DNA from: Solimonas sp. K1W22B-7 | Lineage (GTDB): Bacteria > Pseudomonadota > Gammaproteobacteria > Nevskiales > Nevskiaceae | NCBI RefSeq assembly: GCF_003428335.1 | Contig: NZ_CP031704.1 | Location: 992,001 to 1,056,000 of the forward strand | Length of the DNA stretch: 64,000 nt | Direction: 5' to 3' | Part shown: positions 1 to 64,000 of the stretch, piece by piece | How the letters are laid out: every line of letters starts with the position of its first letter | How positions within the stretch are numbered: position 1 is the first letter of the stretch | Notes under the pieces: model-generated | The model's database searches: none | What the model was told of the DNA's origin: nothing | The model's input: only the letters and a program-made list of their open reading frames with translations | Program-made: the position numbers and the translations under genes

Positions 1-109
1 GGCCGCCATCGCCGAGATGTTCTCCGACGAAGCCTTCTGCCGCCAGGCCCGCGAAGCCGCCGACGACGAGGCGCTGCACAGCCTGCTGTCCAACTTCAAG
101 CCCGCCTGA
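1..109 (+). CDS. ptsN: PTS nitrogen-regulatory EIIA (PtsN), C-terminal end only
   Basis: Reading frame 2 is open from the left edge to a TGA at 107-109 and gives the last 35 residues of a protein ending LLSNFKPA. The segment with EMFSDEAFCRQAREA resembles the end of EIIA-Ntr (PtsN), where the last helix carries a similar SD..FC..LR pattern. PtsN is a phosphoacceptor of the nitrogen-related PTS. In many proteobacteria it lies directly before hprK and rapZ, which is what follows here. The catalytic histidine lies outside the window. The family call rests on a short tail plus the neighbours. Confidence 0.7.
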   Translation, partial: AAIAEMFSDEAFCRQAREAADDEALHSLLSNFKPA

Positions 110-126
110 CCCCGGGGCGGTCGCCG

Positions 127-756
127 ATGGCCGCCGCCTCCCGCACCACCTCCCAGCCGCCCCGGGACAGCACCACCCTGCACGGCGTTTTCCTGGAAGT
201 CTTCGGCCAGGGCGTCCTGATCACCGGCCGCAGCGGCCTGGGCAAGAGCGAACTGGCGCTGGAACTGCTGACGCGCGGCCACCGCCTGATTGCCGACGAC
301 GCGGTCGAGTTCGAACGCCGCGGCCAGGCCCTGCGGGGGCAGTGTCCGCCGCTGCTGGAAGGCTTCCTGGAGGCGCGCAGCCTCGGCGTGCTCAACATCC
401 GCCGCCTGTTCGGTCCCGGCAGCCTGCGCAAGGCCGCCACCCTGGACCTGGTGGTCGAGCTGGGCGCGGCGATGGCGCCGGCCAGCGGCATGGAGCGCCT
501 CTCGGGCCACCGCGGCAGTCGCGAAATCCTCGGCTTGAGCGTCGTCGAAATCTCCATTCCGATCCGCCTCGGGCATAATCTCGCGGTACTCGTCGAAGCC
601 GCCTGCCGCGATCTCAAGCTGCGCCGCCAGGGCTATCGCGCCGACGAGGATTTCAGCCGGCGCCAGGCGGACGCGATCCGCCGGGCCGGCGAGCCCGGGC
701 CCCGCAGCAAACCCAGCAAGAAAGCCGGACAGAAGAAAACGAAAAAGCCGCCATGA
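127..756 (+). CDS. hprK: HPr kinase/phosphorylase, short form
   Basis: This enzyme phosphorylates and dephosphorylates HPr on its regulatory serine. Seen: 209 aa with a Walker A loop GRSGLGKS (residues 34-41), a preceding conserved HG at 19-20, an acidic IADDAVEF segment (55-62), the signature EARSLGVLN (82-90) and the C-terminal block PIRLGHNLAVLVEAA. These are the kinase-domain motifs of HprK. Most HprK proteins are about 310 aa with an extra N-terminal domain. Here ptsN stops only 17 nt upstream, so that domain is absent, as in the short alphaproteobacterial forms. The tail is lysine-rich. The invariant RG of the signature is RS here. The HPr target (ptsH) lies downstream in the same operon. 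Confidence 0.9.
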   Translation: MAAASRTTSQPPRDSTTLHGVFLEVFGQGVLITGRSGLGKSELALELLTRGHRLIADDAVEFERRGQALRGQCPPLLEGFLEARSLGVLNIRRLFGPGSLRKAATLDLVVELGAAMAPASGMERLSGHRGSREILGLSVVEISIPIRLGHNLAVLVEAACRDLKLRRQGYRADEDFSRRQADAIRRAGEPGPRSKPSKKAGQKKTKKPP

Positions 757-790
757 AATCCATTCACGACAGTCCGACGGCGGTGTCGGC

Positions 791-1699
791 ATGAAGCTGG
801 TGATCGTCAGCGGCCTGTCGGGGGCCGGCAAGACCGTGGCCCTCAAGCAGTACGAGGATCTGGGCTACTACTGCATCGACAACCTGCCGCTGGCCCTGGT
901 GGGGCCGATGGCGCGCCGCGCCATCCGCCAGCTCGACCAGCGCTTCGACCGCCTCGCCGTCGGCATCGATGCGCGCGAGAGCCCCAAGGAAATCGAGAAA
1001 TTCCCGCGCTACCTGGAGTACCTGCGCGAGCAGGGCGTGGAGACCCGCGTGCTGTTCCTGCGCGCCGACGATCCGACGCTGCTCAAGCGCTACTCCGAGA
1101 CGCGCCGGCGCCATCCGCTGGCCAGCGAGCAGGTGTCGCTGCCCGAGGCCATCTCGCTGGAGCGCCGCCTGCTGGCGCCGATCGCCAATGTCGCCGATGC
1201 CACGCTGGATACCACCAGCAAGAACCTGCACGAGCTGCGCGAGGAGATCCTGGCGCAGGTGCCGGGCGGCGGCGCCGGCAAGCTGTCGCTGCTGTTCATG
1301 TCCTTCGGCTACAAGAACGGCCTGCCGGAAGCCGCGGACTTCGTCTTCGACGTGCGCTGCCTGCCCAACCCGCACTGGGAGCCGACGCTGCGCAAGCTGA
1401 CCGGACGCGATCCGGCGGTGGCCGCCTGGCTGGAGCGCTTCCCCCAGGTCAACCGCATGCTCGGCGACATCCGCCAGTTCCTCGACCACTGGCTGCCCGA
1501 GTACAAGCGCCAGGACCGCAGCTACCTGACCGTGGCCATCGGCTGCACCGGCGGCCAGCACCGCAGCGTCTACCTGGTGGAGCGCCTCGGCGCGACCCTG
1601 CGCGAGAACTACGACAACGTGGTGGTGCGCCACCGCGAGATGTGGGATGCCAACACCGAACGCCACGTCGGTCACAAGGACAAGGCGACGCACAAATGA
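791..1699 (+). CDS. rapZ: RNase adapter / nucleotide-binding protein RapZ
   Basis: RapZ (formerly YvcJ/YhbJ) binds nucleotides and, in enterobacteria, delivers small RNAs such as GlmZ to RNase E to control glucosamine-6-phosphate synthesis. Seen: 302 aa, the usual family length; Walker A GLSGAGKT at residues 8-15; the YYCIDNLP segment just after it; SETRRRHPL in the middle; and the C-terminal signature GCTGGQHRSV. It starts at ATG 791, 34 nt after hprK, and its stop overlaps the next start as ATGA. The hprK-rapZ-EIIA-HPr order is a standard proteobacterial cluster. Whether an sRNA target exists in this organism cannot be told from the window. Confidence 0.95.
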   Translation: MKLVIVSGLSGAGKTVALKQYEDLGYYCIDNLPLALVGPMARRAIRQLDQRFDRLAVGIDARESPKEIEKFPRYLEYLREQGVETRVLFLRADDPTLLKRYSETRRRHPLASEQVSLPEAISLERRLLAPIANVADATLDTTSKNLHELREEILAQVPGGGAGKLSLLFMSFGYKNGLPEAADFVFDVRCLPNPHWEPTLRKLTGRDPAVAAWLERFPQVNRMLGDIRQFLDHWLPEYKRQDRSYLTVAIGCTGGQHRSVYLVERLGATLRENYDNVVVRHREMWDANTERHVGHKDKATHK

Positions 1700-2100
1700 G
1701 CGTCGGCGTGCTGCTGGTGACCCACGGCAAGCTCGGGCAGAACCTGCTCGAGACCATGCACCACATGCTGGGCGATCTGCCGCTGCGCAACGACGCCCTG
1801 GAAGTGCACCTGGTGCAGAACCACGACGGCCTGATCCTGCAGGGCCAGAAACTCGCCGACCTGCTCGACGACGGCGACGGCGTGCTGATCCTGACCGACG
1901 CCTTCGGCTCCACGCCGAGCAACATCGCCAACAAGCTGGCGGCGGGCCGCGAGGTCCGTGTCGTATCCGGCATCAACCTGCCGATGCTGATCCGCATCTT
2001 CAATTATCCCAGGCTGTCGCTGTCCGAGATGGCGCAGGGCGCGGTGGACGGCGGTCAGCGCGGCATCATCGCCTGTCCCCATAAAGACAAGGGAGCCTGA
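1696..2100 (+). CDS. PTS EIIA component, mannose/fructose (ManX-type) family
   Basis: 134 aa. The start is the ATG at 1696, which overlaps the rapZ stop (ATGA); a longer upstream frame is only read-through of rapZ. The N-terminus MSVGVLLVTHG holds His10, the expected phosphoacceptor of EIIA-Man domains. DGVLILTDAFGSTPSN is the usual second signature of this fold. No EIIB, EIIC or EIID partner lies nearby, so it probably receives phosphate from HPr as a regulatory output rather than feeding a sugar permease. That last point is inference from gene content. Confidence 0.9.
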   Translation: MSVGVLLVTHGKLGQNLLETMHHMLGDLPLRNDALEVHLVQNHDGLILQGQKLADLLDDGDGVLILTDAFGSTPSNIANKLAAGREVRVVSGINLPMLIRIFNYPRLSLSEMAQGAVDGGQRGIIACPHKDKGA

Positions 2101-2101
2101 C

Positions 2102-2368
2102 GTGGAACGAACCGTAGACATCGTCAACAAGCTCGGCCTGCACGCGCGTGCCGCCGCCAAGCTGGTCACGCTGGCCGCCAAGTTCGAGGCCGACGTGCGC
2201 GTGCGCAAGGACGGCCGCGAGGTCAGCGGCAAGTCGATCATGGGCGTGATGATGCTGGCCGCCGCCAAGGGCTCGCAGATCACCCTGATCGCCGAGGGCG
2301 AGGATGCCGGGCAGGCCCTGACGGAACTGGCGGCGCTGGTCGCCGACCGCTTCGGCGAAGACGCATAG
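2102..2368 (+). CDS. ptsH: Phosphocarrier protein HPr
   Basis: 88 aa with a GTG start one base after the EIIA stop, preceded by an aaggga ribosome-binding site. HPr accepts phosphate from Enzyme I on a histidine and passes it to EIIA proteins. Seen: NKLGLHARAA with His14 as the phospho-histidine, and SGKSIMGVMML with Ser45 at the position phosphorylated by HprK. Because hprK is in the same operon, both the histidine and serine switches of this HPr are probably used. Length and motif spacing are normal for the family. Confidence 0.95.
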   Translation: MERTVDIVNKLGLHARAAAKLVTLAAKFEADVRVRKDGREVSGKSIMGVMMLAAAKGSQITLIAEGEDAGQALTELAALVADRFGEDA

Positions 2369-2382
2369 GCAGTCGCCCGCGC

Positions 2383-4134
2383 ATGTCGCTCTGGCTCACC
2401 GGTATCGGCGTCTCGCGAGGCATCGCGATCGCCCGCGTGCAGAAAGTGCATGCGGGTGACCTCGACGCGCCCGAGTACAAGCTGGAGCCGGCCGAGGTGG
2501 AGCCCGAGCTGCGGCGCTTCAGGGAGGCGCATGCCCGCGCCCGCGACCAGCTGCGCGACATCCGCGGCCAGATTCCGCCGGGTACGCCGGGCGACATCGC
2601 CGCCTTCATCGACACCCACCTGCTGATGATGGACGACCGCTCCATCACCGAGGCCACGGCGGCGACCATCCGCAGCCAGGGCATCAACGCCGAAGCGGCG
2701 CTGCGCAAGACCCGCGACGCCCTGGTCGCGGTGTTCGAGCAGATGGACGACCCGTACCTGAAAACGCGCAAGGACGACGTCGAGCATGTCGTCGCGCGCG
2801 TGCTGCGGGTGCTGCTCAAGTCCGAGAAGGCGCTGCCCAAGGCCGAGGCCGGCGCCGAGCCCCTGATCGTCGTCGCCGACGACATCACCCCCGCCGACAT
2901 CATCCTGCTGTCGCAGCAGAACGTCGCCGCCTTCGTCACCGAGTACGGCGGCCCGCTGTCGCATACCGCGATCCTGGCGCGCAGCCTCGGCATCCCCGCG
3001 GTGGTGGGCCTGCGCGATGCGCGCCGCCTGCTGCGCGACGGCGAGACCCTCGTCGTCGACGGCGAGCCCGGCCACGTGCTGGCCGACCCCGACGAACAGG
3101 CGCTGGCCTTCTACCGCAATCGCCAGGCCGAGCAGGCCGAGTACCGCCGCAACCTGGTCAAGCTGCGCGGCAAGGCCGCGGTCTCGCGCGACGGCGTCAA
3201 GATCCGCCTGCTGGCCAACATCGAGCTGCCGGAGGACGCCCGCGAGGCGGCCGCCAACGGTGCCGAGGGCGTCGGCCTGTACCGCACCGAGTTCCTGTAC
3301 ATGAACCGCAAGACCCTGCCGTCCGAGGACGAGCAGTACGAGGCCTATGCGCGCATCGTGGCCTCGGTGGACGGTCCGATCACGATCCGCACGCTGGACC
3401 TGGGTGCCGACAAGCAGGTCGACTCCGGGCGCAGCAACGGCCCCACGCCGAACAACCCGGCGCTGGGTCTGCGCGCGATCCGCCTGTGCCTGAAGGAACC
3501 CGAGCTGTTCCGCGTGCAGGTGCGCGCGCTGCTGCGCGCCTCGGCCATGGGCCGCGTGCAGATCATGCTGCCGATGATCTCCAGCCTGCAGGAATACCGC
3601 CAGGCGCTCGGCCTGATCGAGCTGGCGCGCGCCGAACTGCAGCAGGAAGGCCAGCCGATGGCGGCCGAGGTGCCGGTGGGGGCGATGATCGAGGTGCCGG
3701 CGGCGGCCATCGCCGCGCCGATGCTGGCGCGCCACGCGCGCTTCTTCTCGATCGGCACCAACGACCTGATCCAGTACACCCTGGCGATCGACCGCGTCGA
3801 CGACGAGGTCAACTACCTCTACGACCCCTTGCACCCGGCGGTGCTGCAGCTGATCAGCCACACCATCGAATCCGGCGCCAAGGCGGGCATCCCGGTGGCG
3901 ATGTGCGGCGAGATGGCCGGCGACGTGCGCTATACGCGCCTGCTGCTGGGCCTGGGCCTGACCGACTTTTCCATGCATCCTGCCTCGGTGCTGGAGGTCA
4001 AGCGCATCATCATGGACTCCGACATCGGCGCCCTGCGCCGCACCGCCATGCGACTGCTGGCGTCCACCGATCTCCATGAGATGCGCGAGCTGATCGCCGC
4101 GCTGGACCACGGCGACGGCGCCGTCGCTGCTTAG
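2383..4134 (+). CDS. ptsI: Phosphoenolpyruvate-protein phosphotransferase (PTS Enzyme I)
   Basis: 583 aa. It takes phosphate from PEP and passes it to HPr. Seen: the swivelling-domain active site GGPLSHTAILARSLGIPA with His194; the PEP-binding barrel with GLYRTEFLYM (Arg301); the SIGTNDLIQYTLA block; and PVAMCGEMAGD with the catalytic Cys508. It has no N-terminal GAF domain, so it is the sugar-type PtsI architecture rather than PtsP. It lies 14 nt after ptsH and 11 nt before mgtE, consistent with one transcript. The ribosome-binding site at the ATG is weak, but the N-terminal LTGIGVSRGIAIA is the normal start of the family. Confidence 0.95.
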   Translation: MSLWLTGIGVSRGIAIARVQKVHAGDLDAPEYKLEPAEVEPELRRFREAHARARDQLRDIRGQIPPGTPGDIAAFIDTHLLMMDDRSITEATAATIRSQGINAEAALRKTRDALVAVFEQMDDPYLKTRKDDVEHVVARVLRVLLKSEKALPKAEAGAEPLIVVADDITPADIILLSQQNVAAFVTEYGGPLSHTAILARSLGIPAVVGLRDARRLLRDGETLVVDGEPGHVLADPDEQALAFYRNRQAEQAEYRRNLVKLRGKAAVSRDGVKIRLLANIELPEDAREAAANGAEGVGLYRTEFLYMNRKTLPSEDEQYEAYARIVASVDGPITIRTLDLGADKQVDSGRSNGPTPNNPALGLRAIRLCLKEPELFRVQVRALLRASAMGRVQIMLPMISSLQEYRQALGLIELARAELQQEGQPMAAEVPVGAMIEVPAAAIAAPMLARHARFFSIGTNDLIQYTLAIDRVDDEVNYLYDPLHPAVLQLISHTIESGAKAGIPVAMCGEMAGDVRYTRLLLGLGLTDFSMHPASVLEVKRIIMDSDIGALRRTAMRLLASTDLHEMRELIAALDHGDGAVAA

Positions 4135-4145
4135 GACAAGGTCCG

Positions 4146-5498
4146 ATGGCCGAACAGACCCGCAGCCAGGCCCACCTGAGGCGCCTCCGCGAGGCGCTGG
4201 AAGGCGGCCGCCTGCTGCCGGTGAAGCGCTCGCTGCAGGCGCTCAATCCCGCCGAGATCGCCAGCCTGCTGCAGTCGCTGCCGACGCAGGAGCGCAACGT
4301 CGTCTGGGAGATGGTGGATCGCGAGGATGACGGCGAGGTGCTGCTGCACCTGGCCGACGAGGTGCGCGAGGGCCTGATGCGCGAGATGGACACCGCCGAA
4401 CTGGTGGCCGCCGCCGAGGAACTCGACATCGACGACCTCGCCGACTTCGTCGAGCATCTGCCCGAGACGGTGACGCAGCAGGTGCTCAAGGCGCTGGACG
4501 CCGACGACCGCGCGCGCCTCGAATCGGTGCTGGCCTACGAGCCGGACACCGCCGGCGGCCTGATGAACACCGACACCGTGACGGTGCGCCCGGACGTGTC
4601 GCTGGACGTGGTGCAGCGCTACCTGCGCCTGCGCGGCGAACTGCCGCCGCATACCGACGCGCTGTTCGTGGTGGACCGCTACGGCGCCTATCTCGGCACC
4701 CTGCCGCTGGACAAGATCCTGACGCGCGATCCGGACTCGCTGGTGCAGGCGGTGATGGAGCACGAGCGCGAGCCCTTCCTCGACACACTGTCGGACCGCG
4801 AGGTGGCGCAGCGCTTCGAGAACGCCGACCTGGTGTCCGCTCCGGTGGTCAACGAGAAGGGCATCCTGCTGGGCCGCATCACGGTCGACGACGTGGTCGA
4901 CGTGATCCGCGCCGAGGCCGATCACAACATGATGGCGATGGCCGGCTTGAATGAAGAGGAAGACCTCTTCGCCCCCGTGCGCAGCGCCGCGCGCCGCCGC
5001 GCGCTGTGGCTGGGCATCAACCTGTTCACCGCCTGCATCGCCTCGCGCGTGGTCGGCATGTTCGAGGCCACCATCAGCGAGGTGGTGGCGCTGGCCGTGC
5101 TGATGCCGATCGTCGCCAGCATGGGCGGCATCACCGCCAACCAGATCGTCGCCCTGATGGTGCGCGGCCTGGCCCTGGGCCAGGTGGGCAGCGGCAACAC
5201 CGGCGCGCTGTTCAAGAAGGAGATCGCGGTGGCGCTGATCAACGGCCTGCTGTGGGGCCTGGTGATCGCGCTGGTGGTGCTGTTCTGGTTCAGGAGTCCC
5301 GCCCTGTCCTTCGTGATCGGCCTGGCATTGGTCCTGAATCTCGCCTGCGCCGCCACTGCCGGCGTCTTCGTGCCAGTGATCCTGCGACGCCTGAAGCTGG
5401 ACCCGGCGCTCGCCGGCAGCGTGGTGGTCACGACCTTCACCGATGTGATGGGATTCTTCCTGTTCCTGGGCTTGGGCACGCTGATCCTGATCAAGTAG
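4146..5498 (+). CDS. mgtE: Magnesium transporter MgtE
   Basis: 450 aa inner-membrane Mg channel/transporter. Domain order seen: an alpha-helical N domain (about residues 1-130) with the repeated pattern of LPxxxRxxVWEMVD; two CBS domains (about 135-255) including the TAGGLMNTD entry and an acidic DDVVDVIRAEADHN exit; and a membrane domain from about 280 to the end with roughly five hydrophobic segments. The pore-helix region reads PIVASMGGITANQI followed by ALMVRGLALGQV, a variant of the family's GGNAGTQ motif. It is the last gene of the PTS cluster, a position mgtE also holds in other gammaproteobacteria. Magnesium sensing by the N and CBS domains is known for the family and not shown here. 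Confidence 0.93.
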   Translation: MAEQTRSQAHLRRLREALEGGRLLPVKRSLQALNPAEIASLLQSLPTQERNVVWEMVDREDDGEVLLHLADEVREGLMREMDTAELVAAAEELDIDDLADFVEHLPETVTQQVLKALDADDRARLESVLAYEPDTAGGLMNTDTVTVRPDVSLDVVQRYLRLRGELPPHTDALFVVDRYGAYLGTLPLDKILTRDPDSLVQAVMEHEREPFLDTLSDREVAQRFENADLVSAPVVNEKGILLGRITVDDVVDVIRAEADHNMMAMAGLNEEEDLFAPVRSAARRRALWLGINLFTACIASRVVGMFEATISEVVALAVLMPIVASMGGITANQIVALMVRGLALGQVGSGNTGALFKKEIAVALINGLLWGLVIALVVLFWFRSPALSFVIGLALVLNLACAATAGVFVPVILRRLKLDPALAGSVVVTTFTDVMGFFLFLGLGTLILIK

Positions 5499-5741
5499 CC
5501 GCCTCTGCGTCTCCATAATCTGGTTTCGCGCAGTGAAGCCGGGTTTTTCGTTGATCACCAACCGAACCGTTCATCCCGAGTGCCGCGTAGCGGTGTATCG
5601 AGGGACGTACCGCGCCCGTGCAACTGCCTGCCCTTTGCCCGGTTCGTAGGAGCGAGCTTGCTCGCGACCCGGTCGGGTTTCCCTTGGCCAGTTGCGGCAA
5701 ACAAACCGCCGTCATCCTTCCAGCCTCCTGCTGCCGCAGCT
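5499..5741. other. Convergent intergenic region between mgtE and the cobalamin-binding-like gene
   Basis: 243 bp lie between two genes that point at each other. No coding frame fits its surroundings. It holds a short REP-like palindrome (listed separately). A second low-complexity stretch around 5575-5605 (tgccgcgtagcggtgtatcg) contains a ccgc-tag-cggt inverted repeat of the kind often dispersed between genes. No strong rho-independent terminator with a T-run was found. Confidence 0.5.
5646..5667. repeat. REP-like palindrome
   Basis: The core gcgagcttgctcgc (5652-5665) is a six-base-pair stem with a TT loop, set in a gtaggagcgag context. I know this pattern as a common dispersed extragenic palindrome in pseudomonads and relatives. 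Only one copy is visible in this window, so the repeat status is inferred from general knowledge. Confidence 0.5.
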
Positions 5742-6512
5742 TCAGCCGATCAGCCGCCGCAGCGCACGATAGCCCTCGACCAGCCGCGGGCCGGGCCGGC
5801 CGAGGAAGGCTTCGGTGATGGGGTACACGCGCTGGTCGCGCACGGCGGGCACGCTTTCCCAGCCCTCGCGCCGCAGCACCACCTCGGCGCGGTACTTCTC
5901 TTCCTTCACGCCGCACCAGGACATCACGACGACGTCCGGCGCCAGGCGCTGCGCCTCGGCGACGTCCAGCGTGGCGCTCTTCAGGTCGGCATCGGCCAGC
6001 AGGTTGTGGCCGCCGGCGCGTTCGATCAGGTCGTGCACCCAGGAGCGGCGCGCGGCGCCGATCACCGGCTTGGGCCACCATTCCACCAGCACGCGCGGCG
6101 CATCGGCAGCCGGGGCCACCGGCGGCATTGCGGCCTGCATCTGCGCGATCAACTCCGCGCCGCGCTCGGGCACGCCCAGCGCTTCGGCGATCACGCGGAT
6201 GCTGTCGAACACGTCGTCGAGGCTCAGCGGGTCGATCACGATGCAGCGCAGGCCGGCGGCCTGCAGGGCCTCGACGATGCGCTCGTGGCCGGGCACGGTC
6301 AGCGAGGTCAGCACCAGGTCCGGCTGCAGCGCGATGGCGGCTTCCACGTCCAGGTCCAGGTCGCGGCCCAGCTTGACCAGGGGTGCGACGATCTCAGGCG
6401 GGTAGTCGGAGTCGGTGTCGATCGCGATGATGCGGTCGGCACAGCCCAGCGCGCAGATGATCTCGGTGTTGGAGCAGGTGTGCGACAGCACCCGCCGCGG
6501 CGTGGTGCTCAA
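5742..6512 (-). CDS. BtuF-like periplasmic-binding-fold protein (cobalamin-binding family)
   Basis: I place the start at TTG 6512, which overlaps the upstream gene's stop (TTGA), giving 256 aa; an ATG at 6557 would need a 49-nt overlap. The fold is that of helical-backbone metal/cofactor-binding proteins. Seen: NTEIICALGCADRIIAID near the start, LQPDLVLT in the middle, the later APDVVVMSWCG, and WPKPVIGAARRSWVHDLIERAGG. These fit the cobalamin-binding/BtuF group. No signal peptide is present with either start, so it may be one of the cytoplasmic BtuF-like proteins common in proteobacteria and not a transporter subunit. No btuC or btuD is adjacent. The ligand is not proven. Confidence 0.75.
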   Translation of the reverse strand: MSTTPRRVLSHTCSNTEIICALGCADRIIAIDTDSDYPPEIVAPLVKLGRDLDLDVEAAIALQPDLVLTSLTVPGHERIVEALQAAGLRCIVIDPLSLDDVFDSIRVIAEALGVPERGAELIAQMQAAMPPVAPAADAPRVLVEWWPKPVIGAARRSWVHDLIERAGGHNLLADADLKSATLDVAEAQRLAPDVVVMSWCGVKEEKYRAEVVLRREGWESVPAVRDQRVYPITEAFLGRPGPRLVEGYRALRRLIG

Positions 6513-6940
6513 GCGCGTTCCAGCCCCTTGAGTGCCTGCGGCGCGTTGCGCTTCCACATGGCGCGCAGGACCAGTACCAGCAGCTTGCCGGTGCAGGGGA
6601 TCTTCGGGTCGAAGCGGATCACGTAGTCGATCTGCGTGCGGCCGTTGTCGGACGTGAACAGGATCTGGCCGAGGTGGTTCTTGATCGGGCTGCCGCGGGT
6701 GACCTGGTAGTCGATGCGGCGGTTCGGCTCGAAGGCGACGATGGTTTCGTCGAAGCTGCTGCGGCCGGAGCCGATGCGGCGCACCGAGCCGATGCCGTTG
6801 GCTTCCAGCTCGCCCTCGCGGATGCGCATGCAGTGGCTGCCGAACAGGGTAGTGAAACGCTCGTGGTCGGCGAAGAAATCAAACACCTCGGACAGCGGGG
6901 CGTTGACCGTCTCCGCCAGGCGGACTTCGTATCTGGGCAT
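6509..6940 (-). CDS. SRPBCC (START/polyketide-cyclase fold) family protein
   Basis: 143 aa. The pattern ETVNAPLSEVFDFFADHERF at the N-terminus, followed by alternating beta-strand segments (GIGSVRRIGSG, FEPNRRIDYQV, TQIDYVIRFDPKIP) and a long C-terminal helix, is typical of SRPBCC proteins, which bind hydrophobic ligands in a helix-grip cavity. No catalytic residues can be assigned from family membership alone. It is transcribed with the downstream BtuF-like gene, whose likely TTG start overlaps this stop codon, so the two are probably translationally coupled. It diverges from rnpB. Confidence 0.8.
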   Translation of the reverse strand: MPRYEVRLAETVNAPLSEVFDFFADHERFTTLFGSHCMRIREGELEANGIGSVRRIGSGRSSFDETIVAFEPNRRIDYQVTRGSPIKNHLGQILFTSDNGRTQIDYVIRFDPKIPCTGKLLVLVLRAMWKRNAPQALKGLERA

Positions 6941-6992
6941 GTCTGGCTCCCGTCAAAGACCTGCATTGTGGCGTCCGCTGGCGCTGCAGTCA

Positions 6993-7022
6993 TGTGCAAA
7001 CCCGGCGCCCGGGGCGGATAAT
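6993..7022 (+). promoter_or_regulatory. Likely sigma-70-type promoter of rnpB
   Basis: A good -10 hexamer GATAAT lies at 7017-7022, exactly seven bases before the predicted 5' end of RNase P RNA. The only -35 candidate at suitable distance is TGTGCA (6993-6998, 18-bp spacer), which is a weak match. The -10 placement relative to the RNA start is the main support. Confidence 0.5.
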
Positions 7023-7028
7023 GCGCGC

Positions 7029-7407
7029 GGGAGCCGGCCAGGCAATCGCCGCCGCGAAAGCGGGGGAGGAAAGTCCGGGCTTCATAGGGCGAGGTGCCAG
7101 GTAATGCCTGGGCGGCGTGAGCCGACGGAAAGTGCCACAGAGAACAGACCGCCGATGGCCCGCAAGGGCACAGGCAAGGGTGAAACGGTGCGGTAAGAGC
7201 GCACCGCGGGGCCGGCAACGGCAACGGCACGGTAAACCCCACCGGAAGCAAGGCCAAATAGGGATGGACGTAGCCGCAAGGCTGCAACGCGCGGCCCGCG
7301 CGCCATCCGGGTAGGCTGCTAAAGCGCCGCGGTGACGCGTCGCGTAGAGGAATGGTTGCCTCGGGTCCGCAAGGATTCGACAGAACCCGGCTTATCGGCC
7401 GACTCCC
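7029..7407 (+). ncRNA. rnpB: RNase P RNA, bacterial class A
   Basis: Catalytic RNA that matures the 5' ends of tRNAs. Seen: the universal 5' core gaggaaagtccgggc (7066-7080); the 3' core acagaacccggctta followed by cggccgactccc (to 7407); internal landmarks such as gtgccacagagaacagaccg; and a gtagaggaatggttgcc-type segment before the 3' core. The ends are set by the P1 helix: gggagccggcc (7029-7039) pairs with ggccgactccc (7397-7407) with one mismatch. Six T follow at 7408-7413, so P1 plus the T-run may act as the terminator. Short open frames across this stretch are artefacts of the RNA gene. The 3' end of this gene is duplicated before the second RHS gene. Confidence 0.97.
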
Positions 7408-7420
7408 TTTTTTCACGCCA

Positions 7421-7445
7421 CCGGGCTGCCGCAAGGGCAGCCCGG
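7421..7445 (+). terminator. GC-rich hairpin behind rnpB (copy 1)
   Basis: A perfect 10-bp stem ccgggctgcc / ggcagcccgg with the loop gcaag. It lies after the T-run that follows rnpB and has no T-run of its own, so it may be a secondary terminator or an RNA 3'-protecting structure. The same hairpin is repeated at 28805-28829 before the second RHS gene. Confidence 0.5.
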
Positions 7446-7628
7446 GATGGCTTGCCTATGCCTTCCCCCGGCATTTTTGGCCAATCGTGAAAACAAAAAT
7501 TCTTTTAATATTAGTAACATAGTAAAAAACATCGATTTTCGACTAAACACTTTGCCGTTTTCTTCGGATTAGGCGGGGAGCGGGCTGGATTCACGGCCCC
7601 CAGATCCACGCAGGTTCAAAGAAAACAC
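7446..7628 (+). promoter_or_regulatory. AT-rich leader of RHS gene 1
   Basis: About 180 bp between the hairpin and the ATG of the first RHS gene, much more AT-rich than the surroundings. A 37-nt block (7533-7569) is identical in the leader of the second RHS gene (28917-28953), while the A/T tract before it varies. This suggests a conserved promoter or RNA leader. I could not assign a clear sigma-factor consensus. The ribosome-binding site before ATG 7629 is weak (aaag). Confidence 0.4.
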
Positions 7629-10600
7629 ATGGTCGCAATCGTCGGCGGTACTGGCCTTGGGCTGTTCAATTCCTCGCTGAGCCAGCTCAACGGCTTCGGC
7701 AGCACTGGCAAGGGCCAGATCGGGCAGGGCCGGGACCAGGCCTACGTCAACGCCGCCACCGGCAACCTGGTGATCCAGGGGCAGGACGACTACCTGGCGT
7801 CGCTGGGTCTGGACCTGGCCGCGATGCGCACCTACAACAGCCTCGGGCTGATGGACGGGGGCAACAACGACGGCTGGACCCTGTTCGGCAGCCGCCGGCT
7901 GGTGGCGCCCCTGCCCGCGGCGGGCGGCACCGCCAGCGTCGTCAGGATCAACGACGACGGCCACCAGGCCACGTTCGTCAACGTCGGCACCGACCTGTGG
8001 CAGAGCACCGACGGCTCCGGCGCGCACGACACCCTGGCCCGCCAGGCCAACGGCACCTGGATCTATACCGAGGGCAGCAGCCGCGCCACCGAGACCTATG
8101 ACGCCAACGGCCGGCTGGTCAACGCCAAGGATGCGGACGGCAATACCCAGACCTACGGCTACACCGGCAGCCTGCTGACCAGCGTCACCGACGCCTCCGG
8201 CCAGGTCACCACGCTGGCCTACGACGCCAACAACAACCTCACCTCGATCCAGACCAGCAGCAACGGCCAGCAGGCGATCCGCGTCCGCTACGTCTACGAG
8301 ACCCAGGGCAGCCTCACCCGGCTGAACAGCGTCGAGGTGGATCTGGGGAATGCCGACGACACGGTGCGCGACAGCGACACCCAGATCTTCTTCACCAAGT
8401 ACGAGTACGAGAGCAGCAGTTCCAACCGCATCACCGGCCTGGTACAGGGCCGCAAGAGCACGGTGGGCGGCGCGCTGATCGAGACTGCCCGACTCAATGT
8501 CGGCTACGTCGCCAGCGGCACCTACGCCGGTCGTGTGCAGACCCTCACCACCGTCACCGGCGGCACCGAGCCCAACCGCACGCTGACGTTCAGCTATCTC
8601 AGCGCCACCCAGACCAGCGTTACCGACACGCTGGGCTATGTCACCACCTACACCTACGACGGCCAAAGCCGCCTGACCAAGGTGGAAGCCCCGCTGGTCA
8701 GCGGCGCGAGCGCTCGCAGCACGACCCAGTACCTGTATGACGCCGACGGCAACGTCAGCCAGGTCATCACCCTTTACGAGAACGGCTCGAACCGCAGCAC
8801 GAACTACACGTACAGCGGCGGCAACCTGATCAAGATCGTCGACCAGGGTGGCAACACGGTGGAGCGCAGCTACGACAGCGCCAACCAGCAGCTGACCGAG
8901 ACGGTGTACCTGACGCCCGATCCGGATGGTGCCGGCGCGCTGCTGGCGTCCAACCCCGTGACCACCCGCTATGCCTACGACTCCGAGCAGCACCTGCGCT
9001 TCGAGATTTCGTCCGAGGGCAGGGTCACTGAGTATCGCTACAACACCAACGGCACGCGCGCCCAGGTACGCCGGTATAGCTCCAGCTCCTATACCGCCAC
9101 GGCCTTTGCGGAAACCGACTTGGCCGCATGGGTCACGGCGCTGGCCGACAAAACCAAGCAGGAACTGACGGCTTACTACTACGATTTCCGCGGTTCCCTT
9201 GCCTCCGTCAACCGCTACCCCACCGTCGATGCAGCAGGCAACGGCGCAGGAAACCAGGCCACAACCTACTTCGTTTATGGGCGTAGCGGCGAGCTGCTGG
9301 AAACGCTGCAGCTGAATACCTCGCTGAGTTCCTTCAGCGATACGGCCGGCGGCTTGATCGGCACCCTGGCCGGATACTGGGACTACTTCAACGGCCAGTT
9401 GCGGGTCACCAACAAGAACGACGCCGCCGTCAGCCAGCCGGTGATGTCGGGCAGCACTCTTTATGCCTACACCAGTTCCACGACCTGGGCCTTCCGTGCC
9501 GAGTTCACCACCGGCGCCAGCAGCGCCGGGCGCGAAGTCGCGATCGGCATCAGCAACAACGTGGCGTCTGCCACCGACCCCGACTACCGGCGCCACCTGG
9601 CCCTGTTCGAGGGCAACCAGATCAAGGTCCTGAGCACCAGCGGCGGCAGCACCCAGAGCGCCCTGCTGGGTGCCGCCAAGGACAACACCACCTACGTCAT
9701 CGAAGTGGTCACCAGCCTGGTGGGGACCGACACCGTCTCCAAGCTCTATGTCTACGAGCGTGGCAAGAGCCGCGACGAGGCTGGCGTCGCTTTCCAGGAC
9801 ATTCGCACCATCGCCAACGGCGTGGCCGCCGGCTGGAACAACTTCAAGTGGCACATGTACACCGCAGCCGGCCCGACCAAGAGCGGCGCCACCGGCTACA
9901 TCGACAATCTCAGCATCCACACCCGCCAGACCCAGATCAACGCGGCCCAGGCCGACATCACCAGCTATCTCTACGACGGCCTGGGGCGTGTCATCTCCCT
10001 GACCGATGGCGCCGGGCGGACCACCGTTACCGACTACCAGGACGCCAGCAACACGGTCGTCATCACCGCGCAGAATGGCCTGACCAGCAGTAGTGTCTTC
10101 GACAAGGCCGGCGACCTGGTCCAGACGGTTCAGTCTGGCGCCGACATCGCCACCCAGACCACGGCCTACGACTATGACAGCAACGGTCGCCTGCGCATGG
10201 CGACCGACGCCGCGGGTGGCAGGACGCATTACCTTTATGACGAGCGCGGCTGGAAGATCGCCGAGATCAGTGCAGACAATGCCCTGACGGAGTTCACCTA
10301 CAACCTTGCCGGGCAGCCGCTCAAGACCATCCGCTACGCCAACCGCGTCACCGCGGCGCTGGTCGATGGCAACGGCGAGCCGGTGGCCTTCACGCTCGCC
10401 ACGACGGGTGTCAGGGTGGTGGATACGAGCAACGACCGCACCACGGAGAGGGTCTACAACCCCACCGGTCAGCTGGTCTATCTGGTTGACGGTGCTCCGA
10501 CCGATGCCGAGCGTTTCGTCACCGAGATGGTCTACGACGGTGCCGGGCGCGTGGTGGCAACGATTGCCTATGACAACGTCCTGCCGGCCAGCGCCACCAG

Positions 10601-13600
10601 CTGGAGCGCCATCCGCGCCGACCGTCTGCTGGTCGCCAATCGTGACGACGCGGCCAATCGTGTCGGCCGCAGTTTCTACGACAAGGATGGTCTTCTGCTC
10701 GGCACGCTCGATGCCGAGGGCTATCTCGTCGAGCGCGAGTATGACGACGCTGGCCATCTGGTCAGGCAGGTAGCCTACGCGCAGCAGATTTCTGGCGTCG
10801 GCGTGACCGACACACGCGGCTTCGCCGACCTGAAGATCCTGGCGCTGGCTGCACCGGCCCTGGTGGCGGCGAAGAACCAGACCAGCTACCTGATTTACGA
10901 CGGCATTGGCCGGCTCATCGGTGCGATCGACCCGCAGGGCTACTTCAGCGAGTATCTCTACGACCGCGCTGGCAACAGGAACGACGAGCGGCGCTACAGC
11001 AAGCCGGTGGTCTACGGCGCCGCCAAGACGGTGGCGGATTACCGGACGGAAGCCCGCAACCAGGCGCTGGCCACTCCGCAGATGGAAGTCCGGTTCTACT
11101 TCACTCGTGTCGTCTACTACTACGATGCCTTGAACCGGATCGTCAACGAGTACCAGTACTACTACTACATCAATGCGTCCGACGCGGACACCTACACGTT
11201 GGTGACCACCACCGTCTACGACTATCACGCCAAGTCCGGCCAGCTGGAGCGCACCACGCTGGCGGCCGACGTAACGTTCTCCGCCAGCCTACCGGAGCGG
11301 CGCAGCACCACGCGCGAGTACGACGCGGCGGGAAGGGTCCAGCGTGAACTGGGGGGCGTCGGCAGTTACCTGCTGCTGAGCCTGCCGACGACCGCTACCG
11401 TGGCCGAGCGCGAGGCGATCTGGACACAGTACGCCACGACGTACGCCTACGACACCGCCGGCCGACGCATCCGCGCCACCGACCCGAATGGCAAGACCAC
11501 GCTCTACTACTACGATGGCGCTGGCCGCCTGCGCTTTGCCGTCAACGCGGCGGGTGAAGTCGCGGAGACCACCTATACCGCCTTCGGCGAGGTGGACAAG
11601 GCCACCCAGCATGCCCAGCGGATTTCTGTCAGCGGCCTGACCGGCGGAGCCGACACCGACAGCACCCTGGCAGCCCGTCTGGCGCCGCTGGACACCAACA
11701 ACCGCGTCACCGACCTGGACTACAACAAGCGCGGCCTGCTGAAGAAGAAGACCGATCCGCTGGCGTTCGTGATCGATCAGACCTACAACTCTTTCGGCCA
11801 GCTTGCCACCCGGATCAGCGACGTTGGCCGCACGGGCGGCAATTTCAGCCGCCGCACCGATACCTGGTCCTATGACCATCGCGGCCAGCAGACCGGCTCC
11901 GTTGTGGACAGCACGGGCCTGGCCATCGGCGAGACCTTGGGCTACGACGCCTTCGGCCGCGTCACCTCGAAGACCGACGGACTTGGCCGGCTGTGGAAGA
12001 CCGAGTACGACGGCCTGGGCCGCGTGGTCCAGACGAGCGATCCCCTGAACCAGGGCACCGTTACCACCTACGATGCCTTCAATCGCGTGCTGACCCAGGC
12101 GGACAAGCTCGGCCAGGTCACCACTTACAGCTACGATGCCGTCGGAAGGGTCATCACCGTCGTCACGCCTGAGGGCGTGAGTACGCGCAAGACCTACGAC
12201 CGGCATGGGGTGCAGGTCAAGACCGAGCTGCTCAACAACGCGGTGTGGGAAACCAGCATCTACAGCTACGACCGTGATGGGCAGCTGATCCAGGTCAACG
12301 ACCCCAACAATTTCATCGACAAGACCGAGTATGACGCCGGCGGCCGCGTGGCTGCCACGGTGGACAAGAACGGTATCCGTACCAGCTACACCTATGACGA
12401 CGCAGGTCGCATCGCGACCCGCACGGTGGACCCGTCCAGCTACACCCCTCCGGGCAGCAGCACGCCGATCACCAAGGCCAATGCGCTCAATCTGGTAACG
12501 AGCTACGAGTACGATGCTTTCGGGCAATCCATCCGGACCACCGACGCCAGCGGCGTCGTTACCGAGACGCTGTTCGACAAGCAGGGTCAGGTCACGGCCG
12601 TCATTGCCGACGTCGCGGGTCTGAAGCTCGCAACCACCTACGCATACGTGTATTCCGCCGCCGCCGTCGGGTACAAGCTGACGGTGAAGGAAGGCATCCC
12701 GGCTTCCGGCACCAGCGGTGCATGGAACCTGACTGCCCCGCCGCTGCGCACGACCGACAGGGTGTATGACAAGGCGGGCCGCCTGATCACGGAGATCGTT
12801 GATCCCGCCGGTGGTGCGCTGCAGCTCACCACGGAATACACCTACGACAAGAACAACAATCTGGTTTCGAAGAAGGACCCGAACGGCAATATCTGGCGCT
12901 ACGTCTACGACGAGCTGAATCGCAGGACGCACGACGTCGATCCGCTCGGCGGGGTGACCGAATACCGATACGACGAAGTCGGGCGGCTGACCGAGACCGT
13001 CCGTCGTGCCGACCGGGTGGACCTCGCGGGCATGCCGAGCCAGGTCACCGCCGACATGCTGCGCTACGGTGCGCGACTGTGGAACAGTGACGTATCCGTC
13101 GCCGGTGACCTGGGTATCCCCTCCGCGCAGACCGTGCTGGCGCATGACTACCTGGGGCAGCGCCTGGTGCTGACGACGCAGCCGGGCTCCGGAGCCGGTG
13201 TGGTGGCTTATGGTCCCCGCGTTCACAATCTCGCCGCTCAGGGGGGTGTGTTGTTGCGGGCCGAGCTGCTGATGGATAGCTCCACGCCGGGCAGTTACTA
13301 CTTCGGCGCGGACCAGCAGGCCGGTGGTGGCCGGACACACCTTGCAGAGATCACCAACGGCCGCATCAAGATCTATCGAAACGACGGCGTCACAAACGGC
13401 CGCATAGATATGGGTGCCGCCGAATTCGGCGTGACCTACGTGGTGGAGGTGGAGGTCACTGCCGGTGGTAGCCAGCTTTATATCTACAAGAAGGGACAGC
13501 CGCGCAGCAGCGGCTTCAACGACACCCTCGTGGCAAGCTGGACCTCCGTACGCAACCGCATACAGGTGAACTCCGCGGCCTCCGCCGCAGACCAGAAAGC

Positions 13601-16600
13601 CTACGTCGACAACCTCTCCGAAACCCGGATGTTCAGCGACGCGTACGCGCCGGACCGGCACGAGCGCAACGTATACGACCGCGATGGCCGCCTCGCCTAC
13701 CAGATCGACAGCCAGAACTACGTTACCAAGACCGAGTACGACGCTGCCGGCCGCATCACCAGGACCACGCGCTATGCCACGGCTGTAACGCTGACATCCA
13801 GCGCCGTGGTGACCACACCCGCTGACGTGGCGGCCCTGCTGCAGCCCGCGCCCCTCGACAGCCCCGATCAGGTCGACAGTTACGTCTTCGACAAGGCGGG
13901 GCGCCTCACCAAGGCGACCGACGCCAACACTTTCTACACCCAGAACGGCTACGACAGCGTCGGCCGGCTGACCTCCAGCATCGACAGGAACGGCATCCGC
14001 ACCACTTATGCCTACGACGCCGCCGGTCGCCTGAAGACCCAGACCGTTGACCAGGGTGCGGGTACCAACCCGATCACGACCCAGCCATACCTCAATCTTC
14101 TGACCAGCTACGAGTACGACGTTGCCGGCAACCAGACCAAGGTGACCGACCCTCGCGGCGTGGTGACCGAGAAAATCTACGACGCCATCGGGCGTCTGAC
14201 GACCCTGGTTGTCGATACGGCCGACAAGAAGAGTGCCACCCTCTACACCTACGACGGCCTCGGAAATCGAAAAACCGTTGCCGAAGGCATCCAGGCCACC
14301 GGCAGCACAGGGGCCTGGAATACCAGCGCAGCCCCACTCCGCATCACGCTGTATGCCTACGACAAGGCCGGGCGGCTGATCAGCGAGACGGTCGACTCCG
14401 GCAGTGGCACCAATCCGGCGACCGGGGTGGCGTATCTCAACCTGCTCACGCAATACGGCTATGACAAGCTCGGCAATGTCATCCGCAAGACCGACGCCAC
14501 CAACAAGGTCTGGAACTACGTTTACGACGAAGTCGGCCTCAAGGCCTTCGACATCGACCCCCTGGGCGCAGTCGTCGAATACCGCTACGACAGTTGGGGC
14601 CGGCTCACCGATACCCTGAAGTACGCCGAGTACATTACGCTGCCTTCAGTGCTGACACCTGACAATGTTCGGCACGCAGCACACACCACGCTCTGGTACA
14701 ACGACCTCGCGACCAATACCAGCGGGCTGGACCTGCTGACGTATGGCGGCGATGCCTTCGTGCACGAGTCTGGCCGCCTGACGCTGATCAGCCGTTCCAC
14801 GACCGCGCCAACCCGCAGTGCCTTCGATCCGACGCCGCGGGCGGTCACCGCCGGCAACAAGCTCAGCATCCGCAGCTCCATCCAGATTCCGGCGGGTTCC
14901 ACCGGGAATTTCATGGTGGGCGCGAAGGGCGGCAATATCCATGCTGCCAGCTTTGGCGGCGGACGCATCCTTGCGGCGCGCTATACCGGGGGTGGTTCGG
15001 TCCAGATGGTCGATCTGGGCGCGATCGAGGCCGGCGCCACGTATATCGTCGAGGTTGAGGTCACGCCGACCAGCAGTACCCTGTACATCTACAAGTCCGG
15101 GTTTGCGCGTAGCACCGGCTATAGCAACACCTTGGCGGCTACCTGGACCAGCGCCAGCCTGCAGGTCGATGTGATGTCCAGCAGTAGCGGTGTCGACCAG
15201 CTGGCGTACCTCGACATCCCCGGCGAGTCGCGCGTCATCGACGATACCTCGGCACTGCTCGTTCGCGAGCGCAGCGCTTACGACAAGGAGGGCCGCAAGG
15301 TCTTCCAGATCGATGCGACGGGTGCGGTGACACAGTACGCCTACGACGCCGGCGACCGTGTCCGGGAGACCCGCCGCTACGCCAACCCGATCAGCCCGAT
15401 CAACCTGGCGTCCCTCGGGACCGCGCCAACGGCTGATGCCGTCGCGACGCTCGTGACGGCTGCCAATCCGCCGGCCACCGCGCCATCGCCGCGGGTGACC
15501 CGCTACGTCTACGATGCCGCCGGGCGCCTGGGCAGCGAGACCATCGATCCCTCCGGCGCCGCGCCGATCAAGACCGAGTACGGCTACGACAAGAACGGAA
15601 GCCTTGCGTCCAGGAAGGATGCCAACGGCAACATCTGGCGCTACGTCTACGACGGCGGCAATCGCAGAATCTACGAAATCGATCCGCGGGGGGGGCTGGT
15701 CGAATATCGCTACGACGCGACAGGCAACGCAGTGATCGCCATGCGGCATGCCGAGTCCCTGGACCTCTCCGGCATGCCGGAGCAGATGACCATGGACCTG
15801 GTCCGCTACGCGGTTGCCACACGGCTGTGGAGCAGTGCGCTGACCACGGGCACCTCTGGTCTGGACATCACCCTCAGCCAGACCGCGCTGGTACATGACG
15901 CCGCCGCGGGCCGCCTGGTATTGACCACACAGACGGTTGCATCCGATACCCATGCGATGGCGTATGGCACGCGGGACCACAACCTTGCGGCGAGTGGAAA
16001 GGTGGTGTTCCGCGGTGAAATCCTCATGGATAGCACCACGGCGGGCACCTACTACCTGGGCGCGGAGCAGACGGGCGGTACCCGTGCTCACCTGGCCAGC
16101 TTCAGTGCAGGCCGCATCAAGGCGTATCGCTACAACGGCAGCAACAGCTCGGCGGTGGATCTGGGCGCCGCCGAGTTCGGCGTGACCTACGTGGTGGAGG
16201 TGGAGGTCACCGCCAGCGGTAGCCAGCTCAACATCTACAAGAAGGGGCAGCCGCGCACCAGCGGCTGGACCGACGCGCTCACCGCAACCTGGACCACGGC
16301 GCGGACGCGGGTACAGACGACGTCCACGTCCACGAGCGCCGGCCAGCGCGCCTACGTCGACAATCTCGCCGAGTATGTTCCCTCGGTGCAGAACATCGCC
16401 GACCGCATGGCGCGCAAGGCCTACGACGGCGCCGGCCGCGAGGTCTACAGCATCGACGAGCTGGGCTACGTCACCGAATCCCGCTACCGCGCCGACGGCC
16501 TGCTGAAGGAGACCCGGCGCTATACCGCGCCCATCGGCCTGCCGACTCCCGGGTCCCTGCTGACCATGGCTGCAGTGACCACCGCCCTGGCCACCGCCCA

Positions 16601-19600
16601 GAACGCCGCGCCCGACGTCACCGTCTATGACTACGACGGCGCCGGCCGCCTGAACAAGGTCACCGACCCCAATGCCTTCATCACCCTCAACAGCTACGAC
16701 AAGGAAGGCCGCCTCACCTCGACCACCGACCGTGCCGGCGTTCGTACCGACTTCACCTACGACGCCAACGGCAATCAGCTGAGCCGCATCGTCGATGCCG
16801 GCTCCGGCACCTCGTCCGTCACCGGCCAGGCCTATCTCAACAAGACCACCCGCTACGAGTACGACGCGTTCGGCAACCAGTACCGCGAGATCGATTCGCT
16901 GAACGTCGTTACTGAGCGGGTCTTCGATGGCGAAGGCCGCGTCCTGGCCCAGATCGCCGACACCGCGGGCAAGAAGATCGCCACGGTCTACACCTATACC
17001 GCCTACGGCGAACGGCGCACTGCCAGCGAGGGCCTGCTGGCCACGCTGACCAATGGCAGCTGGACCTACTCCGGCGTGCCGCGCTATACCGAATATGTCT
17101 ACGACGTGGCAGGGCGGCTCGGCAGCGAGACCGTGGACCCCCTGGGTAGCCTGCAGATCAAGACCGAGTACGCCTACGACAAGGCCGGCAACCTCGTTTC
17201 CAGGAAGGACGCCAATCTCAAGGTCTGGAGCTACGTCTACGACGAGGCTGGCCGCAAGACCCATGACATCGACCCGGAAGGTGGCCTCACCGAGTACCGC
17301 TACGGCAGCTTCGGGCAGCTTTCGGAAACCCTGCGCTATGCCGAGCGCAGCCTCGTCCCGCCGCCGACCACGGCGGATGCCGCCCGGCGCGCGGCCATCG
17401 CCGCAGCGTTGCTGTCCAACAACCTGGACAGCAACAGCAACGGGCTCAGCCTGACCAATGCCAACGGCGTCATCGTCCGCCAGAATGGCCGGCTCGAGCT
17501 GACCAGCAGCACCACAGCGGGAGGTGCCGTGGATGGTGCCACGGCGCGCAGCATCGTCGGTACCGAGAATCTCGCAATCCGCGGCACGATGCGGGTTCTT
17601 GCCAACGGAACGGGCGCTTTCATGCTGGGCGCACTGGGCAACAACGCGCATTCCGCCTCGTTCTCCAACGGCCGCATCTTTGCCTATCGCAGGGTCGGCA
17701 GCGATCCGGCCCAGTTCGTGGACCTGGGCGCTCTTGAAGCCGGGGCGACCTACGTGGTGGAAGTGGAGGTGGGTGTCGGCGGGAGCCGTCTGTACGTCTA
17801 CAAGAGCGGCGAACCGCGCAGCAGCGGCTACACCGACGACATGGCGGCCAACTGGACCAGCGCCAAGCTGCGTGCGGAGACCCTGGCCTCGTCGGGTGCC
17901 CTGGGTGAAAAGGCCTACATCGACGACATCAGCGAGACCCGCATCGTCAGCGATCTCTCGCCCCTGAACAGCCGCGAGCGCTACGCTTACGACCAGGCCG
18001 GTCGCCAGGTCTACAGGGTCGACGCCATGGGCTACGTCACCGAATCGCGCTACGACGGCGCCGGCCGCGTGGTCGAGACTCAAAGCTTTTCGCGGCCGGT
18101 AAGTCTGGACGTCGCTGGCGGTCCGCTGACGCCCGCGTCCGTCGCGGCCGCCGTCACGGCCGCCCATACCCCCGCCCAGCTGCAGGAACGCCGCGTCACC
18201 AGCCAGGTCTACGATGCCGGCGGGCGGCTGGCTTACCAGATCGACGCGCTGAACCAGATCACCGAGTTCCGCTACGACAAGGAAGGCCGCATGATCGACA
18301 CGCTGCGCTACGCGCAGCCGATCGACATCACCGGCCTGCCGGACGTGATGACGCCGGACCAGGTGCGCTACGCGCTGGTCACCGCGATCCGCAGCAGCGA
18401 TTTCGCCAGCGGCAACGGCGCTCTCACCCTGAGCGGCACCGGCATCGTCCAGTCGGCCGGCCAGATGGTCATGACCGCCGCCGCCGGTGCCGCCGTCAGT
18501 TCCGCGGACGGGCCGGTCAACAACATCTCGGCCGCCGACCGCCTGATCATCGGCGGCGAGCTGACCGTGACCAGCCCCACCGGAACTGGTTTCTTCCAGT
18601 TCGGCGCCCTGGGCAACGGCGGCAGGTATCACCTGGCCATGGTGACCGGGAACACGCTCAGCGTGCGGACCTACGCCGGTTCCGGATCTGTCGTGGAAAC
18701 CGTGCTCGGCACTGTCGAACTCGGTGTGGCCTACGAGGTGGAGGTGGACATCACCGCCACCGCCAGCCGCATCAACATCTACAAGAAGGGCTACCCCCGC
18801 AGCAGCGGCTTCAGCCATGTCTTCACCGGCACCTGGACCACCGCGGCCGCCAGGCTGCTGCTCACCCCGGTTGCCGGCAGCGTGGGCGAGAGGGCTTACT
18901 TCGACAACATGGCCGAGTACCGCGCGCTGGCCGACACCAACGTGGAAGCGCGTCGCACGCGCATGGTCTACGACGGTGCCGGCCGCAAGGTCTACGACAT
19001 CGACGCCGTCGGCTACGTGACACAGACGCGTTACGACGTCGCGGGCCGCGTCAGCGAAACCATCCGGCATGGCACCGCGCTCAACCACGCCAGCCTGGCC
19101 GCCGCGCCCAGGGCGCTGGATATCGCCAACCTGCTGCCGTCCGTGGCGACCGGGTCCCAGGACTTCTCCGTCGATACTGCCGGCCTGACGCTGACGCCGG
19201 GCACCGGCGCCCTGGACCTGGTCGATGGCCGTCTGCGGATGACGGTGAACTCCAGCGCCGGCACGGGCCCCACGGTGTACGGTCAGTACACCACGGCCCC
19301 CGCGGCCAACACGGCAGCCCGGATTTATCGGGCCGAAGTCCAGACCACCACGTTCAGCGCCTCCACGGGGTTCTATGCGGGCATCTCGAACGACTCCAGC
19401 GTCAGCGCCTCCCGTGCGCTGTATGCCAGGTTCCTCAACGGCAAGGTCTATGCAGTCTCGACCGGAGCCACCTACGAGGATGTCGAGCTGGGAGCCGTGA
19501 GCGCGAACACGGTCTATGTCGTCGAGACCGCAGTGACCGCCACGGGTGCCACGATCTGGGTGTACAAGAAGGGCGAGTCGCGCTCCGCGGGCTACAGCTT

Positions 19601-22600
19601 CACGCAGACCGCCAATTGGGACAAGGCGCGCATGGGCGTGCTTTCGACGGGCACGTCCAACCCCCCGGCGGCCATTACCTACATCGACAACCTGTCCGAA
19701 GGCCTCGACGTAGGCCAGCGCACGCAGTATGTCTACGACAGCCTCGGCAACGTCATATCCACCACCGATGCCGAAGGCGGCATCGAGCGCTACGAGTACA
19801 ACGAACTCGGCAACCGCACCAAGCTGATCAACAAGAAGGGCGATGCCTGGGACTATGGCTATGACGCAGCCGGGCGCCTGACCAGGGAGTACGCCCCGGA
19901 AACCACCGTCAGCACCCGCAAGACCGACCAGCAGGGCCTCAGAGTCACCTACTACGACAATAGCGACTTCACTGGCCCTGCGGTCACCGCCGACTGGATC
20001 GGCCCGGTCGATTTCAACTGGGCGGGTTCGCCCATCGCTGGCATCGGCGCCGACAGCTTCAGTGCGCGCATGAGCGGTGAAATACAGGTGGATGCAACCG
20101 GTGACTACACCTTCTACGCCGCCTCTGATGTCGGCTACCGCCTGTACATCGACGGCAAGCTGGTCGTCGGCGAGTGGAACGAGCAGGGTTGGGCGCTGGA
20201 CACGGCCTGGCAGACGATCAACCTGTCGGCTGGCCGTCACCGCATCGTCCTGGAGTACTTCGACGTCGCGGGTGGTGCACGGTTGGTCCTCTCCTGGAAG
20301 GGGCCTGGGATGGCCGATCCGCTGAACATCCCCGCCAGCAAATTCTTCCGGTCCCGCCTGGAAGATGTCAGCACGCGCGTCACCACCCAGATCGACTACG
20401 ACAAGCTCGGCAACGTCATCGCCCGCACCGAGGCTTTCGGCTCCGCCGAGCAGCGCAAGACCGAGTTCAAGTACGATGCCCTGGGGCGGCAGATTCGTAC
20501 GGTTCATCCCAACGTAGGCGTCTCCAACACCGGCGGCGGCGTCTATGGCCGCAACGAGACCGTCTCGGCCTTGCAGACTCAGGTCTTCCATGACGCGCTG
20601 GGTCGCGCCGTGGCCAGCCGTGACCAGGCAGGAAACTACAGCTACAAGGTCTACGACCTGCTCGGCCGCGTCATCCGCGAGATCGACGAAGAGCGCTATG
20701 TCACCGAGTATGAGTACGACGCCTTTGGTGCCGCGACGCGCAACACCCGGTACAGCCGCCCGATCGACGAGGAAATTCCAGACGTAACCTTGACCTCTTT
20801 GAGGGGGCGGGAGCTGGCGGCTGATCCGCTCGCCGCGGACTCCGATGCCCAGAGGAATGCAGTGCTGGCCGCGCAGGTCTGGGCTGCGAGCCTGGCCCTG
20901 GCGGGCGGGCAGGCCACGGGCCTGGTGGCGACCTACTATTCCAACAGCGACTTCTCGGGGGCGCAGTACCAGCGTATCGAGTCCGGCCTCTACTTCGGGG
21001 TGCCCGACGAGCCGATCAGCGGCATGGGCACGGATGGCTTCTCCGCGATCTGGGAAGGCAGTTGGGAGGTCACGCAGGCAGGCGTGCACGAGTTCGCCAT
21101 TACCTCGAACGATGGGGTCCGGCTCTACATCGACGGCGTGCTGATGCTCTCCTCTGCGGCCACGCTGAGCATCTCGCTGGCCACGGGCAGGCACCAGTTC
21201 CGCCTCGAGTTCACGCACCAGACGCTCAATGCGACGCCCTCGCTGTCGGTGACCCTGAAGACGCCGGGTGACATCGCCAGGCCGTTCACCAGCACGTTCG
21301 TGACCGGCCTGACCCCCGCGGCGAGCCGTACGATCACCACGGAGTACGACAAGCTCGGTCGCAAGACTCGCACGGTCCAGCCGCAGACCGAGTACTACAA
21401 CGTCAACACCGATACCGTCGCCCGGGCGGCGCCGACCACCGAGTATGGCTACAACCGCTTCGACGATCTGACCAGCCAGCGTTCCAGCCGCAACGGTCCC
21501 GCCGACTGGGTGACCACGTATTTCGGCTACGACAAGAACGGCAACCAGGTCCACCAGGTAGACCCGATGGGGTACTACACCAAGCAGGACTTCGACGCCT
21601 ACGGGCGGGTCACGCGCCGCCAGGAATACGCCAATGCCCTGACGACCGTGCCGACCTCGTTGCCGGACTTCGCCAGCTTCACCCCGCCAGCGGCATTGGA
21701 CCCCTCGGCCAACAACGCCAAGGGCTACGACCGCATCACCCGCTACGTCTACGACCGGCTGGATCGGCAGACCGAGCAATGGCTGGTCCGCCCGCGGACC
21801 AGCATCTTCAGCACCGTCTCCGCGCCGCCCGATACCTATGCGGACGTGAGGCAAAGCCGAGTCGGCTATGACGTGCTTGGCAACGTCGTGCTCTCTACCG
21901 ACGCCACTGGCGCCACCACGACCAATGAGTACGACAAGCTGGGCCGCCTGGTGCGGACGCTGCTGCCGTATCGCTCCAACGCGGCGCTCTCCGGCGTGGT
22001 CTCGTTCCACACCCCGGTGATCGAGTATGACTACGATTCCCTGGGCAACCGCGTGCTCGAGACCCGCCGCGCCAACGACACGGGCACCGATTCCATCAAC
22101 GACCAGGTCGCCGAGTGGCGCCACGACGCGCTCGGTCGCGTGATCGAGTCCGTCGACGCCAACGGCTTCAGCGAGTACTCCAGCTACAACGCCTATGGTG
22201 CGCTGACCAAGAACTGGAACTGGCAAACCGATGTGCTGGGCGGTACCAGCTTCTCGCAGCGGACCGATGCCAGCACCTACGATCGTCTGGGCCGCGAGAA
22301 AGCGACCAGCTATCAGCTCGATGGCAGCCTCCGCAGTATCAAGATGCAGTACAACGCCTTCGGCGAGATGGTCTCCAAGGGCGTGGAAGACGGCTACGAG
22401 GAGTACTACATTTACGACGGTGCCGGGCGCGTCCGGCAAAGCAACTCCGAAGGCGGTGCAATCGGGGTTTATCGCTATGACCTGCTGGGCCAGGTGGTGC
22501 GCACCGAAGTGCCCGTACCGGGAAGCGGCACGCCGACCCAGGTGACCGAGTATCAACGCGATGCTCTCGGCCGCGTCACGCTGCGGACCGATCCTTCGCT

Positions 22601-25600
22601 GATCCTGGACTACAACGCAGCCGGCGCCACGGTGACTCCCACCATGGCCCAGACCTTCGATCGCTGGGGCAATGCCCTGACGGTCACGGACGCGCGCAGC
22701 TACACCACCGAGTACCGCTACAACCACCTCGACAAGGTCATCTACGAGAAGTTGCCGGCGGTCAACGTCATCCTGTCCGGCACCACCGTCACCAACAACT
22801 ACACCCCCGAAACCTACGTCTACTACGACCCGGCCGGTCGCCAGATCGCCGTGAAGGACGCCCGCGGCAACGTCAGCGCCACGTCCTACGACAAGGCAGG
22901 GCAGATAGTCGCCGAGTACGATGCCTATGGTTTCGCCAAGCGCCACTGGTACGACGCCTTTGGTAACGAGATCGTCAGCCAGGATGCCAACGGCAATCTG
23001 CTGGAGTCCAACTATGACCGCCTGAACCAGGTGCGCAAGCTTGAGGTAAAAGGACCTTCCAGCAACCCGCTGGCGGTGCCCTTCTACGACCTGTACGACT
23101 ACGACGAGTCCGGCAACCGCATCAAAAACACCAATGCGGCGGGTGAGGTCACGCGAGATCGCTTCGATGCCCGCGGCCAGATCGTGAAGCACATGACGCC
23201 GCTGAGCTATGCCCTGGGGGACGCCAGCTTCTCCACCGACTACCAGTACGACACCTTAGGCAACAAGACACTGGAGACTGACGCCAACCAGAACGGCAAG
23301 GCCTGGACTTACAACTATTTCGGCAAGGTGCTCAACCACACCGATCTCTCTGGCGGCCTCGTCACCTACAGTTACGATGGCCAGATGCGCCTGTCGACGC
23401 AGTTCGTTACGCGCAATCAATTTCCCACCTCAGTCAGCACCACCATCAGCTATAGCTACTACCAGAACGGCTGGTTGAAGCAGATCGACGATACCGGCGG
23501 CGGAAGCGTTGAGCGCTTCCAGTACGACATTGCCGGCAACCGCACCTGGGAATATGCGTCCACCCTGGACCCTCGACCCTCCACGCCCACATGGCAGACC
23601 CGTACCACCAACCTGCAGTACGACAGCCAGAATCGCGTCGTTTATACCGACGCCAACGTGCTGCTGGACGTCAATGAACCCCAGACCGATCTGGTGCAGA
23701 ACACCATCTACGACGCGGTGGGTAACCGGATCAAGATCGGCACCACAGTGATCAAGCGTTCGTACGAGACCAACTCTCGCGACAACTGGTTCGTCTACGA
23801 CAACAGCAACCGCATGCTCCTGGCCGAGGGCGACGGCTCCACGGGTGTCATCAAGGTCACCACGAACCAGGGCACCCAGCTGGCCTACGACGCTGCCGGA
23901 AACCGGAAGACGGCGTATCAGTATCGTGGCAACAACAAGTGGCACTACTACGAATACAAGTATGACGCCGCCAATCGCCTTGCCGAAACCTGGTACGGGA
24001 AGCTCAACAGTGGCGCCGTTCCGGCGTCGAACCTGACCGCAAAGGCCGACTCCAGGCAGTATGACGGAGCGGGTCGCATGACCCGGTATACCGAGTATGC
24101 GGTCTTCTTCGAAACCGGAGGTATGGTCAAGGTATTCGACGGTGCGCAGCCGACCGCCGAAGCGCCGTTGATCGAGTACTCGTATCGGCAGATGTCGTAC
24201 AACGCCAACGGCTGGCAGATTCAGCAGGAGACCTGGAAGGAGCACCAGCAGGAAACGTATTTCGACCCCGAGGCCTGGGTCAGCCACTACGAACTGATAG
24301 GCAAGACGAAAGACTCCGTGGTGGCGTATGGTGCAAACACCACGGGCGACGCCTACAACATGGCGCTTGCCACCAATGCCAATCAGCAGGGCTGGTACGA
24401 CAAGGAGGGCAACGTCCTCCGTTACGAGACGCATGCCCCGGGCGTGACTGCCACCAGGTACGTCTATGATCCTTACCTCAGGTTCGATTCCTACAAGGAG
24501 TCGGTGATCAAGCGCTGGAAGGGCACTACCCTGAAGGGTACGATCACCAACACCTATAACAACGACGGCAACTTGACCAAGCTCGTCGACGACTATGGCG
24601 CTACGCGTACCTACCAGGTCCTGTCGGATGGCCGCATCGTCCACCGCAAGGATGCCAGCGACAAGTACCAATACTACTTTTTTGGCAACGGTCAGCTCCT
24701 GGCATCCGGCGGTACGCTGCTGGGCCCCACCTACGAGTACAACTACCAGCCGATCTCCGAGTACTACCCCGCGTCAGCGCCCAGCCAGTACATCGCCACG
24801 CAGGACGGCGAAAGCCTGGAGAGCATCGCCGCGGCCGTGTGGGGCGACGCCAGCCTCTGGTACCTGATCGCCGACGCCAACGGCCTGAGCAGCAGTGCCG
24901 AGGTGGTCGAGGGCATGGCCCTGGAGATCCCGAACCGGGTCACCAACGTCCACAACAACGACAAGACCTTCAAGCCCTACAACCCGGGCGAGGCCATCGG
25001 CAGCCTGCAGCCGACGCCCAAGCCGCCGAAGAAGAAGTGTGGGGGGTTGTTGGCCGCGATCGTGGTGATCGTTGCGGTGGTGGTGTCGATCTGGTGTCCG
25101 ATTGCGCTGGGCCTGGTGACTGAGGGAATGGGTTTTTGGGCCGCCGCGGCCGCAGGCGCAGTTGGCGCTGCAGCTGGCAGCGTGGCGAGTCAGTTGACCG
25201 CGATGGCGGTTGGGCTGCAGGACAGCTTCTCGTGGAGTGCGGTTGGCCGCGCGGCAGTGGTCGGCGGGTTGACTGCTGGTTTGACGAAGGGGCTCGGCGG
25301 TCCGCTGCTGAGCAATGTCCCGCAGGGCGGTATCGGCCCATTGAGCTATGCCGGCATGGCTCGGGGCGCGCTGAACAGCGTCGTCGGCCAGGGCGTCAGC
25401 ATCGCGCTCAAGCAACAGGACAAGTTCAGCTGGTCCAGCCTGGCCGCGAGCGTCGTCATGTCAGGCGTGGGCGGCAAGCTCAACGACAAGCTCGGGATCA
25501 ACAGCGAAAACATTCCTAATGCCTTCGTCCGGGACTTCGTTGGCGGTACCGTGTCAGGCCTTGTCAGCAGGAGCGTACAGGTTACCTTGGCAGGAAAGGG

Positions 25601-27416
25601 CAAGATCGATGTGTTGAACATCGCGGCGGATGCCTTCGGCAACGTCTTGGGCAACGCCCTTGGGGAGAAAACGCAAGATTGGCGGAACCAAGCGCAAGTA
25701 GATGCACTCAGCGCCGACGATCGTGCGGCGTACGATTCCATGGCGGAGGAGGGCTATTCGCATCGGGACGCGATGAAGTTCGTCCAGGGCGAAATTGTGG
25801 TTTCCACACCGGCAACCGAGGGTCGCGCACCGGCACTTGAGGTGGAAGTAGAGACTCTAGGCCCGTCTGCGGCAGGAGCGTCTGGACAAAATTTTGGGCC
25901 TGCCACCAGTTCTGCTGAGAAAGTCCCTCAGCCACGGGCCTACACGGTCAAAAACGGCGACACGCTGTCCGCCGTGAGCGGCTTCTCAGACCCTGATCTA
26001 CTGATGAAACTGGCTATCGCCAATGGAATGGATAGTCCGCACCAGTTACGTGCTGGCAAGACTATCAATCTGCTGAGCGCCGAAGAGCTGGCGGGCATCG
26101 AAGTACCGGACGCGTATCGCGAGGCGGATAGCAGCACGAGGGTCGCAATAGCCAAAGCCTGGCAGGACGCCAAGCTTGCCAAAGCTGCTGCGGATATGAG
26201 GTCTGACCCCATTTCTCCCATTCCGCAATCCCGGCAGGATCTCGTGGCCAAGGAAAGGCTACGAATGGGGCAGGAACACCGTGAAAAAGTTGAAGCAGAA
26301 ATTCAAGAATATCGTGGCGAAGATGCTGATTACGAATATATCCCAGCCTCCAGCCATGCAGGAGCCAATAGATTCTTCGGCTTGTTTGCAGGGGCGGAAA
26401 AATTTGTTCTCGATGGAATTTTCACTTTTCCTTATGAAGTGCCAAACGCCGCTACTCAAGCCTTGTTGCACATTGGTGATAGACACACTTTCAACACGGG
26501 AATATGGGAAGACGGCTATAGCCGATACGGGGAGGGGGCGGCTAACTTTGTGAATTTCGTTACCTCTTCGTACGACGAACACGTTGCTGCCGCATCGAAT
26601 TATTTTGAGAAGCTTGACTATCTATGGGATGCCGATCCTATCGGATGGGGTATCAGCGCGGGATATTCATTTGCAGGGGTGGCATCGGCGCCTTTCGGCG
26701 GCGTGGCGATCAAGCGTGGGTTGGTAAGTGCAGGACAGGATGGAGTTCGTTTGTTAGATGGGATGCTCTCTAGAAAGACGGATGAAATCTTTGGAGGGAC
26801 AAGCTTCTCTATTGATACCATTGGAAACGGGCCAAGGGCGGCGTTGGCAACCAAAATGGGGGCTGACCCCATTTTTTCTGCGGGTGCTGCTGACTCTTTC
26901 CAGTATCAGCTTCTAAAGGCCGATTTACATGCCGCCGAGCTACAGCGTCCGCATCCACTGATGGGTACCACCCCTCCGGGTGCGCTGGGTCCTGTTACTG
27001 TCGTAGCCGAAAGCAGTGTTGGGGGAAGGAGATTCACCGATGTCAACCCCGCGGCGCGTTCGCAACCACTGCTGGAAGATGGTCAGAGTTTGGTTAGAGA
27101 CTTGGTTGATACAAGAAATCCCAACGCATATATAGGCGATATGCACGCTGAAGTTGGAAATATCCATCAGGCTGCCCGGGTGGGCGTTACACAAGGGCAG
27201 GATATGTATATGACAGTGCGGACGTCTGGTACCAAACTGCCCGGAGTATGTGATTATTGCTTGGATTCCATGAAGCAAGCGGTGACCGCAGCCGAATTGA
27301 AGTCGCTCACTGTTTATGACATTGATGCCATTACTAGCGAGGGCTTTGGAGCTGTGCGCACGTGGCGGCGCATGGAGGATGGCACGGTCCGCTACACAGA
27401 AGGTAAGCTGCACTGA
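7629..27416 (+). CDS. Giant RHS/YD-repeat polymorphic toxin 1, with C-terminal deaminase-like tip
   Basis: 6,595 aa, several times the usual RHS length of about 1,500. Layout: an N-terminal leader region without signal peptide, PAAR or VgrG parts; thousands of residues of YD repeats (YDxxGRL... pattern); seven embedded beta-rich modules between residues 576 and 4028; PA14-like domains at about 4103-4230 and 4431-4549; LysM at about 5720-5769; a hydrophobic segment at about 5806-5831; a conserved alanine/glycine-rich region up to about 6010; then a variable tail with a second LysM (about 6104-6150) and a deaminase-like end (H6506, E6508, C6541, C6544). No canonical RHS core motif ending in DPxG is seen. 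RHS proteins encapsulate toxin tips; contact-dependent killing of neighbours is the inferred role. The next gene is the likely immunity gene. Confidence 0.92.
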   Translation: MVAIVGGTGLGLFNSSLSQLNGFGSTGKGQIGQGRDQAYVNAATGNLVIQGQDDYLASLGLDLAAMRTYNSLGLMDGGNNDGWTLFGSRRLVAPLPAAGGTASVVRINDDGHQATFVNVGTDLWQSTDGSGAHDTLARQANGTWIYTEGSSRATETYDANGRLVNAKDADGNTQTYGYTGSLLTSVTDASGQVTTLAYDANNNLTSIQTSSNGQQAIRVRYVYETQGSLTRLNSVEVDLGNADDTVRDSDTQIFFTKYEYESSSSNRITGLVQGRKSTVGGALIETARLNVGYVASGTYAGRVQTLTTVTGGTEPNRTLTFSYLSATQTSVTDTLGYVTTYTYDGQSRLTKVEAPLVSGASARSTTQYLYDADGNVSQVITLYENGSNRSTNYTYSGGNLIKIVDQGGNTVERSYDSANQQLTETVYLTPDPDGAGALLASNPVTTRYAYDSEQHLRFEISSEGRVTEYRYNTNGTRAQVRRYSSSSYTATAFAETDLAAWVTALADKTKQELTAYYYDFRGSLASVNRYPTVDAAGNGAGNQATTYFVYGRSGELLETLQLNTSLSSFSDTAGGLIGTLAGYWDYFNGQLRVTNKNDAAVSQPVMSGSTLYAYTSSTTWAFRAEFTTGASSAGREVAIGISNNVASATDPDYRRHLALFEGNQIKVLSTSGGSTQSALLGAAKDNTTYVIEVVTSLVGTDTVSKLYVYERGKSRDEAGVAFQDIRTIANGVAAGWNNFKWHMYTAAGPTKSGATGYIDNLSIHTRQTQINAAQADITSYLYDGLGRVISLTDGAGRTTVTDYQDASNTVVITAQNGLTSSSVFDKAGDLVQTVQSGADIATQTTAYDYDSNGRLRMATDAAGGRTHYLYDERGWKIAEISADNALTEFTYNLAGQPLKTIRYANRVTAALVDGNGEPVAFTLATTGVRVVDTSNDRTTERVYNPTGQLVYLVDGAPTDAERFVTEMVYDGAGRVVATIAYDNVLPASATSWSAIRADRLLVANRDDAANRVGRSFYDKDGLLLGTLDAEGYLVEREYDDAGHLVRQVAYAQQISGVGVTDTRGFADLKILALAAPALVAAKNQTSYLIYDGIGRLIGAIDPQGYFSEYLYDRAGNRNDERRYSKPVVYGAAKTVADYRTEARNQALATPQMEVRFYFTRVVYYYDALNRIVNEYQYYYYINASDADTYTLVTTTVYDYHAKSGQLERTTLAADVTFSASLPERRSTTREYDAAGRVQRELGGVGSYLLLSLPTTATVAEREAIWTQYATTYAYDTAGRRIRATDPNGKTTLYYYDGAGRLRFAVNAAGEVAETTYTAFGEVDKATQHAQRISVSGLTGGADTDSTLAARLAPLDTNNRVTDLDYNKRGLLKKKTDPLAFVIDQTYNSFGQLATRISDVGRTGGNFSRRTDTWSYDHRGQQTGSVVDSTGLAIGETLGYDAFGRVTSKTDGLGRLWKTEYDGLGRVVQTSDPLNQGTVTTYDAFNRVLTQADKLGQVTTYSYDAVGRVITVVTPEGVSTRKTYDRHGVQVKTELLNNAVWETSIYSYDRDGQLIQVNDPNNFIDKTEYDAGGRVAATVDKNGIRTSYTYDDAGRIATRTVDPSSYTPPGSSTPITKANALNLVTSYEYDAFGQSIRTTDASGVVTETLFDKQGQVTAVIADVAGLKLATTYAYVYSAAAVGYKLTVKEGIPASGTSGAWNLTAPPLRTTDRVYDKAGRLITEIVDPAGGALQLTTEYTYDKNNNLVSKKDPNGNIWRYVYDELNRRTHDVDPLGGVTEYRYDEVGRLTETVRRADRVDLAGMPSQVTADMLRYGARLWNSDVSVAGDLGIPSAQTVLAHDYLGQRLVLTTQPGSGAGVVAYGPRVHNLAAQGGVLLRAELLMDSSTPGSYYFGADQQAGGGRTHLAEITNGRIKIYRNDGVTNGRIDMGAAEFGVTYVVEVEVTAGGSQLYIYKKGQPRSSGFNDTLVASWTSVRNRIQVNSAASAADQKAYVDNLSETRMFSDAYAPDRHERNVYDRDGRLAYQIDSQNYVTKTEYDAAGRITRTTRYATAVTLTSSAVVTTPADVAALLQPAPLDSPDQVDSYVFDKAGRLTKATDANTFYTQNGYDSVGRLTSSIDRNGIRTTYAYDAAGRLKTQTVDQGAGTNPITTQPYLNLLTSYEYDVAGNQTKVTDPRGVVTEKIYDAIGRLTTLVVDTADKKSATLYTYDGLGNRKTVAEGIQATGSTGAWNTSAAPLRITLYAYDKAGRLISETVDSGSGTNPATGVAYLNLLTQYGYDKLGNVIRKTDATNKVWNYVYDEVGLKAFDIDPLGAVVEYRYDSWGRLTDTLKYAEYITLPSVLTPDNVRHAAHTTLWYNDLATNTSGLDLLTYGGDAFVHESGRLTLISRSTTAPTRSAFDPTPRAVTAGNKLSIRSSIQIPAGSTGNFMVGAKGGNIHAASFGGGRILAARYTGGGSVQMVDLGAIEAGATYIVEVEVTPTSSTLYIYKSGFARSTGYSNTLAATWTSASLQVDVMSSSSGVDQLAYLDIPGESRVIDDTSALLVRERSAYDKEGRKVFQIDATGAVTQYAYDAGDRVRETRRYANPISPINLASLGTAPTADAVATLVTAANPPATAPSPRVTRYVYDAAGRLGSETIDPSGAAPIKTEYGYDKNGSLASRKDANGNIWRYVYDGGNRRIYEIDPRGGLVEYRYDATGNAVIAMRHAESLDLSGMPEQMTMDLVRYAVATRLWSSALTTGTSGLDITLSQTALVHDAAAGRLVLTTQTVASDTHAMAYGTRDHNLAASGKVVFRGEILMDSTTAGTYYLGAEQTGGTRAHLASFSAGRIKAYRYNGSNSSAVDLGAAEFGVTYVVEVEVTASGSQLNIYKKGQPRTSGWTDALTATWTTARTRVQTTSTSTSAGQRAYVDNLAEYVPSVQNIADRMARKAYDGAGREVYSIDELGYVTESRYRADGLLKETRRYTAPIGLPTPGSLLTMAAVTTALATAQNAAPDVTVYDYDGAGRLNKVTDPNAFITLNSYDKEGRLTSTTDRAGVRTDFTYDANGNQLSRIVDAGSGTSSVTGQAYLNKTTRYEYDAFGNQYREIDSLNVVTERVFDGEGRVLAQIADTAGKKIATVYTYTAYGERRTASEGLLATLTNGSWTYSGVPRYTEYVYDVAGRLGSETVDPLGSLQIKTEYAYDKAGNLVSRKDANLKVWSYVYDEAGRKTHDIDPEGGLTEYRYGSFGQLSETLRYAERSLVPPPTTADAARRAAIAAALLSNNLDSNSNGLSLTNANGVIVRQNGRLELTSSTTAGGAVDGATARSIVGTENLAIRGTMRVLANGTGAFMLGALGNNAHSASFSNGRIFAYRRVGSDPAQFVDLGALEAGATYVVEVEVGVGGSRLYVYKSGEPRSSGYTDDMAANWTSAKLRAETLASSGALGEKAYIDDISETRIVSDLSPLNSRERYAYDQAGRQVYRVDAMGYVTESRYDGAGRVVETQSFSRPVSLDVAGGPLTPASVAAAVTAAHTPAQLQERRVTSQVYDAGGRLAYQIDALNQITEFRYDKEGRMIDTLRYAQPIDITGLPDVMTPDQVRYALVTAIRSSDFASGNGALTLSGTGIVQSAGQMVMTAAAGAAVSSADGPVNNISAADRLIIGGELTVTSPTGTGFFQFGALGNGGRYHLAMVTGNTLSVRTYAGSGSVVETVLGTVELGVAYEVEVDITATASRINIYKKGYPRSSGFSHVFTGTWTTAAARLLLTPVAGSVGERAYFDNMAEYRALADTNVEARRTRMVYDGAGRKVYDIDAVGYVTQTRYDVAGRVSETIRHGTALNHASLAAAPRALDIANLLPSVATGSQDFSVDTAGLTLTPGTGALDLVDGRLRMTVNSSAGTGPTVYGQYTTAPAANTAARIYRAEVQTTTFSASTGFYAGISNDSSVSASRALYARFLNGKVYAVSTGATYEDVELGAVSANTVYVVETAVTATGATIWVYKKGESRSAGYSFTQTANWDKARMGVLSTGTSNPPAAITYIDNLSEGLDVGQRTQYVYDSLGNVISTTDAEGGIERYEYNELGNRTKLINKKGDAWDYGYDAAGRLTREYAPETTVSTRKTDQQGLRVTYYDNSDFTGPAVTADWIGPVDFNWAGSPIAGIGADSFSARMSGEIQVDATGDYTFYAASDVGYRLYIDGKLVVGEWNEQGWALDTAWQTINLSAGRHRIVLEYFDVAGGARLVLSWKGPGMADPLNIPASKFFRSRLEDVSTRVTTQIDYDKLGNVIARTEAFGSAEQRKTEFKYDALGRQIRTVHPNVGVSNTGGGVYGRNETVSALQTQVFHDALGRAVASRDQAGNYSYKVYDLLGRVIREIDEERYVTEYEYDAFGAATRNTRYSRPIDEEIPDVTLTSLRGRELAADPLAADSDAQRNAVLAAQVWAASLALAGGQATGLVATYYSNSDFSGAQYQRIESGLYFGVPDEPISGMGTDGFSAIWEGSWEVTQAGVHEFAITSNDGVRLYIDGVLMLSSAATLSISLATGRHQFRLEFTHQTLNATPSLSVTLKTPGDIARPFTSTFVTGLTPAASRTITTEYDKLGRKTRTVQPQTEYYNVNTDTVARAAPTTEYGYNRFDDLTSQRSSRNGPADWVTTYFGYDKNGNQVHQVDPMGYYTKQDFDAYGRVTRRQEYANALTTVPTSLPDFASFTPPAALDPSANNAKGYDRITRYVYDRLDRQTEQWLVRPRTSIFSTVSAPPDTYADVRQSRVGYDVLGNVVLSTDATGATTTNEYDKLGRLVRTLLPYRSNAALSGVVSFHTPVIEYDYDSLGNRVLETRRANDTGTDSINDQVAEWRHDALGRVIESVDANGFSEYSSYNAYGALTKNWNWQTDVLGGTSFSQRTDASTYDRLGREKATSYQLDGSLRSIKMQYNAFGEMVSKGVEDGYEEYYIYDGAGRVRQSNSEGGAIGVYRYDLLGQVVRTEVPVPGSGTPTQVTEYQRDALGRVTLRTDPSLILDYNAAGATVTPTMAQTFDRWGNALTVTDARSYTTEYRYNHLDKVIYEKLPAVNVILSGTTVTNNYTPETYVYYDPAGRQIAVKDARGNVSATSYDKAGQIVAEYDAYGFAKRHWYDAFGNEIVSQDANGNLLESNYDRLNQVRKLEVKGPSSNPLAVPFYDLYDYDESGNRIKNTNAAGEVTRDRFDARGQIVKHMTPLSYALGDASFSTDYQYDTLGNKTLETDANQNGKAWTYNYFGKVLNHTDLSGGLVTYSYDGQMRLSTQFVTRNQFPTSVSTTISYSYYQNGWLKQIDDTGGGSVERFQYDIAGNRTWEYASTLDPRPSTPTWQTRTTNLQYDSQNRVVYTDANVLLDVNEPQTDLVQNTIYDAVGNRIKIGTTVIKRSYETNSRDNWFVYDNSNRMLLAEGDGSTGVIKVTTNQGTQLAYDAAGNRKTAYQYRGNNKWHYYEYKYDAANRLAETWYGKLNSGAVPASNLTAKADSRQYDGAGRMTRYTEYAVFFETGGMVKVFDGAQPTAEAPLIEYSYRQMSYNANGWQIQQETWKEHQQETYFDPEAWVSHYELIGKTKDSVVAYGANTTGDAYNMALATNANQQGWYDKEGNVLRYETHAPGVTATRYVYDPYLRFDSYKESVIKRWKGTTLKGTITNTYNNDGNLTKLVDDYGATRTYQVLSDGRIVHRKDASDKYQYYFFGNGQLLASGGTLLGPTYEYNYQPISEYYPASAPSQYIATQDGESLESIAAAVWGDASLWYLIADANGLSSSAEVVEGMALEIPNRVTNVHNNDKTFKPYNPGEAIGSLQPTPKPPKKKCGGLLAAIVVIVAVVVSIWCPIALGLVTEGMGFWAAAAAGAVGAAAGSVASQLTAMAVGLQDSFSWSAVGRAAVVGGLTAGLTKGLGGPLLSNVPQGGIGPLSYAGMARGALNSVVGQGVSIALKQQDKFSWSSLAASVVMSGVGGKLNDKLGINSENIPNAFVRDFVGGTVSGLVSRSVQVTLAGKGKIDVLNIAADAFGNVLGNALGEKTQDWRNQAQVDALSADDRAAYDSMAEEGYSHRDAMKFVQGEIVVSTPATEGRAPALEVEVETLGPSAAGASGQNFGPATSSAEKVPQPRAYTVKNGDTLSAVSGFSDPDLLMKLAIANGMDSPHQLRAGKTINLLSAEELAGIEVPDAYREADSSTRVAIAKAWQDAKLAKAAADMRSDPISPIPQSRQDLVAKERLRMGQEHREKVEAEIQEYRGEDADYEYIPASSHAGANRFFGLFAGAEKFVLDGIFTFPYEVPNAATQALLHIGDRHTFNTGIWEDGYSRYGEGAANFVNFVTSSYDEHVAAASNYFEKLDYLWDADPIGWGISAGYSFAGVASAPFGGVAIKRGLVSAGQDGVRLLDGMLSRKTDEIFGGTSFSIDTIGNGPRAALATKMGADPIFSAGAADSFQYQLLKADLHAAELQRPHPLMGTTPPGALGPVTVVAESSVGGRRFTDVNPAARSQPLLEDGQSLVRDLVDTRNPNAYIGDMHAEVGNIHQAARVGVTQGQDMYMTVRTSGTKLPGVCDYCLDSMKQAVTAAELKSLTVYDIDAITSEGFGAVRTWRRMEDGTVRYTEGKLH
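9355..19710 (+). repeat. Seven copies of an approximately 190-residue beta-rich module inside RHS 1
   Basis: Approximate copies: 9355-9935 (most divergent), 13053-13640, 14660-15242, 15798-16379, 17375-17955, 18360-18930 and 19110-19710. Each starts with a charged/aliphatic entry, runs through short strands, then carries Y.VEVEV....S.LYIYKKG.. with PRSSG, and closes with AYVDNLSE or a close variant. YD repeats fill the gaps. At DNA level the core tacgtggtggaggtggaggt recurs in several copies. The pattern suggests a beta-sandwich, perhaps concanavalin/LamG-like, but I cannot assign a named family. Confidence 0.75.
27030..27413 (+). other. Deaminase-like toxin domain of RHS 1
   Basis: The last ~130 residues contain GDMHAEVGNIHQAA (His6506, Glu6508) and, 35 residues after the histidine, GVCDYCLDSMKQA (Cys6541, Cys6544), followed by LKSLTVYD. 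H-x-E plus C-x-x-C is the zinc and proton-shuttle signature of the cytidine-deaminase fold. The spacing and the L.SLT strand resemble polymorphic-toxin deaminases such as the Pput_2613-like group; that comparison is from memory. The substrate (DNA, RNA or free nucleotide) is unknown. Confidence 0.75.
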
Positions 27417-27434
27417 GGTCAACCAAGAACCGAT

Positions 27435-27914
27435 ATGGCTCGAAATAAATTGCTGTTACTGACATCTGTACGGGAAGATGACAGAGCCCATATGGAGAAT
27501 CCCGTTTGGCGGAATGTTGTGTCAGAGATTGAAAAAACCTTCGAGCACGGAGGGAGAACCAGGCTTGCGTTATGCGAAAAGGAGGATCCTGCGGACACTA
27601 CATATACAGTGTTGGACTACATCAGCTTGGTTGCCATCCCCGCCAAGTGCCGAATTATTGTCCTTCCAGTGCAAAAGCCGGGCGAGAAAGGATCTACCTT
27701 GCGCGCTTGGTGGGAGCCAGGGGATGGTTTATATCGAGGATGGGCGGAATTTGAAGAGGACCGTTGGGATCTGAGAACCATATGCACCGACGTACAGGTA
27801 CCCCTGGATTTATTCGAGGTTTTTTTTAACAGCATGGGGTTGTCGGATCAGTTGATGCTTTTGACATATCCCGACCGAGGGCGGCCCTCGTGGATTCCTC
27901 GGAGCGAGATGTAG
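27435..27914 (+). CDS. Candidate immunity protein for the RHS 1 tip
   Basis: 159 aa, starting 18 nt after the RHS 1 stop on the same strand. It has no signal peptide or membrane segment. The sequence is acidic and tryptophan-rich (for example WWEPGD and WAEFEEDRWDL) and I do not recognise a family with certainty. Base composition is AT-richer than the flanking genome, like the end of RHS 1. In polymorphic toxin loci the gene right after the toxin tip usually encodes the cognate immunity protein, so that role is inferred from position. It could alternatively be an unrelated cargo gene. Confidence 0.65.
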   Translation: MARNKLLLLTSVREDDRAHMENPVWRNVVSEIEKTFEHGGRTRLALCEKEDPADTTYTVLDYISLVAIPAKCRIIVLPVQKPGEKGSTLRAWWEPGDGLYRGWAEFEEDRWDLRTICTDVQVPLDLFEVFFNSMGLSDQLMLLTYPDRGRPSWIPRSEM

Positions 27915-27929
27915 ACCCGTGGAAAGAAA

Positions 27930-27947
27930 GGGAAAAGGGGTCGGAGT
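27930..27947 (+). repeat. 18-bp direct repeat, left copy (GGGGTC box)
   Basis: gggaaaaggggtcggagt here is repeated exactly at 28485-28502. The two copies bracket the IS10-like remnant. A 15-nt core recurs at 49309-49323 after the second locus. Confidence 0.8.
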
Positions 27948-28035
27948 CTGAGCTTTCCCCTCATATCCCACGCTGAAGGCTCTTTCCCTTCAGATAGTTA
28001 GAGAGTAGCTTCACGGCAAAACGGCACCTGTCAGT

Positions 28036-28107
28036 GCGTGCATGGCAGGGCTTGTATCTCTGGTGATGAGCGCCAACTCGTCATCAGGGAGTTCCTGCCA
28101 TGCACGC
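28036..28107 (+). promoter_or_regulatory. Long inverted repeat covering the transposase start
   Basis: A perfect 14-bp inverted repeat, gcgtgcatggcagg (28036-28049) and cctgccatgcacgc (28094-28107), with an inner gatga/tcatc pair (28065-28069 and 28081-28085). The right arm contains the transposase ATG at 28100. A transcript entering from outside would fold and hide the start codon. This kind of protection against read-through expression is known for IS10; for this element it is inferred. Confidence 0.7.
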
Positions 28108-28480
28108 GACCGCCGTATTGCAGAAGCTGTTACGCCGTTCGATTCCCGGTCTTCATCTGAAGCGCCTCACCACGCTGGTGGCCATGGTGGGCTCGGCCCT
28201 GCAGGGCGGCCGGCTGACGCTGTCGGCACTGGGCCGTAGCCTGGGCGGGGCCTGCGCGGTTCGCCATCGCATCAAGCGCGTCGATCGGTTGCTGGGCAAC
28301 TCGCATCTGCATCAGGACCGTCTGCTGTTCTATCGTTGCTTGTGCCAGTTGCTGCTCGCGGGCCGACCTGAGCCGATCCTGATCGTGGACTGGTCTGATC
28401 TGCGGCCCGATCGCCGCTTGCAGGTCCTGCGAGCCTCGGTCTGGGTGCACGGCTTTGCGCTGACGGTCTCGAGGAGGTGA
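28100..28480 (+). pseudogene. IS10-like transposase, 3'-truncated
   Basis: 126 aa against about 400 for IS10. The segments LHLKRLTTL, RHRIKRVDRLLGN..LH and LIVDWSDL..DRRLQVLRAS match the IS10/IS4 transposase N-terminus as I remember it, and the first catalytic aspartate falls at residue 97, as in IS10. Similarity stops at about GFALTV and the frame ends three codons later. The second aspartate and the glutamate of the DDE triad are missing, so it cannot be active. Confidence 0.85.
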
Positions 28481-28484
28481 GGAA

Positions 28485-28502
28485 GGGAAAAGGGGTCGGA
28501 GT
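28485..28502 (+). repeat. 18-bp direct repeat, right copy (GGGGTC box)
   Basis: Exact copy of 27930-27947 at the broken end of the transposase remnant. It leads straight into the trailing repeat block. It is too long to be an ordinary IS10-type 9-bp target duplication, so repeat-mediated recombination is as likely as transposition. Confidence 0.8.
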
Positions 28503-28772
28503 AAGTTAACCCGCACGCCTTTGCAAGTTCGCCCGCCCGCGAGCAGTTGCCGGTCTAAGCTGTAGGCGATCAGGATTGGGTAGCCCGGGCTGATCTCTGA
28601 GTCGGCGACCCAGCAGGGGGTGGCGGTTCCTTTCCGGGTGGTCGATTTCTCGCCTGCCGGCACTTGGGCGTTTTCATAGCCGATAACTGCAGGCTCCCGA
28701 CGGGGACTCTCGCACTCCGATCGGGCCGAACTGATTCACTGGCGCACAGCCTGATGCTCCGTTTGCCTGGCG
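28498..28772. repeat. Trailing repeat block, copy 1
   Basis: About 275 bp that recur at 49341-49625 after the second toxin locus. Shared landmarks are gttaacccgcacgcc, gcaagttcgcccgcccgcga, ttcctttccgggtggtcga and actgattcac.ggcgcacag. Neither strand has a frame kept in both copies, so I take it as non-coding. It marks the 3' end of the duplicated unit. Confidence 0.85.
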
Positions 28773-28804
28773 AGCAGAAAAGCCGATTCCCTTTTTTCAC
28801 GCCA

Positions 28805-28829
28805 CCGGGCTGCCGCAAGGGCAGCCCGG
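28805..28829 (+). terminator. GC-rich hairpin before RHS gene 2 (copy 2)
   Basis: The same ccgggctgcc / ggcagcccgg stem with gcaag loop as behind rnpB. Here it can only insulate the second RHS gene from upstream transcription. Confidence 0.5.
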
Positions 28830-28869
28830 GATGGTTTGCTACGCCTCTCCTGGGGCATTTTCGGGCGGC

Positions 28870-29013
28870 CGTTAAAACTAAAATTCTTTTGTTATCAAAA
28901 TCATAGTAAAAATATTCGATTTTCGACTAAACACTTTGCCGTTTTCTTCGGATCAGGTGGGGGAGCGGGCTGGATTCACGGCCCCCAGATCCACGCAGGT
29001 TCAAAGAAAACAC
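28870..29013 (+). promoter_or_regulatory. AT-rich leader of RHS gene 2
   Basis: Counterpart of 7446-7628. It contains the identical 37-nt block (28917-28953) and the same run-up to the ATG at 29014. An in-frame ATG at 28936 lies within this conserved leader and is unlikely to be the start. Confidence 0.4.
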
Positions 29014-32000
29014 ATGGTCGCAATCGTCGGCGGTACTGGCCTTGGGCTGTTCAATTCCTCGCTGAGCCAGCTCAACGGCTTCGGCAGCACTGGCAAGGGC
29101 CAGATCGGGCAGGGTCGGGACCAGGCCTACGTCAACGCCGCCACCGGCAACCTGGTGATCCAGGGGCAGGACGACTACCTGGCGTCGCTGGGTCTGGACC
29201 TGGCCGCGATGCGCACCTACAACAGCCTCGGGCTGATGGACGGGGGCAACAACGACGGCTGGACCCTGTTCGGCAGCCGCCGGCTGGTGGCGCCCCTGCC
29301 CGCGGCGGGCGGCACCGCCAGCGTCGTCAGGATCAACGACGACGGCCACCAGGCCACGTTCGTCAACATCGGCACCGACCTGTGGCAGAGCACCGACGGC
29401 TCCGGCGCGCACGACACCCTGGCCCGCCAGGCCAACGGCACCTGGATCTATACCGAGGGCAGCAGCCGCGCCACCGAGACCTATGACGCCAATGGCCGGC
29501 TTTCCAACGCCAAGGACGCCGACGGCAACACCCAGACCTACGGCTACACCGGCAGCCTGCTGACCAGCGTCACCGACGCCTCCGGCCAGGTCACCACCCT
29601 GGCCTACGACGCCAACAACAACCTCACCTCGATCCAGACCAGCAGCAACGGCCAGCAGGCGATCCGCGTCCGCTATGTCTACGAGACCCAGGGCAGCCTC
29701 ACCCGGCTGAACAGCGTCGAGGTCGATCTGGGGAATGCCGACGACACGGTGCGCGACAGCGACACCCAGATCTTCTTCACCAAGTACGAGTACGAGAGCA
29801 GCAGTTCCAACCGCATCACCAGCCTCATTCAAGGGCGCAAGAACACGGTGGGCGGCACGCTGATCGAGACTGCGCGGCTCAATGTCGGCTACGTGGCCAG
29901 CGGCACCTACGCCGGGCGTGTGCAGACCCTCACCACCGTCACCGGCGGCACCGAGCCCAACCGCACGCTGACGTTCAACTATCTCAGCGCCACCCAGACC
30001 AGCGTTACCGACACGCTGGGCTATGTCACCACCTACACCTACGACGCCCAGAACCGCCTGACCAAGGTGGAAGCCCCGCTGGTCAGCGGCGCGAGCGCTC
30101 GCAGCACGACCCAGTACCTGTATGACGCCGACGGCAACGTCAGCCAGGTCATCACCCTTTACGAGAACGGCTCGAACCGCAGCACGAACTACACGTACAG
30201 CGGCGGCAACCTGATCAAGATCGTCGACCAGGGTGGCAACACGGTGGAGCGCAGCTACGACAGCGCCAGCCAGCAGCTCGTCTCCGAAACGGTTTATCGC
30301 ACACCGGACACGGACGGTGCCGGCCCGCTGGTGGCGGCTGACCCCGTGGTCACCCGCTATCTCTACGACAGCGAGTCGCACCTGCGCTTCGTCATCACGC
30401 CCGAGGGGCGGGTCACCGAACACCGCTACAACGCCAACGGCACGCGCAGCCAGACTCGCAGCTACTACGCCCATGCCTACGGCGGCTCCATCTTCACCGA
30501 TACCGAGCTGGCGAAGTGGGCGGGCGACCTGCTGGACAAGACCAAGCAGGGGCTGACCCTCTACAACTACGATTTCCGCGGAATGATCAGCTCGGTCGTG
30601 GAGTATTCGACGGTCGACATCACCGGCAACAACGGCACCACCCTTGCGACGCAGAACTTCTTCGTCTACGGCCGCTCCGGCGAGCTGCTGAAGACGGTGC
30701 AGAACAACGCGACCATGCAGTCGTTCTACGACAGCCCGAGCACCGGCAACCTGAGCGGCCAGCTGGCGGGGGTCTGGGACTTCGTCAGTGGCCAGCTGCG
30801 CGCCACCAACAAGCAGGACGCTACGGCTGCCACGCCGGTGATGACCGGCACGACCCTGCACCAGCTGAACGCCAACACTCCCACCTGGGTGTTCCAGGCC
30901 GAGCTGACCACTGGCGCCAGCAGCAATGGCCGCGAGACCGCCCTGGGCATCTCCAACAATGTCGACAGTGTGACCGCTGCCGCCGACTACCGGCGCCACC
31001 TGGCCCTGTTCTCCAGCGACCGGATCAAGGCCGTGTTCAACACCGGAACGGGCGACCAGGTGGTCGACCTCGGATTCGCAAAAGACAACGTCACCTACGT
31101 GGTGGAGGTGGTCCGTACGACCACCGAGTCCAAGCTGTATGTCTACGAGAGGGGCAGGAGCCGCGAAGGCGCCGGCGCCTTCGTTCATACGGTCGCGCTG
31201 ACCGCCGGCGCTACCGCCGGCTGGGACCAGGTCAAGTGGAACCTGTACACGGTGGTCAATTCGGCCAAATCTGGCACCACCTGCCTCATCGACAACATGG
31301 GGGTGTTCACCCGCCTGACGCAGACGTCGCTCGCCGGCGCGGCGGTGACCACCTACCTGTATGACGGCCTGGGCCGCGTCATTTCGAACACCGATGCCAT
31401 CGGCCGTACGGCCATCACCGACTACCAGGACGCCGGCAACACGGTCGTCGTCGCCATGCAGGGCGGCTCGGCGCCCAGAAGCACCTATCTGACGACCAGC
31501 ACCGTCTTCAACAAGGCCGGCGACGTCGTGCAGACGATCCAGACCGGCGCCAACATCGCTACGACGACCACGGCCTACGACTACGACAGCAACGGTCGCC
31601 TGCGCATGGTGACCGATGCCAGCCTCGGGCGCACCCACTACCTCTACGACGAGCGCGGCTGGAAGATCGCGGAAGTCAGCGCAGACATGGCGCTGACCGA
31701 ATACACCTACAACCTGGCCGGTCAGCTGCTGAAGACCATCCGCTACGCCAACCGTGTCACCGCCGCGCTGGTCGATGGCAACGGCGAGCCAGTGGCATTC
31801 ACGCTGGCCACGACCGGCGTCAGGACTGCGGATGCCAACAACGACCGCAGCACCGAAAGGGTCTACAACCCTGCCGGGCAGCTGGTCTACCTGATCGACG
31901 CCGATCGTTTTGTCACCGAAATGGTCTACGACGGCGCCGGCCGCGTCACGGCGACCATCGTGTACGACAACGTCCTGCCGGGCAGCGCCAACAGCTGGAG

Positions 32001-35000
32001 CCTGATCCGCACCGACCGCCAGCTGGCCGTCAACCGCGACGACACGGCCAACCGCTTCACCCGCAGCTTCTACGACAAGGATGGCCTGCTGGCCGGCACC
32101 CTCGATGCCGAGGGCTGCCTCGTGGAGCGTGAATACGACAAGGCCGGCAACATGGTGCGGCAGACCGCCTATGCCCTGCAGTTGCCGGTGCTCTCCGTCG
32201 ACCTCCGCACGCTGACCGATCTCAAGACTCTTGCCCTGGCCGCCGCGACCGAAGTGGCCGCGAAGAACCAGACCAGCTACATGCTGTACGACGGCATGAA
32301 CCGCCTGATCGCCGCGATCGATCCGGAAGGCTACCTGTCGGAATACTTCTACGATCGCGCCAACAACAAGAGCGAAGAGCGCCGTTACAGCCGCCCGGTG
32401 GTCTACGCCGCCAGCAAGTCGGTGGCGGACTACCGCACCGAGGCGCGCGCCCCGGTGCTGGCGGAGCCCACGACCGCCCTGCGGCTCTATTACGCCCGCC
32501 AGGTCTACGTCTACGATGCCGCGAACCGTGTGACGAGCGAAGATGGCTTCTACTACACCATCAACGCCTCCAACGTGGATGCGTCGAACCGGATCGCGAC
32601 GACTGTCTACCAGTACAACACCCAATACGGATATCTGGAAAAGCTGACCCTGGCGGCGGATGCGGTGGTCGCCACGACCGAACAGCGCTCCACCACGCGT
32701 GAGTACGATGCCCTGGGTCGTGTGAAACGCGAGCTCGGAGGCATCGGCAGCTACGTGCTGTCGCAGCTGGCCCCCACCGCCACCCTGATCGAACGCGAGG
32801 CCGTCTGGACCCAGTACGCCACCAAGTACACCTACGACGCGCTGGGACGCCGCATCAGCGCGACCGATCCCAACGGCAAGACCACCGTCTACTACTACGA
32901 TGCGGTCGGCCGCCTGCGCTACGCGATCAACGCGGCAGGCGAGGTTTCGGAAACCACCTATACCGCATTCGGCGAGGTGGACAAGACTACCCGGTACGCC
33001 CAGCGTATCGTGCTGGTCAATGGCAGCGGCGTGCGCGACATCGTCGGCGGCCTGCAGACGGACAGCGTCCTGACCTCGCGCCTGGCGTCGCTGGTAACGG
33101 ACACGAACAACCGCGTCGCCGACCTGGACTACAACAAGCGTGGCCTGCTGTCGAAGAAGACCGACGCCTTCGGCTTCATCACCGACCTGATCTACAACAG
33201 CTTCGGGCAGAAGAGCACCGTCACCACCGATCTGGCCCGAACCTCTACCCTGATCCGGCGCGCCGACAGCTGGACCTATGACCGCCGCGGCGCCCAGATT
33301 GGCAGCGTGGTGGACAGTTCCAGCGGTCTTGCCATCGGCGAAACACTGGGCTACGACGCCTTCGGGCGTGTCGTCTCCCGGACCGACGCCCTCGGCCGGG
33401 TCTGGAAGACCGAATACGACAAGCTTGGCCGGGCGATCCAGACCCGCGATCCCTTCAACCAGGGCGTTCTGACCACCTACGACGCCTTCAGCCGGGTGCT
33501 CACCCAGACCAATGCGCTGAACCAGGCCACCAGCTATACCTATGATGCGCGTGGCAAGACGGTCACCGTCGTTACGCCCGAGGGAGTCAGCACGCGCAGC
33601 AACTATGACCGGCACGATGTTCTCTACAAGTCGGAGCTGCTCAACAACGGCGTCTGGGATGCGACCGTCTACACCTACGACCGCGATGGCCGGCTGACCC
33701 AGGCTACCGATCCCAATACGCTCATCGAGAAGACCGAGTTCGACGCCGGTGGCCGCGTGGCATCCACGCTCGACAAGAACAACATCCGCACCAGCTACAC
33801 CTACGACGACGCCGGGCGCCTCATCGGCCGCACCGTCGACCCGGCCAGCTACACGCCTCCGGGCAGCAGCACCCCCATCATCAAGGCCAATGCGCTGAAC
33901 CTGGTGACGGCTTACGAGTACGACGCATTCGGGCAGACGATCCGCACCACGGATCCGCTTAATGTGGTGACCGAGACCCAGTTCGACAAGGAAGGCCGCG
34001 TCACCAAGGTCATCACCGATTTCGGCAGCCAGAAGATGGCCAGCTTCTATTCCTACGGCTACTACGATTCCGGTCGTACGATGGTGACCGTGGAAGAAGG
34101 GCGGCTCGGAACCTTCGACGGTACCAATTGGAACTTCGGCGTCGCCTTGCGCACCACCGTCAAGGCCTACGACAAGGCCGGCCGCCTCTCGCGCGAGATC
34201 GTCGATGCCGGCAGCGGCACCAATCCGCTGACGGGCCAGGCCTACCGTGCGCTCGTCACCGACTACGCCTACGACAAGAACAACAACCTGGTCTACAGGC
34301 GCGACCCCCAGGGCTCGTACTGGCGCTCGGTCTATGACGAGGCCAATCGCAAGACCTTCGACGTCGATGCGATGGGTGGCGTCACCGAATACCGCTACGA
34401 CGTCGCGGGCCGCCTGGCCGAGACCATCCGCCGCGCGGACCGCGTCGACCTTGCCGGTATGCCCCTGGTCATCGGCACCGACGCGCTGCGCTACGGCACG
34501 CGGCTCTGGTCCGGCGACCTGGCGGATACCGTCGGCCTGACGATCCCCCCCAGCCAGACCGCGGTCGCGCAGGATTACCTGGGCGCGCGGCTGACGCTGA
34601 CGGCCCAGGCCGTGAATCATGTCGGCACCATCGCCTACGGCACGCGCAACCACCAGATCGCGGATCACGGCAAGGTCGCGTACCGCGCCGAGATCACCGT
34701 GGCCGCCTCCACTTCAGGTGAGTACTACGCCGGTGCCGAGCAGCTTGGCGCGCGCGCTCACCTGGCGATGTTCACCGGCAACACCATCAAGGCCTATCGC
34801 TACACCGGCAGCACCAGCCAGGAAGTGACCCTGGGCACTCTGGAGTTCGGCGTCGCCTACGTGGTGGAGGTGGAGGTATCGGCCGGCGGAAGCCAGCTGT
34901 ACATCTACAAGAAGGGGCAGTCCCGCAGCAGCGGTTTCAGTGACAGCCTGAGCGTCACCTGGGCCTCCGCGCAGATGCGGGTCGGAGTCGTTGGCAATCT

Positions 35001-38000
35001 CAGCAGCCTGGGCGAGAAGGCCTATGTCGACAACCTGTCGGAGTATCGCGTCTACAACGACGCCGCGCCACAGGATCGCCACGAGCGTCGCATCTACGAT
35101 CGCGACGGGCGCCTGATGTACCAGATCGATGCTCAAAACTACGTCACCAAGTCGGAGTACGACACCGCTGGCCGCGTGATCAAGACCACGCGCTATGCCA
35201 CGCCGGTGGTCCTGGCCTCCACGGCCGCCGTCAGCACCCTCACGCAGGTCGAAGCCCTGCTGCTGCCGGCGGGTACCGGCGAGTTCGATGTGGTCGAGAG
35301 CTACACCTTCGACAAGGGCGGCCGTCTCACCAAGACGACCGACGCCAACGCGTTCATCACCACCAACGGCTACGACAGCGTCGGCCGGCTCACCTCCACC
35401 GTCGACAGGTATGGCACCCGCACGACCTTCACCTACGATGCCGCGGGCCGCCTGACGACCCGCGTCGTCGATCAGGGTTCGGGCATCAACCCGATCACGC
35501 GGCAGGCCTATCTCAATCTCACGACCCGCTACGAGTACGACGCGGCCGGCAACCAGACCAAGCTGACCAACGCCGCCAATGCCATCACAGAGATGGCCTA
35601 CGACAGTCTTGGGCGCCTGACCAGCATGGTGGTCGACACCGCCGACAAGAAGCTGGCCACGGTCTACACCTACGACAACCTGGGCAGGAGCAAGACCGTC
35701 TCCGAGGGCATACAGGCGACCGGCAGCAGCGGCGCATGGAACATCAGCGCCGCCCCGGCGCGGATCACGGCGTATCTCTACGACGGCGCCGGCTGGCTCG
35801 TCAGCCAGACCGTCGATGCCGGTAGCGGCACCAATCCGGCGACGGGCGTGGCCTACCTGAACCTGGTCACCCAGTACAGCTACGACAAGCTGGGCAACGC
35901 CTTCCGCAAGACCGATGCCACCAGCAAGGTCTGGAGCTACGCCTACGACGAACTGGGCCGCAAGGTCTTCGACGTCGATCCGCTGGGCAGCCTCACTGAA
36001 TACCGCTACGACAACTGGGGCCGTCTCACCGACACGCTGCGCTATGCCGAGCGCATCACGCTACCTTCGTCGATCACCCCGGACACCATCCGCCATGCAG
36101 TGTCTTCGACGGTCTGGAGCAACGACCTCGCCACCAACACCAATGGCCTGGACCTGACCTACGCCGGTACCGCCTTCGTCCACGAAAGCAACCGCCTGAC
36201 GGCGATCAGCCGCCCCGGTGCCACCCAGAACAGCGTGCAGGCCGCGACCGACGTTGCGATCTCGGCCACCGACAAGGTGCTCATCCGCGGCACCCTGCAG
36301 CTGACCGCCATCCCGGCCGGCAGCTACATGCTCGGCGCATTGGGTGGCAACATCCACGCCGCCCACATCAGTGGAGACCGCGTGTACGCCGCGCGCTTCA
36401 CTGGCAGCGGATCGGTCCAGATCGTGGAACTCGGCGTGGCCGAGACCGGTGCAACCTACGTGGTGGAGGTGGAGCTGACCGCCACTTCCAGCACCCTGTA
36501 CGTCTACAAGTCCGGGCAGGCCCGCAGCAGTGGCTACAGCAACGTGCTGCAGACCAGCTGGAGCAGCGCCAGGCTGAGGCTGGATGTCTGGAACAGCACC
36601 AATGGTGCGGACCAGACGGCCTATTTCGACAACCTGAGCCAGGCCAGGCTGATCGACACTGATGCGTCCCAGCATATCCGCGAGCGCAGCGTCTACGACA
36701 AGGAAGGCCGCAAGCTTTACGACGTCGACGCCTTCGGCCAGGTCACGGAATACCGCTACGACGCCGGCGATCGCGTCAAGGAAGTCCGCCGCTACGTCAA
36801 CCCGGTGGCCCCGGCGGCGGTTTCCGCGGCGCCGACCGCCGCTGCGGTGGCACAGCTGGTGAGTGCGCAGAACCCGGCAACCACCGGCCCCAGCGCACCC
36901 CGGGTCACGGTCTACACCTACGACGCGGCCGGGCAGGTCGAGAGCGAAACGATCGACCCGACCGGCGCCGCGCCCATTCGTACCGAGTACGGCTACAACA
37001 AGAACGGCAACCTGGCTTCGAAGCGTGACGCCAACGGCAATGTCTGGCGCTACGTCTACGACGCCGCGGGCCGCAAGGTCTACGACATCGACCCGCTCGG
37101 CGGCCTGGTGGAGTACCGCTACGACGCCATGGACCGGCTGGTGCTCACCACACGCCACGTCGAGGCGATCGATCTCAACGGCATGCCCGACGAGATGACG
37201 ATGGACATGGTGCGCTACGCGGCCGCCAGCCGGCTGTGGAGCAGCTCCCTGACTGGGGATAGCCAAGGGCTGGACATCACTCCTCCCGGCCCGGCGCTGG
37301 TGTACGACGCGGTCGGCGGCCGTCTTGCGCTGACCAGTCAGCCCGCCGCCGATGTGTTGACCATTGCCTATGGCACCCGCCCGCACAATATCGCCGCGCT
37401 CGGCACCGTGGTGTTCAAGGCCGAGATTCAGGTCGAAAGCTCCACGGCCGGCTCCTTCTACGTGGGCGCCGAGCAGCCCGGTGGCAACCGCGTGCACCTG
37501 GCTCAGTTCACCGGTGACCGCATCAAGGTTTATCGCTACAACGGCAGCAACAGCTCCGCTGCCGATCTCGGCGCAGTGGAGTTTGGCGCTATCTACGTGG
37601 TGGAGGTGGAGGTTACCGCCTCCGGCACCCAGCTCAGCATCTACAAGAAGGGCCAGCCGCGCAGCAGCGGTTTCACCGACGCGTTCACCGCCACCTGGAC
37701 CACCGCTCGCTCGCGCATACAGACGCTCTCGACAGCTACCAGCGCCAACCAGCACGCCTACGTCGACAACCTGGCCGAGTACGTGCCCGCGGTGCAGAAC
37801 GCCAGCGACCGCATGACGCGCAAGGTCTATGACGGCGCCGGTCGCGAGGTCTACAGCATCGACGAGTTGGGCTACGTCACGGAATCGCGCTACCGCGGCG
37901 ATGGGCTGCTGAAGGAAACCCGCCGCTACGACGCACCTATCGGCCTGCCCACCCCGGGGTCGCTCCTGACCCTCACGGGCGTGACCACCGCCCTGGCCAC

Positions 38001-41000
38001 GGCCCAGAACGCGGCGCCCGATGTCACCGCCTATGACTACGACGGGGCGGGGCGCCTCATCAAGCGTACCGACGCCAACGGCTACTTCAGCCTGACGACC
38101 TACGACAAGGAAGGGCGCGTCCTCACGAGCACCGCCCGCAACGGCGTCCGTACCGACTTCACCTATGACGCCAACGGCCGTCAGCTGACCCAGGTCACCG
38201 ACGCCGGCAGCGGCACCTCGTCCGTCACGGGGCAGGCCTTCCTCAACCTGACCACCCGCTACGAGTACGACAACTTCGGCCGGCAGTTCCGCACCATCGA
38301 CCCGCTGAACGTGGTGACCGAAAGGGTCTACGACAAGCTGGATCGCGTCACCTCGCAGATCGCGGACACGGCGGGCAAGAAGGTCGCCACAGCCTACGAG
38401 TACAACCGCTTCGGCGAGCGTCGCCGCCTGCGCGAAGGCGTGGCCGCGGTCCTGGATTCCACGGGCTGGAACGTCACCCCCCCGGCCCTGCGCCTCACCG
38501 ACTACGACTACGACTCGGCCGGCCGCATGATCAGCGAGACCGTCGATTCGCTGGGCTCGCTGCAGATCAAGACCGAGTACGGCTACGACAAGCTGGGCAA
38601 CCTGGTCTCCCGCAAGGACGCCAACCTCAAGACCTGGATCACCGCCTACGACGAAACCGGCCGCAAGACGCACGATGTCGATCCCCAGGGCGGCGTAACC
38701 GAGTACCGCTACGACAGCTTTGGCCAGCTTGCGGAAACCCTGCGCTACGCCGAGCGTATCGTCGTGCCCGCGCCGACCACGGCAGACGGCCTGCGCCGCG
38801 CCGCCATCGCCGCCGCCCTGTTGTCCAACAACCTCAACGCCAACACCATCGGCCTCGACCTGGCTTATGCCAACGGCGTCATCGTCCGCCAGAACAACAG
38901 GCTTGAGCTGACCAGCAGCACCACCGCCGCCGGCAGCGTCGATGGAGCGGTGCTGCGCAGCATCGTCGCTACCGAGAGGCTGGCCATCCGCGGCACCGTG
39001 CAAGCGCCTGTCAGTGGCACCGGTGCCTTCCTGCTCGGCGCCACCGGCACCAATGGTCATGCCGCCTCGTTCTCGAACGGCCGCATCTACGCCTACCGTT
39101 ACCCCGCAGGCGGCCCGGCCGAGTTCATCGACATGGGCGCGCTCGAAGCCGGCGCCACCTACGTGGTCGAGGTGGACGTCGGCAGCGCCGGCAGCACCCT
39201 GTATGTCTACAAGGCAGGCCAGCCGCGCAGCAGCGGCTACACCGACGTGCTCCAAAAGGCCTGGAGCAGTGCCAGGGTCCGTACGGAAACTTATGCGTCG
39301 TCCGGCGCACTGGGCGAGAAGGCCTACGTCGACGACATCAGCGAGACCCGCATCCTCAGCGATGCATCGCCGCTGACCAGCCACGAGCGCTACGTCTACA
39401 ACCAGGCGGGCCGCCCGGTCTACAAGATCGACGCCCTCGGCTACGTCACCGAGTCCAAGTTCGACGGCGCCGGCCGCGTGGTCGAGACCATCGGCTATAC
39501 CCAGCCGATAAATGTCGCCAGCATCGTCGGTGGGCTGACGCCCTTGTCTGTGGGCACCGCCGTTTCAACCGCGAATCCGGCACTGGAACTGGCCAAGAGC
39601 CACGTCACCACCCTGGTCTATGATGCCGACGGGCGACTGGTGTACCAGATCGACGCGCTGAACCAGGTCACCGAGTTCCGTTACGACAAGGAAGGCCGCC
39701 AGATCGACACGCTGCGCTACGCGCAGCCGATCAGCATCACGGGCCTGCCCGACATCATGACCCCCGACCAGGTGCGCTACGCGCTGGTCACGGCCGTACG
39801 CAGCAGCGACTTCGGCAGCAACAGCGCGCCAATCAACCTGACCGGCACCGGCATGTCGTGGGCGAGCGGGCGTATTGTCATGACGGCCAACGCGGCTGCC
39901 GCCCCCGGTGCGGCGGACGGTCCGGCCAATGCTGTCGGGGCTTCCGATCGCCTGATCATCGGTGGCGAGCTGACCGTGACCAACCCCACCGGTCCGGGGC
40001 TGTTCCAGTTCGGCGCCATGGGCAACGATGGCCGCTATCACCTGGCGACCATCACTGGCAACACGCTCAGCGTGCGGACCTCCACCGGTATCGGTGCTCC
40101 GGTCGAGACTGTCCTGGGCACCGTCGATGTTGGTGTGGCCTACGAGGTGGAGGTCGACATCACCGCCTCCGGTAGCCGCATCAACATCTACAAGACGGGA
40201 TATCCGCGCAGTAGCGGCTACACCCACAGCTTCAGCACGGGGTGGACCAGCGCTTCCGCCAGGCTGCAACTCACCGCCGCCGCCAATAGTGCAGGTGAGA
40301 AGGTCAACTTCGACAACCTGGTGGAATACCGCACGCTGGCCGATACCAACGCGGAAACGCGCCGCACGCGCACGGTCTATGACGGTGCCGGTCGCAAGGT
40401 CTACGACATCGACGCCTTGGGCTACGTGACGCAGACGCGTTACGACGCCGCGGGCCGTGTCAGCGAAACCATCCGGCATACCACGGCGGTCAACCACGCC
40501 AGCCTGGCCGCCGCGCCCAAGGCGCTGGACATCGCCAACCTGCTGCCCACCCTGGCGACATGGTCCCAGGACTTCTCTGTCGACACGGCCGGTCTCACGC
40601 TGACGCCGGGCACCGGCGCTCTCGACCTGGTCGATGGGCGCCTGCGGATGACGGTCAACTCCAGCCCCGGTTTGGGCACGACGGTATACGGACAGTACAC
40701 CACAGCCACTACGGCAACCCGTATTTATCGAGCCGAAGTCCAGGCCACGCCCGTGGGTTCCTCCAGTGGTTTCTATGCGGGTGTGGGCAACGACCCTGCG
40801 ACGGCGCCCATGAGCGCTCTCCGCATGCTCTACGCCCGGTTCGTGGACGGCAAGGTGTACGCCTACTCATACGGCGCAACCTACGATGTGATCGAGTTGG
40901 GGCAGACGAGCAGCGACACGGTCTACGTGGTGGAGACGGCTGTGACCGCTGCCGGCGCCACGCTCTGGGTCTACAAAAAGGGCGAGTCGCGGTCGGCCGG

Positions 41001-44000
41001 CTACAGCTTTACCCAGACCGTCGCCTGGGACAAGGCGCGGTTCGGCATGCTTTCGCTGGGCGCGCCCAGCACCACTTCGCCCGTTGCCTACCTCGACAAC
41101 CTGTCCGAAGGCCTCGACGGTATCGGCCAGCGTACGCAGTACGCCTACGACAGCCTCGGAAACGTCATATCCACCACCGACGCGGAAGGCGGGGTGGAGA
41201 GTTACGAATACAACGAGCTTGGCAACCGCACCAAGCTGATCAACAAGAAGGGCGATGCCTGGGACTATGGCTACGACGCTGCCGGGCGCATGACTTATGA
41301 GTATGCGCCGGAAACCGTCATCAGCACCCGCAAGACCAACAAGCAGGGCCTCCGCGTCACCTACTACGACAACAGCGACTTCACCGGATTCTCCAAGTCT
41401 GATGACTGGACACGTCCAGTGGACTTCAACTGGACGGGAGCACCGACCGATTCGGCTGGAGCACCGATCGCTGGAATCGATGCCGACAGCTTCAGTGCGC
41501 GGATGAGCGGTGAGCTCCAGGTCGATGTGCCGGGCAACTACAACTTCTACATGGCAGCCGATGCCGGCTACCGGCTGTACATCGATGGCAAGCTGGTGGT
41601 GGGCGAATGGAACGAGCAGCCCTGGGCCCTCGACACGGCTTGGGAGCAGATCAACCTTACGGCAGGCCGCCATCGCTTCGTCCTGGAGTATTTCGACGTT
41701 GCAGGCAGTGCCCGCCTGGCGCTTTCGTGGGAGGGGCCGGGCATGTCCTCGGCGCAGAACATCCCCGCGAGCCAGTTCTTCCAGTCCACCCTGGAAGAAG
41801 TCAGCATCCGTGTCACCACGAAGATCGACTACGACAACCTGGGCAATGTCATCGCTAGGACCGAAGCCCTCGGGACGGCCGAGCAGCGCAAGACTGAGTT
41901 CAAATACGACGCCTTGGGACGCCAGATCCGCACGGTCTTGCCGCAGGTGGGTGTCGCCAATGTCTTTGGGGCAGCCTACGGCCGAAACGAGACCGTTTCC
42001 GCCCAGCAGACCCAGGTGTTCTACGACGCCCAGGGCCGTGCGGTGGCCAGCCGCGATCAGGCCGGCAACTACAGCTACAAAATCTACGACCTGCTCGGGC
42101 GGGTCAGTCTCGAGATCGACGAAGAGCGTTACGTCACCCGCTACGAGTACGACGCCTTCGGTGCCGTGACCCGCACCACCCGGTACAAGCAGCGCATCGA
42201 CCAGGAGGCTGGCGATGCCGTTAATCTGCCGCTATGGAAAAGAGAGGATGACGCCGATCTGCTTGCGGTGGATACCGACGCATGGCGCAATGCCGTGCTT
42301 GCGACCCAGGCCTTGGCCGCAAGCCTGGCAAGCCTGTCGGGCCAGAGCGCTGGCTTGCTGGCCACCTACTACTCCAACAGCGATTTTTCGGGGGCCCAGT
42401 ACCAGAGAATCGAGGCGGGTATCAATCCCGTCAACGAGCCCATCTCGGGAATGGGTACGGATGGATATGCCGCTGTCTGGGAAGGCAGCTGGGAAGTCAC
42501 CCAGGCCGGATCGCATGAATTCCAGCTTGGTACCTTCAATGATGACCAGTGCCAGCTGTACATCGATGGAGTGCTGAGGCTTCCCTATACGGGGGGGCTC
42601 ATCATTTCCCTGGCTGCGGGCCGGCATCAGTTCCGGCTGGTATTCCAGCATGTCACCCAGGATTCGGTGCCATCGCTGTCGGTGACCCTGAAGGCCCCGG
42701 GCGACATCGCCCGCCCGTTCTTCTCCAGCTTTGTGAACGGATTGGCTCCGGCGGATAGCCGCACGATCACCACCGAGTACGACAAGCTGGGACGGAAGTT
42801 CCGGACCACCCAGCCGCTGACCGACTACTACAACATCGGCACCGACACCGCCGGCCTGGCGACGCCGATAACCGAATACGGCTACAACCGCTTCGGAGAC
42901 CTCACCAGCCAGCGCTCCACTCGCAACGGTCCCGCCGATTGGGTGACCACGTATTTCGGCTACGACAAGAACGGCAACCAGGTCCACCAGGTGGACCCCA
43001 TGGGCTATTACACCAAGCAGGATTTCGACGCCTTTGGCCGACTGGTCCGCCGTCAGGAATACGCTCTTGCATTGGCGACCGTTCCCACCTCCCTGCCGGA
43101 TTTCGCCAATTTCACGCCGCCGAATCCGCTCGACCCGTCGGCCAATAGCGACAAGGGCTACGACCGTATCACCCGCTATGTATACGACCGCCTGGATCGA
43201 AAGACCGAGGAGTGGCTGGTGCGGCCCAAGACCAGCACCTCCAGTACCTTCACCGCCCCGCCTGAGTCCTATGCTGACGTTCGCAGCAGCCGCATCGGCT
43301 ACGACGCACTCGGTAACGTCCTGAACTCGATGGACGCCATGGGGGCCATCACGACCAATGTGTACGACAAGCTGGGACGCCTCGTGCGTACAGTGCTGCC
43401 GTATCGCTCGAGCGGTTCGCTCGCGGGCGTGGTCGGCTACCACACGCCGGTGATCGAGTACGACTACGATGCCCTGGGCAATCGTGTGCTTGAAGCGCGT
43501 CGCGCCAACGATGTCGGCACCGACGTCATCAACGACCAAGTCATGGAGCTGCGCTATGACGCGCTAGGCCGCACGATCGAGGTCATCAATGCCAACGGTT
43601 TCAGCGAGTACTACAGCTACAACGCCTTCGGCGCGCTGGCCAAGACCTGGAACTGGCAGACCGACGTCATGGGTGGCACCGGCTTCTCTCAGCGCACCGA
43701 TGCCAGCACCTACGATCGGCTGGGTCGCGAGACCGCCACCAGCTACCTCCTGGAAGGTTCCTGGCAGGGATGGGGCTCCTATCGCAACATCCGGATGCAT
43801 TACAACGCCTTCGGGGAAATGGTCTCCAAGGGCGTGGAAGACGGTCACGAGGAGTACTACCTCTACGATGCCGCCGGACGCGTAAGGCAGAGCAATGCCG
43901 AAGGTGGTGCCCCGAAGGTATATCGATACGACCTGCTCGGGCAGGTGGTGCGCACTGAGGCTCCTCCCGCGGGCAGCTGGACGCCGGACATGGTCACGGA

Positions 44001-47000
44001 GTATCAGCGCGACGCGCTCGGCCGCGTGACGCTACGTACGGATCCTGGGCTGGTGCTGAATTACTACGGTGCAGAGAGCGATCCCCGAACGTCGCCTACG
44101 GTGACGCAGACCTTCGACCGCTGGGGCAATGCCCTGAAGGTGACCGACGCGCGGAGCTATACCACCGAGTATCGATACAACCACCTGAACAAGATCACCT
44201 ATCAGAAGCTACCGGCCGGCAAAGCCGTCCTTTCCGGAACAGCCGTCACCAATAACTACGCGCCTGAGACTTATATTTACTACGACGCGGTCGGCCGTCA
44301 GGTCGTCGTTCAAGATGCACGCCAGAATGTTACCTCGGTGTCCTATGACAAGGCCGGCCAGGTGGTGTGGGAATACGATGCCTACGGCAATGCCAAGCGC
44401 CATTGGTATGACGCCTTCGGCAACGAAATCGCGAGAAAAGATGAGAACAGCAATGTACTGCTTTCCACTTACGATCGGCTGAACCAGTTGCGCCGTACCG
44501 ATTTGCAGGGGTCATCCAGTACCCCGCTGTCATTGCCGTTCTACGATATCTACGACTACGACGAGTCCGGCAACCGCGTCAGCAACACCAATGCGGCCGG
44601 CGAAATCACCCGCGACCGTTACGACGCCCATGGCCGCATCGTCAAGCACTGGACACCGCTGAGCTACGCACTGAACGACGACAGCTTATCCAGTCGCTAC
44701 ATCTACGACACGCTAGGCAACAAGGCTGCGGAGTACGACGCCAACGGCATGTACAACGGTTGGCTTTACAACTACTTCGGCAAGGTCCTGTCTCATTCCA
44801 CCTACGATGGGGCCGCCATAACCTCCGCATTCGATGATTCGACGGTGACCAACGTGTACGACAGCCAGATGCGCTTGTCGACAAAGAACACTCTTAGGAA
44901 CGGCACCAGTACTACCATCTACTACCAGTACTACCAGAACGGCTGGCTCAAGCAGATCGACGATACCGGAGGCGGCAGCATCGAGGGCTACCAGTATGAC
45001 CTGGCGGGCAATCGCGCTTGGGAGTACATGAACACCAAGGACATCAAGCCCGCGACTCCCACCTGGAACATACGGACGACCAACCTGGCGTATGACGAAC
45101 AGAACCGGGTATATCACACCGACAGCAACCTGCAGCTGAGTGCCAACGAGCCGCAGACCGATCTCGTGCAGGACATCCTCTACGACCAGGTGGGCAACCG
45201 CATCAAGATCGGTACCACGGTAATCAGGAAGTCCAATGCGACCGACTCGCGCGATAACTGGTACGCCTACGACAACAACAATCGCATGACGCTGGCTGAG
45301 GGAGACGGCAGCACAGGCATCATCAAGGCCACGACCAGCCGAGGCGTGCAGTTGGGCTATGACGCCGCCGGAAATAGAGCCAGCGAGTACCGCTACTTTG
45401 GCAACAATTCACATACCTCGAATCGGTGGACGTACCGAACCTACCAGTATGATGCCGCCAATCGCCTTATAAATACCTGGCTCTCGTCGTTGACGTCTTC
45501 CCAGGCGCTAGGCTCCCAGCCCAAGTCCCTGGCCGATTCGCGGGAGTACGACGCAGCGGGCCGCTTGCTCCAGTACACGGAGTGGGGTGTTTTCGACTCT
45601 AGCTTCGGCCTGCTAAGGGTCAATGACGGGTACACCACCGCCCTGGGCGGACAGAATACTTTCTACAGCTACCAAGTCAGCGACTACAATGCCAACGGCT
45701 GGCTCATGAATCAGGGTACCTACAAAGGGGTGACTTCCAGTCAGGCGATCTACAATCCGCAGACCCATAGCCATTCCATTGTCTACTCGATCTCCGGAAT
45801 CATCATTGAATCGGTGGTGGCCTACGGCGCCAATGTCGCCAATGACAACTTCGACTGGCACCAAAGCGTCATCACGAACCAGAGGGGATGGTACGACAAG
45901 GCCGGAAACAATCTCCGGTATGAGACGCAGTCACCGGTCTTGACCACCACAAAGTTCGAGACGACCTACACCTATCTCAATGGATACAAGGATGCGCTGA
46001 TTGTCCGCAAGCAGGGCAGCAGCGAGAAGGGCCGCATCACCAATACCTACAACAATGACGGCAACCTGATCAAGCTCGTCGACAACTATGGTGCCACACG
46101 CACCTACATGGTTACGGCGGACGGCCGTATCGTTTACCGGCAGGATGCGAGCGACAAGTATCAGTTCTATTTCTTCGGCAACGACCAGCTGCTGGCTGCT
46201 GGCGGAACTTTGCTGGGACCGACCTACGACCAGAACTACCAGCCGATCTCCGAGCAGTATCCCGCCTCGGCCCCCGGCCAATACATCGCCACGAAGGACG
46301 GTGAAAGCCTGCAGAGCATAGCCGCGGCGGTCTGGGGCGATGCCAGTCTCTGGTATCTGATCGCCAGCGCCAACGGTCTGGGCAGCAGTGCCGATGTGGT
46401 TGCGGGCATGGTGTTGGAGATTCCCGCCCAGGTCACCAACGTCCACAACAACAGCGAGACCTTCAAGCCCTACAACCCGGGCGACGCCATCGGCAGCCTG
46501 CAGCCGACGCCCAAGCCGCCGAAGAAGAAATGCGGTGGCTTGTTGGCTGCGATCGTGGTGATCGTTGCGGTGGTGGTGTCGATCTGGTGCCCGATCGCCC
46601 TGGGAATGGTCTCCTGGGCGGCGGGACTCGGCGGGTGGGCGGCGGTCGGAGCCGCGGCGGCGGTGGGCGCCGTCGGTGCGGCAGCCGGCAGCGTGGCGAG
46701 CCAGCTGACCGGCATGGCGTTGGGCCTCCAGGATAGCTTCTCGTGGAGTGCTGTCGGGCGGGCGGCGGTGATTGGTGGGCTGACCGCGGGGCTGACGAAA
46801 GGGATCGGCGGTCCGCTGCTGAGCAATATCCCCCAGGGTGGTATCGGCCCCCTCAGCTATGCCGGTATGGCCCAAGGGGCCCTGAATAGCATCGTCGGCC
46901 AGGGTGTCGGCATCGCGCTCAAGCAACAGGAAAAGTTCAGTTGGTCCAGCCTGGCGGCGAGCGTCGTCATGTCGGGCATGGGCGACAAGATCAACGCCAA

Positions 47001-48867
47001 GCTCGGCATCAACAGCGAAAACATCTCCAATGCTTCGGTCCGAGACTTCGTGGGCGGCGCCGTGTCGGGAGTTACCAGCAGGACTATCCAGGTTGCCCTC
47101 GCAGGAAAGGGCAAGATCGACTTGTTGAATATCGCGGCGGACGCGTTCGGCAACGTCCTGGGCAACAGCATCGGCGCGACGATCGAAAAGGGTCGTGAGG
47201 ATCGCAAGTGGGAGGCCTTGAAGCAGCGCGCCCAAGCGATGGGGGATGGATTGACGGCGGAGGGAATCGAGGAGGCTCGTACCTCCGGGAATTTCTCCGC
47301 CAAGCAGATTGAGCAGAAGCTGGATGATGTAGCCGCATATCGGACAGAGGTGGCGGCGCGCCCGGGGACTGCTGGAGTGGTGGACGAAGCCACCGCTTCG
47401 CCGGGCGTGACAACGGATTCCTCTGCAAGCCCGCCATCAGGTGCAGCTGCCCCGATGTCGAGTGCGCCATATACGGTCAAGAAAGGGGACACGATCACCA
47501 AGATCGCGGGCAAGGATCCCGCGAAGATCGGTCTGTTCATGGCCAGTAACGGCATGAAGAATTCGATGCTCAGGATCGGAGACGAGGTCACGATAGGCGA
47601 CCTTTCGCAATACAGCGAAGACCAGATTGCCAACTTCCGGAAGTTGGGCGAGGCGGTGCTCAAGCAGGACAATGCTCGCATAGCAGCGTTGCGGGCAGAG
47701 GCCGAGCGGCAGAGCTTGGCGGCAGCGGCCGCCACGAACTCCCCTGTGGATGTCGGCGATATGAATGCCGGCGACGGAGGACTGGATCGGCAGAGTCGCC
47801 TCGCGCTGCGCAACATCGCTGCGATGGAGGCCGCCGGTCAGGCGGGTTACCAGATTGATCGCAAGGATGCCGCCTACCGCAACTCGTTAGGCCCTGCGCG
47901 AGGCGAGGCGTATGGGACGCAGCGCAGCATAGGCCAAGCGCTCGACCCTCTGCTCGAAGCTGCGCAGGAAGCGCTCCATAGGCTGCCGGGTGCCCTGGAC
48001 GATGCCGGCGCGGGCTTTGCGGCCGATGGCAACATGATCATGACGGGAGTGACAGCCGCTTTCAGCGGCGTGACGCGTCTGGGTGTCGATGTCTTCAGCG
48101 GCGGGATCGGCATAGGGCGCCTGTTCACCAACGATGAGCACATGGCGGCCATGGGCCACGCGTTGATGAATCCGAGAGAGACGGTCAGCTATGGCATTGA
48201 GGCTTTTGCGAACGCCCCAAGGGATCGGAAGTTGCTGACCGTTGCCGAGTTCATAGGATTCGGTGGCGTAGATCTGCTGGCGACGGCGGGGCGAGCGACC
48301 TTGAATGTTGCTGTGGACACGGCGAGGGCAGGAAGGACCCTGGCCGGGGACCTCAATGCGGTTAGGAAGTTTGAGCTGGATTCCGCGTCGTTGGGTCTTT
48401 CTGAGGTTGATGGACTGGGGGTAGGAAGTAGAAATATTGGGGCTGAATCCATCGCTGCCCCCGCAGAGACCGTGCCGGGAATGAGCAGGCCATTCCGTCC
48501 GGTGAATCCAAAGTATCCGCCGAACCAATCGGCTTTGGAGGCAATGAATGGCTCAAAGATTCAAGGCATGGCAGATGACATCCGAGTGGTCGATTGCAGC
48601 GAAATCGCGGAATCGTTACATAGGGCAGCCAATGGAAGGGGTGCTATTCTTGAAGCGCAACCAAGCAAGCTAGGAAACCTGAATGTCTATGAAAAAGGCT
48701 CAGTGGAGCCCGGCCAGTGGTACCACCAGGTCTACACTGATGGCAGATACGTTTTTGACCCTCGCCTATCGACGGTTCCCGTGCCTAAGGGGGATTGGAT
48801 GCAACACATGCGTGGCTTGAATCCGGATGGAATCACCATCACGAACAAGCCGAAGGGGCTCAGATGA
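29014..48867 (+). CDS. Giant RHS/YD-repeat polymorphic toxin 2, with C-terminal papain-fold-like tip
   Basis: 6,617 aa from ATG 29014, chosen because the same MVAIVGGTGLG start and leader occur in RHS 1. Architecture matches its neighbour: YD repeats; seven beta-rich modules (about residues 575-4040); PA14-like domains at about 4112-4245 and 4447-4563; LysM at about 5756-5805; a hydrophobic segment at about 5841-5865; and a conserved region to about residue 6055. Then the sequences part. The variable tail has its own second LysM (about 6153-6200), an alanine-rich helical stretch and a terminal cysteine-histidine domain (C6528, H6571, D6582). The first 421 codons are almost identical to RHS 1, the middle is clearly diverged, and the pre-tip region is conserved again. 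The role is inferred as contact-dependent toxin delivery. Confidence 0.92.
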   Translation: MVAIVGGTGLGLFNSSLSQLNGFGSTGKGQIGQGRDQAYVNAATGNLVIQGQDDYLASLGLDLAAMRTYNSLGLMDGGNNDGWTLFGSRRLVAPLPAAGGTASVVRINDDGHQATFVNIGTDLWQSTDGSGAHDTLARQANGTWIYTEGSSRATETYDANGRLSNAKDADGNTQTYGYTGSLLTSVTDASGQVTTLAYDANNNLTSIQTSSNGQQAIRVRYVYETQGSLTRLNSVEVDLGNADDTVRDSDTQIFFTKYEYESSSSNRITSLIQGRKNTVGGTLIETARLNVGYVASGTYAGRVQTLTTVTGGTEPNRTLTFNYLSATQTSVTDTLGYVTTYTYDAQNRLTKVEAPLVSGASARSTTQYLYDADGNVSQVITLYENGSNRSTNYTYSGGNLIKIVDQGGNTVERSYDSASQQLVSETVYRTPDTDGAGPLVAADPVVTRYLYDSESHLRFVITPEGRVTEHRYNANGTRSQTRSYYAHAYGGSIFTDTELAKWAGDLLDKTKQGLTLYNYDFRGMISSVVEYSTVDITGNNGTTLATQNFFVYGRSGELLKTVQNNATMQSFYDSPSTGNLSGQLAGVWDFVSGQLRATNKQDATAATPVMTGTTLHQLNANTPTWVFQAELTTGASSNGRETALGISNNVDSVTAAADYRRHLALFSSDRIKAVFNTGTGDQVVDLGFAKDNVTYVVEVVRTTTESKLYVYERGRSREGAGAFVHTVALTAGATAGWDQVKWNLYTVVNSAKSGTTCLIDNMGVFTRLTQTSLAGAAVTTYLYDGLGRVISNTDAIGRTAITDYQDAGNTVVVAMQGGSAPRSTYLTTSTVFNKAGDVVQTIQTGANIATTTTAYDYDSNGRLRMVTDASLGRTHYLYDERGWKIAEVSADMALTEYTYNLAGQLLKTIRYANRVTAALVDGNGEPVAFTLATTGVRTADANNDRSTERVYNPAGQLVYLIDADRFVTEMVYDGAGRVTATIVYDNVLPGSANSWSLIRTDRQLAVNRDDTANRFTRSFYDKDGLLAGTLDAEGCLVEREYDKAGNMVRQTAYALQLPVLSVDLRTLTDLKTLALAAATEVAAKNQTSYMLYDGMNRLIAAIDPEGYLSEYFYDRANNKSEERRYSRPVVYAASKSVADYRTEARAPVLAEPTTALRLYYARQVYVYDAANRVTSEDGFYYTINASNVDASNRIATTVYQYNTQYGYLEKLTLAADAVVATTEQRSTTREYDALGRVKRELGGIGSYVLSQLAPTATLIEREAVWTQYATKYTYDALGRRISATDPNGKTTVYYYDAVGRLRYAINAAGEVSETTYTAFGEVDKTTRYAQRIVLVNGSGVRDIVGGLQTDSVLTSRLASLVTDTNNRVADLDYNKRGLLSKKTDAFGFITDLIYNSFGQKSTVTTDLARTSTLIRRADSWTYDRRGAQIGSVVDSSSGLAIGETLGYDAFGRVVSRTDALGRVWKTEYDKLGRAIQTRDPFNQGVLTTYDAFSRVLTQTNALNQATSYTYDARGKTVTVVTPEGVSTRSNYDRHDVLYKSELLNNGVWDATVYTYDRDGRLTQATDPNTLIEKTEFDAGGRVASTLDKNNIRTSYTYDDAGRLIGRTVDPASYTPPGSSTPIIKANALNLVTAYEYDAFGQTIRTTDPLNVVTETQFDKEGRVTKVITDFGSQKMASFYSYGYYDSGRTMVTVEEGRLGTFDGTNWNFGVALRTTVKAYDKAGRLSREIVDAGSGTNPLTGQAYRALVTDYAYDKNNNLVYRRDPQGSYWRSVYDEANRKTFDVDAMGGVTEYRYDVAGRLAETIRRADRVDLAGMPLVIGTDALRYGTRLWSGDLADTVGLTIPPSQTAVAQDYLGARLTLTAQAVNHVGTIAYGTRNHQIADHGKVAYRAEITVAASTSGEYYAGAEQLGARAHLAMFTGNTIKAYRYTGSTSQEVTLGTLEFGVAYVVEVEVSAGGSQLYIYKKGQSRSSGFSDSLSVTWASAQMRVGVVGNLSSLGEKAYVDNLSEYRVYNDAAPQDRHERRIYDRDGRLMYQIDAQNYVTKSEYDTAGRVIKTTRYATPVVLASTAAVSTLTQVEALLLPAGTGEFDVVESYTFDKGGRLTKTTDANAFITTNGYDSVGRLTSTVDRYGTRTTFTYDAAGRLTTRVVDQGSGINPITRQAYLNLTTRYEYDAAGNQTKLTNAANAITEMAYDSLGRLTSMVVDTADKKLATVYTYDNLGRSKTVSEGIQATGSSGAWNISAAPARITAYLYDGAGWLVSQTVDAGSGTNPATGVAYLNLVTQYSYDKLGNAFRKTDATSKVWSYAYDELGRKVFDVDPLGSLTEYRYDNWGRLTDTLRYAERITLPSSITPDTIRHAVSSTVWSNDLATNTNGLDLTYAGTAFVHESNRLTAISRPGATQNSVQAATDVAISATDKVLIRGTLQLTAIPAGSYMLGALGGNIHAAHISGDRVYAARFTGSGSVQIVELGVAETGATYVVEVELTATSSTLYVYKSGQARSSGYSNVLQTSWSSARLRLDVWNSTNGADQTAYFDNLSQARLIDTDASQHIRERSVYDKEGRKLYDVDAFGQVTEYRYDAGDRVKEVRRYVNPVAPAAVSAAPTAAAVAQLVSAQNPATTGPSAPRVTVYTYDAAGQVESETIDPTGAAPIRTEYGYNKNGNLASKRDANGNVWRYVYDAAGRKVYDIDPLGGLVEYRYDAMDRLVLTTRHVEAIDLNGMPDEMTMDMVRYAAASRLWSSSLTGDSQGLDITPPGPALVYDAVGGRLALTSQPAADVLTIAYGTRPHNIAALGTVVFKAEIQVESSTAGSFYVGAEQPGGNRVHLAQFTGDRIKVYRYNGSNSSAADLGAVEFGAIYVVEVEVTASGTQLSIYKKGQPRSSGFTDAFTATWTTARSRIQTLSTATSANQHAYVDNLAEYVPAVQNASDRMTRKVYDGAGREVYSIDELGYVTESRYRGDGLLKETRRYDAPIGLPTPGSLLTLTGVTTALATAQNAAPDVTAYDYDGAGRLIKRTDANGYFSLTTYDKEGRVLTSTARNGVRTDFTYDANGRQLTQVTDAGSGTSSVTGQAFLNLTTRYEYDNFGRQFRTIDPLNVVTERVYDKLDRVTSQIADTAGKKVATAYEYNRFGERRRLREGVAAVLDSTGWNVTPPALRLTDYDYDSAGRMISETVDSLGSLQIKTEYGYDKLGNLVSRKDANLKTWITAYDETGRKTHDVDPQGGVTEYRYDSFGQLAETLRYAERIVVPAPTTADGLRRAAIAAALLSNNLNANTIGLDLAYANGVIVRQNNRLELTSSTTAAGSVDGAVLRSIVATERLAIRGTVQAPVSGTGAFLLGATGTNGHAASFSNGRIYAYRYPAGGPAEFIDMGALEAGATYVVEVDVGSAGSTLYVYKAGQPRSSGYTDVLQKAWSSARVRTETYASSGALGEKAYVDDISETRILSDASPLTSHERYVYNQAGRPVYKIDALGYVTESKFDGAGRVVETIGYTQPINVASIVGGLTPLSVGTAVSTANPALELAKSHVTTLVYDADGRLVYQIDALNQVTEFRYDKEGRQIDTLRYAQPISITGLPDIMTPDQVRYALVTAVRSSDFGSNSAPINLTGTGMSWASGRIVMTANAAAAPGAADGPANAVGASDRLIIGGELTVTNPTGPGLFQFGAMGNDGRYHLATITGNTLSVRTSTGIGAPVETVLGTVDVGVAYEVEVDITASGSRINIYKTGYPRSSGYTHSFSTGWTSASARLQLTAAANSAGEKVNFDNLVEYRTLADTNAETRRTRTVYDGAGRKVYDIDALGYVTQTRYDAAGRVSETIRHTTAVNHASLAAAPKALDIANLLPTLATWSQDFSVDTAGLTLTPGTGALDLVDGRLRMTVNSSPGLGTTVYGQYTTATTATRIYRAEVQATPVGSSSGFYAGVGNDPATAPMSALRMLYARFVDGKVYAYSYGATYDVIELGQTSSDTVYVVETAVTAAGATLWVYKKGESRSAGYSFTQTVAWDKARFGMLSLGAPSTTSPVAYLDNLSEGLDGIGQRTQYAYDSLGNVISTTDAEGGVESYEYNELGNRTKLINKKGDAWDYGYDAAGRMTYEYAPETVISTRKTNKQGLRVTYYDNSDFTGFSKSDDWTRPVDFNWTGAPTDSAGAPIAGIDADSFSARMSGELQVDVPGNYNFYMAADAGYRLYIDGKLVVGEWNEQPWALDTAWEQINLTAGRHRFVLEYFDVAGSARLALSWEGPGMSSAQNIPASQFFQSTLEEVSIRVTTKIDYDNLGNVIARTEALGTAEQRKTEFKYDALGRQIRTVLPQVGVANVFGAAYGRNETVSAQQTQVFYDAQGRAVASRDQAGNYSYKIYDLLGRVSLEIDEERYVTRYEYDAFGAVTRTTRYKQRIDQEAGDAVNLPLWKREDDADLLAVDTDAWRNAVLATQALAASLASLSGQSAGLLATYYSNSDFSGAQYQRIEAGINPVNEPISGMGTDGYAAVWEGSWEVTQAGSHEFQLGTFNDDQCQLYIDGVLRLPYTGGLIISLAAGRHQFRLVFQHVTQDSVPSLSVTLKAPGDIARPFFSSFVNGLAPADSRTITTEYDKLGRKFRTTQPLTDYYNIGTDTAGLATPITEYGYNRFGDLTSQRSTRNGPADWVTTYFGYDKNGNQVHQVDPMGYYTKQDFDAFGRLVRRQEYALALATVPTSLPDFANFTPPNPLDPSANSDKGYDRITRYVYDRLDRKTEEWLVRPKTSTSSTFTAPPESYADVRSSRIGYDALGNVLNSMDAMGAITTNVYDKLGRLVRTVLPYRSSGSLAGVVGYHTPVIEYDYDALGNRVLEARRANDVGTDVINDQVMELRYDALGRTIEVINANGFSEYYSYNAFGALAKTWNWQTDVMGGTGFSQRTDASTYDRLGRETATSYLLEGSWQGWGSYRNIRMHYNAFGEMVSKGVEDGHEEYYLYDAAGRVRQSNAEGGAPKVYRYDLLGQVVRTEAPPAGSWTPDMVTEYQRDALGRVTLRTDPGLVLNYYGAESDPRTSPTVTQTFDRWGNALKVTDARSYTTEYRYNHLNKITYQKLPAGKAVLSGTAVTNNYAPETYIYYDAVGRQVVVQDARQNVTSVSYDKAGQVVWEYDAYGNAKRHWYDAFGNEIARKDENSNVLLSTYDRLNQLRRTDLQGSSSTPLSLPFYDIYDYDESGNRVSNTNAAGEITRDRYDAHGRIVKHWTPLSYALNDDSLSSRYIYDTLGNKAAEYDANGMYNGWLYNYFGKVLSHSTYDGAAITSAFDDSTVTNVYDSQMRLSTKNTLRNGTSTTIYYQYYQNGWLKQIDDTGGGSIEGYQYDLAGNRAWEYMNTKDIKPATPTWNIRTTNLAYDEQNRVYHTDSNLQLSANEPQTDLVQDILYDQVGNRIKIGTTVIRKSNATDSRDNWYAYDNNNRMTLAEGDGSTGIIKATTSRGVQLGYDAAGNRASEYRYFGNNSHTSNRWTYRTYQYDAANRLINTWLSSLTSSQALGSQPKSLADSREYDAAGRLLQYTEWGVFDSSFGLLRVNDGYTTALGGQNTFYSYQVSDYNANGWLMNQGTYKGVTSSQAIYNPQTHSHSIVYSISGIIIESVVAYGANVANDNFDWHQSVITNQRGWYDKAGNNLRYETQSPVLTTTKFETTYTYLNGYKDALIVRKQGSSEKGRITNTYNNDGNLIKLVDNYGATRTYMVTADGRIVYRQDASDKYQFYFFGNDQLLAAGGTLLGPTYDQNYQPISEQYPASAPGQYIATKDGESLQSIAAAVWGDASLWYLIASANGLGSSADVVAGMVLEIPAQVTNVHNNSETFKPYNPGDAIGSLQPTPKPPKKKCGGLLAAIVVIVAVVVSIWCPIALGMVSWAAGLGGWAAVGAAAAVGAVGAAAGSVASQLTGMALGLQDSFSWSAVGRAAVIGGLTAGLTKGIGGPLLSNIPQGGIGPLSYAGMAQGALNSIVGQGVGIALKQQEKFSWSSLAASVVMSGMGDKINAKLGINSENISNASVRDFVGGAVSGVTSRTIQVALAGKGKIDLLNIAADAFGNVLGNSIGATIEKGREDRKWEALKQRAQAMGDGLTAEGIEEARTSGNFSAKQIEQKLDDVAAYRTEVAARPGTAGVVDEATASPGVTTDSSASPPSGAAAPMSSAPYTVKKGDTITKIAGKDPAKIGLFMASNGMKNSMLRIGDEVTIGDLSQYSEDQIANFRKLGEAVLKQDNARIAALRAEAERQSLAAAAATNSPVDVGDMNAGDGGLDRQSRLALRNIAAMEAAGQAGYQIDRKDAAYRNSLGPARGEAYGTQRSIGQALDPLLEAAQEALHRLPGALDDAGAGFAADGNMIMTGVTAAFSGVTRLGVDVFSGGIGIGRLFTNDEHMAAMGHALMNPRETVSYGIEAFANAPRDRKLLTVAEFIGFGGVDLLATAGRATLNVAVDTARAGRTLAGDLNAVRKFELDSASLGLSEVDGLGVGSRNIGAESIAAPAETVPGMSRPFRPVNPKYPPNQSALEAMNGSKIQGMADDIRVVDCSEIAESLHRAANGRGAILEAQPSKLGNLNVYEKGSVEPGQWYHQVYTDGRYVFDPRLSTVPVPKGDWMQHMRGLNPDGITITNKPKGLR
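30740..41120 (+). repeat. Seven copies of the beta-rich module inside RHS 2
   Basis: Approximate copies: 30740-31320, 34480-35060, 36080-36660, 37200-37790, 38780-39360, 39770-40350 and 40530-41120. They occupy the same order and relative positions as in RHS 1, so the array existed before the locus duplicated. All carry the Y.VEVE...S.LYIYK.G.PRSSG signature or a close variant and end in a Y.DN.SE-like motif. Confidence 0.75.
48475..48864 (+). other. Papain-fold-like toxin domain of RHS 2
   Basis: The last ~130 residues contain VVDCSEIAESLHRAA (Cys6528), then WYHQVYTDGRYVFDPR (His6571, Asp6582), then DWMQHMRGL. A Cys at a helix start followed by a His strand and an Asp strand is the order of the papain-like triad. 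The layout resembles the papain-fold toxin families (Tox-PL type), which act as proteases or glutamine deamidases. The substrate is unknown. Confidence 0.65.
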
Positions 48868-49325
48868 GTGTGGAGCTTGCGAAAGGGGATGAAATAGCCA
48901 ATCTTCTGAGAGAGGTCTGTGCCTTAGACTGGATTAGGAACTCTTTCAGTGTGGCATCCTTCCGTACAAAGGAGGGTGAAACTATTGAGGATCGGTCTAC
49001 AGAGCCGCCCTATACAAGTTTTCGGCTTAGTGAAGAGAATGAGGCACAAATTAAAAAAATTGATGCTGCAATAAGTTCATATCGAGGAAGAGTTGAGTGG
49101 ACTTTGGTACGGCGGGATCGTTCTCCACACATTGGGATCAATTGGGTCATATGCCCTCAGCTAACGATTGACAAGGAAGCGGAGGCAAAAAAAAACGGAC
49201 TAACTGTGCAGCAGTACTTCAAGAAGTTTATGCCTGAGTTTGGTGTTCTCGCATATCAAGATATGGCTGATCTCGTGCTGGTGCTGAGCAACAGCTTGAA
49301 AGGAAAGAAAAAGGGGTCGGAGTAA
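48864..49325 (+). CDS. Candidate immunity protein for the RHS 2 tip
   Basis: 153 aa. The start ATG at 48864 overlaps the RHS 2 stop (ATGA), so translation is coupled. No signal peptide or membrane helix is seen and no family is recognised with confidence; features include an acidic N-terminal half and WTLVRRDRSPHIGINWVICPQ. The gene is AT-richer than its surroundings. Its last codons (KKKGSE) are encoded by the GGGGTC box, so the original 3' end may have been replaced by the repeat. Position directly behind a toxin tip supports an immunity role; this is inference. Confidence 0.65.
   Translation: MSVELAKGDEIANLLREVCALDWIRNSFSVASFRTKEGETIEDRSTEPPYTSFRLSEENEAQIKKIDAAISSYRGRVEWTLVRRDRSPHIGINWVICPQLTIDKEAEAKKNGLTVQQYFKKFMPEFGVLAYQDMADLVLVLSNSLKGKKKGSE
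49309..49323 (+). repeat. GGGGTC box, third copy
   Basis: aaaaggggtcggagt, identical to the core of the 18-bp repeats at 27930 and 28485. It forms the last codons of the candidate immunity gene and lies just before the trailing repeat block, as in locus 1. Confidence 0.8.
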
Positions 49326-49340
49326 AAGAAGCACGGGCTT

Positions 49341-49625
49341 GGAGTAGGTTAACCCGCACGCCTTCGCAAGTTCGCCCGCCCGCGAGCAGAGTTACCCGCC
49401 CAAGCTGCAGGCAGTCGGGATTTGGCAGCCCGGGCGGGCCCTTGAGTTGGCCACCCAGCAGGGTGCGGCGGTTCCTTTCCGGGTGGTCGATTTCTTGCCT
49501 GCCGGCACTCGGGCGTTTTCATCGCCGATCACTGCAGGCTCCGGGCGTTTCGCATTGGGACTGTCACACTCCGATCGGCCGAACTGATTCACCGGCGCAC
49601 AGCCTGCTTCTCCATTTGCCTGGCG
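49341..49625. repeat. Trailing repeat block, copy 2
   Basis: Partner of 28498-28772, with moderate divergence and small indels. Similarity ends at gcctggcg; unlike copy 1 it is not followed by an rnpB-end duplicate. It closes the duplicated region. Confidence 0.85.
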
Positions 49626-50220
49626 TGTGGCTGAGCTTTTGCGCAAACAGTGCTTCGCTCCGACGCCGAGGCGCATCGATCGCGGCACCTTCCCAGGTTG
49701 GCCTCAACGGCCCCATCCCTCGCAAATCCCCAGTCGCCACCAGCGTCTCCCGCAACATGACCTGATCGTCATCATTCAATGATGGCGGCTTGCCCCTTTC
49801 GGCAGGTTGCTTTGTGCGCGCCGATTGGCTTCAATGGCGCCCCGCGATGGGACCGGTTCGCCAAGGCCATAAAGGGCGCGATGCATTCGCGCCGGGGATA
49901 ACAACAAAGCCTTGGGATGCAACTGGATCGCGCAGGGGATGGGCGCAGAAGTCATTTGACGTCGATAGGCGTCATCCGGAAATTCCTTGCAGTTTCATGA
50001 CAGCAAACTCTCTGCAGTGATTCTGAGACTCAGTCCCCAGTTCAGGTGACATTTTCGGGCTTGCCGATTGTTTGTTGCCGCCTGTTGGATTCAAATGCGC
50101 AGGCCACCGTGACCGGTTTCACGCCGATGTGCATGGGGCAGGGGTGGTTTTCATACGGCGCGACGGCCTCCGATCGCGCTGTTTGCGGGATGCGGTGCGT
50201 TTTCACTTGGGGATTGTTCG
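49626..50220. other. Gene-poor spacer before the flagellar-type operon
   Basis: About 600 bp without a convincing gene. It contains a palindrome ggcgcga-tgcat-tcgcgcc (49875-49893) and a small catcatt-c-aatgatg palindrome (49770-49784). Short frames on both strands have no recognisable product. It should hold the promoter of the downstream operon, but I saw no convincing sigma-54 (GG-N10-GC) or sigma-28 site. The ribosome-binding site ttgggga lies just before ATG 50221. Confidence 0.45.
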
Positions 50221-50763
50221 ATGCAAAGCATTTTCGACGGTGAGGAGCTGTTGGTCCTCGCCCGCATGGATCTTGAGAAAGGCATCGTAGAGCAGGGCCT
50301 TTCCAAGCTGAAACAGGCGGCGGCGCTCGGGGATTGCCCTCCGGCGGCGCGGCTGGAACTGGCGCGTGTTTATGCGCAGCTGGGTCTGCGCCAGAAGGCG
50401 CGCTCGCAGTTCGAGGCTTACCTGCAGGCCCGGCCTGAGGACGTCGATGCCACCTTCCAGCTCGGCATGACGCGCTTCGAAGACGGCGAGACCGATGCGG
50501 CGCTGGCGCTGTGGGACCGCGTGCTGCAGCAGGCTTCGCAGTATCCGCCGGCGCTGTATTTCCGCGCCGTGGCAGCTGCCCGCCAGGGGCAGGGCAAGGA
50601 TGCCAGGGCCATGCTGCGGACAGCCCTGGATGTGATCCCGGCGGACAACCTTTACTTCACGCGCTCGCGAGATCTGCTGGCCTCGATGGACGCCGCCGAA
50701 AAGGCCGGAAAGGCCGAGCCGGTGGCGATCAACGCGGCGGACGCCTACCGCACCCAGCACTAG
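50221..50763 (+). CDS. TPR-repeat protein 1 at the head of the flagellar-type operon
   Basis: 180 aa, no signal peptide. About four tetratricopeptide-like helix pairs run from residue 10 to 150; segments such as RLELARVYAQLGLRQKARSQ and LALWDRVLQQASQYPPALYF have the usual small-residue pattern. The C-terminal 25 residues are alanine-rich and probably flexible. TPR proteins act as scaffolds or chaperones. Being the first gene of an operon for export-gate and rod proteins, it may handle exported subunits as class II chaperones do in type III systems. That role is inferred from position. Confidence 0.75.
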   Translation: MQSIFDGEELLVLARMDLEKGIVEQGLSKLKQAAALGDCPPAARLELARVYAQLGLRQKARSQFEAYLQARPEDVDATFQLGMTRFEDGETDAALALWDRVLQQASQYPPALYFRAVAAARQGQGKDARAMLRTALDVIPADNLYFTRSRDLLASMDAAEKAGKAEPVAINAADAYRTQH

Positions 50764-50784
50764 TCCATCGGTCGGGAGTTTCGC

Positions 50785-51972
50785 GTGTCCCAAACAGGGA
50801 AGGTAGATGCCACCGCTCGCCTCGAGCGACTGCGCGGCTTTTTGCGTGCCGATCCGGCCAACGTCAGTCTCGCGCTCGACGCGGCGGCCATGGCTCGTGA
50901 GACGGAAGACCTGAAGGCCGAAGGCGAGATCCTGGCGGCGATTGCTTCCCGGCATCCGGACAATGCGGAGATCGGGCACGCGCTCGGCATCAACGCGCTG
51001 CAGCAGCATGATTTCCGCCGAGCGGCGGTCTGCTTCGAGGGGCTGCTGGCTGCGGGGCATGATCACTCCGCCCTGCGCTACAACCTGGCTTTCGCGCAGT
51101 TCTACGCGCGCGCGCCGCAGGCGGCGGTCGACGCCCTCGCGGGCTTCACCGACGCCGACTGGGCGGAGCTGCCGCAGGCGCACAAGCTGTTCGCGCAGGC
51201 GGCGCATCACGTGGACGAGGACGGGCTGGAGCGCACCATCTCGCACCTGCAGAAGTATCTCGCGGTGAACGGCGAAGACGCCGAGGCCCATGGCCTGCTG
51301 GCGCTGGCCCTGTTCGACGACGACCTGATCGAGCAGGCCGAGCAGCGCATCCTGGCGACGCTGCAGCGCCAGCCCGACGAGCCCAATGCCCTGCTTGCGC
51401 AGGGCGGCCTGGCGCTGGAGCGGCAGGATTCGCGTCTCGCCTCGGAATCCTTCGAGGGCACCCTGAAGCGCCAGCCGGCCAATGGTCGTGCCTGGTCCGG
51501 CCGCGGCTATGCGTACCTGCTGGACTTCGACTTTCCCGCCTCGCGCACGGCTTTCGAAAAGGCCGTGGAGTTCATGCCCGACCACATCGGTACCTGGAAT
51601 GGCCTGGCCTGGGTGCAGATATTGCTGGGCGATCTTGCCGGGGCCCAGCAGAGCCTGGAAAAGGCGATGGCGCTGGACCGCAACTCCGCCGACGTCCACG
51701 GCAGCATGGCGGTGATCGCTGCCATGCAGGGCCGCAGCGACGAGGGGCGGCTGATGGCGCGCCGCGCACGTGGCCTCGACGCCAAGAGCTTCTCGGCGCG
51801 CTATGCCGAGAGCCTGCTGGCGGACCGCGCTGGCGAGGGCGACCGTGCGCAGCAGATATTCCAGGACATGCTGTCCGACAGCACGGTCGAGAACGGCGCC
51901 TCGGTGCGCGAACTGGCGGCGGCGCTGATGCAGCGCCAGCAGCGCGAGGCCGATGGCCGGAGCAAACGGTGA
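50785..51972 (+). CDS. TPR-repeat protein 2
   Basis: 395 aa from a GTG at 50785 with a good gtcgggag ribosome-binding site, 21 nt after the first TPR gene. It has no signal peptide. Repeated helix pairs cover most of the chain, with clear TPR units at ANGRAWSGRGYAYLLDFDFP, IGTWNGLAWVQILLGDLAGA and SADVHGSMAVIAAMQGRSDE. The tail is rich in glutamine and arginine. Its stop overlaps the fliQ start, so it is co-translated with the export gate. I know of no standard flagellar gene of this kind at this place. It may be a cytoplasmic assembly or chaperone factor. Confidence 0.75.
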   Translation: MSQTGKVDATARLERLRGFLRADPANVSLALDAAAMARETEDLKAEGEILAAIASRHPDNAEIGHALGINALQQHDFRRAAVCFEGLLAAGHDHSALRYNLAFAQFYARAPQAAVDALAGFTDADWAELPQAHKLFAQAAHHVDEDGLERTISHLQKYLAVNGEDAEAHGLLALALFDDDLIEQAEQRILATLQRQPDEPNALLAQGGLALERQDSRLASESFEGTLKRQPANGRAWSGRGYAYLLDFDFPASRTAFEKAVEFMPDHIGTWNGLAWVQILLGDLAGAQQSLEKAMALDRNSADVHGSMAVIAAMQGRSDEGRLMARRARGLDAKSFSARYAESLLADRAGEGDRAQQIFQDMLSDSTVENGASVRELAAALMQRQQREADGRSKR

Positions 51973-52238
51973 CCGCCGATCTCGCGCTCAAGCTGTCTCA
52001 GGAAATGCTGTGGACGGCGATGCTCGTCGCCGCCCCGGTGGTGGGCGTCAGCATGATCGTGGGCCTGATCGTCAGCATCTTCCAGGTGGTGACCCAGATC
52101 CAGGAAATGACGCTGACCTTCATTCCCAAGATGCTGGCCATCTTCTTCGTGCTGGTGGCGCTGGGCCCCTGGATGCTGGCCACGCTGGTGCAGTTCGGCA
52201 CCACGCTGTTCACCAACATCCCGATCTACGTCCGCTAA
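51969..52238 (+). CDS. fliQ: Flagellar/type III export gate protein FliQ
   Basis: 89 aa, GTG start overlapping the previous stop (GTGA). Two hydrophobic hairpin helices are separated by the conserved SIFQVVTQIQEMTLTFIPK segment, the hallmark of FliQ/SctS. It forms the inner-membrane export gate with FliP, FliR, FlhA and FlhB. fliP is not upstream here, so it must lie elsewhere. Confidence 0.95.
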   Translation: MTADLALKLSQEMLWTAMLVAAPVVGVSMIVGLIVSIFQVVTQIQEMTLTFIPKMLAIFFVLVALGPWMLATLVQFGTTLFTNIPIYVR

Positions 52239-52242
52239 GACC

Positions 52243-53016
52243 ATGCACCTGGTGCTCCATGCAGAGTGGCTCGTCATGCTCCTGATGGCGGCGGCGCGCG
52301 TGGCCGGGGCGCTGGCCTTTGCACCGGTGCTCGGGGTGGCGACGCTACCGGCGAACATCCGGCTGTTCTTCATCCTGGCCATGGCCCTGCTGACGGCGGG
52401 GCTGGCGGCGGGCACGGCGGTGCTTCCGCCCATGCCCCAGACGCTGCCGGGCCTGATCCTGGCGATGGGCCGTGAGTTGCTGCTGGGCGGCCTGCTGGGC
52501 TTCGGCATCCTTGCCGCCTTCGGCGCGCTGGCGGTGGGCGGGCGCCTGCTGGATTACCAGATGGGCTTCGGCATCGCCACGCTGTTCGACCCCGCCACGC
52601 GCGGTCATGGCTCGCTGATGGGCGCGCTGTTCACCATGCTGGGCGCGACCGTGTTCCTGGGACTGGACGCCCACCACACCTTGATCCGCGGTCTGGCCTT
52701 CGCCTTCCAGACGGTGCCGGTGGGGGCGCCGCTGTCGGTGCCGATCCACCTGGTGATGGGGCAGTTCGGGCTGATGTTCGTCTATGGCTTCATCCTGGTG
52801 GCGCCGGCGGTCTGCGCGCTGATGCTGATGGACCTGGTGATCGGCTTTGCCGCGCGCGTCATGCCGCAGGTCAATGCCTACTTCGTGGCGCTGCCGGCCA
52901 AGGCTTTCGTCGGCCTGCTGGTCACGGCAATTTCGCTGCGCTTCTCCGGCGGCATCGTGCAGAGCCTGTTCGAGAAGATTTTCACCTACTGGCAGCAGGT
53001 CCTGGTCGCGAGATAG
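52243..53016 (+). CDS. fliR: Flagellar export gate protein FliR
   Basis: 257 aa, starting 4 nt after fliQ. It is strongly hydrophobic throughout, with about six membrane or gate helices. Family features include RVAGALAFAPVLG near the start, GGRLLDYQMGFGIATLFDP in the middle and PQVNAYFVALPAK near the end. FliR closes the FliP/FliQ/FliR gate helix assembly. Length is normal for the family. The flagellar rather than injectisome assignment rests on the neighbours. Confidence 0.93.
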   Translation: MHLVLHAEWLVMLLMAAARVAGALAFAPVLGVATLPANIRLFFILAMALLTAGLAAGTAVLPPMPQTLPGLILAMGRELLLGGLLGFGILAAFGALAVGGRLLDYQMGFGIATLFDPATRGHGSLMGALFTMLGATVFLGLDAHHTLIRGLAFAFQTVPVGAPLSVPIHLVMGQFGLMFVYGFILVAPAVCALMLMDLVIGFAARVMPQVNAYFVALPAKAFVGLLVTAISLRFSGGIVQSLFEKIFTYWQQVLVAR

Positions 53017-53018
53017 CC

Positions 53019-54095
53019 ATGGCCGAGCAAGGCGCAGACCAGGACAAGTCCGAACCCGCAACCCCCTTCAAGCTGGAGGAGGCGCGCAAGCGCGGGCAGG
53101 TCTTCAAGAGCGTGGAGCTGAACTCGCTGGCGGTACTGTCGGTGGCGCTGACGGCCACGGTTGCGTTCTCGGAGTCGGCCATCCGCAAGACCTTTGCGAT
53201 GTCGCAGGGGCTGCTGCGCGAGGCCGGTCGCTCGGAACTGACCATCCCCTTCGTGGTGAACCTGATGGGCACGCTGTCGCGCCATGTCCTGTTCCTGCTG
53301 TTGCCGTTCCTGCTGCTGGTGATGGCGGCCGGCGTGCTGGCCAATTTCCTGCAGACCGGCCCGGTGTTCTCGTTCACGCCGCTGAAACCGGACTTCAGCC
53401 GCCTCAATCCGGCGACGGGCCTGAAGCGCCTGTTCTCCATGCGCTCGGTCTACGATGGGTTCAAGTCGATCCTGAAGCTGGCATTGCTGGGCGTGGTGCT
53501 GTTCTGGATGATCTGGTCGCTGCTGCCCGAACTGCTGATGCTGTCGCGCCAGCCGCTGGCGTCCTACCCCGACCTGTTCGTGAGCATGTCCAGCTTCGTG
53601 CTGTTCGTGCTGCTGCTGGGTCTGCTCGGCCTGGCGCTGCTGGACCTGGGCTACACGCGCTGGGAGTTCATGAAGAAGATGCGCATGAGCCGGCGCGAAC
53701 TCAAGGACGAGGTCAAGCGCCGCGAAGGCGACCCGCTGATCCGCTCCAAGCGCCGCGAGATCCAGCGTGCGATGCGCAAGAAGGCGGTGTCGGCCGGGCG
53801 CATCAAGGACGCCGACGTGCTCATCACCAACCCCACGCACATCGCCGTGGCCCTGCAGTACCGCCGCGATGACATGCCCGCGCCCAAGCTGATCAGCAAG
53901 GGCGCCGGCGATGCCGCACTGAAGCTGCGCCGCGCGGCGTTCCGCCATGGCGTGCCGGTGATCGAGAACCCGCCCCTGGCGCGCCTGCTGTACCGCAAGA
54001 CCGACCTGGACCAGTACGTGCCCGAGGAAACCTACCGGGAGGTTGCGCTGCTGCTGCGCAGCGTGCAGAAGCCATCGCCGGAGAAGCCGGCATGA
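53019..54095 (+). CDS. flhB: Flagellar export switch protein FlhB
   Basis: 358 aa. Seen: an N-terminal lysine-rich EEARKRGQVFKS region, four hydrophobic segments between about 33 and 215, and a cytoplasmic domain with the autocleavage site NPTH at residues 271-274 in ADVLITNPTHIAVALQY. FlhB self-cleaves between Asn and Pro and switches export from rod/hook to later substrates. An intact NPTH suggests a working switch. The stop overlaps flhA (ATGA). Confidence 0.95.
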   Translation: MAEQGADQDKSEPATPFKLEEARKRGQVFKSVELNSLAVLSVALTATVAFSESAIRKTFAMSQGLLREAGRSELTIPFVVNLMGTLSRHVLFLLLPFLLLVMAAGVLANFLQTGPVFSFTPLKPDFSRLNPATGLKRLFSMRSVYDGFKSILKLALLGVVLFWMIWSLLPELLMLSRQPLASYPDLFVSMSSFVLFVLLLGLLGLALLDLGYTRWEFMKKMRMSRRELKDEVKRREGDPLIRSKRREIQRAMRKKAVSAGRIKDADVLITNPTHIAVALQYRRDDMPAPKLISKGAGDAALKLRRAAFRHGVPVIENPPLARLLYRKTDLDQYVPEETYREVALLLRSVQKPSPEKPA

Positions 54096-56146
54096 GCGCC
54101 GCCAGCCTGTCCCGCCAGATGCTGGGCTCCCGGTCCGAGCTGTTCGTGATCGCCGGCGTGGTCGGCATCCTGGTGGTGCTGTTCTCGCCGATCCCGCCGG
54201 GCCTGCTCGACTTCCTGCTGATCACCAACTTCTGCCTGGCGGCGCTGATCCTGCTGCTGACGTTCTATACCGACAAGCCGCTGACCTTCTCCACCTTCCC
54301 GTCGATCCTGCTGATCGCCACGCTGCTGCGCCTGTCGCTCAACGTGGCGGCGACGCGCCTGATCCTGACCGACGCCTATGCGGGGCGCGTGATCGAGGCG
54401 ATCGGCTCGCATGTGGTGGCGGGCAACTACGTCATCGGCCTGGTGGTATTCCTGATCCTGATCGTGGTGCAGTTCGTGGTGGTCACCAACGGCGCCCAGC
54501 GCGTGGCCGAAGTAGCGGCCCGCTTCACCCTGGATGCGATGCCCGGCAAGCAGATGAGCATCGACGCCGACCTCAACATGGGCCTGATCACCGAGGTCGA
54601 GGCCCGCGAGCGCCGCAAGGAGATCGAGCGCGAGGCCAGCTTCTACGGCGCGATGGACGGCGCCAGCAAGTTCGTCAAGGGCGATGCTATCGCCGGCATC
54701 ATCATCATCCTGATCAACATCATCGGCGGCCTGGCCATCGGTCTGGTGCAGAAGGGCATGGGCTGGTCCGAGGCCCTGGCCACCTACACCCTGCTGACCG
54801 TGGGCGATGGCATCGTCACCCAGATTCCGGCGCTGGTGATTGCCACCGCCACCGGCATCCTGGTGACCCGTGCCGCCACCGACGCGGACCTGACGCGCGA
54901 GATGCTGTCGCAGGTGACGCGCTATCCCAAGTCACTGGTCATCCTGGGCGGCGCGCTGTTCGCCACCCTGTTCCTGCCCGGCATGCCGGCACTGCCGGTG
55001 CTGGCGATCCTGGTGCTGGTGGTGGCGGCAGCCGTCATGGCCCACCGCGCACGCGCGCGCGAAATGGCGGCGGAGCCCGTTGCGGAGGATGCCGGCGCTG
55101 GAGGCGAAGAGGCCGTGTCCTACGCGTCGCTGGCGGTGGAGCCGCTGGAACTGGAAATGGGTGCGGCACTGCGCCCGCTGATCGGCCAGGACGATGGCCT
55201 GTTCATGAAGCGCATCAAGGCTTTCCGTCGCCAGCATGCGACCGACATCGGCCTGATCATTCCCAGTCTGCGCCTGCGAGAGGACGCGCGCCGCGCTCCA
55301 GAAACCTATGCCATCCGTTTCTTCGGTGCCACGGTGGCCGAGGGCGAGATGCGTCAGCACGCGGTGTTGGCAATCAATCCCGGAAATGCCGGAAGCGCCA
55401 TCCAGGGCGAAAAGACACGCGATCCCACTTTCGGCTTGCCGGCGCTGTGGATCCAGCCGGGCGACGTCACCGCGGCGCGCGCTGCCGGCTACACGGTGGT
55501 GGAGCCGCTGACGGTGCTGGTCACGCACTTCTCCGAGGTGATCCGCAACCAGGGCCATCACCTGGTGACACGCCAGGAGACCGAGCGCCTGGTCGGCACC
55601 GTGCGCGAAGCGCAGCCCAGCCTGGTGGAGGAGTTGATCCCGGGCGTGCTGTCCCTGAGCGACGTGCAGAAGGTGCTCAAGGCGCTGCTCAAGGAGCGCG
55701 TGCCGATCCGCAACATGGACTTCGTGCTGGAGGCCCTGCTCGAGGCCGGCCGCCAGACCAAGGACCACGAGGTGCTGACCGAGCGTGTGCGCGAGAAGCT
55801 GGGCCTGGCCATCACGCAGCGTTTTGCCAGCAAGGACGGCGCCCTGCACGTGCTGACGCTGGAGCCGGCCTCCGACAAGGTGCTGCGCGATGCCATCCGG
55901 CAGAGCGAGGGCGGTACCACGTCCCTGGACCCGGGCTGGATGGACCGCCTGGTGCGCGCGCTGTCGCGCCACGTCGAGGACATGCTGGGCCAGAACATCG
56001 TGCCGGTGCTGATCTGCGCGCCGTCGGTGCGCCGCTTCCTGCGCCGTGCCACCGAGGCCTCGCTGCCGCATCTCAACGTCATTTCCACCTCCGAGCTGAA
56101 CAGCACGCTGTCGGTGCGCGTCCATGCCACGGCGGGCGTCACCTGA
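54092..56146 (+). CDS. flhA: Flagellar export protein FlhA
   Basis: 684 aa. The N-terminal half is a membrane domain with about eight helices to about residue 325, containing the FHIPEP-family signature LRLSLNVAATRLIL and the cytoplasmic loop DLNMGLITEVEARERRKEIE. The C-terminal half is the soluble platform that docks chaperone-substrate complexes, with conserved stretches LTHFSEVIRNQGHHL, VTRQETERL and SLVEELIPGVLSLSDVQKVL. It has family length. It overlaps flhB by 4 nt and is followed 15 nt later by flgF. It forms the nonameric ring of the export gate. Confidence 0.95.
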   Translation: MSAASLSRQMLGSRSELFVIAGVVGILVVLFSPIPPGLLDFLLITNFCLAALILLLTFYTDKPLTFSTFPSILLIATLLRLSLNVAATRLILTDAYAGRVIEAIGSHVVAGNYVIGLVVFLILIVVQFVVVTNGAQRVAEVAARFTLDAMPGKQMSIDADLNMGLITEVEARERRKEIEREASFYGAMDGASKFVKGDAIAGIIIILINIIGGLAIGLVQKGMGWSEALATYTLLTVGDGIVTQIPALVIATATGILVTRAATDADLTREMLSQVTRYPKSLVILGGALFATLFLPGMPALPVLAILVLVVAAAVMAHRARAREMAAEPVAEDAGAGGEEAVSYASLAVEPLELEMGAALRPLIGQDDGLFMKRIKAFRRQHATDIGLIIPSLRLREDARRAPETYAIRFFGATVAEGEMRQHAVLAINPGNAGSAIQGEKTRDPTFGLPALWIQPGDVTAARAAGYTVVEPLTVLVTHFSEVIRNQGHHLVTRQETERLVGTVREAQPSLVEELIPGVLSLSDVQKVLKALLKERVPIRNMDFVLEALLEAGRQTKDHEVLTERVREKLGLAITQRFASKDGALHVLTLEPASDKVLRDAIRQSEGGTTSLDPGWMDRLVRALSRHVEDMLGQNIVPVLICAPSVRRFLRRATEASLPHLNVISTSELNSTLSVRVHATAGVT

Positions 56147-56161
56147 AGGGCATAGCAACTC

Positions 56162-56881
56162 ATGACCGACATCGCCGCACTTGCCACCGCCACCCTGTCC
56201 AACGACATGGAGCGCCTGCGCATCATCGCGCAGAACCTGGCCAACGCTTCCACTCCGGCCTATCGCGCAGAGGTGCCCCTGGGCGGAGGCCCTGGCTCGT
56301 TCTCCGCTTTGATCGACGGTACGCAGGCGGGTTCGCCCGTGGAGGCTTACCGCTCCGAACGCCAGGGGCCGATCCAGCAGACCGGCCGCAAGCTGGATCT
56401 GGCGATCGAAGGCGAGGGTTGGTTCCGTTTGCAGACGCCCGACGGCGTGCGCTACACGCGCCGCGGGGATTTCACCATGGATGCCAGCGGTCGCGTGATC
56501 AATCCGCAGGGCTTCCAGCTGCTGGCCGGTGGCGCGCCGCTGAGCCTGCCGAACATGGATTTCGACATCGACTCGCAGGGCGCCGTCAAGGTCGGCACTG
56601 GCGTGCTCGACCGTATCCTGCTCGGCCAGGCCGAGGAGGGCGAGCCGCTGGAGTACGTCGGCGACAGCCTCTACGCAGCGGCGCAGGAACTGCCGATGGT
56701 GGCGCCGGAAGCCGGCACCGCGGCGATCCGCCAGGGCGCGATCGAGCGCGGCAACGTCGATCCGCTGCAGGAAATGGTGGCGATGATGCAGACCGTGCGC
56801 CACTTCGGCAGCAGCGCCGAAGCGCTGCGTGCCTACGACCAGATGCTGGATGCGGCGATCAACAAGATCGGCGATTTCTGA
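56162..56881 (+). CDS. flgF: Flagellar proximal rod protein FlgF
   Basis: 239 aa. The N-terminal rod motif is a variant (MERLRIIAQNLANASTPAYR). The middle has LDLAIEGEGWFRLQTPDG..YTRRGDFTMD, the flagellar basal-body rod/hook core. The C-terminal helix is GNVDPLQEMVAMMQTVRHF...YDQM. Length and order before flgG make FlgF the best name. It would be exported without a signal peptide through the FlhA/FlhB gate. Confidence 0.88.
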   Translation: MTDIAALATATLSNDMERLRIIAQNLANASTPAYRAEVPLGGGPGSFSALIDGTQAGSPVEAYRSERQGPIQQTGRKLDLAIEGEGWFRLQTPDGVRYTRRGDFTMDASGRVINPQGFQLLAGGAPLSLPNMDFDIDSQGAVKVGTGVLDRILLGQAEEGEPLEYVGDSLYAAAQELPMVAPEAGTAAIRQGAIERGNVDPLQEMVAMMQTVRHFGSSAEALRAYDQMLDAAINKIGDF

Positions 56882-56918
56882 GCGCAACCACCCACGCGAC
56901 AGGCTTACAGGAACAACC

Positions 56919-57698
56919 ATGATCGACGCGATCTACGCCAGTATCTCCGGTTTGCAGGCGCATCAGCTGCGGCTCGATGCCCTGTCCAACAACCTCGCCA
57001 ACGTCAGCACCCCGGGCTTCAAGAAGACACGCGTGAACTTCGCCGACCTGATGTATCGCCCGGTCACGGGTGGAGTCACCGACGCCGGTGTGCAGGAGAA
57101 ACTGCCGCAGCTGGGTCTGGGCACGGCCGTGGCCAGCACGGAAGCGATCTTCAGCCAGGGCGACATGCGCCAGACCCAGCGTCCGCTGGACATGGCGATC
57201 CTCGGCCAGGGTTTCCTGGAAGTGCAGCTCGCCGACGGCAGCTTCGCCTACACGCGGCTGGGTTCGCTGCGCCTGAACGAGACCGGCGAGCTGGTGACCC
57301 AGGATGGCCTGCGCATCTCGGGCGACATCCGCGTGCCGGCCGAGGCCACCAAGCTGGTCATCGGGCAGGACGGCAAGATCATGGCGACCATGCCAGGCGA
57401 GGACGATCCCGAGGAGATCGGGCAGCTGGAGCTGACGGGCTTCGTCAACGCCGCGGGGCTCAAGTTGCTGGGCGGTGGCCTGTACGGTGCCACCGAGGAA
57501 TCCGGCGAAGCCTTTTATGGCACGCCTGGAGAGGTAGGTCTGGGCAAGCTGCGCCAGGGCTTCCTGGAAATGTCCAACGTCGATTTCGTGGAAGAGCTTG
57601 CCGAGCTGGTGGTGGCGCAGCGCGCCTACCAGCTCAATGCGCGGGCGCTGCAGGCGGCGGACGAAGTGCTCGCCGAGATCAACGGCCTGCGTCGCTGA
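56919..57698 (+). CDS. flgG: Flagellar distal rod protein FlgG
   Basis: 259 aa from ATG 56919 with a cagga ribosome-binding site; a longer upstream frame is not supported. Seen: ISGLQAHQLRLDALSNNLAN followed by VSTPGFKKTRVNFADLMY, the classic rod/hook N-terminus; LDMAILGQGFLEVQLADGS in the core; and the C-terminal heptad SNVDFVEELAELVVAQRAYQ. Family length is normal (about 260). It builds the distal rod that passes through the P and L rings encoded just downstream. Confidence 0.95.
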   Translation: MIDAIYASISGLQAHQLRLDALSNNLANVSTPGFKKTRVNFADLMYRPVTGGVTDAGVQEKLPQLGLGTAVASTEAIFSQGDMRQTQRPLDMAILGQGFLEVQLADGSFAYTRLGSLRLNETGELVTQDGLRISGDIRVPAEATKLVIGQDGKIMATMPGEDDPEEIGQLELTGFVNAAGLKLLGGGLYGATEESGEAFYGTPGEVGLGKLRQGFLEMSNVDFVEELAELVVAQRAYQLNARALQAADEVLAEINGLRR

Positions 57699-57706
57699 AG
57701 GTCGCC

Positions 57707-58432
57707 ATGCCGCTGAGCCGCACCCTGCTGACGATTGCCGTGCTGGCCCTTGTGGGCCTGCAGCCGGCCGCGTCCAGTGCTGCTCCCGGGATGGATGCTT
57801 TCGCCAGTTGCCCGGAAGAGTCCGGACAGATGCGCCATGTCACCGCGCAGGTGCGCGAAATGTTCAGCGAAGCGAGCCGCATCTGTGCGCTCAACGCCAT
57901 TCCGGCCGACGCATGCGACGGTGCGGTGGCGGCGATCGACGTGCAACCGCTGGGAGCGGTGGCCCAAGGCCGCCTGGCGGTGGCCGCCGGCCTGCGCTGC
58001 GATGATGGCAGTCAGCGGCGCCTGCCGCTGTGGTTCCGGGTGGAAGCGCCGCAGCGCACGGCAGTGGCCCTGCATGCCTTGCGCAGCGGCGCGCTGGTGG
58101 TGCCTGAAGACTTCGAATGGACCGAACGCATGGCGCCGGTGTCGGGCGCGGCGCTGAGCCCGGACGGCTGGAACGCGGGCAGCCGGCGCCTGGCCCGTCC
58201 GCTGCGTGCCGGCGACGTGCTATTGGCCGCCGACCTGCGTGCGGTGTCGGCGGTGGAATCCGGCACGACAGTGCAGGCCGCCCTGGCCCAGGGAGGGGTG
58301 CGCATGAGGTTTGACGCTGTCGCCATGGGCGATGGCGCATCGGGCGATCGCATCCGTGTGAAGAGCCGACGTGGCGGCAGGTCGCTGCCGGCCCGTGTGA
58401 CGGGGAACAATACCGTGGAGCTGTTGCCGTGA
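57707..58432 (+). CDS. flgA: Flagellar P-ring assembly chaperone FlgA
   Basis: 241 aa with a clear Sec signal peptide (MPLSRTLLTIAVLALVGLQP then ...AASSA). The C-terminal half has the SAF-type domain: ALRSGALVVPEDFEWTERMA, then RRLARPLRAGDVLLAADLRAV, and the closing RVKSRRGGRSLPARVTGNN. FlgA works in the periplasm to polymerise FlgI into the P ring. It sits with flgH and flgI, as expected. Confidence 0.92.
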   Translation: MPLSRTLLTIAVLALVGLQPAASSAAPGMDAFASCPEESGQMRHVTAQVREMFSEASRICALNAIPADACDGAVAAIDVQPLGAVAQGRLAVAAGLRCDDGSQRRLPLWFRVEAPQRTAVALHALRSGALVVPEDFEWTERMAPVSGAALSPDGWNAGSRRLARPLRAGDVLLAADLRAVSAVESGTTVQAALAQGGVRMRFDAVAMGDGASGDRIRVKSRRGGRSLPARVTGNNTVELLP

Positions 58433-59016
58433 AACCGAACCGATCGATGCAGTGCCTGCTGCCCAGCCTGGTCCTGATGCTGGCCCATGCACCGGTCCTG
58501 CACGCCGACAACCTCTATGACGAGAAGAACTTCCGGGCACTGGCTGCCGATGTGCGCGCGAGGGATGTGGGCGATCCCGTGACAGTGCTGATCGTCGAGA
58601 ATTCCTCGGCCGAGAGCCGGGCCAACTCTTCGGAGGACGCGAGCTTCTCGCTCAATGCCGGCATCAAGGATGCGACCGGGCCGGCATCCGCGGGGCTGGA
58701 CATTGAATCCAACAGCGACGGCGCCGCTCACACTGCGCGCGGTGGCAACCTGCGCGCACAGGTCTCGGCGCGGGTGGAAAAGAAGCTGGACAACGGCAAT
58801 CTGTTCATCCGCGGCCGGCAGCGGATTCGCGTCAACGGCGAGGAGCAGGAAATCAAGCTTGAGGGCGTGGTGCGGCCCGTGGATATCGCCGGTGCCAACG
58901 TCGTGCTGTCCACCCGCATCATGGACGCCAAGATCGAATACAGCGGGCAGGGCTGGGTGTCGCGCACCCAGAATCCCGGGATCTTCCTGCGCTTCCTGCA
59001 GTTCCTGGGCCTGTGA
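58429..59016 (+). CDS. flgH: Flagellar L-ring protein FlgH, lacking a lipobox
   Basis: 195 aa, GTG start overlapping flgA (GTGA). The core matches FlgH: LYDEKNFRALAADVRARDVG, then VTVLIVENSSAESRA, RVEKKLDNGNLFIRGRQRI, EEIKLEGVVRP-type strands and DAKIEYSGQGWVSRTQNPG. FlgH normally forms the outer-membrane L ring as a lipoprotein. Here the signal peptide ends in APVLHA and the only nearby Cys (residue 9) lies before the hydrophobic core, so no lipobox is present. The protein is also shorter than the usual 220-235 aa. Confidence 0.9.
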   Translation: MKPNRSMQCLLPSLVLMLAHAPVLHADNLYDEKNFRALAADVRARDVGDPVTVLIVENSSAESRANSSEDASFSLNAGIKDATGPASAGLDIESNSDGAAHTARGGNLRAQVSARVEKKLDNGNLFIRGRQRIRVNGEEQEIKLEGVVRPVDIAGANVVLSTRIMDAKIEYSGQGWVSRTQNPGIFLRFLQFLGL

Positions 59017-60164
59017 CCATGCATATCAAGTTTCTCGTGTTCGCCCTGTCGGGATGCCTCGCGCTGGTGGCGCAGGGTGCTGCCGCCGTCGATACGGCGG
59101 TGCCGATCCGCCTGAAGGACCTGGTTCGCGTGGACAACGCGCGGCCCAACCCGCTGGTGGGCTACGGCCTGGTGATGGGCCTTGCAGGTACCGGCGACAC
59201 CAGCCGCAGCCGTGCGACTGCGCAATCGATCGCCAACACCCTCAATCGTCTCGGGGTGAACGTGGATCCGTCGTTGCTGAACAGCCGCAATACCGCGGCG
59301 GTGCTGGTGACCGCCTCGCTGCCACCGTTCGCCAACATCGGCGATCCGCTCGACATCAGCGTGTCCTCGCTCGGTGACGCCCGCAGCCTGGCCGGCGGTA
59401 CCCTGCTGATGACGCCGCTGCAGGGGCCCAACGACGTGGTGTATGCACTGGCCCAGGGGCCGGTCACCGTCGGTGGATTCCGCTACGACGCTTTCGGCAA
59501 CCTCGTGCAGAAGAACCACCCCACCGTCGGCATGATCAGTGCCGGCGCCACGGTGGAGAAGCGGATGATGACCGCGATCCTTACCGAGGAAGGGGCCTTG
59601 CATCTCATCCTGAAGGAGCCCGACTTCACCACCGCCGACCGTATCGTCGATGCCCTGCTCGACGAGTTCGGCAGCAACCGGCAGGGGACGGAAATCCTCG
59701 CCGCCGGACCGGACCGGATCGTTTTCCGCCTGACGCGCGGCGAGCAGCTGCAACTGGTCGACGTCCTGCGGCGGATCGAAGGGCTTACCGTGGTGCCCGA
59801 CCTGATCGCCCGGGTCGTGGTCAACGAGCGTACGGGCACCATCGTCAGCGGCGGCGACGTGCGCCTTGCGACCGCCTCGATCACCCACGGTGACCTGCGC
59901 GTCAATATCGAGACCGACTACCTGGTGTCGCAGCCAGGCTTTGTCTCGCGCACCGGCGGCGGCGTGCGCACCGCGATCGTGCCGGATACGACGATCACCG
60001 CGGCGGAATCGGCCTCCCAGACCGTCAGCGTGACTGCCGGCGCGACCGTCGCCGACCTGGCGTTGGCCTTGAGCCGCATCTCGGCGACGCCGCGCGATGT
60101 CATCACCATTTTCCAGGCTCTGCATCGCGCCGGTGCGCTGCATGCCGAGCTGATCATCCAGTAG
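59013..60164 (+). CDS. flgI: Flagellar P-ring protein FlgI
   Basis: 383 aa if started at GTG 59013, which overlaps flgH; ATG 59019, two codons later, is an equally good start. A signal peptide ends near GAAAVDT. Conserved parts: VRIDNARPNPLVGYG-like VRVDNARPNPLVGYGLVMGL, GTGDTSRSRATAQSIANTL, and NTAAVLVTASLPPFANIGDP, with the C-terminal block on ADLALALSRI...DVITIFQALHRAGAL. FlgI forms the peptidoglycan-associated ring around the distal rod. Its presence with FlgH implies a full trans-envelope structure. Confidence 0.95.
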   Translation: MTMHIKFLVFALSGCLALVAQGAAAVDTAVPIRLKDLVRVDNARPNPLVGYGLVMGLAGTGDTSRSRATAQSIANTLNRLGVNVDPSLLNSRNTAAVLVTASLPPFANIGDPLDISVSSLGDARSLAGGTLLMTPLQGPNDVVYALAQGPVTVGGFRYDAFGNLVQKNHPTVGMISAGATVEKRMMTAILTEEGALHLILKEPDFTTADRIVDALLDEFGSNRQGTEILAAGPDRIVFRLTRGEQLQLVDVLRRIEGLTVVPDLIARVVVNERTGTIVSGGDVRLATASITHGDLRVNIETDYLVSQPGFVSRTGGGVRTAIVPDTTITAAESASQTVSVTAGATVADLALALSRISATPRDVITIFQALHRAGALHAELIIQ

Positions 60165-60184
60165 TGTCCCCGAGCATAGAGCCC

Positions 60185-60562
60185 ATGAGCGACCCTCTCA
60201 GCAGTGTGACCTTCGACCTGGCGCTGGCTTCGCTGGATCTCAGCATGGCGCGCCATCGCCTGATCGCGGCCAACATCGCCAATCACGCTACCGCCGGCTA
60301 CGAGCCGCAGCGCCTGGATTTCGAGAGTCACCTGGCCGCGATCAACGCCTCGGCCCAGGCAGGCGCCCCTCAGGCCGATGTGCGCGAGCAGCTGCGTGCC
60401 CTGGTCGAGGGCCTGCCGGTGGAGGCGCAGGGCGGCCAGACCGTGCAGCTCGACGACGAGATCAACCAGTTGCTGACCAACACGCTGCACTACAACGCCG
60501 TGCTCACGGGCTTGGGCAAGCTCGGCGCCCTCAACAAGATCGCGATCGACGGAGCGCCCTGA
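60185..60562 (+). CDS. flgB: Flagellar proximal rod protein FlgB
   Basis: I choose ATG 60185, giving 125 aa; a GTG at 60164 overlapping the flgI stop would add seven residues. The sequence LSMARHRLIAANIANHATAGYEPQRLDFES is the FlgB version of the rod N-terminus. The C-terminal QLDDEINQLLTNTLHYNAV has the amphipathic helix of the family. FlgB starts the rod on the MS ring together with FliE. Its TGA overlaps the flgC ATG. Confidence 0.9.
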   Translation: MSDPLSSVTFDLALASLDLSMARHRLIAANIANHATAGYEPQRLDFESHLAAINASAQAGAPQADVREQLRALVEGLPVEAQGGQTVQLDDEINQLLTNTLHYNAVLTGLGKLGALNKIAIDGAP

Positions 60563-61005
60563 TGAGCGACTATCTCGGAATTTTCGACATCAGCGCCGCC
60601 GGCATGCGCACGGAGCGCCTGCGCCTGGAGGTCTCGGCGCTGAACCTGGCCAATGCCTACTCGGTCAAGGCGCCGGACGGCAGTCTCTACCGCCCGCAGC
60701 GTGTCGTCACCACCGCTGCCGGCGGTGGCGTACGGACCGATTTCGCCGTTCACATGGCCGAAGGGGACCTGGCTGCCGGCATGCCCTCGGCCGAAGTGAT
60801 CGACGCCGACGTGGCCCCGCGCCGCATGCAGCAGCCCGACCATCCCTATGCCGACAAGGACGGATTCATCGAGATGCCGACGATCGATCCGGCGATCGAG
60901 ATGAGCGAGATCATGACCGCCGTGCGAGCCTACGAGGCCAACGTCAAGGTCGTCAGCGCTGCCAAGGCGATGATGACCCGCGCACTCGAGATCGGAGAGC
61001 GCTGA
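60562..61005 (+). CDS. flgC: Flagellar proximal rod protein FlgC
   Basis: 147 aa. Motifs: FDISAAGMRTERLRLEVSALNLANAYS at the N-terminus (NLANA instead of the usual N(I/L)AN(A/V)-x-T, lacking the T-P/G end); PDHPYADKDGFIEMPTIDP; and the closing helix EMSEIMTAVRAYEANVKVVSAAK, which is very typical of FlgC. It overlaps flgB and fliE by one base each (TGATG). It is a rod subunit exported without a signal peptide. Confidence 0.93.
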   Translation: MSDYLGIFDISAAGMRTERLRLEVSALNLANAYSVKAPDGSLYRPQRVVTTAAGGGVRTDFAVHMAEGDLAAGMPSAEVIDADVAPRRMQQPDHPYADKDGFIEMPTIDPAIEMSEIMTAVRAYEANVKVVSAAKAMMTRALEIGER

Positions 61006-61316
61006 TGGCCATCGAATCGATCGCCGCCGTCGGCGCGGCAAGTGCTGCTGCCAGTTCCGCGCTGCCGGCCGCGGCCATCTCGCCGCTGCGCGAGCCCTCG
61101 ACGCTGTTCTCCGCGATCAGCGACCAGATTGCCATCACGGACCAGCGCATCCAGTCGGCCGACCAGTCGGTGAGGTCGCTGGCGGCTGGCGAGATCGAGG
61201 ATCTGCATGGCGTGATGCTGGACCTGGAGAAGGCGAAGCTGTCGCTGAGCCTGGTCGTTCAAGTCCGCAATCGCCTCCTGGAGTCGTACCAGGAAGTCAT
61301 GCGGATGCAGCTGTAA
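61005..61316 (+). CDS. fliE: Flagellar hook-basal body adapter FliE
   Basis: 103 aa. The N-terminal part is alanine-rich and low complexity; the C-terminal part has EIEDLHGVMLDLEKAKLSLSLVVQVRNRLLESYQEVMRMQL-type helices that define FliE, of which GEIEDLHGVMLDLEKAKLSL is the clearest. FliE links the MS ring (FliF) to the rod and is an early export substrate. It is followed three bases later by fliF. Length is normal. Confidence 0.93.
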   Translation: MAIESIAAVGAASAAASSALPAAAISPLREPSTLFSAISDQIAITDQRIQSADQSVRSLAAGEIEDLHGVMLDLEKAKLSLSLVVQVRNRLLESYQEVMRMQL

Positions 61317-61319
61317 TAC

Positions 61320-62744
61320 ATGAGCAAGGGTTCGACGAACATGTCGTTTGCAAAGTGGTGGGCCGCCCGGCCCGGACGCGACCAGCTGGTGATCGGCGGC
61401 GCAGTGTTCCTGATCCTCGCGGTCTTCGTAGCCGCCGTGGTCTGGTCGCTGGCGCCCCGGTACCGGGTGCTGCTGTCCAACCTCAGCGCGGTGGACGCCG
61501 CCAACATCGCCAATCAGCTGGCCCTGGAGCGGATTCGCTACAAGCTCGACGAGAAGCATGGTCGCCTGGAGGTGGCCGAGGACGATCTCGATGTGGCGCG
61601 GATGTACGTGATGGAGCGCGGCCTGCCGCAGAGCCGGCCGGTAGGCTTCGAACTGTTCGACGAGTCGGACTTCGGCATGACCGACTTCAACCAGCGGATC
61701 AACTACCAGCGCGCACTGGAAGGGGAGTTGACGCGCACGATCATGGCCCTGGACGAGGTCGATCACGCACGGCTGCATCTCGTGATTCCGGAGGTCAGCC
61801 TGTTCAAGCGCCAGGACGAAGTACCCAAGGCGTCCCTCACCCTGTCGCTGAAGCCCGGTGCGGCACTCAGCGCACGCAGCGTACAGGGCATCCAGAACCT
61901 GATCGCGTCCGCCGTTCCGGGCCTGGCGCCGGAGCGCGTGGCGATCCACGACCACCTCGGCGGTCCGCTGTCGACCGATGCCGCCGATCCCCTGTCCGGC
62001 GGGATCGTCGCCGCCCGTCTCGAGGCCAAGCGGAGCTACGAAGCCTATCTCTCGCGCAAGGCTCAGGAGGTGCTGGATCGCCGGTTCGGCGCCGGTTCGG
62101 CGGCTGTGATGGTCGACGTGGAGGTTGACCATGACCGCAAGCAGCTGACGCGCTCGGAGGTGATCCCGGTGCGTGAAGGGGTGACCGGTGCGGTTACCGG
62201 CCTGCGTTCGCTGCGCGGCGCAGCTTCGTCTTCGGAATTGATCGACGAGGACGAGGAGCAGCCGCGCCTGGCACCACCCAATGCCACCACCGAGGTGAAG
62301 TACGAGGTTGGCAGGCAGGAGGAGCGCATCGACGTCACCGCCGGGGCCATCCGGCGCATGACGGTCGGCGTGCTGGTGCCGGTGGGCACTGCGGCGGAGG
62401 AACGCCAGCGGATCGCGGATACGATCGCCAACGCCATCGGTCTGGATGCGGCCCGTCGCGGCGATTCGATCACCGTGCAGGAACTCGGAAGCGCGGCGGT
62501 CTCCCTGAGGATGGCCAACAGCCTCGCACCGGAGCAGGTATCGGCGCGCAGTGTCATCGACTGGCGGAATACAGCGCTGCTGGTGGCGGTCATCCTGGCT
62601 GCGCTGGCGTTGGTGCTGGCTCTCCATTCCTGGTACCGCAGCGGCGGCGGGCAGCTGTCCCAAGCCGAGCGCGAGCGATTGCTGGGCGATGTACGCAGCC
62701 TGCTCGAGCGGACGGATGCCCCTCCGGGGAGGCCCTTGCCGTGA
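61320..62744 (+). CDS. fliF: MS-ring protein FliF with short cytoplasmic tail
   Basis: 474 aa against roughly 550-590 in rotary flagella. Two membrane helices, near residues 22-45 and 418-440, enclose the periplasmic ring-building domains. Typical segments are VLLSNLSAVDAANIANQL, MYVMERGLPQSRPVGFELFD, QRINYQRALEGELTRTI and VIPEVSLFKRQDEVPKASLTL, with a collar region to about 410. After the second helix only about 35 residues remain, and I see no match to the FliG-binding end of FliF. The next gene is not a normal fliG. This points to a basal body with an altered or missing rotor connection. An alternative start is the Met at residue 8. Confidence 0.9.
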   Translation: MSKGSTNMSFAKWWAARPGRDQLVIGGAVFLILAVFVAAVVWSLAPRYRVLLSNLSAVDAANIANQLALERIRYKLDEKHGRLEVAEDDLDVARMYVMERGLPQSRPVGFELFDESDFGMTDFNQRINYQRALEGELTRTIMALDEVDHARLHLVIPEVSLFKRQDEVPKASLTLSLKPGAALSARSVQGIQNLIASAVPGLAPERVAIHDHLGGPLSTDAADPLSGGIVAARLEAKRSYEAYLSRKAQEVLDRRFGAGSAAVMVDVEVDHDRKQLTRSEVIPVREGVTGAVTGLRSLRGAASSSELIDEDEEQPRLAPPNATTEVKYEVGRQEERIDVTAGAIRRMTVGVLVPVGTAAEERQRIADTIANAIGLDAARRGDSITVQELGSAAVSLRMANSLAPEQVSARSVIDWRNTALLVAVILAALALVLALHSWYRSGGGQLSQAERERLLGDVRSLLERTDAPPGRPLP

Positions 62745-63232
62745 GTTCCGTCCGCTCGATCGCCCTGCTGCTATCGATGTTGCCCGCCGGTGACCGGCGC
62801 TGGCTGCTCGGGCAACTGGAGCCGGCGCAGCAGCTGCGTATCGAGCCCGAACTCAGGGCGGTGCTGCAGCTGCCGCCGGCCACGCGCCGGCGCGAGGCCG
62901 CCCGCGTTTCGCAAGGGCCCGTTCTGCAGGACCACCGGACCGCCGCGGATCCCCGCGAGCCCGATGAGTTGCAGCCGCTGATCGCGCGCCTGGATCAGGT
63001 GGAAGAATCGCGCATGACAGCCCTGTGGCGTGGCAGCCCGGACTGGCTGCTGCAGGCCTTCCTCTCGATTCATTCCTGGCGCTGCCGGACCGCGCTGCAG
63101 TCGCTGCTGCCGTCTTCGCGCGGTCAGCCGGTGGTGGCCCCGGCGCAGTCCGGGATGCTGCGGCGCAAGCTGCTCGAAGCGGTGCTCGCAGCGCTTGAGC
63201 GCAGCGGGCCGGTCGTGGGAGATCTGTCGTGA
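62741..63232 (+). CDS. Small unknown protein in the fliG/sctK position
   Basis: 163 aa, GTG start overlapping fliF (GTGA). It lies between fliF and fliH, where flagellar operons carry fliG (about 330 aa) and injectisome operons carry sctK between sctJ and sctL. The start RSIALLLSMLPAGDRRWLLG and following LEP..QLRIEPEL recall the FliG N-terminal helices, and SPDWLLQAFLSIHSWRCRTALQSLL recalls a FliG middle-domain helix pair. However, it is half length and has neither an EHPQ motif nor the charged C-terminal torque helix. It could be a reduced FliG or an SctK-like sorting-platform protein. I cannot name it safely. Confidence 0.7.
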   Translation: MSSVRSIALLLSMLPAGDRRWLLGQLEPAQQLRIEPELRAVLQLPPATRRREAARVSQGPVLQDHRTAADPREPDELQPLIARLDQVEESRMTALWRGSPDWLLQAFLSIHSWRCRTALQSLLPSSRGQPVVAPAQSGMLRRKLLEAVLAALERSGPVVGDLS

Positions 63233-63972
63233 CGTCCGTCATCAAGACCGCACGCATCTCGGAGACGCCCCTTTCCCTGGAGCGTTCGACACGGCAGGGC
63301 CAGGAGCGTCGCCCGCCGCAGCGTGAGCAGCCGATGGCTGTGCCCGCGCCGCGCGTTGAAGCGCGCGTCGCCGCCGAGGCGTTGGCCCCGGCCGTCCAGC
63401 TTTCCGCACCGCTGGCAGCAATGCCGGACTCGGCCGCGCTTGAAGCGGAGCGCCTGGAGCTGACGAGGCGCCGGGAGAAGGCCGAACGCGAAGGCTATGA
63501 GCATGGCTTGCGCAAGGCGGCGGTCGAGACTGAGCGCATCCGCAAGGAAGAGCTGCAGCGCCTGCGCGCGCTGGTCGAGGCGCTGGACGCCGAGCGCAAT
63601 CGCTTCGGCGGCAAGCTCGAGGATGCTGCGGTGGAGATCGTGTTCGAGTCGCTGGTGCGCCTGCTCGGGCGTGCGTTTGCCAGTTCCATGGGCGTTGCGT
63701 CCGCGGTGCGCGAGGTGATCGACCAGCACAGCGCCGGGCAGAAGACCCTGGCGGTGCGCATGGCGCCCTCGGACCTGGAACTGCTGGGGGAGACAGGCCT
63801 GGCTACCATCCGCAGCGGCCTGCGCGCCGAACTGCAGTTCGAGGCAGACGAAAGAATCCAGCCGGGCGGCTGCCTGATCGACATGGCATCCGGCAGTCTC
63901 GATGCGCGCCTGGACCTGCAACTGGAACGTCTGAAACAGGCCCTGCTGGACGCGCGGCGGTCGGGCGAGTAG
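63229..63972 (+). CDS. fliH: Export-ATPase regulator FliH (FliH/SctL family)
   Basis: 247 aa, GTG start overlapping the previous stop. The N-terminal 70 residues are proline- and alanine-rich and disordered-looking. A charged helix follows (about 73-130), with repeated EREGYEHGLRKAAVETERI-type heptads. The C-terminal globular part has VIDQHSAGQKTLAVRMAPSD, then ERIQPGGCLIDMASGSLDAR and LDLQLERLKQALLDA, the FliH/SctL stator fold. It holds the FliI ATPase at the export gate. The following start codon probably begins fliI. Confidence 0.88.
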   Translation: MTSVIKTARISETPLSLERSTRQGQERRPPQREQPMAVPAPRVEARVAAEALAPAVQLSAPLAAMPDSAALEAERLELTRRREKAEREGYEHGLRKAAVETERIRKEELQRLRALVEALDAERNRFGGKLEDAAVEIVFESLVRLLGRAFASSMGVASAVREVIDQHSAGQKTLAVRMAPSDLELLGETGLATIRSGLRAELQFEADERIQPGGCLIDMASGSLDARLDLQLERLKQALLDARRSGE

Positions 63973-63978
63973 CGATCC

Positions 63979-64000
63979 ATGCCTTTCGTCCGGTACGCCT
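63979..64000 (+). CDS. Start of the next operon gene, probably the export ATPase FliI
   Basis: An ATG at 63979, six nt after the fliH stop, opens a frame of seven codons (MPFVRYA) before the window ends. The identity is inferred only from the usual fliH-fliI order. Confidence 0.35.

What the first reader, a model, noticed from the sequence alone, without database searches (positions are those of the whole stretch)
61320..63232. FliF without a FliG-binding tail, next to a 163-aa protein instead of FliG
FliF has only ~35 residues after its second membrane helix, and the gene at the fliG position is half-size with no EHPQ motif or charged torque helix. The order fliF-x-fliH mirrors sctJ-sctK-sctL of injectisomes. 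The basal body encoded here may not rotate and may serve as a secretion device, or it may use a reduced rotor interface.
Basis: partly seen in the sequence, partly recalled or inferred. Interest (0 to 1): 0.75.

Follow-up and report, generated by a model that had tools for sequence, protein, structure and literature searches.

The report
Torque-less flagellum beside giant toxin-like proteins
A bacterium of the Solimonas kind carries, beside a normal flagellar motor set, a second flagellum-like gene set that keeps the rings, rod, hook and export gate but has lost the parts that turn, steer and swim, and such sets keep company with genes for giant toxin-like proteins, which suggests a secretion machine rather than a motor.

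Summary
The short FliF and its 163-aa neighbour are real. The neighbour is a reduced FliG: a 43-member family profile matches FliG among solved structures (12 of 13 hits, best E 2.3e-6) and models as FliG N plus middle domains, without the torque-bearing C domain. The cluster's 248-aa 'FliM' is a FliM middle plus SpoA domain without the CheY-binding end; FliN stays. Export gate, ATPase, rod, P/L rings, FlgD and hook remain; FliG, MotA/B, FliC, FliD and FlgL queries found nothing in 46 such loci. The window's genome has a separate conventional motor set. The type occurs across Beta- and Gammaproteobacteria and on plasmids. Twelve of 43 genomes with it hold no FliG C-domain, flagellin or MotA_N match, so no conventional motor can turn it there. 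Genomes with it share giant proteins (YD/RHS type where examined) with a common leader: 34 of 43 versus 1 of 35 controls, and that one control also has the cluster. Best reading: a non-rotary hook-basal-body secretion machine, plausibly exporting these giants. A FliG-less flagellar exporter is reported in Lysobacter; I found no description of the mini-FliG class or its giant partner.

The parts
61320..62744 (+). fliF, short type (474 aa; about 38 residues after TM2)
62741..63232 (+). mini-FliG (163 aa): FliG N + middle domains, no C-terminal torque domain, no EHPQ
63229..63972 (+). fliH
51969..52238 (+). fliQ (export gate)
   Evidence: name from order and sequence
52243..53016 (+). fliR
   Evidence: name from order and sequence
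53019..54095 (+). flhB, NPTH self-cleavage site kept
54092..56146 (+). flhA
56162..56881 (+). flgF (rod)
56829..57698 (+). flgG (rod; start probably 56913)
57707..58432 (+). flgA (P-ring chaperone)
58429..59016 (+). flgH (L ring)
59013..60164 (+). flgI (P ring)
60164..60562 (+). flgB (rod)
60562..61005 (+). flgC (rod)
61005..61316 (+). fliE
50221..50763 (+). TPR protein 1 (candidate chaperone; inference)
50785..51972 (+). TPR protein 2 (candidate chaperone; inference)
   Evidence: matches in 15 of 46 loci
28936..48867 (+). giant YD/RHS protein 2 (leader Met at residue 27 of the ORF; RHS repeats, PA14, LysM, own C-terminal tip): candidate substrate
7629..27416 (+). giant YD protein 1 (6595 aa), 69% identical to giant 2 up to its C-terminal tip: candidate substrate
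48795..49325 (+). 176-aa protein overlapping the end of giant 2, candidate immunity protein (position only)

Best explanation
The cluster builds a non-rotary flagellar basal body with hook, used as a type III secretion machine. SHOWN by sequence: the export gate (FlhA, FlhB, FliPQR), FliH and FliI, MS ring, rod, P and L rings, hook cap and hook are kept; the C-ring survives as a mini-FliG (N+M), a FliM without its CheY-binding end, and FliN; the torque domain of FliG, stators, FlgL, filament and cap were not found in the clusters, and in 12 of 43 genomes FliG_C, flagellin and MotA_N are missing genome-wide. INFERRED mechanism: the stripped C-ring serves only as docking scaffold for the ATPase complex under the gate; substrates pass FlhA/FlhB, FlhB still switches export class (NPTH kept), and with no flagellin or FlgK/L the late substrates are other proteins. 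The best candidates are giant proteins (frames of about 3,200-12,900 aa where not cut by contig ends; YD/RHS type where examined) that share an N-terminal leader without visible signal peptide (roughly MVAIVSGNGLGLFNxSL...VNAATGNLVLQ), co-occur with the cluster and in part lie beside it; flanking TPR proteins would be their chaperones, and the differing C-terminal tips of the window's two copies suggest polymorphic toxins.
Confidence: 0.72

Rival explanations
1. The basal body rotates after all: in genomes with a second, conventional set, its FliG, FliM and MotAB are incorporated in trans, and the short parts are accessory.
For: The window's genome and 31 of 43 others hold a FliG C domain and flagellin elsewhere.
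Against: Twelve of 43 genomes with the cluster lack FliG_C, flagellin and MotA_N matches altogether; the FliG and FliM slots are already filled by reduced forms; no filament genes found in the loci.
Confidence: 0.06
2. A decaying remnant flagellum without function.
For: Motor and filament genes are missing; on the Undibacterium YM2 plasmid flgI is annotated in two pieces and fliH lies displaced on the other strand.
Against: In the loci read gene by gene the set is otherwise intact and in the same order, the same genes are absent in 46 loci, and cluster FlhAs form one clade over many genera.
Confidence: 0.05
3. A sister of, or intermediate toward, the non-flagellar injectisomes (mini-FliG = ancestral SctK, reduced FliM+FliN = SctQ).
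For: Same gene order as sctJ-K-L; in L102 and L209 the FliM-like frame is 362-363 aa, long enough for two SpoA domains as in SctQ (fusion inferred from length). The unrooted FlhA tree, with three separate groups, does not exclude it; I raised this from 0.12 on re-checking, because my first wording read more into the midpoint root than it bears.
Against: Window FlhA scores 415-523 bits to 7 flagellar rows and 332-414 to 7 SctV rows and passes the FlhA but not the SctV cut-off; rod, P/L rings and hook are kept. No SctK model is in the family lists shown, which is weak evidence; no secretin search was run.
Confidence: 0.18
4. The machine is a non-rotary secretion device, but the giants are not its substrates: they share islands or hosts only, and the cargo is unknown (or the hook itself is the product).
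For: Nine of 43 cluster genomes lack the leader; many giants lie on other contigs; from general knowledge YD proteins can leave by other routes.
Against: Leader-specific co-occurrence over many genera, the positive control that turned out to carry the cluster, direct adjacency on plasmids and in the window; leaders begin at or near Met1.
Confidence: 0.25

Closest known systems
Flagellar type III apparatus of non-flagellated Lysobacter enzymogenes OH11 (PMC7277350, abstract, passages and section 3.1; PMC9927559, abstract and passages)
   Same: Non-flagellated; fliG, fliM, motA/B, fliC, fliD, flgK, flgL reported lost in Lysobacter; export functional (heterologous flagellin secreted, flhB and fliI dependent) without a FliG homologue.
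   Different: There the genes were found by BLAST with Xanthomonas queries and said not to form an operon, with flgB and fliE also scored lost; no mini-FliG/FliM or giant partner in the passages seen. Whether it is the same class was not tested here.
Bacterial flagellum (hook-basal body)
   Same: Gate, FliH/FliI, MS ring, rod, P/L rings, FlgD, hook, FliN.
   Different: No torque domain, stator, CheY-binding end of FliM, FlgL, filament or cap found.
Non-flagellar T3SS / injectisome (PMC3459982, abstract and passages)
   Same: Non-motile derivative of flagellar export machinery; reduced C-ring.
   Different: Keeps FlgB/C/F/G, FliE, FlgD/E and FlgH/I; per that paper Myxococcus-type systems lack FlgBCDEK, FliEG, FlgH and MotAB.
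FliG (PF14842, PF14841, PF01706)
   Same: N and middle domain sequence and fold.
   Different: C-terminal domain and EHPQ lost.
RHS/YD polymorphic toxins
   Same: RHS repeats, PA14, LysM; two copies with like bodies and unlike tips in the window.
   Different: Shared short leader and tie to a flagellar-type exporter.

Membership tests
Motile bacterial flagellum | FliG C-terminal torque domain | tested here: not met
   FliG query 0 of 46 loci; own genome's only FliG_C is in the other set
Motile bacterial flagellum | Stator MotA/MotB | tested here: not met
   0 of 46 loci; no MotA_N match genome-wide in the 12 FliG_C-less genomes
Motile bacterial flagellum | Filament (FliC), cap, junction | tested here: not met
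   FliC, FliD, FlgL 0 of 46; all 49 FlgK-query hits are rod/hook frames
Motile bacterial flagellum | Rod, P/L rings, hook, export gate | tested here: met
Injectisome (NF-T3SS) | Lacks rod proteins FliE, FlgB, FlgC (rule in PMC3459982) | tested here: not met
   all three in 46 of 46 loci
Injectisome (NF-T3SS) | FlhA homologue inside the SctV clade | tested here: not met
   7 SctV rows form their own group, 100/99, apart from 28 cluster rows; a sister position is not excluded
Injectisome (NF-T3SS) | Secretin | not tested
   no secretin query was run
FliG family | N and middle domains | tested here: met
FliG family | C-terminal domain | tested here: not met
   model and frame end after the M domain
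SctK family | Sequence or fold match to SctK | tested here: inconclusive
   no SctK model in the lists shown (25 of 30 families) nor in the fold rows
FliM family | CheC-like middle domain and SpoA domain | tested here: met
   (the middle domain by fold only; Pfam sees only SpoA)
FliM family | N-terminal CheY-binding motif (recalled) | tested here: not met
   0 of 38
Lysobacter FT3SS | Same gene cluster type | not tested

The most novel reading that the evidence does not exclude
A distinct, widespread and partly plasmid-borne branch of type III machines: a non-rotary hook-basal body with a stripped C-ring, dedicated to exporting giant (about 0.35-1.4 MDa) YD-type polymorphic toxins through a flagellar hook by a shared N-terminal leader.
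Probability: 0.5. Interest if true: 0.93.

Novelty: new variant of a known kind. Interest (0 to 1): 0.82.

Why it matters
[quoted passage not shown] Here is one coherent class with a consistent gene content: keep what is needed to export through a hook, discard what is needed to turn and steer. It would show that a flagellum can become a secretion machine without the injectisome plan, separate the export role of the C-ring from its torque role by natural experiment, and name a candidate cargo. Such clusters would count as flagella under the rule in PMC3459982 (no secretin, at least ten flagellar genes), so they may sit unnoticed in genome surveys.

Tried and rejected
Rejected: (1) 'Small protein unrelated to FliG': single-sequence Pfam, NCBIfam, PHROGs and PDB scans gave nothing useful; the family profile did. 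(2) My early reading that the 248-aa protein is SctQ-like with no FliM middle domain (Pfam sees only FliMN_C): the model shows a FliM-middle fold. (3) 'FliF lost its FliG-binding helix': most of the family keep the terminal motif, though a tail profile did not find the long FliFs at a significant score. My first motif count used the last 45 residues, which can include the end of TM2; I use the 30-residue count. (4) EHPQ kept as E-x-P: my strict pattern fits only 9 of 42. (5) FlgK presence: all 49 hits were rod/hook frames. (6) A FliG_C-like hit beside MotA in two genomes: in the one read (G115) it lies on another contig. (7) FliJ, FliO and FliK-like: my queries find 2, 4 and 2 of 46, so their presence elsewhere is not claimed. 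(8) 'FlhA groups with flagella': the tree has three groups and no root, so it cannot say so; withdrawn. Literature: ten searches; one search returned 'flight' papers through word-start matching and nothing. No title or abstract start in the lists shown described a mini-FliG class or a tie to YD giants; lists were capped, the library lacks most subscription papers, and the second Lysobacter paper was not held. Rows dropped before counts: L131 (no FliF frame), L134 (not held); L089, L098 and L105 (no FliM-like row found), L090 and L113 and three plasmid loci left out of A4.

Full report
Setting. The window is C1:992001-1056000 of a one-contig 5.37 Mb genome. The finding sits in one run of same-strand genes from 50221 in the window to about 7 kb beyond its end: TPR, TPR, fliQ, fliR, flhB, flhA, flgF, flgG, flgA, flgH, flgI, flgB, flgC, fliE, fliF, x, fliH, then fliI, fliJ and a fliK-like gene (both named by position), flgD, flgE, a FliM-like gene, fliN, fliO, fliP and a FliA/WhiG-like sigma factor (below its family cut-off), and on the other strand a 123-aa protein and a third TPR protein, then mraZ.

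The observation. FliF is 474 aa with 38 residues after the TM2 window. Of 79 loci with a FliF frame (L131 had none), 43 have a short FliF and 36 a long one. All 36 long ones are followed by a 331-338-aa FliG. Of the short ones 42 are followed by a small protein of 129-236 aa, 41 at E below 1e-18 against a profile seeded from 34 of them and L113 at 0.0017; L098 ends about 50 bases after fliF. Tails after TM2 have medians 37.5 and 90. The terminal phi-x-x-W-phi motif of ordinary FliF is in the last 30 residues of 39 of 44 short FliFs; the window, L076, L077, L107 and L108 lack it.

What is kept and lost. In 46 loci (43 plus three plasmids): flgF, flgG, flgI, flgB, flgC, fliE, fliF and flgE 46 of 46; flgH and fliI 45; fliH and flgD 44; FliM-like 43; fliN 42; flhA, flhB and flgA 41; fliP 40; fliR 36; sigma 31; fliQ 30. 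Rod and hook proteins, and FliM-like and FliN, are homologous, so their counts can borrow from each other; gate genes lie near the ends of the stretches and many misses are probably cut off (not checked one by one). FliG, MotA, MotB, FliC, FliD and FlgL queries from the same genome: 0 of 46 by single-sequence search; FliM 2 weak hits; FlgK hits are all rod or hook frames. FlhB keeps NPTH in 35 of 41 and NPVH in 4. FliF and FlhA pass the flagellar and fail the SctJ and SctV cut-offs.

Does a motor exist elsewhere? In the window's genome yes: FliG 1251170, FliM 1213317, FliN 1214290, MotA 1226529, long FliF 1248849, FlhA 1218346, flagellin 3941016; I did not check that set gene by gene. Over 43 genomes with the cluster, FliG_C is found in 31, flagellin N in 31, MotA_N in 30. 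The same 12 genomes lack all three; MotA_N is also missed in G126. Three of the 12 are isolates (Ramlibacter paludis, Ramlibacter monticola, Legionella maceachernii), nine are metagenome-assembled; completeness was not shown. So the apparatus persists where no conventional motor was found to turn it.

History. FlhA of 28 clusters forms one side of a branch (100/100), apart from 7 flagellar (85/75) and 7 SctV (100/99) rows. With three groups and no outgroup the tree does not say to which the clade is nearer; by score window FlhA is nearer to flagellar (415-523 bits) than to SctV rows (332-414). Long branches were flagged. Three plasmids carry the cluster: B. ubonensis pMSMB2035 (typed conjugative), Variovorax PDNC026 and Undibacterium YM2; on YM2 flgI is annotated in two pieces. 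Hosts are mostly Beta- and Gammaproteobacteria by record title.

The giant neighbours. Upstream lie two tandem giants, 7629-27416 (6595 aa) and 28936-48867 (6643 aa), 69% identical over about 6,200 residues, then different tips; the second holds RHS repeats, PA14 and LysM. Their N-terminus is a leader that in 41 of 49 examined stretches (some fetched twice) has Met within four residues of [VI]V[STG]G, with no signal peptide by eye. Searching the leader (E<=1e-5): 34 of 43 cluster genomes against 1 of 35 genomes reached through FliG-type FliF loci, p 1.5e-12 before any correction for descent; 30 of the 35 are Burkholderiaceae. I then looked at the one positive control, Paraburkholderia metrosideri: beside its giant lie flhB, flhA, a short FliF, a gene of at most 200 aa (x profile only at 1.6e-5 in a small max-sensitivity test), fliH, fliI, flgE and fliP, so it belongs with the cluster genomes: 35 of 44 against 0 of 34. 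That correction is one-sided, as the 34 negatives were not inspected. In the window's family: 3 of 6 with the cluster, 1 of 52 without; the one same-genus genome without the cluster (G048) lacks the leader. The exception G055 has a 560-aa leader frame and no flagellar gene in 40 kb. Of 72,556 plasmids, 6 carry the leader and at least 3 of these carry this FliF type (30 of 96 FliF records were listed). Same-contig linkage, judged by equal contig length or by lying inside the locus, holds in 8 of 21 genomes compared (one leader hit each; 13 further positive genomes were not compared), about 10-37 kb from fliF, besides the window and G139. On pMSMB2035 the giant follows the cluster's TPR genes directly; on YM2 a 12,948-aa protein annotated 'tandem-95 repeat', with the leader, ends about 3 kb before fliQ, which suggests that the leader is shared by different giant bodies.

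Reading. I take the machine to be non-rotary (high confidence) and secretory (good confidence: gate, ATPase, rod, rings and hook have no other obvious use, and export without a FliG homologue is reported in Lysobacter, PMC7277350 and PMC9927559). That the giants are its cargo is likely but inferred. TPR proteins at both ends match T3 chaperone models only weakly among many TPR families.

Novelty. A FliG-less functional flagellar exporter is in print for Lysobacter (passages; section). Myxococcus-type systems lack FlgBCDEK, FliEG, FlgH and MotAB (PMC3459982, passages), unlike this class. I saw no description of the mini-FliG/reduced-FliM class or of the giant partner in ten searches, whose lists were capped and whose library is incomplete. 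I file it as a new variant of flagellum-derived type III secretion, not as an injectisome and not as a flagellum in the motile sense.

Noticed in passing
L156:6617-9459 (G115:C55, genome of Trinickia diaoshuihuensis L107); parallel hits G116:C17:43101-43653: A 426-aa protein with an N-terminal cyclic-nucleotide-binding-like part (by eye) and a FliG_C-like end, directly followed by MotA- and MotB-like genes: a stator pair with its own fused rotor-like domain, in G115 on a contig other than the mini-FliG cluster.
   Followed up: partly
window 7629-27416 and 28936-48867: Two tandem giants of about 6,600 aa, 69% identical but with unlike C-terminal tips; tip 1 has a HAE...CxxC pattern resembling deaminases (by eye).
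   Followed up: partly
L039:37-11525 (G050 contig, Solimonas sp. SE-A11): Giant YD frame of at least 3677 aa followed by a 152-aa SMI1/KNR4-like protein (by eye) upstream of the same cluster.
   Followed up: no
   Followed up: no
L102:16633-17718 and L209:26535-27623: FliM-like frame of 362-363 aa, apparently FliM-like and FliN joined into one SctQ-like protein.
   Followed up: no
L003:11188-11559 (minus): 123-aa protein between the sigma factor and the third TPR gene, no family match; found in 12 of 46 loci. Candidate anti-sigma factor or chaperone.
   Followed up: no
G055:C67:25752-26021: Leader on a 560-aa frame in a genome without a short FliF: an orphan or a remnant of a giant.
   Followed up: partly
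L224:17555-18687 (Undibacterium YM2 plasmid): flgI annotated as two adjacent genes and fliH displaced to the other strand: this copy of the cluster may be damaged or mis-assembled.
   Followed up: no
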